37,323 bases of DNA, from positions 1-37,323 of the forward strand of contig JAKBUS010000024.1 in the NCBI GenBank assembly GCA_021841585.1. Direction: 5' to 3'. This document shows, in pieces, positions 1-37,323 of the stretch. A program made the position numbers and the translations under genes. The notes under the pieces were generated by a model. That model searched no databases. It was given only the letters and a program-made list of their open reading frames with translations, and had not been told where the DNA came from. Positions within the stretch are counted from its first letter, which is position 1. Each line of letters begins with the position of its first letter. Source of the stretch: Pseudomonadota bacterium (GTDB taxonomy: Bacteria > Pseudomonadota > Gammaproteobacteria > Acidiferrobacterales > Acidiferrobacteraceae).

Positions 1-127
1 CGGTGACAACGTCCGGCTCACGATCAAGCTCATCAGTCCGATCGCCATGGAGGAAGGCCTGCGGTTCGCCATCCGTGAGGGCGGCCGTACGGTGGGTGCG
101 GGCGTGGTGTCGAAGATACTTGAGTAG
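1..127 (+). CDS. tuf: Elongation factor Tu, C-terminal end (partial)
   Basis: The window opens inside this gene, frame starting at base 2. The last 41 residues match the C-terminal beta-barrel (domain 3) of EF-Tu, including the motifs [20 protein letters not shown] and [12 protein letters not shown]-Tu delivers aminoacyl-tRNA to the ribosomal A site as a GTP complex. The stop lies 5 bp before rpsJ, so the str-type and S10 blocks are contiguous here. The GTPase domain lies outside the window. Confidence 0.95.
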
Positions 128-132
128 GGACC

Positions 133-444
133 ATGGCTAACCAAAAGATCAGAATTCGTCTCAAGGCCTTCGATCACAGACTTATTGATCGCTCGGCTTC
201 GGAAATTGTTGATACCGCGAAACGGACCGGCGCCATCGTCAAGGGCCCGATCCCGCTGCCGACCAAGATCGAGCGGTACACCCTGTTGCGTTCACCGCAC
301 GTGGATAAGAGCTCGCGTGATCAGTTCGAGATTCGTACGCATAAGCGGATCATGGACATCATCGAGCCTACGGAGAAGACGGTGGACGCGCTTCTCAAGC
401 TAAATCTTGCGGCCGGCGTGGACGTCGAGATCAAGGTGAGTTAG
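133..444 (+). CDS. rpsJ: 30S ribosomal protein S10 (NusE)
   Basis: 103 aa, the normal length. N-terminal [13 protein letters not shown] and the later [19 protein letters not shown] segment are S10 hallmarks; the latter includes the long loop that reaches into the 30S head. S10 also serves as NusE in transcription antitermination with NusB. The Shine-Dalgarno AGGGA overlaps the end of tuf. There is no independent promoter or leader in the 5-bp gap, so expression must come from upstream. Confidence 0.98.
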
Positions 445-452
445 GAGCGGTC

Positions 453-1115
453 ATGGCACTCGGAATAGTGGGTAAGAAGATTGGCATGAGCCGCGTGTTC
501 GCCGCTGATGGCACGGTTGCGCCGGTGACGGTTGTGGCCGTCGAGCGCAATCATGTGGCACAGATCAAGGACGTGGCGACCGACGGCTACCGCGCGGTGC
601 AGATCGCCGCGGGGACGCGGAGGCCTTCGCGGGTCACCAAGGCCCAGGCGGGGCATTTCGCCAAGGCGAAGATCGAGCCGGCGGCAAGTCTGTGGGAGTT
701 TCGCCTGGCAGCGGACGAAGGCCAGGGCCTGGAGGTTGGCGCGGAGGTGCGCGTCGATATCTTTGCCGAAGGCCAGAAGGTCGACGTGCAGGGCACAACC
801 ATTGGTAAGGGCTTTGCCGGTGTCATCAAGCGCCATCACTTTGGTGGCGGGCGGGCATCGCACGGTAACTCGTTGTCGCACCGCGCGCCCGGCTCCATCG
901 GCCAGCGTCAGACCCCGGGGCGGGTGTTTCCCGGCAAGAAGATGGCGGGTCACTTGGGCGCCAAGATCCGCACGCAGCAAAACCTCGTGGTGGTGCGTGT
1001 GGACGCCGAGCGCAACTTGCTACTGATTCGCGGCGCGGTCCCCGGATCAGCGGGCTCGGATGTGGTGGTGCGGCCGGCCGTGAAGGCCGCTAAGACGGAG
1101 GCCAAGCAATCATGA
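453..1115 (+). CDS. rplC: 50S ribosomal protein L3
   Basis: 220 aa. Begins [15 protein letters not shown], the L3 signature, and carries the central loop [20 protein letters not shown] that reaches toward the peptidyl transferase centre. The Gln in GQRQ sits where the methylated glutamine (PrmB target) of E. coli L3 is found. A C-terminal tail of about ten residues rich in Ala, Lys and Glu extends beyond the core. Its stop overlaps the rplD start by 4 bp (ATGA), consistent with translational coupling. Confidence 0.98.
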
Positions 1116-1735
1116 AGATGACAGTGGTAAAGGCCTCTGGCGGCACCGGGGAAATGGAGATTTCGGATGAGGCCTTCGGGGTGCCCTTCAAGGAGCATCT
1201 TGTGCATCAGATCGTCGTCGCCTATCAGGCCGGCGGGCGTGCCGGCACGCGCGGGCAAAAGAACCGCGCGGCGGTGAGCGGCAGCACGCGCAAGCCCTGG
1301 GCGCAGAAGGGCGGCGGGCGCGCGCGCGCGGGCAATATCCGCAGTCCGATATGGCGCGGCGGCGGCAAGACCTTCCCGGCCACGACGCAGGATTTTAGTC
1401 AGAAGGTGAACAAGAAGATGCGGCGCGCGGCGCTGCGTTCGATCATGTCGGAACTGATCCGCCAGGATCGGCTGATCACCGTAGACGAGATACAGGCGGC
1501 CTCCAAGACCAAGGAGCTGCTGGCGCGCCTGGCGGCGTTTGGTATCAGTGGGCGGTCACCGGACGTGCTGATCGTGGCGGAGACCGCGGTTGATGGCCTT
1601 GCGCTTGCGGCACGCAATCTGTACCGGGTCGCGGTGCGGGCGAGCGACCGCGTGGATCCGGTATCGTTGATCGCGCACGACAAGGTGCTCATGACCGTCG
1701 GGGCCGTGAGGAAGCTTGAGGAGATGCTGGCATGA
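1112..1735 (+). CDS. rplD: 50S ribosomal protein L4
   Basis: 207 aa. The extended basic loop ([20 protein letters not shown] followed by [20 protein letters not shown], about residues 45-83) lines the nascent peptide exit tunnel. In E. coli L4 also represses the S10 operon through the rpsJ leader. That leader is absent here, so this control is probably not conserved at this locus. The gene overlaps both neighbours by 4 bp. Confidence 0.98.
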
Positions 1736-2022
1736 CGGGCGATATTTACGGAGTTTTGCTCGCGCCGCACGTCTCGGAGAAGGCAACGCGGCTCGCGGAA
1801 AAGCATCGGCAGTTTGTGTTTCGCGTGCGCAAGGATGCCACTAAGGCCTCGGTGAAGGCGGCCGTTGAGAAGTTCTTTAAGGTCGAGGTGGCGGATGTGC
1901 GTGTGACGGTCTTGAAGGGTAAGGCCAAGGGGGGCAAGACCCCCGGGCGGCGATCGGACGTGAAGAAGGCCTACGTGGCCTTGAAGCCCGGTTTTGATAT
2001 TCAGTTCGGGACGGGGCAATAG
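1732..2022 (+). CDS. rplW: 50S ribosomal protein L23
   Basis: 96 aa. The N-terminal [18 protein letters not shown] and C-terminal [19 protein letters not shown] regions are typical. L23 sits at the exit tunnel mouth and is the docking point for trigger factor and SRP. The start overlaps the rplD stop (ATGA). rplB follows after 8 bp with SD GGGGAAG. Confidence 0.97.
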
Positions 2023-2030
2023 GGGGAAGC

Positions 2031-2858
2031 ATGCCAGTCGTCAAGGTAAGACCCACGTCGGCGGGACGTCGCGGCCTCGTCAAGGTAGTGCACCCGAACC
2101 TCCATAAGGGCGCGCCCTATGCCGGGCTCGTGGAGAAGAAGGCTAAGATCGATGGCCGCAATAACAGCGGCCGGGTATCCGTGCGTCACCGTGGTGGCGC
2201 CCACAAGCGGCATTACCGGTTGATCGATTTCAGGCGCGACAAGGACGGGATCGCGGCGCGCGTCGAGCGCCTGGAGTACGACCCGAATCGTAGCGCGCAT
2301 ATCGCGCTCATGCTCTATGCGGACGGCGAACGGCGTTACGTGATTGCGGCGAAGGGTCTGGAAGTCGGTCAGGAGATTTTGTCGGGCAGTGATGCGCCGA
2401 TACGGGCCGGCAACTGTCTGCCGTTGCGCAATATTCCGGTGGGTACGACCGTGCACTGCGTCGAGCTCAAGGTTGGGCGCGGTGCGCAGATCGGGCGGTC
2501 CGCCGGGGCGTCTTTGCAGTATGTCGCGCGCGAGGGGGATTACGCGCAGCTCAGGCTGCGGTCCGGCGAGGTCCGCAAGGTCCACGTGGAGTGCCGGGCG
2601 ACGATCGGCGAGGTCGGCAACGGCGAACATTCCTTGCGCAAGCTCGGCAAGGCCGGCGCGTCGCGCTGGCGTGGTATCCGGCCGACCGTGCGCGGTGTGG
2701 CCATGAACCCGGTCGATCACCCGCATGGTGGCGGCGAGGGGCGGACGTCCGGCGGGCGGCATCCGGTGAGCCCGTGGGGCACGCCGACCAAGGGATATAG
2801 GACACGAGTCAACAAGCGGACCGACGGCATGATTGTGCGTCGCCGGTACCAGAAGTAA
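2031..2858 (+). CDS. rplB: 50S ribosomal protein L2
   Basis: 275 aa, full length. The C-terminal region holds the conserved [20 protein letters not shown] segment. This carries the histidine (equivalent to E. coli His229) implicated in peptidyl transferase centre function. It ends with the usual basic tail [13 protein letters not shown]2 bridges the two subunits and is one of the most conserved ribosomal proteins, so this assignment is secure. Confidence 0.98.
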
Positions 2859-2880
2859 CTGAAAAGTGTGAGGGCGCACC

Positions 2881-3159
2881 GTGCCACGTTCGATTAAGAA
2901 GGGACCGTTTCTCGACGACCATCTGGCCAAGAAAGTCGGTGAGGCGCAGAGGACCGGGAACAAGAAGCCGATCAAGACCTGGTCGCGCCGCTCGACGATC
3001 ATGCCGGACTTTATCGGGCTTACGATCGCCGTGCATAACGGGCGCCAGCACGTCCCCGTGCTGATCTCGGACAATATGGTCGGACATAAGCTGGGCGAGT
3101 TCGCGGCCACGCGCACCTTCAAGGGCCATACCGCGGACAAGAAGGCATCCGGAGGTTGA
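2881..3159 (+). CDS. rpsS: 30S ribosomal protein S19
   Basis: 92 aa with a GTG start: [18 protein letters not shown] directly follows the initiator, as in all S19 proteins. SD GAGGG lies 6 bp upstream. The [20 protein letters not shown] core is intact. S19 forms a head complex with S13 that contacts the A-site tRNA. The stop at 3157-3159 abuts the rplV start. Confidence 0.97.
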
Positions 3160-3161
3160 TG

Positions 3162-3503
3162 ATGGCGACCAAGGCAGTGTTGAAGAACGTGCATGTGTCG
3201 CCGCAGAAGGGGCGATTGGTGGCGGATCTCGTACGGGGCCTGCCGGTAGGGCGGGCGCTCGAGGTGCTGGCGTTCAGCCCCAAGAAGGCGGCGCGCATCG
3301 TGAAAAAGGTCCTGGAGTCGGCGATTGCCAATGCCGAGAACAACGAGGGCGCGGACGTCGACGAGCTCAAGATCTCGGAGATCCAGATCGACGGGGCGTC
3401 GTCGATGAAGCGCTTTCATGCCCGCGCGAAGGGCCGCGGGGCGCGGATTTTAAAGCGCACCAGCCACATCAGCGTCACGGTCGCAGCGAGCGGGGGAAAT
3501 TGA
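3162..3503 (+). CDS. rplV: 50S ribosomal protein L22
   Basis: 113 aa. The frame offers TTG 3156, ATG 3159 and ATG 3162. I chose 3162 because GGAGG at 3151-3155 then has 6-bp spacing and the product begins [20 protein letters not shown] like other L22 proteins. The long beta-hairpin that lines the exit tunnel is in the segment [18 protein letters not shown] (about residues 76-93). Macrolide-resistance mutations in other species map to this hairpin; it looks ordinary here. Confidence 0.96.
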
Positions 3504-3504
3504 G

Positions 3505-4182
3505 ATGGGGCAAAAGATCAATCCGATCGGAATGCGGCTTGGGATCGTCAAGGATTGGACGGCGAAGTGGTACGCGCATCGTGGGGCGTATGCCGCCAAC
3601 ATTCGCGCCGACGTGGAGCTGCGCGCATGGCTGAAGGCCAAGCTTTCGCATGCCGCGGTGAGCTCGATCATCATTCAGCGCCCGGCGCAGAGCGTGACGA
3701 TCACCATTCGCACAGCGCGGCCGGGGATCGTGATCGGCAAGAAGGGTGAGGACATCGAGCGCATGCGTCAGGAGCTCGCGAAGCTCGCCGGCGTGCCCGT
3801 GCAGCTGAATGTCGAGGAGATCCGCAAGCCGGAGCTCGATGCGGCTTTAGTTGCGGAGAATATCGCGCAGCAGCTAGAAAAGCGCATCATGTTCCGCCGC
3901 GCCATGAAGCGTTCGGTGACCAATGCCATGCGGCTTGGGGCGCTGGGCGTGAAGATCATGTGCGCCGGGCGCCTGAACGGCGCCGAGATCGCCCGCACGG
4001 AGTGGTATCGCGAAGGACGCGTGCCTCTTCATACGCTGCGCGCGGATATCGACTATGGGGTCGCCGAGGCGCATACGACGTATGGCGTGATCGGCATCAA
4101 GGTGTGGATCTTCAAGGGTGAGATCTACGGGCAGATGAACCCCGCGGACGCGGAGACGGAGGGGAAGAAGGCCACGGCCTGA
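3505..4182 (+). CDS. rpsC: 30S ribosomal protein S3
   Basis: 225 aa. Starts [18 protein letters not shown] type II KH domain with the [10 protein letters not shown] loop (GxxG) is near residues 78-87, and the C-terminal domain contains [21 protein letters not shown]3 forms part of the mRNA entry channel and its helicase activity. The start lies 1 bp after the rplV stop. The tail EGKKATA is a short lysine-rich end. Confidence 0.98.
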
Positions 4183-4195
4183 TTCCAGTGAACGC

Positions 4196-4609
4196 ATGCT
4201 GCAGCCAAAGAGAACGAAGTTTCGCAAGCAACACAAGGGCCGCAACCGCGGACTGGCCTCGCGCGGAAACAAGGTAAGTTTCGGGGAGTTCGGGCTGAAG
4301 GCCTTGGGTCGCGGACGTCTGACGTCACGGCAGATCGAGGCTGCGCGCCGGGCGCTTACGCGCTCCATCAAGCGCGGCGGCCGGGTATGGATCCGCGTGT
4401 TTCCCGACAAGCCAATCTCGAAGAAGCCGCTCGAGGTGCGCATGGGTAAAGGAAAGGGCAACCCCGAGTACTGGGTCGCGCTGATCCAGCCCGGCAAGGT
4501 GCTCTACGAGATGGAAGGGGTGAGTGAGGCTGTGGCGCGCGATGCGTTTCGCTTGGCGGCCGCGAAGTTGCCGGTGCAGACCGCGTTTGTGGCGCGGCAA
4601 GTGGCCTAA
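4196..4609 (+). CDS. rplP: 50S ribosomal protein L16
   Basis: 137 aa. [19 protein letters not shown] is the invariant N-terminus, and [19 protein letters not shown] the conserved centre. L16 organises the A site and binds 5S rRNA and 23S helix 38 regions. It begins 13 bp after rpsC. A long opposite-strand frame across this gene is a shadow of high GC. Confidence 0.98.
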
Positions 4610-4621
4610 AGAGAGGCGGTT

Positions 4622-4813
4622 ATGGATCTGAAAGAAATGCGCGCGGCATCGGTCGAGGATCAGCGCAAGGAGCTTGAGGCCTTGCGTGAGAAGCAGTTTA
4701 CGTTGCGCATGCAGAGCGCCACGGGGCAGATCCGGAACGTAAGCGAGATCGCGAAGGTGCGCCGGGATATCGCGCGGATATTGACGGTTATGCAGCAAGC
4801 GGGGAGCCGATAG
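4622..4813 (+). CDS. rpmC: 50S ribosomal protein L29
   Basis: 63 aa, two antiparallel helices as expected ([20 protein letters not shown], then [20 protein letters not shown]). L29 lies beside L23 near the tunnel exit and contributes to SRP and trigger factor binding. SD GAGAGG is 6-7 bp upstream of the start. rpsQ follows after 3 bp. Confidence 0.96.
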
Positions 4814-4816
4814 GCG

Positions 4817-5089
4817 ATGACGGATACGACAGTAGAGAAGTCCGCCCGTACGGCGACCGGCCGGGTGACGAGCAGCAAGATGGACAAGACGATCACGGTG
4901 TTGATCGAGCGGCGCACGCCGCACCCGGTGTATGGGAAGTTCGTGCGCCGGAGCACCAAACTGCATGCGCACGATGAGAATAACGAGGGTCGTGAAGGCG
5001 ATCTGGTCTTGGTGGAGCAGTGTCGTCCGCTGTCGAAGACCAAGACGTGGCGGCTCGTGCGGGTGTTGGACCGCCCCGCCGTCGTATAG
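4817..5089 (+). CDS. rpsQ: 30S ribosomal protein S17
   Basis: 90 aa. OB-fold protein with the S17 motifs [19 protein letters not shown] and [14 protein letters not shown]. It binds 16S rRNA early in assembly. In E. coli this is the last gene of the S10 operon. Here too a 71-bp gap with promoter-like hexamers follows before rplN, so the operon boundary seems preserved. Confidence 0.97.
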
Positions 5090-5093
5090 GGCC

Positions 5094-5122
5094 TTTGGGG
5101 CCGGGTAAATCGATGTTATGAT
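5094..5122 (+). promoter_or_regulatory. Candidate spc-operon promoter
   Basis: In the rpsQ-rplN gap, TTTGGG (5094-5099) and TATGAT (5117-5122) are separated by 17 bp. The -10 is a 5/6 match to the sigma70 consensus; the -35 is weak. The position equals that of Pspc in E. coli. Supporting facts are the position and the spacing; no transcript evidence is available. Confidence 0.45.
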
Positions 5123-5160
5123 GGCGGGCTACGCAGTGCGCGCCTAACGGAAGGAACATC

Positions 5161-5529
5161 ATGATTCAGATGCAAAGCGTGCTGTCCGTCGCGGACAATA
5201 GTGGCGCCAAAAAGGTGCAGTGCATAAAGGTCCTCGGCGGCTCGAAGCGCCGTTATGCGGGCATCGGCGATATCATCAAGATCAGCATCAAGGAAGCGGT
5301 CCCGCGCGGGCGCGTGAAGAAGGGCGACGTCTACGACGCCGTGATCGTGCGCACGAAGGTCGGCGTACGGCGGGCCGATGGTTCGGTGGTGCGTTTTGAC
5401 AGCAATGCGGCGGTGCTTTTGAACCCCCAGCATCAGCCGGTCGGCACGCGCATATTCGGACCCGTGACTCGCGAGCTGCGCAGTGAGCAGTTCATGAAGA
5501 TCATATCGCTCGCCCCCGAAGTGATATAG
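5161..5529 (+). CDS. rplN: 50S ribosomal protein L14
   Basis: 122 aa, standard length. [20 protein letters not shown] is the L14 N-terminus and [19 protein letters not shown] its C-terminus. L14 contacts 16S helix 14 at an intersubunit bridge and binds the silencing factor RsfS. It is preceded by the strong SD GGAAGGAAC and is the first gene of the spc-like block. Confidence 0.98.
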
Positions 5530-5536
5530 GTGCGTC

Positions 5537-5854
5537 ATGCAGAAGATCCGGAAAGGCGATGAAGTTTTGGTACGCGTCGGCAAGGACAAGGGCAAGCGCG
5601 GTAATGTGCTCAAGGTTTTTGCCGATGGTCGGGTGTTGGTGGAGAACGTGAATCGGGTGAAGCACCATGTGCGCCCGAACCCCAACAAAAACGTGACCGG
5701 CGGCATCATCGAGCGCGAGGCGCCGCTGTCGGGGTCGAACGTAGCGTTGTTCAACAAGGCGACCGGCAAGGGTGAGCGCGTCGGATTTCGGACCTTGGAT
5801 GATGGTCGCAAGGTGCGCGTCTTCAAGCGCAGCGGCGAAGTCGTGGATGCGTAG
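5537..5854 (+). CDS. rplX: 50S ribosomal protein L24
   Basis: 105 aa. The N-terminal KOW motif (IRKGDEVLVRVGKDKGKRGN) binds 23S rRNA and helps start 50S assembly. VENVNRVKHHVRPNPNKNV follows as in other L24 proteins. It starts 7 bp after rplN and ends 9 bp before rplE, consistent with cotranscription. Confidence 0.97.
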   Translation: MQKIRKGDEVLVRVGKDKGKRGNVLKVFADGRVLVENVNRVKHHVRPNPNKNVTGGIIEREAPLSGSNVALFNKATGKGERVGFRTLDDGRKVRVFKRSGEVVDA

Positions 5855-5863
5855 GGGAAGGCG

Positions 5864-6406
5864 ATGACGAGCAGGCTTCAGGAGCTGTACGAAAAGACCA
5901 TTCGGCCGGAGCTGATGGCCCGTTTTGGATACAAGAATCCGATGCAGGTGCCGCGAGTGGTCAAGGTCACGCTCAACATGGGCGTGGGCGAGGCGTTGGC
6001 GGACAAGAAGGTGATCGAGAACGCGGTGGCGGACATGCAGGCCATCGGCGGGCAGAAGCCGATCATTACGCGCGCCCGGAAATCGGTGGCGGCGTTCAAG
6101 GTGCGCGAGGACTGGCCGATCGGCTGCAAGGTCACGCTGCGGCGCACGCGCATGTACGATTTCATGGACCGGCTGATCAGCGTGGCACTGCCGCGGGTGC
6201 GCGACTTTCGTGGCCTGCCAGGACGGTCGTTCGACGGGCAGGGGAATTATTCGCTCGGTATCAAAGAGCAGATCATTTTCCCCGAGATCGAATACGACAA
6301 GATCGACGCGATCCGGGGAATGGATATTACCATCACGACAACGGCCAAGACCGATGACGAGGCGCGAGCCCTGCTGACGGCCTTCCGATTGCCGATTCGC
6401 GTTTAA
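5864..6406 (+). CDS. rplE: 50S ribosomal protein L5
   Basis: 180 aa. [20 protein letters not shown] and [20 protein letters not shown] are diagnostic. L5 binds 5S rRNA and contacts the P-site tRNA and S13. In E. coli S8 represses the spc operon by binding mRNA near the rplE start; I did not identify a convincing S8 site here. Confidence 0.98.
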
Positions 6407-6415
6407 GGGGCGGAC

Positions 6416-6721
6416 ATGGCGAAGAAGTCGAAGATTTTGCGTAACCGGCAGCGCATGGCTGTTGTGGCAAAGTATGCGCAGCGACGCGCGGAACTGAAGG
6501 CGGCGTCGGTGAACATGCGCCTGTCGGAAGAGGAGCGCCAGCAGGCGTTGGCGGCGCTCGCCAAGCAGCCCAGAAATGCCTGCCCGGTGCGCGTGCGTAA
6601 TCGCTGTTACATGACCGGCCGCTCGCGTGGCTATTATCGGAAGTTCGGGCTCGGGCGCAATAAGCTGCGCGAGATGATGATGCGCGGGGAGATCCCTGGC
6701 GTAGTGAAGGCGAGCTGGTAG
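6416..6721 (+). CDS. rpsN: 30S ribosomal protein S14 (long form)
   Basis: 101 aa, the long type without the four-cysteine zinc site: only CPVRVRNRC remains near residues 55-63. The ending [20 protein letters not shown], then [16 protein letters not shown], is conserved. S14 is a late-assembling 30S head protein. The form contrasts with the zinc-type S4 and L36 in the same cluster. Confidence 0.97.
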
Positions 6722-6731
6722 GTATAGAGCC

Positions 6732-7121
6732 ATGATGAACGATCCCATAGCAGACATGCTGACCCGCATTCGGAACGCGCAACGCGCGGAGAAGGTCAGT
6801 GTGCGGATGATGACATCCAAGCCCAAGGTGGCCTTGGCGACGATCCTTAAGGAAGAAGGCTACGTAGGCGACTTCCGGGTCATCGACGGCGCTAAGCCCG
6901 AGCTCGAGATCGAGCTCAAGTATTACGCCGGGCGGCCCGTGATTTCACGCATTGATCGCGTGAGCCGTGGCGGACGGCGCGTCTACCGGTCGCATGATGA
7001 CCTGCCAACCGTCGACGGGGGCCTTGGGATTGCCGTGGTATCGACATCAAAGGGCATGATGACGGATCGCGCGGCTCGCAGCGCCGGGCTCGGCGGCGAG
7101 ATCGTGTGCGTGGTGGTTTAA
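6732..7121 (+). CDS. rpsH: 30S ribosomal protein S8
   Basis: 129 aa. [14 protein letters not shown] near the N-terminus and [15 protein letters not shown] near the end are typical. S8 binds the central domain of 16S rRNA and is the autoregulator of the spc operon in E. coli. The start could be either of two adjacent ATGs (6732 or 6735). Confidence 0.97.
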
Positions 7122-7131
7122 GGAGCAAGGC

Positions 7132-7665
7132 ATGTCGCGAGTTGCGAAAAATCCAGTGAGTCTGCCGTCAGGGGTGGCGTTGAGCCGCAATGGCGCGGAT
7201 GTCACGATCAAGGGGCCGAAGGGCGAGCTGGCGCATCGTGTTCATGAGCTGGTGGGTATCGAGCAGGACGGGAATGTGCTGCGCGTCGTGCCTACTGATG
7301 GCTCGGCCTTGGCTAACGCCCTGTCCGGTACGACCCGGGCGCTTGTGCAGAACATGGTCACAGGCGTAACGAAGGGGTTCGAACGGAAGCTTACGATCGT
7401 CGGTGTGGGTTACCGCGCGGCGGTTCAGGGTCGCAAGCTCAACCTGACATTGGGATTTTCGCATCCGGTCGTGTATGACATCCCGGCGGGCATCACCATA
7501 GAGACGCCGAGCCAGACGGAGATCGTGATCAAGGGGGCCGACAAGCAGCGCGTGGGCCAGGTTGCCGCCGAGGTGCGTGGCTATAGGCCGCCGGAACCCT
7601 ATAAGGGTAAGGGTGTGCGCTATAGCGACGAGGTGGTGGTGAAGAAAGAAGCGAAGAAGAAGTAA
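7132..7665 (+). CDS. rplF: 50S ribosomal protein L6
   Basis: 177 aa built of two duplicated L6 folds. The C-terminal signature [20 protein letters not shown] is intact and is followed by a lysine-rich end. L6 sits near the sarcin-ricin loop and GTPase factor site. SD AAGGAG is well placed. Confidence 0.98.
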
Positions 7666-7674
7666 GGCGACCCT

Positions 7675-8028
7675 ATGAAAGACAAAGTGGCAACACGCAA
7701 GCGGCGGGCGTTTCGTGGCCGTAGGCGGATCGCGGCGCTGGGTGTGCAGAGGCTGTGTGTGCATCGTACGCCCCGGCATATGTATGCGCAGATCATAGGG
7801 CCGGACAGCCGGGTTCTGGCCAGCGCCTCCACGGTCGAGGTCGAGGTGCGTAAGGACCTGAAGACCGGCGGGAACGTGGATGCCGCGCGGCTTGTCGGTC
7901 GGCGTATCGCCGAGAAGGCGAAGGCGGCGGGGGTTGTGAAGGTGGCGTTCGACCGGTCTGGGTTCCGCTATCACGGGCGCATACAAGCCCTGGCGGACGC
8001 GGCACGTGAAGGCGGGCTGGAGTTTTAA
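7675..8028 (+). CDS. rplR: 50S ribosomal protein L18
   Basis: 117 aa. The basic N-terminus ([20 protein letters not shown]) is followed by [20 protein letters not shown]. The C-terminal [20 protein letters not shown] and GGLEF are diagnostic. L18 binds 5S rRNA with L5 and L25. SD AAGGCGA precedes the start. Confidence 0.97.
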
Positions 8029-8037
8029 GGAGGCATT

Positions 8038-8553
8038 GTGGCGGCAGGCGGGACAGAGTCGGACGGTTACAGCGATAACCTCCAGGAAAAGCTCATCAGC
8101 ATCAATCGCGTAGCTAAGGTCGTCAAGGGCGGCCGGCAGTTTGGCTTTGCGGCGCTGACGGTGGTCGGCGATGGCGACGGACGCGTAGGCATAGGTCAGG
8201 GCAAGGCCCGTGAGGTGCCGGTGGCCGTGCAAAAGGCCATGGATGACGCGCGACGCAATATGGTGCGCGTGCATCTGAAGAACGGCACGCTGCATTACGG
8301 TGTGACGGCCAACCACGGCGCGTCACGGGTGGTCATGAGGCCGGCCTCCGAAGGTACGGGGATCATCGCAGGCGGCGCGATGCGCGCCTTGTTCGAGGTC
8401 GCGGGGGTGCGCAACGTGTTGGCGAAGGCCCTGGGCTCCACGAACCCGATCAACGTGGTGCGGGCGACCCTGAAGGCCTTGCTGGATGTGAGTAGTCCGT
8501 CGGAGATCGCCGCCAAGCGCGGCAAGACCGTCGAAGAGATTACGGGCGGTTAG
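8038..8553 (+). CDS. rpsE: 30S ribosomal protein S5
   Basis: 171 aa with GTG start and SD AAGGAGG about 4 bp upstream. The double-stranded RNA-binding-like fold ([20 protein letters not shown]) is followed by the catalytic-like C-domain with [21 protein letters not shown]5 affects decoding fidelity and is the site of ram and spectinomycin-resistance mutations in other species. Confidence 0.98.
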
Positions 8554-8561
8554 GAGCGGCT

Positions 8562-8750
8562 ATGGGAAAGAAGCAGATGAAAGTCACGCTGGTGCGTAGC
8601 ATGTTCGGGACCGGCGCGCGCCACCAGGCGTGCGTGCGTGGGCTCGGCTTGCGCCGCTTGCATCATAGCGTGCTGGTTGAAGATAGCGCGGCGACCCGCG
8701 GGATGTTGCGCAAGGTCGCCTACATGGTGAAGTGCGAGGAGGTTGCCTGA
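8562..8750 (+). CDS. rpmD: 50S ribosomal protein L30
   Basis: 62 aa. [20 protein letters not shown] followed by [14 protein letters not shown] matches the small bacterial L30. It begins 8 bp after rpsE with SD AGGAGCGG. Its stop TGA shares its final A with the rplO ATG. Confidence 0.95.
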
Positions 8751-9178
8751 TGCGCCTGAATACGATCAAGCCCGATCCTCATCGCACCGCGCCCCGTCGT
8801 GTCGGGCGTGGTGGCGGTTCGGGTCTCGGCAAGACTTGCGGCCGTGGGCATAAGGGCCAGAAGGCGCGCGCCGGCGGCTATCATAAGGTGGGTTTCGAGG
8901 GCGGACAGATGCCCTTGCAGCGGCGCCTGCCGAAGTTTGGGTTCCGCTCGGCGATGGCAGCCGAGACGGGCGCGGTGCGGCTGGGAGAATTGAAGGGCTT
9001 CGACGGGACCGTGGATCTCGCGGGGTTGAAGGCTGCGAACGTGGTGGCGGCGACGGTGCTGCGCGCGCGCGTATTCTTGTCAGGCACGATCGATAAGGCG
9101 CTGGTGCTGAAGGGCATTGCCGTCACCAAGGGTGCGCGTGCCGCCATCGAAGCGGCGGGCGGCCGGGTCGAGGACTGA
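8750..9178 (+). CDS. rplO: 50S ribosomal protein L15
   Basis: 142 aa. I chose ATG 8750 (SD GAGGAGG at 8736-8742), giving MRLNTIKPD, over an in-frame upstream ATG inside rpmD. Conserved glycine-rich segments are [20 protein letters not shown] and [19 protein letters not shown]15 assembles late in the 50S subunit. The start and stop overlap neighbours by one base each (TGATG), consistent with coupled translation into secY. Confidence 0.97.
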
Positions 9179-10539
9179 TGGCCGCGGGAGATGCGAAACG
9201 CCAGGGGGCGCTGACGCCAGGCATGCTCGGGCGCCTGAGTGACCTAAAGCAGCGTCTGCTCTTTTTGTTGGGCGCCTTGGTGGTGTTTCGCGTCGGGACG
9301 CATATACCGGTGCCGGGGATCAACGCGGTGGCGCTGGCGGCGCTTTTTCAGCGCGCAAGCGGTTCCATCATCGGCATGTTCAACATGTTTTCGGGTGGCG
9401 CCCTGCAGCGGCTGTCGGTGTTCGCGCTTGGCATCATGCCGTACATCTCGGCGTCGATCGTCATCCAGATCCTGACGCCGGTGATCCCTAAGCTCGACGA
9501 GCTACGCAAGGACGGCGGGGAGGCGGGACGGCGCAAGCTCACGCAATACACGCGCTACGGGACCGTGTTGCTGGCGGCGTTTCAGGGGCTTGGCATTTCG
9601 ATTGCGCTTGAGCATGAGACCGCGGGCGGCGTGTCGGTGGTGATGTCTCCGGGCGTCGGCTTTGAGCTTTTTACCATGATTACGCTGGTGGCCGGCACCA
9701 TGTTCCTGATGTGGCTCGGCGAGCAGATCACCGAGCGCGGCATTGGTAACGGTATCTCGATGATCATTTTTGCCGGGATCGTGGCCGGGCTGCCGCAAGC
9801 GGTCGGCAGTACCCTGGAGCTTGCCAGCAACGGGTCCTTTCAGCCGCTGTTTGTGCTGCTGCTCTTTTTGGTGGCGTTGGCGGTGACGGCCTTCGTGGTG
9901 TTTGTCGAACGTGGGCAGCGGCGGGTGACGGTGACTTATGCCAAGCGCCAGCAGGGGCGCAAGATCTTTGGCGGCCAGACGACACATCTGCCGCTCAAGG
10001 TGAACACCGCGGGGGTCATTCCGGCGATTTTTGCGTCGAGCATGATTCTGTTCCCGACCATGGCGGCGAACTGGTTTGGGCAGGCTAAGGACATGGGGTG
10101 GTTGCATACGGTGGCTGCGGCGCTGGCGCCCGGCGAGCCGGTATATCTCATAGTATTTACGGTCGCGGTGATGTTTTTTTCGTTCTTTTACACGGCGATG
10201 ATCATGGATCCGAAGGATACCGCGGACAACCTGAAGAAATCGGGGGCGTTTATCCCGGGTATCCGGCCTGGCGAGCAGACGCGGCGCTATATCGATGACG
10301 TCATGTCGCGATTGACGCTGTCGGGCGGGATCTATATCACTCTTGTGTGTTTGCTGCCGGAGTTTTTGATCCTGAAGTGGAACGTGCCGTTTTATTTTGG
10401 GGGCACGTCATTGCTGATCATAGTCGTGGTGAGCATGGACTTCATGGCGCAGGTGCAGGCGCATCTGATGTCGCATCAGTACGAGAGTTTGTTGAAAAAG
10501 GCGAACCTCACGGGCGGAGTGAGCGGGCTACCTAAGTAG
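9178..10539 (+). CDS. secY: Preprotein translocase subunit SecY
   Basis: 453 aa inner-membrane protein with ten predicted hydrophobic segments. It is the channel-forming subunit of SecYEG, through which most exported and membrane proteins pass. Recognisable features are the cytoplasmic N-terminus ending in [13 protein letters not shown], the [20 protein letters not shown] segment and the C-terminal [20 protein letters not shown]. It is the usual non-ribosomal member of the spc operon and starts within the rplO stop codon. Confidence 0.98.
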
Positions 10540-10547
10540 GGGAAACC

Positions 10548-10661
10548 ATGAAAGTCAGGGCATCGGTGAAGAAGCTGTGCCGTAATTGCAAGATCGTACG
10601 GCGCAAAGGGGTTGTCCGGATCGTGTGTAGCGATGCGCGCCACAAGCAGCGCCAGGGCTAG
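10548..10661 (+). CDS. rpmJ: 50S ribosomal protein L36
   Basis: Small gene of 37 aa, read directly from the bases: [15 protein letters not shown] at the start and DARHKQRQG at the end. Cys11, Cys14, Cys27 and His32 form the zinc site, so this is the zinc-binding (C+) form rather than the zinc-free paralogue. SD GGGGAAA precedes the ATG, 8 bp after secY. Confidence 0.95.
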
Positions 10662-10663
10662 AC

Positions 10664-10692
10664 TTGATATTCCGGGATTTCTAGGCTAGGCT
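10664..10692 (+). promoter_or_regulatory. Candidate alpha-operon promoter
   Basis: TTGATA (10664-10669), 17-bp spacer, TAGGCT (10687-10692). It lies in the 78-bp gap before rpsM, where the alpha operon promoter lies in E. coli. Downstream bases 10693-10722 contain CCCTT-GTG-AAGGG flanked by complementary GC-rich arms. This could fold into a leader structure of the kind S4 binds. The spacing is good; the -10 is a modest match. Confidence 0.5.
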
Positions 10693-10739
10693 TGCGCGCT
10701 TTTCCCTTGTGAAGGGCGCGTTTAGGAGAGAACAGTACG

Positions 10740-11096
10740 ATGGCCCGTATCGCAGGCATCAATATTCCGAACCACAAGCATGTCGAGATCGGACTTACGT
10801 CCATCTACGGCATAGGACGGCAGCGTTCCCGGCAGATCTGTGACGCCGCGGGCGTCGCGGTGGACGCGAAGGTCAAGGACTTGACGGACGCCGAGGTCGA
10901 AAAGATCCGTGCCGAGGTCGGCAAGCTCGTGGTCGAGGGCGATCTGCGGCGGACCGTCTCCATGAACATCAAGCGGCTCATGGATATCGGGAGTTACCGC
11001 GGCATGCGGCACAGGCGGGGGCTGCCGGTGCGCGGACAGCGCACCAAGACCAACGCGCGTACGCGCAAGGGCCCGCGCAAGGGCATTCGGAAGTAA
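10740..11096 (+). CDS. rpsM: 30S ribosomal protein S13
   Basis: 118 aa. [20 protein letters not shown] and [12 protein letters not shown] form the helix-turn-helix N-domain. The basic tail [20 protein letters not shown] reaches toward the P-site tRNA. S13 lies in the head and contacts L5 at an intersubunit bridge. SD GGAGAG is upstream. Confidence 0.98.
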
Positions 11097-11113
11097 CTTA
11101 AAGGACAGGTGGT

Positions 11114-11512
11114 ATGGCGACTAACACACCCGCAGCGGGCAAGGCCAAGAAGCGCGTCAAGAAGAATGTTGCCGAGGGCGTGGCTCATATCCAAGCCTCG
11201 TTCAATAACACGGTGATCACGATCACCGATCGGCAGGGGAACGTGTTGTCCTGGGCGACCGCGGGTGGTGCGGGTTTCAGGGGATCGCGCAAGAGCACGC
11301 CGTTTGCCGCGCAGGTGGCATCGGACAAGGCCGGGCGTGCGGCGCAGGAGTTTGGCGTGAAGGCGCTTGAGATTCGCGTGAAGGGACCGGGGCCGGGGCG
11401 TGACTCCGCGGTCCGGGCTTTGCATTCGGCGGGTTTTGAGATCAGCAACATCATTGATGTGACGCCGATTCCCCATAACGGTTGTCGGCCGGCGAAGCGC
11501 CGGCGCGTCTAG
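11114..11512 (+). CDS. rpsK: 30S ribosomal protein S11
   Basis: 132 aa. Includes [20 protein letters not shown] and the C-terminal [19 protein letters not shown]11 forms part of the platform near the E site. The N-terminus has a lysine and alanine-rich extension of about 20 residues. SD AAAGGACAGG precedes it. Confidence 0.98.
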
Positions 11513-11529
11513 TTGACGGAGAAATAAGA

Positions 11530-12159
11530 ATGGCCCGTGAGAACGCGGATGCAAAATGCCGGAAGTGCCGGCGCGAGGGCGGCAAGCTCTTTCTGAAGGG
11601 CGAGAAGTGTTTTACCGACAAGTGCCCCGTGTCCAAGCGGACATATCCCCCGGGACAGCACGGGCAGAGGCGCAGCCGGCTATCGGATTATGGTTCCCAG
11701 CTGCGCGAAAAGCAGAAGCTTCGCCGCATCTATGGGGTGCTCGAGGCGCAATTTGCCAATTACTATTCCGAGGCGGATCGGCGCCGCGGCAATACCGGCG
11801 AGAACCTGCTTAAGCTTTTGGAGTGCCGCCTGGACAACGTAGTGCACCGGATGGGCTTCGGGGCGTCGCGCTCCGAGGCGCGCCAGCTCGTGCGGCATAA
11901 CGGCATACTCGTGAACGGCAAGCGGGTCAACATCCCGGCCTATCAGCTTTCGGCGCAGGATGTGATCGAAGTGAGTTCTGGGGCTAAGGAGCAGCTGCGC
12001 ATCAAGGCGGCGCTCGAGGCCGCCGAGCAGCGCGGGTTTCCGGAATGGCTCGAGGTCGACAGCAAGGCCATGAAGGGGACCTTCAAGGCCGTGCCAGAGC
12101 GTCGCGAAATGCCCGGCGAGATCAACGAGCAGCTCGTCATCGCCTTGTACTCGAAGTAA
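11530..12159 (+). CDS. rpsD: 30S ribosomal protein S4, zinc-binding form
   Basis: 209 aa from ATG 11530; an upstream in-frame ATG at 11482 lies inside rpsK and is unlikely. Cys10, Cys13, Cys27 and Cys32 (CRKC near residue 10 and CFTDKC near 27) match the four-cysteine zinc site known from Thermus S4, whereas E. coli S4 has lost it. The S4 RNA-binding domain runs from [21 protein letters not shown]4 nucleates 30S assembly and represses the alpha operon in E. coli. Confidence 0.97.
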
Positions 12160-12178
12160 GTCGCCGGAGGGACGGTAT

Positions 12179-13183
12179 ATGCAGAGTTCGGCAGCGGAAT
12201 TTCTTAAGCCTCGCAATGTCGGGGTGCAGACGCTTGGTCCGACGCACGCGCGGATTACCTTGGAGCCGCTGGAGCGCGGTTTTGGTCATACCCTGGGAAG
12301 CGCACTGCGTCGCATCCTGCTGTCGTCCATGCCGGGTTGCGCGGTCACCGAGGCGCGCATCGAGGGGGTACTGCACGAGTACTCGACGATGGAAGGGGTT
12401 CAGGAGGACGTCATTGACATCCTGTTGAACCTTAAAGGGCTGGCCATGCGCATGGAGGGCCGGGGCGAGGCGCGGTTGACGATCGACAAGACCGGGCCTG
12501 GCGTGGTGACGGCGGCCGATGTGCATACCGATCAGAGCGTGGAGATCGTAAATTCGGCGCACGTGATCGCTACGCTTACAAAGGCGGTGTCGCTCAAGAT
12601 GGAGCTTACTGTGATGGCGGGGCGTGGCTACGAGCCGGTCCCGGCGCGCGCCCTGAACGAGGAGCGTCCGCTCGGCGGCATGCAGATCGACGCCTCGTTT
12701 AGCCCGATTCGGCGTGTCGCCTATACGGTGGAAAACGCCCGTGTCGAGCAGCGCACGGATCTCGACAAGCTGGTGCTCGACATCGAGACGAACGGCGCCA
12801 TCGACCCGGAGGCCGCGGTGCGGCGCGCGGCGAATATCCTGCGCGACCAGATGGCGGTGTTCGTGGATCTGGAGAGCAAGGGGACTGAGGTCCGGGTCGA
12901 GGAAGAGCCGGATGTGAATCCTATCCTGTTGCGGCCGGTCGACGATCTGGAGCTTACGGTGCGTTCGGCGAACTGCCTCAAGGCGGAGAATATTTTTTAT
13001 ATCGGCGACCTAGTCCAAAAGAGTGAAATGGAGCTTTTGAAGACCCCGAATCTTGGGAAGAAGTCGCTGACCGAGATTAAGGATGTGCTGGCATCCCACG
13101 AGCTCACCCTGGACATGAAGTTGGAGAACTGGCCGCCGGCGTCGCTTCGGAACAAGGTTCCGGGCGAGAGTCTGGACCGGTAA
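12179..13183 (+). CDS. rpoA: RNA polymerase alpha subunit
   Basis: 334 aa, close to the usual 329. The N-terminal dimerisation domain (about 1-235) contains [20 protein letters not shown], which drives polymerase assembly. After a linker the C-terminal domain (about 250-320) has the helix-hairpin-helix region [19 protein letters not shown]. This region contacts UP elements and activators. The gene lies between rpsD and rplQ as in most proteobacteria. Confidence 0.98.
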
Positions 13184-13199
13184 GAGAGAGGACTGAGCC

Positions 13200-13595
13200 A
13201 TGCGGCACGGCAATAGCGGACGGAAGTTCAACGTAACGAGCGCGCATCGCAAGGCGCTGTTCAAGAACATGGCGGTGTCGTTGTTTCGGCACGAGCAGAT
13301 CATAACGACCTTGCCGAAGGCAAAAGAGCTGCGGCGCATCGCCGAGCCTTTGATCACCTTGGGCAAGAGCGCGACGGTCGCGAACCGGCGTCTGGCGTTT
13401 GCGCGCCTCGGGGATCGCGAGATTGTCGGCAAATTGTTTGACGAACTTGGCGTGCGCTATCAAAACCGCCCGGGTGGCTATCTGCGAATACTGAAGGTGG
13501 GTCTGCGCGCTGGGGATACCGCCCCCATGGCTGTGGTGCAGCTCATCGATCGGCCGGAGAAGGCAGAGGCCGAGGGGACGGAAGCCGCGGCCTGA
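13200..13595 (+). CDS. rplQ: 50S ribosomal protein L17
   Basis: 131 aa. [20 protein letters not shown] is the invariant N-terminus, and the tail after [10 protein letters not shown] is a short acidic extension. L17 lines the tunnel exit region. It is the last gene of the cluster; a strong terminator follows 29 bp after the stop. Confidence 0.98.
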
Positions 13596-13624
13596 TAGCG
13601 GCGCACTCGGCGGTAGCACCGCGC

Positions 13625-13656
13625 AACCGGCTGGCATGACGCCAGCCGGTTTTTTT
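13625..13656 (+). terminator. Intrinsic terminator of the ribosomal cluster
   Basis: A perfect 11-bp stem, AACCGGCTGGC / GCCAGCCGGTT, with a 5-base loop (ATGAC) is followed by a run of seven T from 13650. It is placed directly downstream of rplQ and will end transcription of the alpha block. Confidence 0.92.
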
Positions 13657-13754
13657 ATGGGTGCTGCATGACGTGCGGCTTCTGCCGTTCGGCCGATAGG
13701 CGGTAGCCACGCGCGGCGGTGTAATGACCGTCGGTGACAGCGAAGGGTCGGGGT

Positions 13755-14831
13755 ATGGATGCCTTCAAAAGCGTGGCGCGGGTCTTGTTGGTGCGTCTCG
13801 GTAACATCGGTGACGTCCTCATGGTGTCGCCGGCGGTGCGTGCGCTAAGGCGGGCATGGCCGGGCGCGGGCGTGACGCTCATGGCCTCGCCGGCCGGGGC
13901 CACCGTGGCGGGGCTTGTGCCGGGGATCGATGAGGTGTTCGTGCATCGCGCCCTCTGGCAGGATGCCCGTGGCGAGGTGTCTTTCGACCCGGGCCGTGAA
14001 CGGGCGCTGGTTTCCGAGCTTGCGCGCCGGTCGTTCGATGCGGCACTGATGTTTACAAACTTCTCGCAAAGCCCCTTTTCGGCCGCCTATGCCTGCTATC
14101 TGGCGGGCATCCCGATACGGATCGGCCAATCTCGGGAGTTTGGCGGCGGGGTGCTGACGCACTGGGTGCGCCCACCGGCCGACGACGTCCACCAAGTGGA
14201 TCGGAACCTGCATCTTTTGCGCGAGGTCGGGATCCCCGTTAGCGGGCCGGATGCCGCCGCCACGCGCATCTCGGTGACGCGCGCCGCGCATGCACAAGCG
14301 CAAATGCTGTTGCAGGAGCAGGGCGTGCGCGGGGATTTCGTCGTGATCGCCCCCGGCGCGACCTGCAGCGCGCGCCGATATCCCGAGGGGCGCTACGCGG
14401 CGGTGGCCGCCGGCCTGCGGCAGGCGGGACGCGTGGTAATTGTGGTGGGTGGCCCCCAGGACACCGCCTGTGGCGCGGCGGTGGCGAGCGCCTCCGGGGC
14501 GGCGTCCTTGTGCGGACAAACCGATGTCGCGGTGCTCGCCGCGTTGCTCGCGCGTGCCCGGCTGCTCATCGCCAACGATTCAGGGCCGATGCATCTGGCC
14601 GATGCGGTCGGCTGTCCCATGGTAATCCTGTATTCGGGCACCGATCTTGAATCGCAATGGCGTCCACGCCGTGCCCCATCGCGGATCCTGCGCCGGCCGA
14701 CCGCCTGCTCCCCCTGCTACCGATTCACATGCCCTTACGATCTCGAGTGTCTGGCGATCCCGCCCGCGGAGGTAGTGGCGCACGCACAAGGGGTGTGGGG
14801 CGAGACCCTCCGGGAGGCAGCCGATGGTTGA
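13755..14831 (+). CDS. Glycosyltransferase family 9 (heptosyltransferase-like)
   Basis: 358 aa from ATG 13755 (AAGGG 7 bp upstream; the GTG at 13734 has no SD). VARVLLVRLGNIGDVLMVSP is the GT9 N-terminal motif. NDSGPMHLADAVGCPMVILY is the C-domain nucleotide-sugar site typical of the ADP-heptose:LPS transferases WaaC/WaaF. A cysteine set CSPC..CPYDLEC near the end is common in this subgroup. It probably transfers heptose or a related sugar to LPS core at the cytoplasmic face. Its stop overlaps the next (broken) gene start, so it was once in an operon with LPS genes. The exact acceptor is unknown. Confidence 0.85.
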   Translation: MDAFKSVARVLLVRLGNIGDVLMVSPAVRALRRAWPGAGVTLMASPAGATVAGLVPGIDEVFVHRALWQDARGEVSFDPGRERALVSELARRSFDAALMFTNFSQSPFSAAYACYLAGIPIRIGQSREFGGGVLTHWVRPPADDVHQVDRNLHLLREVGIPVSGPDAAATRISVTRAAHAQAQMLLQEQGVRGDFVVIAPGATCSARRYPEGRYAAVAAGLRQAGRVVIVVGGPQDTACGAAVASASGAASLCGQTDVAVLAALLARARLLIANDSGPMHLADAVGCPMVILYSGTDLESQWRPRRAPSRILRRPTACSPCYRFTCPYDLECLAIPPAEVVAHAQGVWGETLREAADG

Positions 14832-15254
14832 CGTCCAGACCCCCATGGGTGTCCTTCAGTCCTTCGGAGAAAGGCGCGTCGTGGTCGTCGGGGAGGCGAT
14901 TCTGGATCGATACCTCGAGGGCCGCGCGGCCGGCCTTTGTCGCGAGGCGCCGGTCCCGGTGATGGGGCTCGAGACCGTGTAGGAGGCCCCGAGGGGTGGC
15001 TAATGTCGCCCATCCGAGCGCCCTGGAAGCCCGGTCGGCCCGGGGGGGGCCGGCCATCGGCTGCGGGCGCTTAGCGAGCGCCGGGGGTGGATTGCGAGGG
15101 CGACGTGGCCGATCCTGGCCGACGGACCGCAGTCAAGCAGCGGCTGCGCTGTGACGATCAGCTCGTAGCGCGTTTCGAGGAGGGCGACGTGGGTCCGATT
15201 GGCGCGAAACTCACGGCGCGGCTTGCCGCCGTGCTCACGGCCGCGGCTGAATGC
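14824..15254 (+). pseudogene. PfkB-type sugar kinase remnant (HldE kinase-like)
   Basis: ATG 14824 overlaps the GT9 stop and reads 52 aa: RRVVVVGEAILDRYLEGRAA then LCREAPVPVMGLETV, the N-terminus of HldE/RfaE-like kinases, before TAG at 14980. Family-like pieces continue in other frames: GVANVA (about 14994), GHRLRALSERRG (about 15055) and DPGRRTAVKQRLRCDDQLVA then RFEEGDVGP (15111-15197). The frame is thus broken at least three times, and the catalytic C-terminal half is missing. The matches are from memory of the family, not from an alignment. Confidence 0.65.
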
Positions 15255-15545
15255 CGTCAATCTCCATCACGTCGGGCGCAATGTAAGCGGTTACCAGCGG
15301 TATCGCGTCGCCTGGATAGGGGGATGCGTCCTTTATGATGTTGCGGCCTTGCGCGCGGTCGGGGGTCTTCCTTCTGACGGCGTCTGCCTGTGGACCACTG
15401 CGCGGAGGATGTGCTGGCGTAACTCAAGGGTATGGCCCGGTTCGGGGGCTGCGCTCTTTTGCCTTCGCGCGCCTATCAACAGGAATTACCGACGACCATC
15501 AAGAATCGGCGCGTGGATGCGCCACGCGTGTCGGTCTTTTGCCCA
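15247..15545 (+). pseudogene. Glycosyltransferase family 2 C-terminal remnant
   Basis: From 15247 one frame reads LNAVNLHHVGRNVSGYQRYR then VAWIGGCVLYDVAALRAVGG, which resembles the acceptor-side half of GT2 enzymes. A frameshift near 15365-15390 moves to another frame reading DHCAEDVLA, then TAA at 15420, then LKGMARFGGCALLPSRAYQQ and ELPTTIKNRRVDAPRV. The DHCxEDVxL pattern contains the ED motif of GT2. The 5' half is absent: this piece starts where the kinase remnant ends. It reads as an internal deletion joining two genes plus later decay. Confidence 0.6.
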
Positions 15546-15659
15546 TCCTCCCCGTCCTTCAAGGACGCCAATTCCCGGAGCACGGTTTGCGCCGTGTCTT
15601 GTAAGGGGTCCGATCGAGCCCCCGGACGCCCCACGCGTGCTAGGTGCTAGACTGGACGA

Positions 15660-16373
15660 ATGATTGTGCTGCTAAGCGATTTCGGAGTGGCCGACCCTTA
15701 TGTGGGCCAGGTGCGCCTGCGGCTCGCGGAGGGCGCGCCCGGGGTCCCGGTCATCGACCTCTTTCATGATCTGCCCAATTTCGCGATCCAGGCTAGCGCC
15801 TATCTCCTGAGCGCCTATTGCCGCGATGTCCCGGCGGGCTCGGTCATCATGGCGGTCGTCGATCCAGGGGTGGGCGGTACGCGCAATGCCATCGTCTTGC
15901 GCACCGGCGGGCACCTCTATGTCGGTCCCGACAACGGGCTTTTCGAGATGGTGGCGCGACGCGAGGGGGTAGAGTCCTGTGAGGCCCTGACCGTACCGGC
16001 CAGGGCTGCGCCCACCTTTCATGGGCGCGATGTGTTCGCGCCGGCGGCCGCGGCCCTGGCGCGCGGCGAGCGTCCGCCCGCCCACCCGGCGCCCTTGACG
16101 CGGTTTCCCGACTGGCCAGACGACTGGGCACGCGTTTTGTTCATCGATCACTATGGGAATGTCGTGACCGGCCTGCGCGCGCGGCCGGGTCTGCGCGCGC
16201 TCGTCGCCAAAGGCCACCATTTGCGCCGTGCGCGCCTCTTTTCCGAGGGCGTGCCCGGAGAGCCGTTTTTTTACGAAAATGCCAACGGCCTGATCGAGAT
16301 CGCCGCCCGTGAGGACTCGGCGGCCGCGATCCTGGGCCTACAGCTTGCCGACCCGCTTCTGGTTCTCGACTGA
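15660..16373 (+). CDS. SAM hydroxide adenosyltransferase (DUF62 family)
   Basis: 237 aa. Begins [18 protein letters not shown], and contains [33 protein letters not shown] and [11 protein letters not shown]. These are the hallmarks of the DUF62 family, whose characterised members hydrolyse S-adenosylmethionine to adenosine and methionine; halogenase relatives include SalL and FlA. The first Asp (residue 7) and the PGVGG and GPDNG loops are the known substrate-contacting elements. The physiological role in this host is unknown. Its last 36 bp overlap the convergent uvrA gene. Confidence 0.88.
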
Positions 16374-19214
16374 GGTCACCGAGGGCCGCCCGTGACGCTC
16401 GAGGACCTGCCGCAGATAGCGCCCGGTGTGCGATGAGAGATGAGCGGCCAAGGCCTCCGGGGTGCCGGCGGCGACCACGCGGCCGCCGCCGCTTCCGCCT
16501 TCGGGGCCGAGGTCCACGAGATAATCCGCGGTCTTGATGACATCGAGGTTGTGCTCGATGACGACCACGGTGTTGCCCCGTTCGGTCAACGTCTGGAGCA
16601 CGCTGATCAATTGCCGGATATCGTGGAAATGGAGGCCCGTGGTGGGCTCGTCGAGGATATAGAGCGTGCGTCCGGTGTCGCGTTTCGAGAGTTCGCGCGC
16701 AAGCTTGATGCGCTGCGCCTCGCCCCCGGACAGGGTCGTTGCCGACTGCCCGAGGGTGAGGTAGGCGAGCCCCACGTCTGTCAGGGTCTCGAGCTTACGG
16801 CGTATCGCCGGGACCGCGTCAAAGAAGGGCAGGGCCTCCTCCACGGTCATCTGCAGGACCTCGTGGATGGTTCGGCCCTTGTAGCGGATCTCGAGTGTCT
16901 CGCGGTTATAGCGCATGCCCTTGCAGACATCGCACGGTACGTACATATCGGGCAGAAAGTGCATCTCGACCTTGACGAGGCCGTCGCCCTCGCAGGCCTC
17001 GCAGCGTCCGCCACGGACGTTGAACGAGAAACGTCCCGGACCGAATCCGCGCTCGCGGGCCTCGACAGTGGCGGCGAAAAGGTCCCGTAAGGGGGTGAAA
17101 AGGCCGGTATATGTGGCGGGATTGGAGCGCGGTGTCCGTCCGATCGGGCTTTGGTCGATGTCCACGACCTTGTCGAAGGCCTCCAGGCCATCGATGCCGG
17201 CGTGCGCCGCGACATCCAGCCGCGTCTTGTTCAGATGATTGGCGGCGGCGGCGTACAGCGTGTCATTGATGAGGGTGGATTTGCCGGACCCCGAGACGCC
17301 GGTCACGCAGGTGAGGGCCGCGACCGGGATGCCTACGTCGACGCCGCGCAGGTTGTTACCGCGCGCCCCACGGATCACGATCTCGCCGCTTCCGCTCCGG
17401 CGGATCGACGGTACCGGGATTTCCTCGACGCCCTTCAGGTATTTCCCGGTCAGGGAGTCGGGATTTTCCATGATCTGCGCCGGGGTCCCTTGGGCCACAA
17501 TCTGCCCGCCGTGAACGCCGGCGCCGGGGCCCACGTCCACGACGTGGTCGGCGGCCAGGATCGCCTCTTCATCATGCTCGACCACGATGACGGTATTGCC
17601 CATGTCGCGCAGGGTCTCCAGGGTCGCGAGCAGGCGGCCATTATCGCGCTGATGCAGGCCTATGGAGGGCTCGTCCAGGACGTACATAACGCCGACGAGT
17701 CCGGCGCCGATCTGCGATGCCAGCCGGATGCGCTGCGCCTCGCCGCCCGAAAGGGTCTCCGCGGAGCGCGCGAGGGTCAGGTAATCGAGCCCCACGTTCA
17801 CGAGAAATTTGAGGCGCTCGCTGATTTCGTGAACGATCTTGGTGGCGATCACGCCGCGCTGGCCGGGGAGCAGCAGGTGCGAAAAGAATTTGTGGGCCTC
17901 GTGAATCGATAAGCCCGTGACCTCATGGATAGGGCGTGCGTCGATGAATACGTTGCGCGCCTCTTCGCGCAGGCGACTGCCGGCGCAGACCTCGCAAACC
18001 TGGTTGCCTATGAAGCGCGCAAGTTCGTCCCGCACGCTCGCCGATTCCGTCTCGCGATAGCGGCGTTCCATGTTGGGGATCACGCCCTCGAACGGGTGCT
18101 TGCGTCGATGCTGCCGTCCGCGGTCCACATAGGTGAAGGTGATCGATTCCTCGCCGCTGCCATGGAGGATGACCTGCCGGACCTTTTTGGGGAGGTCCTC
18201 GAAGGGGGTCTCGATATCGACGCCGTAATTTCGGGCGATCGACTCCAGGAGTTGAAAATAGAACGGGTTGCGGCGGTCCCACCCGCGTATCGCCCCCGCC
18301 GGCAGGCTCAAGGTCGGGTCTTGTATGACGCGTTCGGGGTCGAAGAACTGGCGAACGCCGAGGCCGTCGCAGCTCGGACAGGCGCCGGCGGGGTTATTGA
18401 AAGAAAAGATGCGCGGTTCCAGTTCCGCGAGACTGAAGCCGCAGTGCGGGCAGGCGTAGCGCGCCGAAAACAGCAATTCCTGCGCCGCTTCGCCATCGGC
18501 GGGCAGGGTCACGAGCCGCACAAGGCCCTCTGACAGTGACAGCGCGTTCTCGAAGGACTCGGCGAGGCGCGCCTCCTGCCCGGGGCGCAGCACCAGGCGG
18601 TCGACGACCGCCTCGACCGTGTGTTTCTGGGTCTTGGCAAGCGGCGGGGCCTCACCGAGTTCGACCACCCGACCATCGATGCGGGCACGGACATAGCCGC
18701 GCGCCTTCAGTTCCTCGAGCTTGTTCAGGGCCTCGCCCTTGCGCCCCGATACGACCGGCGCCAGGACCATGGCCTTGGTCCCTGGGGGGAGGGCTAGGGC
18801 CTCGTCGACCATTTGTGTCACGGTCTTCGCATCCAGGGCGACGTCGTGCCGCGGGCAGCGTGGCTCACCCACGCGCGCATAGAGGAGTCGCAGGTAATCG
18901 TAGATCTCGGTGACGGTGCCGACCGTGGAGCGCGGATTATGCGAGGTGCTCTTTTGTTCTATGGAGATCGCGGGGGACAACCCTTCGATCAGGTCGACGT
19001 CGGGTTTGGCCATGAGCGACAGGAATTGTCGTGCGTAGGCGGACAGGGACTCGACGTAGCGGCGCTGTCCTTCGGCGTACAAGGTGTCGAACGCGAGCGA
19101 GGACTTGCCCGAGCCGGATAGCCCGGTGATGACGATAAGACGGTCGCGCGGCAGGTCCAGGTCGAGGTTTTTCAGGTTGTGCGTGCGCACGCCCCGCAAA
19201 CGAATGAGGTCCAT
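16338..19214 (-). CDS. uvrA: Excinuclease ABC subunit A
   Basis: 958 aa, close to the usual 940. Two ABC ATPase modules are visible: Walker [11 protein letters not shown] (31-40) and [10 protein letters not shown] in the second half, with signatures [16 protein letters not shown] and [16 protein letters not shown]. Zinc-type cysteine pairs CPHC..CPSC and CEAC..CDVC are present. UvrA scans DNA for bulky lesions and loads UvrB in nucleotide excision repair. It is divergent from ssb, as in E. coli, but I see no full LexA box. The 3' end overlaps the SAM hydrolase gene tail to tail. Confidence 0.98.
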
Positions 19215-19243
19215 AGGTTCTTTCGGGCCGGAGTAAATCGGGT

Positions 19244-19273
19244 ACTATACGGCTCACGCCTAGGCAAAGGCAA
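19244..19273 (-). promoter_or_regulatory. uvrA: Candidate uvrA promoter
   Basis: On the minus strand, TTGCCT (19273-19268), 18-bp spacer, TATAGT (19249-19244), 29 bp before the uvrA start codon. The -10 is a strong match. The TTGCCT hexamer is tandemly repeated (also 19267-19262), so the exact -35 is uncertain. Confidence 0.5.
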
Positions 19274-19497
19274 AGAGTGGGCGGATGTTCGCATGCGCCC
19301 GGTCGCCCTGTCCCGACGCGATACCACCGAGGCCGGGCGACCGGGGCAGGCCGCCTGGATATTGCTCGAGCGCCGGCCCGGGGATTCGGCGGACGGTATT
19401 GTCCAGGGCCCCTCTCTATCCAAGGCCGAGGGGGTGACATAAACTAAGGCCTTGTACAGGCGGGGTTGCGGGCCATGACGGTCTCGCATCCAGCTGG

Positions 19498-19515
19498 CGG
19501 GCCCTGCAGGGCCCG
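19498..19515. repeat. 18-bp perfect palindrome in the ssb leader
   Basis: CGGGCCCTGCAGGGCCCG is fully self-complementary and is followed by TTTCC. It ends 22 bp before the ssb ATG and just upstream of the SD (GAGGGAG). As RNA it would form a GC-rich hairpin. It could be a regulator site or a leader attenuator; the sequence cannot decide. Confidence 0.75.
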
Positions 19516-19537
19516 TTTCCATCCCGAGGGAGACGTT

Positions 19538-20020
19538 ATGGCGCGCGGCATCAATAAGGTCATCTTGGTAGGCAATCTCGGCAAGGACCCGGAGATCCGC
19601 TACGTGCCAAACGGCGGCGCCGTGGCCAATCTGAATATCGCCACCTCCGAGTCATGGAAGGATAAGGCCACCGGCGAGAAGCAGGAGCGGACCGAGTGGC
19701 ATCGCGTCGTATTCTTTGGAAAGCTTGCGGAAATCGCGAGCGAGTACCTGAAGAAGGGGGCGCAGATCTACGTCGAGGGGCGCCTGCAGACACGCAAGTG
19801 GCAGGACAAGTCGGGGCAGGACCGCTACACGACCGAGATCGTGGGCAGCGAGCTGCAGATGCTAGGCGGTCGTGGTGGTGTCGGCGGAGGCGAAGGCCCG
19901 CCTGCGGACATGTCTTACGATTCACCCGCATCTGGCTCGGGTGGCCGATCGACCCAATCCCAATCGTCGGCGCCGACCCCTGGCGGTGGGGAGGATTTCG
20001 ACGACGATATCCCCTTCTAG
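19538..20020 (+). CDS. ssb: Single-stranded DNA-binding protein
   Basis: 160 aa from ATG 19538 (SD GAGGGAG; an upstream in-frame ATG at 19466 lies before the palindrome and is rejected). The OB-fold spans about 1-110 ([20 protein letters not shown] ... [20 protein letters not shown]). A Gly/Ser/Pro-rich linker follows, then the acidic tip DFDDDIPF, which recruits repair and replication proteins. It is divergent from uvrA. A terminator follows, and the mobile element starts just beyond it. Confidence 0.98.
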
Positions 20021-20057
20021 ACAACACTTCTTTTTGAAGGTTGAATGAAGATTAGCC

Positions 20058-20085
20058 AAGGCTCTGTGTATGCAGGGCCTTTTTT
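20058..20085 (+). repeat. Left copy of imperfect terminator-like repeat (possible attL)
   Basis: By eye about 17 of 21 positions match bases 34011-34032 (GGC, then TGTGT, then TGCAGGG, then a T run). The two copies bracket the recombinase-cargo segment. A shared hexamer GTATGT also occurs at 20092-20097 and 33993-33998. The attachment-site reading is inference; the similarity could come from two ordinary terminators. Confidence 0.35.
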
Positions 20086-20090
20086 TATTT
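20058..20090 (+). terminator. Intrinsic terminator of ssb
   Basis: Stem AAGGCTCTG / CAGGGCCTT (9 bp, one G-U pair) with loop TGTATG, then seven T in TTTTTTTATTT. It sits 38 bp after the ssb stop. A related hairpin with the shared core TGTGT(A/T)TGCAGGG lies at 34004-34038, at the far end of the mobile element. Confidence 0.85.
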
Positions 20091-20098
20091 CGTATGTC

Positions 20099-20126
20099 TT
20101 GACTGTTGAGAAAGAAAGGGTATAGT
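20099..20126 (+). promoter_or_regulatory. Sigma70-type promoter of the recombinase operon
   Basis: TTGACT (20099-20104), 16-bp spacer, TATAGT (20121-20126): each hexamer is 5/6 to consensus. It lies immediately inside the putative left end of the element and would start transcription around 20133, a short leader before the first recombinase start at 20160. Confidence 0.7.
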
Positions 20127-20159
20127 TCAATACATGTTGGACTGGTAGAGAAAGAATCC

Positions 20160-21479
20160 ATGCTGCCTCGACTTTCGGTTCATGTATTCCCTGGCGGTGA
20201 GCGGGTTCCGATGCTGCATCACGCCTGCGGGTTGCCGCTCTTCTACCCCACGCTTTACAGCACCACGCAACTTCGGAATGCCGGTGCTGCTGTCAACACG
20301 ATCCGCAACAAGCTTGCGGACATCGTGGTACTACTGCGTTGGGAGGAGTTCCATGGTCGGGATTTGATCTCAGAGTTTGCACAGGGAAACTTTCTCACCG
20401 TCGCGGACATTGTTTCGCTGCGGGATTTTGCCAAACTTGACATGAGAGACCAGATGCAGGCTGCAAAACCAAGGAGCCCCGGCAAAGGAGACGTCAACTT
20501 TCTGGAGTCGCAGGTAGCGTTCAGGCGTGCGAAGGCATCAATCGGCGGGCAGCAGCACTATAATCGGATCAGCACCTTCGCGGATTACTTGGAGTTTGTG
20601 GCCACCGTGGTGACGCAGCATCGGAACTCGCCCCTGATTGCCCAAGATATCGCCCACATGGCGGCGGCTATCCGAAAGCACCGGCCGCGTGGCTTGGCGT
20701 CGGATCACAATGACGACGTGGACTTGCGCTCGCCACCGCCTGAATTGGTTGAGCGCTTCATGGCTATGGGGGCGGAGGACTCCTCAGAAAATCCATTCCG
20801 AGATCCTGGGGTACGACTACGCAATGCCATCATCTTCGGATTACTACGCTACACAGGAATGCGGAGAGGCGAACTTCTAAGCCTGCGCCTTGATCAGTTG
20901 GATCTTGGGCATGAGCCACGGATCTGGGTGCGGCGCAACCAAGATGATAGCTATGACTCGCGCCGCTACCAGCCAGTATCCAAGACCAAGGAGCGCCTGC
21001 TCCCCATTCCGCTATCCTTGGCGGAACGAATTCAGAGCTACATCATGCAGGTACGCGCCAAGATTCCACCAGCACGTCGGCACCCCTATCTGTTGGTTAC
21101 GCACCGTAAAGGACCTACTTGGGGTAAACCCCTCACCCTGTCCGCGCTGAGCAGCCAAATTTTTGGTCGTATGCGAATGGTTGACCCTCAGTTTGCCTGC
21201 ATTCACCCGCATGCTTTTCGGCACCACTTTAATTATGAGCTTTCGGTTAGTATTGACAAGCAAAACGCTGCGGCAAGCAAAACTGCCGACGGATCGAGAA
21301 CTGCTCCTATCAGTGAAACGCGTGAGTTGGACGTTCGGGCGTTCCTGAATGGGCACCGTAATAAGGCCTCGGGAGCAGTGTATAATCGACGTCATATCCG
21401 TGAAACCAGCGACGCGGCGATCAAGAAGATTCAGGCCGAACTTGTGCGAAACTTGCGCGCCAGCGGGGAAGAAAATTAA
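20160..21479 (+). CDS. Tyrosine recombinase 1 of the trio (site-specific integrase)
   Basis: 439 aa from ATG 20160; the frame is open upstream to a TTG at 20106, but that would lie within the promoter. Catalytic residues of the phage-integrase family are visible: Arg235 in TGMRRGELLSL, HAFRH (His351, Arg354), and Tyr408 in GHRNKASGAVYNRRHI. All are canonical, so it should cut and rejoin DNA. It is first in a run of three recombinases and a small protein, as in gamma-mobile-trio islands and Tn554-like elements. Base composition is lower in GC than the host genes. Its 3' end overlaps the next gene. Confidence 0.88.
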   Translation: MLPRLSVHVFPGGERVPMLHHACGLPLFYPTLYSTTQLRNAGAAVNTIRNKLADIVVLLRWEEFHGRDLISEFAQGNFLTVADIVSLRDFAKLDMRDQMQAAKPRSPGKGDVNFLESQVAFRRAKASIGGQQHYNRISTFADYLEFVATVVTQHRNSPLIAQDIAHMAAAIRKHRPRGLASDHNDDVDLRSPPPELVERFMAMGAEDSSENPFRDPGVRLRNAIIFGLLRYTGMRRGELLSLRLDQLDLGHEPRIWVRRNQDDSYDSRRYQPVSKTKERLLPIPLSLAERIQSYIMQVRAKIPPARRHPYLLVTHRKGPTWGKPLTLSALSSQIFGRMRMVDPQFACIHPHAFRHHFNYELSVSIDKQNAAASKTADGSRTAPISETRELDVRAFLNGHRNKASGAVYNRRHIRETSDAAIKKIQAELVRNLRASGEEN

Positions 21480-23073
21480 TCCTAGCTTACTGAAAGCGGG
21501 TAGAAAACGGCGAGCCTTGTCGACCTCAAAAGACGGATACTCTTTTGATCCAAGTGATGACCATTGGAAGCTGAACAAGGATGTAACAATTTCGCTTATA
21601 GTGCCTGAGTTTTTGGATGAAAGCACAAGAGAGGGCTTTCGCGCGACCTTGCAACGCTATGCTGAGGAGATGTCGGCGCGGCACACGGAAAACATGGCAA
21701 CGCGATTCAAGCGGTATCTACGGGACACTGGCACATCCCATGTTACGTCGGCGAGCCTTATAAATTGGCGTGCACACTTGGGTAAGGATGAACAGTGGCA
21801 GTTGGGGGGACTCAAGGGTTTTCTAATAGCTTGGCACGATTATGGGTTTGGTGGCATTTCTGATGAAGTTGTAGACCTTCTGCAGGGCTGGAGGATCGCC
21901 GGCAATGAAAAGGGCGCTGCAGTGGCCAGCGGTTGCCCGGAAACAGGACCGTTCACGGATCTAGAAATCGCAGCGTTGCTTGATTGGGCCAATATGGCGG
22001 TTGCGAAAGACGATCTGATTTTTGAGGATTACGCCTATCTGCTCACGTTGGCGATGACGGCGCGGCGCCCCGTTCAGATTGCTGCTCTCCGAGGCAGGGA
22101 TCTTGTCCAGCAGACATCCAAGGATATACGACAGTTCAGCCTCAATTGTCCCCGTGCGAAGCAACGTGGTCTTGGCTTCCGGAAGAGTTTTCGGTCATTA
22201 GCCATTCTTGAAGACCTTTACCTGGTTTTGCAGCAGCAGCATCGTCAATCGGTTGCGCTCGTGGAAAAAGCCATCGGTGCAGGTCTCAACGCTGAGCTCG
22301 CTGCCGATATCCCGATTTTCCTTAATCAAGACATGCTTCCTGGAATTAGAGGGATTCAGCATCTCAAAGAGGCACTTTTCGGGCCGATCCCAGACCGACT
22401 GCATAGCACAACGAGTTGGCTTGCGAGCAGCCTGCGTCGGTGTGCCGTAAAATCGACGGCAAGATCTGAGCGAACCGGCGAGTTTATCCGACTCACAGCA
22501 ACGAGATTTCGGCATACGCGGGGTACCAAGCTTCGCCGCGAAGGATTCGGCCCTTTCGTCATCGCAGAGCTGCTGGACCATTCAGACATTCAGAATGTTC
22601 GCGTCTATACCGATAACACAGCGCAAGAGGCTGTCGTCATCAATGAACTTATAGGTCCTCAACTGGCGCCTTTCGCGCAGGCCTGCTTAGGTAGGCTTGT
22701 GCGGTCAGAGCGTGACGCAATTCGCGGCGAAGACCCGAGAAGTCGAATTCCAAATGATCAACAGCACTCGGTTGGGACCTGTGGCAATTATGGTTTCTGC
22801 GCTAGTGGTTATCGCGCCTGCTATACCTGCTATCACTTTCAGCCATGGGTCGATGGTCCGCATGAAGAAGTGCTGGCGGACCTTTACGAAGAGAAGGAGC
22901 GAGTTCGTGCCGCTGGCTGCCCGGACGTCGTGGTTAATGCCAATGACCAATTGATTCTGGCAGTTGAGCACTGCATTCTGCTCTGTAAACAGGCGAAGGT
23001 TCAATCGAGCATTGCGCACGCCCTAGAGGAGAATGATTATGGACAATCTTGTCCAATTCGTGGCGCGTGCTGA
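21442..23073 (+). CDS. Tyrosine recombinase 2 of the trio (GmtY-like / TnpB-like)
   Basis: About 543 aa. The start is uncertain: the only upstream ATG (21349) would overlap the previous gene by 131 bp, so I use TTG 21442; TTG 21517 is an alternative. The integrase core has the box I Arg in TARRPVQIAALRG, a variant box II ATRFRHTRGT (Thr where the first His normally stands) and LLDHSDIQNVRVYTDN with Tyr389. The C-terminus is cysteine-rich (CGNYGFCASGYRACYTCYHF), suggesting a metal-binding module. I place it with GmtY/TnpB from order, size and this tail. Recombinase is sure; the family name is not. Confidence 0.8.
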   Translation: MCETCAPAGKKINPSLLKAGRKRRALSTSKDGYSFDPSDDHWKLNKDVTISLIVPEFLDESTREGFRATLQRYAEEMSARHTENMATRFKRYLRDTGTSHVTSASLINWRAHLGKDEQWQLGGLKGFLIAWHDYGFGGISDEVVDLLQGWRIAGNEKGAAVASGCPETGPFTDLEIAALLDWANMAVAKDDLIFEDYAYLLTLAMTARRPVQIAALRGRDLVQQTSKDIRQFSLNCPRAKQRGLGFRKSFRSLAILEDLYLVLQQQHRQSVALVEKAIGAGLNAELAADIPIFLNQDMLPGIRGIQHLKEALFGPIPDRLHSTTSWLASSLRRCAVKSTARSERTGEFIRLTATRFRHTRGTKLRREGFGPFVIAELLDHSDIQNVRVYTDNTAQEAVVINELIGPQLAPFAQACLGRLVRSERDAIRGEDPRSRIPNDQQHSVGTCGNYGFCASGYRACYTCYHFQPWVDGPHEEVLADLYEEKERVRAAGCPDVVVNANDQLILAVEHCILLCKQAKVQSSIAHALEENDYGQSCPIRGAC

Positions 23074-25075
23074 ACGTGACGGTAAAGCGAATCTGGCCGA
23101 ATTTATCCGGTTGGCGAGGGAGGACTTGACCGCTTTCGGGACTGGAGGGGCCTGGGATAGCGATCAATGGCAACATAACGAGACCGTTGTGGTTTTTGCA
23201 ACTAAGACGGTGCCATTGACTGCCTACTCTTTCATACCTATGGCAGAACCGTTCAAGGAGTTTGCCAAAGCGTACGTCCGCTACCGCTATAGTTGCCGCC
23301 CTGTAAAAAGCCTGGCCAATCTGATACAGGCCTTACGCTGTGTGGAGGCAGCACTTCTCTCCGCCACTGGAGGAGCAGATATCTCAAAGTTGACGGGAGC
23401 CGTCATGGATGTCTGTGCCCAGAAGTGTAGGGAGTTCTATACCAGCGATGAGGTGTTATGCAATACGGGGCGGGAGATTGCAAAACTATTCGATTTTTTG
23501 CGAGACAAAAGCCTTGTTCCTTCGCTTCCTGTATGGAAATCGCCCTTCAAGAAACCCGTGATTCTGACTGAGGATATCGGTCCGGCTGGACAGGCGCATC
23601 GTTCCTCTAAGCTTCCGGCAAACGATACCATGTTGATGGTGGCAGACCTCTTTGCGCAGGCCACTGATCCTGAAAGTCGCTACTTTTCATCGATTCTCAT
23701 CCTGTTGATGGCGACTCCTAGTCGCATATCGGAGGTACTTCAACTGCCGATCGACTGCATTCAATGGGAGTCCGACGATGCCGACGTGCCGCAGATGTAC
23801 CTTCGGTGGCGAGCGGCGAAAGGCAAAGGTGCCATGAAAAAGTGGGTCGTGCCCGCCATGCACGATGTAGTCGAAGAAGCTGTTCGACGTTTAGATGAAA
23901 TTGGTGCTCCTGCGCGGGAAGCTGCCAGATTCGCATTTGAAAACCCGGGTCGATTTATGAGGCATGTGGATTGTATTGCAGATCCAAATCTTGAGTCGAA
24001 ACGACCACTTTTTCCTGATGAATTTTGTGCTGCGATTGGGGTTAAATATTCCCGTCATGGTCGGTTGCGCGATGACTCGCTGAGTTGGTCTCAAGTGAAA
24101 GTAGAAAAGAATATCAAGGAGCTTATAGATCAAGGCGCCACCACTTATAGCGATCTCGCGAATTATGTGGTGCAGACATTTGGCGGGCTATACTGGCCAT
24201 ATATTGATGCAGCGCAAACGGTGAAAACATGGGATGCGCTTTGCCTTCACCGGGAAAATGAATTCCACAAAGAATTTTCGGTCAAACCCTTTTCCTGGAG
24301 ACTGCCGAGCGCAAACGAGGTGAACGTGCGTCTCAGTTCCGAAAAGGGATTGTCGCTTTTTGATCGCTTGGGGATGAAGAATCCTGATGGCTCCAATATT
24401 AAACTCACCACCCATCAGCTAAGACACTGGCTCAGTACGATGTCGGAGCGCGCCGGCATGGATGAATTCACCTTGGCTCAATGGGCCGGACGTGCTAGGG
24501 CTGCGGACAATCGCCATTACGACCACCGCTCCCCGGAAGAACGCCTGGAATCTGCACGGGACCTTCTCTCGATTGATACTCCATCAGTGCTTGAACGCTT
24601 CAAAGCGCGTCAGCCCGTGACCTACCAGGAACTGGGGGTCGATCGACTTGGTACGGCCAAGGCAACGCTCTATGGTATGTGCGTCCACGACTATGCGATG
24701 GCACCCTGCCAGAAGCAACGTGAGTGCATGACTTGTAAGGAGCACCTTTGCATCAAGGGCGATCACGTAACACTGGAAAGAATTCGGAGGCTTGAGACCC
24801 AAACCCAGCTACTGCTTGAAAAAGCGCAGCAGGCAGATAAAGACGGTGATTTTGGGGCAGATCGGTGGGTTGATAATCATAAGTGGAAATTGGCTCATGT
24901 AAGGGCTATGAGGATGGCATTGGAGCATCCGCAAATTCCGGATGGTGCTCCCCTAAGAATTCCCGAGGGACATGATCCTTCTGCGGTTCGCCGTGCGCTG
25001 ATGGATCTCGGTATGTTGGACCGGCCTGAATCGGAAATCGGAAGCATAGTGGCTGCTCCTTTAATGTTGGAATAA
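23039..25075 (+). CDS. Tyrosine recombinase 3 of the trio (GmtZ-like)
   Basis: 678 aa from ATG 23039 (GGAGA 7 bp upstream; ATG 23033 sits too close to the SD). It starts inside the end of recombinase 2. Integrase residues: Arg229 in TPSRISEVLQLP, HQLRH (His459, Arg462), and Tyr494 in WAGRARAADNRHYDHRS. After the catalytic domain comes CVHDYAMAPCQKQRECMTCK, a cysteine cluster resembling the tail of recombinase 2, then a helical region. The long N-terminus (about 200 residues) probably binds DNA arms. It fits the gamma-mobile-trio integrase GmtZ in size and order. Confidence 0.82.
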   Translation: MDNLVQFVARAERDGKANLAEFIRLAREDLTAFGTGGAWDSDQWQHNETVVVFATKTVPLTAYSFIPMAEPFKEFAKAYVRYRYSCRPVKSLANLIQALRCVEAALLSATGGADISKLTGAVMDVCAQKCREFYTSDEVLCNTGREIAKLFDFLRDKSLVPSLPVWKSPFKKPVILTEDIGPAGQAHRSSKLPANDTMLMVADLFAQATDPESRYFSSILILLMATPSRISEVLQLPIDCIQWESDDADVPQMYLRWRAAKGKGAMKKWVVPAMHDVVEEAVRRLDEIGAPAREAARFAFENPGRFMRHVDCIADPNLESKRPLFPDEFCAAIGVKYSRHGRLRDDSLSWSQVKVEKNIKELIDQGATTYSDLANYVVQTFGGLYWPYIDAAQTVKTWDALCLHRENEFHKEFSVKPFSWRLPSANEVNVRLSSEKGLSLFDRLGMKNPDGSNIKLTTHQLRHWLSTMSERAGMDEFTLAQWAGRARAADNRHYDHRSPEERLESARDLLSIDTPSVLERFKARQPVTYQELGVDRLGTAKATLYGMCVHDYAMAPCQKQRECMTCKEHLCIKGDHVTLERIRRLETQTQLLLEKAQQADKDGDFGADRWVDNHKWKLAHVRAMRMALEHPQIPDGAPLRIPEGHDPSAVRRALMDLGMLDRPESEIGSIVAAPLMLE

Positions 25076-25078
25076 CAG

Positions 25079-25534
25079 ATGCCCAAGAGAATTGTTACTA
25101 AAGCAAGCCTTCCGAAGATTCTGCGCGAGCTGGATCGCTGGGAGGGAAAACTTACCTGGCCCTTGTTTTGCGAGCGTGTTGCCAAGGTTCTAAATGTTGC
25201 ATCCGTTTCGAAGCACACCATGTATCTGTATCCTTCGATCAAGGAGCGTTTCCAGCAGCGGCAGAAGGATTTGCGCGAGGCTAGCGATGCGCTTCCAAGG
25301 GATTTCACGCTAGAAGCTGCGAATCGCCGGATTGCTGAGTTGGAAGCGCAGGTTAAGCGTCTGGAAGAAACCAATGCCTTGCTGCTTGACCAATTCCGTC
25401 GTTGGCAATACAACGCGTATGCGAACAACGTGCGGATGGATTTGCTAGCCTGGGACAGGCCATTGCCGGAGGTGAATCGATCAGGGCGTGTTCGAACGGT
25501 GAAGAAAAACGATGGCAATGACCAGAGATTGTGA
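25079..25534 (+). CDS. Small coiled-coil accessory protein of the recombinase trio (GmtX/TnpC-like)
   Basis: 151 aa, 3 bp after recombinase 3. The N-terminal half (about 8-60) looks like a small DNA-binding helical domain ending in SVSKHTMYLYPSIKERFQQR. Residues about 80-105 (LEAANRRIAELEAQVKRLEE) form a clear coiled coil. Tn554 TnpC and the gamma-mobile-trio protein GmtX are small proteins in the same position; in Tn554 TnpC influences orientation and efficiency of transposition. Homology is inferred from position and architecture only. Confidence 0.6.
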   Translation: MPKRIVTKASLPKILRELDRWEGKLTWPLFCERVAKVLNVASVSKHTMYLYPSIKERFQQRQKDLREASDALPRDFTLEAANRRIAELEAQVKRLEETNALLLDQFRRWQYNAYANNVRMDLLAWDRPLPEVNRSGRVRTVKKNDGNDQRL

Positions 25535-25622
25535 ATAGCAATGAATTCTTTGTGTGTTGTTGAGACCCATTTTTGGTCCTGCACAAACTTATAGTGAAGA
25601 ACAATGATCAGCGAGGATGGGC

Positions 25623-28600
25623 ATGCCAAGAATATTCGATAACATTGAAAAGACACTCTTGCCGGCCCTACAAGAGACGCTAAAGGTCGCTGAACGCGCT
25701 GATTTCTGTGTTGGGTACTTCAATCTTCGCGGCTGGCGTCACATTGCGGGACATGTTGACCGGTGGGCGGGTGGCGAAGGCCAGGGCTGCCGCTTGCTGG
25801 TTGGCATGCATGTCACTCCCAGTGATGAACTCCGTCAGGCCCTAGGTATGCGTGAAGACGATGATGGAATCGATAACCAGACCGCGATACGCGAGAAGCG
25901 CCGTATTGCGGAAGAATTTCGCCAACAGCTTACCTTCGGCGTTCCGACTAATGTCGACGAAGCTGCACTGCGGCAACTTTCGGCACAGATTCGTGCCAGG
26001 AAGCTAATCGTCAAGGTCTATCTGCGCCACCCGTTGCACGCCAAGCTGTACTTGCTACATCGTCAGGACGCAAATAACCCGGTCACTGGTTTTCTAGGGA
26101 GTTCGAATCTGACACTTGCAGGTCTTGCCAAGCAGGGGGAGCTGAATGTCGATGTGTTGGAACATGATGCCTGCAACAAACTGGCGGATTGGTTCGAGGA
26201 TCGCTGGCGTGATCGCTGGTGTATCGATCTCTCTAAGGAACTGGCTGATATCATCGACGAGAGCTGGGCAGGCGATCGTCTGCTGTCGCCCTATCACGTC
26301 TATCTTAAGATGGCCTTTCACTTGGCGCAGGAAGCACGTGCTGGTCTTTCTGAATTTCGCATTCCCGCCGTTTTTGGTGAAACATTGTTAGACTTCCAGG
26401 TGGCTGCAGTTAAAATTGCCGCGCACCATCTAAACAAGCGCGGTGGTGTTCTGATCGGCGATGTGGTCGGACTGGGTAAATCGATGATGGCCACCGCCCT
26501 GGCCAGGGTATTTGAGGACGACTACCACACTGAAACGCTCATCATCTGTCCTAAGAACCTCGTTTCGATGTGGGAAGACTATGCACACCGTTATCGCCTG
26601 TACGCCAAGGTACTGCCGCTATCCAATGTCCTGAACGAACTCCCAGAGAAAACCCGGCGTTATCGGTTGGTCGTGATAGATGAATCGCACAACCTACGCA
26701 ACAAACAAAGCAAACGTTGGAAAGTCATCCGCGATTATATCGAGCGTAACGACAGCCTGACCGTTCTTCTCTCGGCCACGCCCTATAACAAGACCTATCT
26801 CGATCTTTCCGCGCAACTAGCCTTGTTCCTGAATGAAGATGCCGACATTGGCATACGCCCCGAAAAACTGCTGGCGGAGTTGGGCGGCGAGCATGAATTC
26901 ATCCGTCGCCATCAGTGTGGTGTGCGGTCGTTGGCGGCATTTGAGAAGAGCGAAATTCCCGATGACTGGCGCGATCTTATGCGCCTGTACATGGTGCGCC
27001 GCACGCGCGGCTTCATCATGCAGCACTACACCCGCGAAGACGAGCGCGGTAAATACCTGCTGTTCCCGGATGGCCGCAAATCCTACTTTCCGAAGCGCCT
27101 GCCCAAGAACCTCAGTTTCAAAATCGATGATGCGAATCCGTCCGATCCCTACGCGCGCTTCTACAGCGCCCCAGTGGTCAACGCGATCAACGAACTGATC
27201 CTGCCGCGCTACGGCTTGGGCAACTACATCGCCCCCAAGCCCAAGACGCCACCCACGCCGCACCATGCGAAGATTATCGAAGGACTTTCGCGTGCTGGTA
27301 CACGCCTGATGGGCTTTTGCCGCACCAATCTGTTCAAACGCCTTGAAAGTGCCGGCCCGGCATTCATCCTGTCCATCGAGCGTCACATCTTGCGTAACTT
27401 CATCGTTCTACACGCCATCGAGAAAGGCCTGGACATTCCGTTGGGCACGCAGGGTGCCGAACTGCTCGATACGCGCCATTACGACGAAGATCCCGATAGC
27501 CTGCTGGCGGACGAAAATGGCGACGATGACGTAACCGATCCGACGGCGAGCAACGGTTTGCGCACCGAGGCTGACTATCGAGCACGGGCTGCCAAGGCTT
27601 ACGAGGCTTATAGGGGTGCGCTGAAAAGCCGCTTCAAATGGCTGCCGGGAACATTGTTCATCAAGGCACTCGCCAAAGACTTGCTCATGGATGCGCAATC
27701 GCTACTCAAGGTGCTGGCGATGTGTGGTGAATGGGATCCCAAGCGGGATACAAAACTTGGTACCCTGGTCGAACTGATCAACCAGCGCCACCTGAAAGAA
27801 AAGCTCCTCGTCTTCACCCAGTTTGCAGACACCGCCCGCTATCTCAAGGCCCAGTTGGTGGCGCGTGGTATCAAGCAAGTGGAGGAGGCCACCGGGCTGA
27901 GCGCAGACCCGACTTTCTTGGCTTGGTGTTTTTCGCCGGAATCGAACGGCAAGCGCGAGCAGATCAAAAAGGCCGAAGAGCTGCGTGTGCTGATTTCCAC
28001 AGATGTGCTCTCCGAAGGCCAGAACCTGCAGGACGCGCACATCATCGTCAACTACGACCTGCCCTGGGCCATCATCCGCCTGATTCAGCGTGCTGGTCGA
28101 GTCGACCGTATCGGGCAGCAGTCTGACACCATCCTCTGCTATTCCTTCGTGCCGGCTGATGGTGTGGAGCGGCTCATCAACCTGCGTGCCAGGGTCAAGC
28201 AACGCCTGATCGAAAACGCCGAGGTTGTAGGCTCTGACGAAAGCTTCTTCGATGATGACACGGATGAAGAATTGATCCGCGATCTGTACACCGAGAAGAA
28301 CGGCATCCTCGACGACGATGGCGACACCGAGGTTGACCTGGCCTCCTACGCCTACCAGATCTGGAAGAACGCCACGGATGCCGATCCATCGCTGGCATCC
28401 AAGATCGAGGCCATGCCCAACGTGGTATATGCCACCAAGGCCCACGAGCACAATCCCGCATCGCCTCGGGGTGTGCTGGTCTATATGCGCACCGCGCAGG
28501 GCAACGACGCGCTGGCCTGGATGGACGAGGCCGGTAAGCCGGTTACCCAGTCCCAGCTCACCATCCTCAAAGCCGCCGCCTGCTCGGCGGATACGCCGGC

Positions 28601-29003
28601 CCTGCTACGCACCGAGCATCACCACGCGCTCACGCAACAAGGCCTGGCCCACATTGTTGAAGAAGAAAAATCCTTCGGCGGTGCTTTAGGCCGCCCCTCT
28701 GGCGCACGCTTCAAGGCCTTCGAGCGCCTCAAGCGCTTCCGCGAGGGGGTGGGCGACAGGCGTGATCTGTTCATCACCGACGAATACGTGCGCCGCATCG
28801 ACCGGGTAATGGAAGAAATCTACCGTTATCCGCTCTACCAGTCGGCGACCGACAGCCTCAACCGCCAGCTCAAGGCCGGCATTGGCGACCATCAGTTACT
28901 GGACCTCGTTTTCTCGCTGCGCGAAGACGGGCGTCTGTGTGTGATTGACGATCAGGATCAGCAGAAGGAGCCCAGTCTCATCTGCTCGATGGGCTTGGCC
29001 TAA
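25623..29003 (+). CDS. PLD-nuclease / SNF2-family helicase (defence effector)
   Basis: About 1126 aa. GAGG at 25613-25616 favours ATG 25623 over 25617. The N-terminal phospholipase D-like nuclease domain has HAKLYL (His139) and GSSNLT (about 159), a single HKD motif as in dimeric PLD restriction nucleases. A SNF2-type helicase core follows: GDVVGLGKS (about 279-287), VVIDESHN (about 351), LLSATPYN, LLVFTQFADTARYL, and QRAGRVDRIGQQ (about 821). All key residues look intact. An 88-bp gap upstream with TATAGT at 25590-25595 may carry a promoter. It most likely translocates on and cleaves unmodified DNA together with the next gene product. Confidence 0.88.
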   Translation: MPRIFDNIEKTLLPALQETLKVAERADFCVGYFNLRGWRHIAGHVDRWAGGEGQGCRLLVGMHVTPSDELRQALGMREDDDGIDNQTAIREKRRIAEEFRQQLTFGVPTNVDEAALRQLSAQIRARKLIVKVYLRHPLHAKLYLLHRQDANNPVTGFLGSSNLTLAGLAKQGELNVDVLEHDACNKLADWFEDRWRDRWCIDLSKELADIIDESWAGDRLLSPYHVYLKMAFHLAQEARAGLSEFRIPAVFGETLLDFQVAAVKIAAHHLNKRGGVLIGDVVGLGKSMMATALARVFEDDYHTETLIICPKNLVSMWEDYAHRYRLYAKVLPLSNVLNELPEKTRRYRLVVIDESHNLRNKQSKRWKVIRDYIERNDSLTVLLSATPYNKTYLDLSAQLALFLNEDADIGIRPEKLLAELGGEHEFIRRHQCGVRSLAAFEKSEIPDDWRDLMRLYMVRRTRGFIMQHYTREDERGKYLLFPDGRKSYFPKRLPKNLSFKIDDANPSDPYARFYSAPVVNAINELILPRYGLGNYIAPKPKTPPTPHHAKIIEGLSRAGTRLMGFCRTNLFKRLESAGPAFILSIERHILRNFIVLHAIEKGLDIPLGTQGAELLDTRHYDEDPDSLLADENGDDDVTDPTASNGLRTEADYRARAAKAYEAYRGALKSRFKWLPGTLFIKALAKDLLMDAQSLLKVLAMCGEWDPKRDTKLGTLVELINQRHLKEKLLVFTQFADTARYLKAQLVARGIKQVEEATGLSADPTFLAWCFSPESNGKREQIKKAEELRVLISTDVLSEGQNLQDAHIIVNYDLPWAIIRLIQRAGRVDRIGQQSDTILCYSFVPADGVERLINLRARVKQRLIENAEVVGSDESFFDDDTDEELIRDLYTEKNGILDDDGDTEVDLASYAYQIWKNATDADPSLASKIEAMPNVVYATKAHEHNPASPRGVLVYMRTAQGNDALAWMDEAGKPVTQSQLTILKAAACSADTPALLRTEHHHALTQQGLAHIVEEEKSFGGALGRPSGARFKAFERLKRFREGVGDRRDLFITDEYVRRIDRVMEEIYRYPLYQSATDSLNRQLKAGIGDHQLLDLVFSLREDGRLCVIDDQDQQKEPSLICSMGLA

Positions 29004-29035
29004 GCCCACAGGGAACCACAGGGAAAGAAAAGAAC

Positions 29036-32000
29036 ATGACGATTGATGCCGCCCGCTTCCAGAAACTGCTCAGCGAATGCAAGCTAGAGCAGCTTTTCAA
29101 CGAGCTCGGTTGGGAGCGCCCCGACCTTAGGCCGCAGGCCATACAAGCCAACGGCGAGTCTTTCACGCTGACCAACATCGCCCACAAGCGTCGCGTGGCG
29201 GTATTCCGCTGCTCGCCGGACAGTACAGGCAAGGTGCCCTCGCGACCGGTGCTGCTCAAGATCGAGAAGGAGGTGGCTAAGCTCGCCCACGAGCACCTCT
29301 TGGTATTTGCCGATGCCAAGGAGTCAATGCTCACCTGGCTGTGGGTCTCGCGCGCACCCGGACAGCCCACCACGACCCGCACCCACACTTGGCACGAGGG
29401 GCAGAGCGGCGAATCGTTGCGGCAGAAGCTCTCCCAGATTGTTTGGTCACTGGAAGAAGAGGAGGCCATCACGCTCACCGACGTGATCACCGGCCTCAGG
29501 CATGCCTTCGACCGTGACCGCATCTCCAAGAACTTCTACGACAAGTTCAAGGCCCAGCACGAAGCCTTTGCCAAATTCATCAAGGGACTGACTGCGGCCG
29601 GCGACCAGGCCTGGTATGCCTCGCTGATGCTTAACCGGCTGATGTTCGTCTACTTCATCCAGAAGAAGGGCTTCCTCGATGGCGACGAAAACTATCTCGC
29701 CAACCGCATGGCCCAGGTTCAGGCCGCGGCTGGCAAAGGAAAGTTCCACAGCTTCTACCGCCAGTTCCTGCGCCGCCTTTTCCATGAAGGATTGGGTCAG
29801 GCCAAGGGCGAGCGCAACCCCGAACTCACCCGCCTGATCGGGGATGTGCCTTATCTGAACGGCGGTCTCTTCTCCCTGCATGAGCTGGAAGAGGCACACC
29901 CCGGCATCGATGTGCCCGACGAGGCCTTTGAACGGCTATTCGCCTTCTTCGACGCCTGGGACTGGCATCTCGACGACCGACCGCTTTCCAGTGGCAGGGA
30001 AATCAACCCTGATGTGCTGGGCTACATCTTCGAGAAGTACATCAACCAGAAGCAGATGGGGGCGTACTACACCAAGGAAGACATCACCAAATACATCAGC
30101 AAGAACACGGTTATCCCGCATCTGATCGAGCAGGCGTGCGAGCGCTGCAAGGTGGCCTTCGAAGGCGAGGTGTCAGTCTGGAACCTGCTCCAAGCCGACC
30201 CCGACCGCTATATCTATCCGGCTATGAAAACCGGCGTCATCGACGCCGCCGGCAATGTTGTTCCAGAATCGGCTCTGCCCGATTTCGTGCAGACCGACAT
30301 GAAGGATGCCAAGGCGCGCATGTTCGACAAGCGCTACAACCTAGGCGAGGCGGTATTCCACACTGCCACCGGCGAGCGCGGCACGCTGCCCACCGAAACC
30401 TGGCGGGAGTATGTGGAACGGCGCACCCGCTGCCTGGCCGTGCGCGACAAGCTAGCCAAGGGCGAGGTGAAAAGCGCCGACGATCTCATTACCCTGAATC
30501 TGGACATCTGCCAGTTCATGCAGGATGTGATCGACACTGCTACCAGCCCTGATCTGCTGCGCGCCGTCTGGCAGACCATCGTCGGCCGTGTGCCGGAAAA
30601 GGCCAACGAGAAATTCCGCCTCGGCATCACCATCCTCGACCCCACTTGCGGTTCGGGTGCCTTCCTGTTCGCCACCCTCAACATTTTGGAACCGCTCTAC
30701 GAAGCCTGCCTGGAGCGCATGGAGGGTTTCGTCGAGGATGCGAAAAAGCTGGGCAAGACTGGCGAAATCGATTTCGCCAAGGTGCTGGCCGAAGTCGAGA
30801 AGCATCCCTCGCGCCGCTACTACATCTACAAGAGCATCATCCTGCACAACCTCTTCGGCGTGGACATCATGGCCGAGGCGGTGGAAATCTGTAAGCTGCG
30901 CCTCTTCCTCAAACTGGTGTCGCAGGTGGATGCCGGGCGCGAGCTGGAGCCGCTGCCCGACATCGACTTCAACATCCGTACTGGCAACACTCTGGTCGGC
31001 TACGCCACCCAAGCGCAGTTCGATGCCATCGGCTCCGGAAAGATGGAGTACGGCGAACAGCAAGACCATAAGGCACACATCAAAGTAGAATTGGCCGACC
31101 TTGCTGATGCGTTCGATTTCTTCCGTGGTCAGCAGACCGTGCATGGCGGCAAGGTGACGGCGGAGGACAAGCGCAAGCTGAGGGACAAACTTTCCGCGCT
31201 GAGTCTGGAACTGGATCGCTATCTGGCCCGCGACTATGGCATCGACCCCGACAAGGCCAAGGCGTTCAACGCTTGGCGCGAAAGTCACCAGCCCTTCCAC
31301 TGGTTCGCCGAGTTCTACGGCGTGATGCGCGAGGGCGGATTTGATGTGGTGATTGGGAATCCACCATATTTGGAGTTCAAAGAGGTCGGCTATGGATTTT
31401 CTGAATCATACAAATCGTTAGAGACTAGCGCTGTACATGCACTTTGCATTGAACGAAGTGAATCGTTGCTCGCCAACGCAGGAGCAATGAGCATGATTGT
31501 TCCGCTCGCTTTGGTGTCTACTCAACGAATGAAGGTTGTTCAGGAAATTCTGGAGAGGCAGCGAACAACTTGGTATTCCGACTTTTCGTGGAGACCGGCC
31601 AAGCTGTTTGATACAGTCAATCGAGCTTTGACGATATTTGTTGTCATCCCAAGCACAAGAAAATCAGAGGTACATAGCACTGGGTATATAAAGTGGACTT
31701 CAGAAACTCGTGATGGGCTGCTCGACCGATTGATGTATTGCCGGATTCCACAGGATCGGCCCGCATTTTGGGTCTCCAAGATCCAAAGTGAAATAGAACT
31801 GCCTATTCTCGAAAAAATGCTGTCTATCAAAGAGACAATAGCTAATTACATGATGAAACGAGGGGATGAGATTTATTACAGGTGCGATGGTGGGTTGTAT
31901 TGGAAAGTGTTTACAGACTTTGCTCCAAGATTCATCCTGAATGGCACGGAGGGAAGCTCCAGTCGCGAAACAAAGATATCCGTTACAAAAGGATCGACAA

Positions 32001-32374
32001 ATAATCTCGTAGCTTTACTAAGTAGCAACTTGTTTTGGTGGTGGTATACCGTCACCAGCAATTTACGCCATCTTAATCCATATGATGTGCACAACTTTCC
32101 TGCCCCCAAGCTGGCGGTCACAGATAAATCTCTTGCAAATCTTGGGAGCGAGTATTTGCGAGACATTGATTCAAACAGTTCCATGCTTGTGCGAATGCAG
32201 AAACGCACTGGAAAGACGGAAACACAGAGCTTCAAGATTCAGAAATCAAAGACGATTATTGACAAGATTGACTTGGCATTGAGCAAGGCTTACGGCCTGT
32301 CCGATGAAGAAACCGACTTCATTATCAACTACGACATCAAGTACCGCATGGGCGGGACCGACGACGAAGAATGA
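29036..32374 (+). CDS. Eco57I-type N6-adenine DNA methyltransferase
   Basis: 1112 aa. SAM-binding motif I is DPTCGSGAFLF (about 535-545), and the catalytic motif IV is NPPY at 775-778 (FDVVIGNPPYLEF), as in gamma-class adenine methylases of the Eco57I/TaqI/PglX type. The N-terminal 300 residues are helical and typical of large single-chain enzymes of this class. No independent nuclease motif is obvious, so cleavage is probably supplied by the PLD-helicase 32 bp upstream. From about 31340 to 32280 (TaqI-like specificity part) the DNA turns AT-rich, unlike the rest of the gene. The stop overlaps the next start by 4 bp. Confidence 0.88.
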   Translation: MTIDAARFQKLLSECKLEQLFNELGWERPDLRPQAIQANGESFTLTNIAHKRRVAVFRCSPDSTGKVPSRPVLLKIEKEVAKLAHEHLLVFADAKESMLTWLWVSRAPGQPTTTRTHTWHEGQSGESLRQKLSQIVWSLEEEEAITLTDVITGLRHAFDRDRISKNFYDKFKAQHEAFAKFIKGLTAAGDQAWYASLMLNRLMFVYFIQKKGFLDGDENYLANRMAQVQAAAGKGKFHSFYRQFLRRLFHEGLGQAKGERNPELTRLIGDVPYLNGGLFSLHELEEAHPGIDVPDEAFERLFAFFDAWDWHLDDRPLSSGREINPDVLGYIFEKYINQKQMGAYYTKEDITKYISKNTVIPHLIEQACERCKVAFEGEVSVWNLLQADPDRYIYPAMKTGVIDAAGNVVPESALPDFVQTDMKDAKARMFDKRYNLGEAVFHTATGERGTLPTETWREYVERRTRCLAVRDKLAKGEVKSADDLITLNLDICQFMQDVIDTATSPDLLRAVWQTIVGRVPEKANEKFRLGITILDPTCGSGAFLFATLNILEPLYEACLERMEGFVEDAKKLGKTGEIDFAKVLAEVEKHPSRRYYIYKSIILHNLFGVDIMAEAVEICKLRLFLKLVSQVDAGRELEPLPDIDFNIRTGNTLVGYATQAQFDAIGSGKMEYGEQQDHKAHIKVELADLADAFDFFRGQQTVHGGKVTAEDKRKLRDKLSALSLELDRYLARDYGIDPDKAKAFNAWRESHQPFHWFAEFYGVMREGGFDVVIGNPPYLEFKEVGYGFSESYKSLETSAVHALCIERSESLLANAGAMSMIVPLALVSTQRMKVVQEILERQRTTWYSDFSWRPAKLFDTVNRALTIFVVIPSTRKSEVHSTGYIKWTSETRDGLLDRLMYCRIPQDRPAFWVSKIQSEIELPILEKMLSIKETIANYMMKRGDEIYYRCDGGLYWKVFTDFAPRFILNGTEGSSSRETKISVTKGSTNNLVALLSSNLFWWWYTVTSNLRHLNPYDVHNFPAPKLAVTDKSLANLGSEYLRDIDSNSSMLVRMQKRTGKTETQSFKIQKSKTIIDKIDLALSKAYGLSDEETDFIINYDIKYRMGGTDDEE

Positions 32375-32883
32375 AACCCGCGCCCGCCACCTTGCCATCC
32401 CACTGCGTCCAGCGTGTCGATCCTGATCTCTCCACCCAAATAGTCGGCGCTGGTGAGACGGTGCTGCTATCGGAACTGCTGCTCGGCCTCATCGCCTCCC
32501 GCGAATGCCCCGGCCACGTTCTGCTCGAAATCCTCGACCGCGTGCCGGAATGGGTCAAGGCCGGACGGGTGATCGTCAGCGGTTTCCACTCGCCGCTCGA
32601 ACAGCAGATGCTGCGCTCGGTGCTTCGGCGCAAGAGGTGTGTGGTCAAAGTGCTGGCACGTGGCATGACTGACTACCGCCCAACGGCGGAAGAGCGCGAA
32701 CCGCTGGCGGCTGGCCATATGCTGGTCATCACCGCCTGTCCGCCGCAAGTGCGCCGCACCACCCGCGAAACGGCCCTGGAGCGCAATCGATTGGTATTGG
32801 CGCTTGCCAGCGAGATCGTCATACCCCACGTCGCTGATGACAGCCCGCTTGCCGCGTTGCTGAAAGAGCGGAGGTCGGCTTGA
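32371..32883 (+). CDS. Short DprA-like (SLOG/Rossmann) protein
   Basis: 170 aa. The order GRVIVSGFHSPLEQQML, then VVKVLARG, then a late ERNRLVLALASEIVI parallels the DprA/Smf core: the VSGLA...H loop, the nucleotide-like pocket and the RNRIIAGLS helix. The winged helix and SAM-like parts of true DprA are missing. Short SLOG-superfamily proteins of this type are predicted to bind nucleotides or nucleic acid ends and recur in bacterial conflict loci. The ATG overlaps the methyltransferase TGA (ATGA), so the two are probably translated together. Ligand and role are unknown. Confidence 0.65.
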   Translation: MKPAPATLPSHCVQRVDPDLSTQIVGAGETVLLSELLLGLIASRECPGHVLLEILDRVPEWVKAGRVIVSGFHSPLEQQMLRSVLRRKRCVVKVLARGMTDYRPTAEEREPLAAGHMLVITACPPQVRRTTRETALERNRLVLALASEIVIPHVADDSPLAALLKERRSA

Positions 32884-33713
32884 TGGCCTTCAGCCCGATC
32901 TGGTTCTTGTTGGAACAGGAGGGGCTGCTGGCTCAGGCCTGCCTGTGCAGCGGTCTGACGGCATTACGTCGCGCCAACCTTGGCGACAAGAAGGGGCTTT
33001 TCTATTCGGCCTTTTTCGAGTTGTCGATTGGCTTCGAGCGGGTGTTGAAACTGGTCTTGATCCTGGACCATATGGCTCGCAACCAGATGGTTCCACCCAA
33101 CAGCAAGACCGTCGAGGATTACGGCCACAAGCTGCGTTCTCTGTTCGACTCTGCCAAGGATGTCTGCGCTACGCAGGGGATCACTGCGCTGGATGCATTT
33201 CAGCCGGATTCGTTGTCGATGGTCATCCTAGGTTTTCTGGACGACTTCGCACACCCCGGCGGACGCTATTCCAATATCAACAAACTGACCGGGCAGAGGC
33301 ATCAAGCGATGGCCGATCCCCTCGTGCACTGGGGTGAAATTGCCAGGCAGATCATGCAATCCCAGGCCACACCCAAGGAACGTCAACGTGCTGAATTGAA
33401 TGGGCAGATGGCAAGATTTGCCTTTGGAGATGCTGCGGCCAGCCTGATGAGTGACCTCAACAAGCAACCGATGGATGTCACGATGCTGCTCGTTCGAGCC
33501 TCTGAACTAGATACTGCGTCCAAACATGCGATCTATGCGCTGGTGACCTTGATCGCCGCATTGCGAGAAGTGCTCGACTCACTTTGTGCTCGCGCACAGG
33601 CAGCCAAGCCGGCTGGCAGATCTCACCTCTCCGACGTGCCGGACATGAAGGAGTTTTTTCAGTTTGCCTGGGCAGATCGGCAATACGTGATGCGAAAGCG
33701 TCAGTGGCCATGA
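32883..33713 (+). CDS. Uncharacterised helical protein, HEPN-like N-terminus
   Basis: 276 aa; ATG 32883 overlaps the previous stop (TGATG), with GGAGG upstream. I do not recognise a named family. Residues about 35-95 (KKGLFYSAFFELSIGFERVL then KLVLILD ... DYGHKLRSLF) have the pattern of HEPN domains: an A/S-FxxxxxGxExxLK helix and a later GHxL. HEPN proteins are often toxin RNases or sensors in defence systems. The usual RNase R-x4-6-H motif is not clear, so activity is not claimed. The remainder is helical without further motifs. Confidence 0.5.
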   Translation: MAFSPIWFLLEQEGLLAQACLCSGLTALRRANLGDKKGLFYSAFFELSIGFERVLKLVLILDHMARNQMVPPNSKTVEDYGHKLRSLFDSAKDVCATQGITALDAFQPDSLSMVILGFLDDFAHPGGRYSNINKLTGQRHQAMADPLVHWGEIARQIMQSQATPKERQRAELNGQMARFAFGDAAASLMSDLNKQPMDVTMLLVRASELDTASKHAIYALVTLIAALREVLDSLCARAQAAKPAGRSHLSDVPDMKEFFQFAWADRQYVMRKRQWP

Positions 33714-33826
33714 TCATGAACTTGGATCGAAGAGGTGAAGCCAGGTCCGAGGACAAGACAATACCCTCGATAAGTAGTCAGATGGGCCAGCGCCTCGTGG
33801 ATATGGTTGAGATCCGGGGAAATTAG
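33710..33826 (+). CDS. Possible small ORF (38 aa) at the end of the cassette
   Basis: ATG 33710 overlaps the previous stop in the ATGA manner seen earlier in the cassette. It encodes MIMNLDRRGEARSEDK and so on, ending VDMVEIRGN. No family is recognised. It may be a real coupled peptide, the start of a gene truncated at the element end, or chance. The repeated coupling pattern is the only argument for it. Confidence 0.25.
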   Translation: MIMNLDRRGEARSEDKTIPSISSQMGQRLVDMVEIRGN

Positions 33827-33916
33827 TGGCTGCCGGCTGCCTGTTATAGCCAAAAATTCCCTATATGGTAAAATATAGATCAACAAACACTCGTAAAAAC
33901 ATCATAATAACAATAA

Positions 33917-33931
33917 GATATATGATATATC
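33917..33931. repeat. AT-rich perfect inverted repeat near the element right end
   Basis: GATATAT-G-ATATATC: 7-bp arms around one base. It lies within the most AT-rich part of the window, next to a second inverted repeat at 33861-33878. It could be a recombinase or regulator binding site at the element end. No matching copy was found at the left end. Confidence 0.4.
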
Positions 33932-34003
33932 CTCAATCAATATGGGCGTAACAAGTGTGCACAACCGTTCTAGATGTTCCCACCAAGACGCGGTATGTAA
34001 ATA

Positions 34004-34038
34004 AGATCCCTGCAGGCCTTGTGTTTGCAGGGATTTTT
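34004..34038 (+). terminator. Terminator-like hairpin at the element right end (possible attR)
   Basis: Stem ATCCCTGCA / TGCAGGGAT (9 bp) around an 11-base loop GGCCTTGTGTT, then five T. It resembles the ssb terminator at 20058-20090 in sequence as well as form (about 17 of 21 positions by eye). It may be the original ssb-side sequence displaced by insertion, or the far-end copy made by the element. It would also stop transcripts leaving the cassette. Confidence 0.55.
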
Positions 34039-34387
34039 ACTGGCTTATCGTTTTTCGCGTGTTATCCCGATACACCTGGAATCCCAGGTAGCGCCGGTCT
34101 GCGTTTTCGGTTTTCTTGTGGTCGTTTCCGCTAGCGCAAGCTGCGCCGAAACGCGCCTGTGCCACCGTTCGCCTTTCCATGATCTATTATCACCAGGAAG
34201 CCATCGGCCGTTATGGCGAGACGGGCCCCTCTCTAGGGGTGCCGGCACGATTCGCCGTGGGTGCCGCCAGGGCCGGCACGCGCGAGACACGATGCCGCGC
34301 CCAAAAGATGGCGTCGTCCAAGGGTGGGGTCTGGCATCGTAGAAGTTGGGGCCGCACCGGCAATTCGTGAATATGAGGAGGAAAGTT

Positions 34388-34966
34388 ATGATAGGGAATT
34401 GCGCTGGCGGGCGCCGCGCGGGCCGAGTGCGGGCGTTGTGGGGGAGTGTGCTCGGGGTAGGGGCACTGTTCCAGGTGGGCATTGCGTCGGCGGGGCTGCT
34501 GGTGCGCACCAGCGCCTTCAAGGGGGCGACATCATCGCAGGTGCGGGCCATGCTTGCCCGAGATAATGGCACCGCGCACGGCACGATCGTCTCTTATCAC
34601 GGGTCCGTGGCGCGGGTCGTGGTCGTGGTGCCGCAGCCCGAGTTTCCGTTTCCGAGGTTCGAGGTTCAGCATGTCGACAACCCGACGCTCGAGTTTCGGG
34701 CCGGGGCGACCGTGAAATTCACGTTCATTGATCGCGTCATGGGCTTTAGTCACAGCTTTCAAATCACCCGAAAGGCGCCACCGTTCCCTATGTTTCCCAA
34801 GATCCAGCCGGTGTTGGCGGGGACCGATCTGTCACCGCCGCCCAGAAGCGGGAAGTCAATGTACGCGAAATTCACCTGGCACCCGGCCGCCGGGCACTAC
34901 TATTACCTTTGCGCGATCCCGGGACATGCTCATATGGGCATGTTCGGTGCGATAATCGTGAAGTAA
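34388..34966 (+). CDS. rus: Rusticyanin (blue copper protein)
   Basis: 192 aa from ATG 34388 (AGGAGG 6 bp upstream decides the start over ATG 34373). A signal peptide of about 36 residues ends ASAG, so the product is periplasmic. The type 1 copper ligands of rusticyanin are all present: His122 (GFSHSFQI), Cys175, His180 and Met185 (YYLCAIPGHAHMGMFG). FPFPRFEV, NPTLEFRAGATV and FTWHPAAGHYYY also match the A. ferrooxidans protein closely. It carries electrons from outer-membrane cytochrome to oxidase or the uphill branch in acid iron oxidation. It stands alone here, without the cyc2-cyc1-cox genes. Confidence 0.95.
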   Translation: MIGNCAGGRRAGRVRALWGSVLGVGALFQVGIASAGLLVRTSAFKGATSSQVRAMLARDNGTAHGTIVSYHGSVARVVVVVPQPEFPFPRFEVQHVDNPTLEFRAGATVKFTFIDRVMGFSHSFQITRKAPPFPMFPKIQPVLAGTDLSPPPRSGKSMYAKFTWHPAAGHYYYLCAIPGHAHMGMFGAIIVK

Positions 34967-35133
34967 GGGATCGGAAACCCGCGGGCGGCTGCTCGCGCTG
35001 GCCCACGGGGGCTTGTTCGGCGACCCCCGGACCGTGGCAGGCGAGGTCCGCACGCATAAGATCGGGCGGTGTCGGCATGTCAGTGCGCGGCCGAGGATCC
35101 GGGCGGGCATTGTCCGAGGAGGGGGGGTTGGGT

Positions 35134-35997
35134 ATGGCAGTCGCGAAATCGCAGGGGCCTCTGGAGCTGCTCCGTCAGGGCGTCGCCCTCTATCGGCGGG
35201 GCTTCGCGCTCTTTACGACGGAGTTCGTCATTTTGCAGTTGGCGAACATTTTGGTCTTCGCGTTTTTGGCGTCTGCCCACGTTCTGCCCGTGCGCGCGCC
35301 GAAGACGTGGTCGGCGGGTTTGGTTCTGGCCCTGTTCTCCTGGGGTTTTGCCGTTGTGGAGATTGTCTTTCAGATCGGCCTCATGCGCGGTCTGGCGAAT
35401 GTCGCTGACGGCCGCGATGCGCGTTTCATGGATCTCTTGTGGGGCGTGAAGCGTGGTGAGGCCTGGTTGCTCGCCATCGTCTTGCAGGTACTGGGGCTTG
35501 TAATCTTCCAGGTCCTGGCATGGTTCACGGTGGCAAGCGGTATGCATGCGACCGGTAATCCCCATCATCCCTTCGTCCTGCTCGACGGCCCATTGTGGCC
35601 GTTCTTGTCCCTGCTCACGGCGATCCTGGCGCTGGGGATCTTTGGCAATACCGCGGCCATGGCCATGGCCATGGCGTCACGTCATGCGCTCCCGGCATTC
35701 GCGGCCCTACGCGCGGCCTTGAAGACCTTCCGTCACGGTTACCGCCGCTATCTGTTCCTGAATTTTGCCGGCATCGGCGTCCTGATGGGGGTGGGCCTGA
35801 CGATTGCCGGGATCTCCATCGTGCTCCTGATCCTTTTGCACTTTCTGGGGGCGGGTCCCATCGGCCACGCCCTGCGCGCCCTCGTCTTCCTGGCGGCCTT
35901 ATGCGCGTTTGTGGCCGCTGCGCTGATGTGGGCCATGGTGCTGCTGGCCGCCTTCGTGACGGCAAGCGGCATGATCGGGCCCGCTAACAGGTCCTGA
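35134..35997 (+). CDS. Multi-pass inner-membrane protein, unknown function
   Basis: 287 aa. ATG 35134 is chosen because GAGGAGGGGG lies just upstream; in-frame ATGs at 35077 and 34909 would extend the protein, the latter into rus. About six hydrophobic segments are seen (for example FVILQLANILVFAFLASAHV and GVGLTIAGISIVLLILLHFL). A positively charged loop KTFRHGYRRYLF lies between later segments. It resembles loosely the BPSS1780/DUF975-type membrane proteins but no family can be named. It follows rus by 167 bp; co-transcription is possible but unproven. Confidence 0.7.
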   Translation: MAVAKSQGPLELLRQGVALYRRGFALFTTEFVILQLANILVFAFLASAHVLPVRAPKTWSAGLVLALFSWGFAVVEIVFQIGLMRGLANVADGRDARFMDLLWGVKRGEAWLLAIVLQVLGLVIFQVLAWFTVASGMHATGNPHHPFVLLDGPLWPFLSLLTAILALGIFGNTAAMAMAMASRHALPAFAALRAALKTFRHGYRRYLFLNFAGIGVLMGVGLTIAGISIVLLILLHFLGAGPIGHALRALVFLAALCAFVAAALMWAMVLLAAFVTASGMIGPANRS

Positions 35998-36628
35998 TCG
36001 CACCCGGTCTTGCGACGCGCCGCCAAGTCTTGGTCTAACGCGCATCGGGGTCCCATCGTCTTTAGTTGCCGCCCACGCTTCCGCGGGCGGGCGGTCGATT
36101 CCGTTGGTATGGAAGGCTGCGCGGCAGGCCGCATGAGACTTGCAAGCCGAGCGGCCTATCGCCCGTCCGCGAGCGAAAGGCCCATGAGGCGATTGCGATA
36201 GCGGCGTGATGTCACGCTTAAGCCCCAATTCCCGATTTTACCTCGGGCGGCCGCAGGTCAAGGGACAGTATCAGGGTACCCCATCCCGTGCGCCTTTTGC
36301 AGAAAACCGTTCCCCACGCCCCTCGCATCACCACATCCGTTCCATCTGTGCCAGGTCTTGGTAGTGCAATCAGGGGCCACGGTATGTCGCGAGGTGTCGG
36401 GTGGCGATTGATGGATTAAGCGGCACTGGCCGTTCTTCCATCGCCTTGATGTGCCGAAACCGCGCCTTTCCTTCAACGATAATTAATCGATAATTTTCTT
36501 AACGACAAAAATAGAAAATAGTTTGGCTACATAAAAAAACGCAATAGGACATTCTTCGCGACGCCTGGATACACTGGCTGCGCATGAAATCGGCAGGGAA
36601 TGACAATCATAACAAAGTGGAGGAGATC
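35998..36628. other. Gene-poor intergenic region
   Basis: 631 bp without a supported gene on either strand. It holds a short inverted repeat GCGTGA-TG-TCACGC (36204-36217), and from about 36470 an AT-rich stretch with a direct repeat of CGATAATT (36477-36484 and 36488-36495). The latter region probably carries the promoter of the following membrane protein, but no clear -35/-10 pair with good spacing was found. Confidence 0.55.
36477..36495. repeat. Tandem CGATAATT octamer, 11-bp period
   Basis: Two exact copies of CGATAATT start 11 bp apart, one helical turn, in the AT-rich region about 135 bp upstream of the last gene. This geometry suits cooperative binding of a regulator or an UP-element-like function. 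The regulator is unknown. Confidence 0.4.
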
Positions 36629-37323
36629 ATGAAACGAATGAAAGGCCATTCAGGCCTATGGCGTGATCATCCGATCATGCTGGCGGTCGGTTTATGTCTG
36701 TTTGTGGTGGGGGCGCATCCGGCTTGGGCCGCAACGGTAGCGACTGCCGGAGGCGGGGGTGCGACGGCCTCCCTGGCGCAGATCGCCAAGGAGTTGGCGC
36801 CAGCCAAGCCGTTTTTCGTGACGAGCGATGGGAAATGGATCGCGCCGCTCATGTATATCGGTTCGTTCGCGCTGCTTGCCAACGGTCTCATGCATCTCGA
36901 CCCGGCGCGCAAGAAGGCCAGCGAGTTTGGCGTGGGCATCATCACGGTGACGGCGGGCATCATGTGGTGGCCGTTTCTGATTGCGATGATGGCGTCGCAG
37001 GGGCTCGGGCCGCTTACGAACCTCGTGACCGGTCTTGCGGGCATGTACGCGTTCTTTTTCACGGTCCTCGGGCTGACCCAGATCTTCCATGTCGAATCGC
37101 GTCATCAGCTGGGCGCGGTGGCGATCTTCATAGGGTGGCTCACGGGCGTCTACGCCTATTTCTTCCTGACGACACCGGCCCCAACGGGCGGGACCTGGGT
37201 GTATCACTTCACCATAGCCCTGGTATGGTTCGTGGCCATGAATCTCGCGGGCCTGTATATGCAGGGGCGGATGAAAGAGCGCGTGCTGGGGTGGGTGGTG
37301 TCATTCGCCGCGATCTATACATT
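36629..37323 (+). CDS. AmiS/UreI-like membrane transporter (partial)
   Basis: The frame is open to the window end: 231 residues without stop. ATG 36629 follows GGAGGAG closely. A signal-like first segment (LMLAVGLCLFVVGAHPAWAA by feel of residues 17-36) leads into a Gly/Ala-rich linker. At least five hydrophobic segments follow. APLMYIGSFALLANGLMHLD and the later WFVAMNLAGLYMQGRMKERV are arranged like AmiS/UreI proteins, which conduct urea, short amides or acetate. In an acidophile a UreI-like channel could serve acid tolerance, but no urease or amidase gene is in view. The substrate is not determinable and the family assignment is tentative. Confidence 0.45.
   Translation, partial: MKRMKGHSGLWRDHPIMLAVGLCLFVVGAHPAWAATVATAGGGGATASLAQIAKELAPAKPFFVTSDGKWIAPLMYIGSFALLANGLMHLDPARKKASEFGVGIITVTAGIMWWPFLIAMMASQGLGPLTNLVTGLAGMYAFFFTVLGLTQIFHVESRHQLGAVAIFIGWLTGVYAYFFLTTPAPTGGTWVYHFTIALVWFVAMNLAGLYMQGRMKERVLGWVVSFAAIYT

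Follow-up and report, generated by a model that had tools for sequence, protein, structure and literature searches.

Near the end of a stretch of 37,323 nucleotides of bacterial DNA (the window) lies a rusticyanin-like gene with restriction and helicase genes upstream and a membrane protein gene downstream. Rusticyanins are blue copper proteins that carry electrons in acidophilic iron oxidisers. The locus raises the question of whether this gene is the iron-oxidation rusticyanin of its genome, belongs with its defence-related neighbours, or has a role of its own. The window is one of the 124 contigs (C34) of a genome of 2.57 Mb (G000). The genus is probably Acidiferrobacter, and the order of the rus operon equals that given for this genus in PMC10654088, which in the portion cited here describes this operon for Acidiferrobacter and, for Acidithiobacillus, rus genes that stand alone.

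The rusX gene and its product

We refer to the gene by the working name rusX. Its features in the window are as follows.

34388..34966, + strand: rusX, a stand-alone rusticyanin paralogue of 192 amino acids; the domain matching rusticyanin is residues 42-192
34751..34753, + strand: rusX codon for the copper ligand His122 (His85 in A. ferrooxidans numbering)
34910..34942, + strand: rusX codons Cys175 to Met185, the copper-binding loop CAIPGHAHMGM (containing Cys138, His143 and Met148 in A. ferrooxidans numbering)

The frame at 34388-34966 translates to 192 residues plus a stop, and its ATG at 34388 is preceded by a GAGGAGG stretch. The NCBIfam rusticyanin model TIGR03095 matches the product with an E value of 3.5e-43 and 147.3 bits, narrowly passing the cut-off of 146.7, and the orthologue in genome G008 scores 145.4 bits, slightly under it. 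Sequence matches in the PDB comprise nine solved chains, all of them rusticyanins (best 1a3z, E 1.8e-51). An AlphaFold2 model, for which 18 window and locus sequences were the input, has a mean pLDDT of 76.5, with values below 50 at residues 1-38 and 139-145; its nine best Foldseek hits in the PDB are likewise all rusticyanins (TM-score by target 0.89-0.93, rmsd 1.7-1.8). Judged on this predicted model, rusX has the rusticyanin fold. Family model, fold and the tree described below all place rusX inside the rusticyanin family, a placement that the earlier note had made a test of its reading.

The same note had named four type 1 copper ligands, and the translation bears this out, with His122, Cys175, His180 and Met185 at those positions; the long motif stretch it pointed to, WHPAAGHYYYLCAIPGH, is also present. 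Across the family the corresponding ligands His85, Cys138, His143 and Met148 are correctly spaced in all ten rusX sequences that we identified, and together with Ser86 (A. ferrooxidans numbering) they are unchanged in 20/20 aligned rusticyanins, including 10/10 rusX. Substitutions of Ser86 lower potential and acid stability according to the discussion of PMC12723479, and the introduction of that paper words it the opposite way; because the paper contradicts itself here, a high potential for rusX is an expectation drawn from the kept Ser86. Residues 21-39 form a single hydrophobic stretch behind an Arg-rich start, with ASA preceding Gly36, which is in keeping with an export signal.

The operon rusticyanin of the same genome

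We found three rusticyanin-like places in G000: rusX in the window, a gene at C4:4789-5322, and a distant cupredoxin on contig C9. The possibility that rusX is the only rusticyanin of its genome is rejected by the operon-type copy on C4. The C9 gene (L044 9006-9659) falls in a clade also present in other genera of the order and adjoins a c-di-GMP phosphodiesterase-like gene.

Contig C4 reads coxB (cut by the contig edge)-coxA-coxC-small gene-ctaB-small gene-rus-ctaG, with genes named by similarity to those of locus L048, which were typed with NCBIfam and where coxB, coxA, coxC and ctaG score below curated cut-offs. The genome therefore does hold iron-oxidation genes, whose absence would have spoken against the earlier note: coxB (cut), coxA, coxC, ctaB, a canonical rus and ctaG. 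All eight operon Rus that we found sit between ctaB and ctaG. In relatives (L045, L046, L048, L052) the upstream part of the cluster is cyc2-cyc1-cup, and the Cyc2 of the cluster retains the CATCH heme motif. NCBIfam has no models for Cyc2, Cyc1 and cup, which were named by heme motifs, length, position and the operon order of PMC10654088.

Of the three cytochrome and oxidase genes that the earlier note wished to see searched for (cyc2, cyc1 and cox), the cox genes were found. A cyc2 search of the 14 genus genomes matched 12, the two without a match being G000 itself and G008, and the best cyc1 match in G000 reaches 35% (contig C56, E 7.4e-11) and is probably another cytochrome. A search of this genome for cup, run without a positive control of its own, was empty. 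Contig C4 starts within coxB, the G008 contig starts directly before cup, and the cyc2-cyc1 stretch occurs in two copies in G013 (91% DNA identity over 2217 bases), the second copy also being present in G001 and G004. On these grounds we infer that the cyc2/cyc1/cup gap in this assembly is likely due to an assembly break, real absence being the alternative.

The second cyc2-cyc1 pair of G013, G001 and G004 (L113, L114, L115) lies away from the rus operon, and its Cyc2 retains the heme motif. In G001 and G013 the second cyc2 copies seem at first to be interrupted by an in-frame stop; this lies upstream of the likely start, and the heme motif is kept in both. Membrane proteins beside the second pair in G013 and G001 look like hydrogenase-4 subunits. 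In G001, cyc1 forms two separate frames in both copies (L045 15825-16622, L114 4071-4859), which may reflect a frameshift or a gene-caller error.

The two rusticyanins of G000 belong to the same family and organism and are 54% identical over 195 columns. Compared with A. ferrooxidans Rus (RusA; TIGR03095; PDB 1rcy, 1a3z), the C4 protein is 83% identical over 150 columns and rusX 55% over 151. With A. ferrooxidans Rus, rusX has in common the predicted fold, ligand spacing, Ser86 and the WHPxxGxYYYxCxIPGH stretch, but it falls in another clade and has no adjoining cyc or cox genes. In a maximum-likelihood tree of 39 rows, the eight operon Rus group with A. ferrooxidans Rus (97/94), and the ten rusX form a group of their own (87/94, where 87 is below the usual 95). 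The tree carries a warning of long branches elsewhere and does not settle how its deeper groups branch. Membership of the RusA type was judged in two ways. By clustering with A. ferrooxidans Rus, rusX lies outside that clade; by position in a cyc2-cyc1-cup-cox-rus operon it lies outside as well, its context being ssb and/or leuA in 10/10 loci. Together these comparisons indicate that rusX is a separate paralogue, distinct from the operon rusticyanin of its genome.

Of the 151 aligned columns, 29 have no residue in common between the ten rusX and the nine operon-type sequences (A. ferrooxidans Rus and the eight operon Rus), so that a changed function of rusX is possible. Eight positions are fixed differently, from operon type to rusX K25T, A44V, L46Q, G48E, G84S, V98M, T133H and T146M (A. 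ferrooxidans numbering), which suggests an altered contact surface. The two ligand loops (79-88, 138-148) hold seven of the 29 columns; from their length one would expect about four, which makes for no strong enrichment. Relative to A. ferrooxidans Rus the changes include N80 to V/I, G84 to S, D88 to Q/E, T133 to H, A145 to H/Q/E/K and T146 to M. The HMGM near the axial Met that the earlier note had singled out is the window's form of a trait of the whole group: in 10/10 rusX position 145 is H/Q/E/K and 146 is Met, and in operon Rus these are Ala and Thr.

We found rusX in 10 of 14 genus genomes at 66-100% identity. In the order as a whole, 18/57 genomes gave any match; those other than rusX were operon Rus, one further divergent rusticyanin (G007), fragments and distant cupredoxins. 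A whole operon-type rus accompanies rusX in 7/10 genomes; G006 has only a fragment at a contig edge, and in G009 and G012 no operon-type rus was found. These three genomes are drafts, but in them rusX might be the sole rusticyanin.

The proposed role of rusX

The reading that we favour, at a probability of roughly 60%, is that rusX is an auxiliary periplasmic blue-copper electron carrier beside the operon Rus, encoded by an old paralogue of the genus at ssb-rusX-leuA next to which an island was later inserted. Its family, ligands, predicted fold, separate clade, fixed locus, purifying selection and the inserted island beside it come from the analysis itself; its export, copper loading, potential, partner and physiological role are inferences. 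The protein would be exported to the periplasm and loaded with copper, and would cycle between Cu(I) and Cu(II) at low pH as a soluble carrier of single electrons. It would act beside, not in place of, the operon Rus of the same genome, in an auxiliary or condition-specific manner, and its altered surface could give it a different redox partner. As an auxiliary protein it could shuttle electrons in parallel, serve another partner, or buffer copper. Because the canonical Rus sits with the oxidase genes, an auxiliary role for rusX is the most likely one; that operon rus was not found in 2/10 rusX genomes slightly lowers our confidence in it. The suggestion that the window's gene makes acid iron oxidation likely is upheld in so far as the sequence supports a functional rusticyanin-type blue copper protein, but the canonical iron-oxidation role belongs, by sequence and context, to the C4 gene.

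Second rusticyanins have been described elsewhere. RusB of Acidithiobacillus, like rusX, stands beside another rusticyanin (RusA), and we liken the two by description only; RusB is missing in strain CF27 and hence held to be non-essential, according to an excerpt of PMC5468388. Searches with TIGR03095 across 369 genomes class-wide and 398 phylum-wide, and a search of plasmids, brought up no sequence recognised as RusB; nor did the class-wide and phylum-wide searches meet any genome recognisable as an Acidithiobacillus with rus. Acidihalobacter prosperus resembles the rusX genome in having two rusticyanins in one organism (Forms I and II). The cited part of PMC5216662 gives this iron oxidiser's proteins as 46% and 43% identical to A. 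ferrooxidans Rus. Three genomes that may be Acidihalobacter (G317, G422, G423) have rusticyanins in other clades of the 39-row tree than rusX. In the literature that we searched, as far as its accessible text extends, we found no account of a second rusticyanin in Acidiferrobacter, though one may already stand in the genome analysis of Issotta et al. 2018, to which PMC8889020 and PMC8239418 refer.

A more specific proposal, which we offer tentatively and think unlikely as it stands, is that rusX is a neofunctionalised Acidiferrobacter lineage with a redox partner other than Cyc1/Cyc2, forming a second electron-transfer route (for example uphill to the bc1 complex, sulfur-derived, or anaerobic and Fe(III)-linked). 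If so, iron-oxidising cells of the genus would sort electrons between two rusticyanins. Alternatively, rusX could serve the same Cyc2-Rus-Cyc1-Cox route as operon Rus, as a redundant shuttle set apart by nothing but the level or timing of its expression. The predicted fold and ligands are the same as in operon Rus, the rus operon is present in the genus, and the RusA/RusB isozymes offer a precedent (PMC5468388 and PMC5017800, both in excerpt). However, the eight fixed differences and the 29/151 columns without a common residue, seven of them in the ligand loops, suggest without proving a changed contact surface, and we regard simple redundancy as doubtful.

The main functional rival of the auxiliary carrier is copper tolerance, in which rusX would chiefly buffer or sequester periplasmic copper and electron transfer would be secondary. 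The passages of PMC7463520 cited here report that in A. ferrivorans ACH at 400 mM copper rusB rises about 22-fold and rusA 7.6-fold, and that E. coli is said to gain copper resistance from A. ferrooxidans Rus; the polar residue and Met in the rusX ligand loop, in place of the Ala and Thr of operon Rus (A145 to H/Q/E/K, T146 to M), would also fit. Yet purifying selection has preserved the four ligands with their spacing and Ser86, and there is no copper-export gene among the typed conserved neighbours, although the two membrane proteins belong to no family, so that we hold copper tolerance to be rather improbable as the chief function.

The number of rusticyanin genes does not equal the number of iron-oxidation operons, as the genus keeps a second rusticyanin outside the operon and TIGR03095 names both alike. 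A paralogue pair with eight fixed differences is also a system for finding the residues that set the partner and potential of a rusticyanin.

The conserved locus and the inserted island

The isolation of the gene from the rus operon, remarked on for the window, is real and proved to be a trait of the whole rusX lineage in the genus. The conserved surroundings of rusX in the window are as follows; gene calls at rus loci were made with a codon-usage caller.

16338..19214, - strand: uvrA, conserved context
19538..20020, + strand: ssb, which in relatives is the conserved gene upstream of rusX
35134..35997, + strand: polytopic membrane protein without a family match, in 5/10 rusX loci
36584..37323, + strand: second membrane protein without a family match, running past the window end, in 5/10 rusX loci

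In 8/10 loci ssb lies upstream of rusX, separated from it by the island in the window's case, and in 8/10 leuA lies downstream; where either is not seen, the contig or window ends before such a gene. As described earlier, restriction and helicase genes lie upstream and a membrane protein downstream, and neither of the two membrane proteins between rusX and leuA has a match in Pfam or NCBIfam. An obligate partnership of rusX with the membrane protein at 35134..35997 was rejected, as only 5/10 loci have the gene. Four of the 14 genus genomes are without rusX. One of them, G007, carries uvrA-ssb-leuA on one contig with no rusX between and has an operon rus, so rusX is dispensable; in the other three (G003, G005, G011) no ssb adjoins leuA in the stretches examined, and these loci are hence uninformative. 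G007 also encodes another divergent rusticyanin on a long branch (L049 1868-2335). A gene near it is presumably transposase-like.

Counting by the simple Nei-Gojobori method over the mature part, with some synonymous distances near saturation, gave dN/dS of 0.067-0.199 for rusX (12 pairs, 8/10 rows) and 0.037-0.081 for operon rus (9 pairs, 7/8 rows). These values indicate that rusX is under purifying selection, weaker than that on operon rus. That rusX is a pseudogene copy of rus in decay is very improbable. Its faster evolution compared with operon rus (0.07-0.20 against 0.04-0.08) and its absence from some genus genomes would fit, but all ten frames are free of internal stops and near full length, the ligands are invariant, and dN/dS is well below 1.

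By inspection, the aligned upstream regions of four rusX genes contain no clear regulatory motif, and a promoter scan returned 2 sites against 1.3 in shuffles, neither near rusX. Searches of viral contigs and plasmids returned no relative. A scan of genome contigs with one sequence returned a single locus, probably the same record as G004:C57.

The defence-related genes upstream form an island, with the following parts.

20022..33967, no strand: inserted island, outside the rusX unit, with recombinase-like genes, a Snf2-type helicase, a type IIG restriction-modification gene and a DprA-like gene
20106-21479: recombinase-like gene; NCBIfam tyrosine recombinase matches below cut-offs
21349-23073: recombinase-like gene; NF041502 integrase, 599.8 bits, cut-off 350
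23033-25075: recombinase-like gene; Pfam integrase, 27.3 bits against 27.1
25617-29003: phospholipase-D/Snf2-type helicase
29036-32374: type IIG restriction-modification protein
32371-32883: DprA-like protein
34008..34032 (about), + strand: displaced ssb terminator, CCCTGCAGG...CAGGGATTTTT, which adjoins ssb in L035, L038 and L040

The island, which also encodes an orphan 277-residue protein, is about 13.9 kb long and separates the stop codon of ssb from the terminator of that gene, which now lies 14 kb from ssb. The 95 bases from 33965 match the ssb end and the directly following bases in L035 at 89%, with shorter similar matches in L038 and L040. This post-ssb match was seen in 3/9 relatives' stretches; none is listed for L034, L037, L039 and L041, L034 having a different sequence behind ssb, and L036 and L042 do not reach ssb. 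The sequence TTCTAGA flanks the island at 20015 (with the ssb stop codon) and at 33968. It is the interruption of the ssb downstream region that marks the island as an insertion; the 7-base repeat alone would be weak evidence.

Among matches longer than 40 bases, the island sequence has none in the nine relatives' stretches, and the seven relatives with ssb in view have no island at that place. The main parts of the island have a G+C content of 0.525 and 0.564 and its last 250 bases 0.422; the 20 kb preceding the island have 0.635, the sequence following it 0.61 and rusX 0.623. That rusX is cargo of this defence or mobile island is extremely improbable: in the window the island ends about 0.4 kb away from it, but nine relatives carry it in matching context with no island there (ssb in view in seven), its G+C is core-like and the island's is not, and conserved ssb downstream sequence separates the two. 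As the island is missing at that place in the seven relatives that reach ssb, it has no shared history with rusX; the adjacency of a defence element had been rightly seen, but the closeness is accidental, the element being an insertion beside a conserved gene.

The ssb-rusX interval may be a hot spot of insertion, with L034 8335-9716, L037 5386-5649 and window 20022-33967 as its instances. The small gene in the L034 interval is, we assume, antitoxin-like, and the gene piece in that of L037 is presumably a nucleotidyltransferase-like fragment. Elsewhere in the window, 10692-10772 matches the Rfam family Alpha_RBS (RF00140) with 40.2 bits (gathering score 38) and overlaps the start of a small gene at 10740 in a ribosomal protein region.
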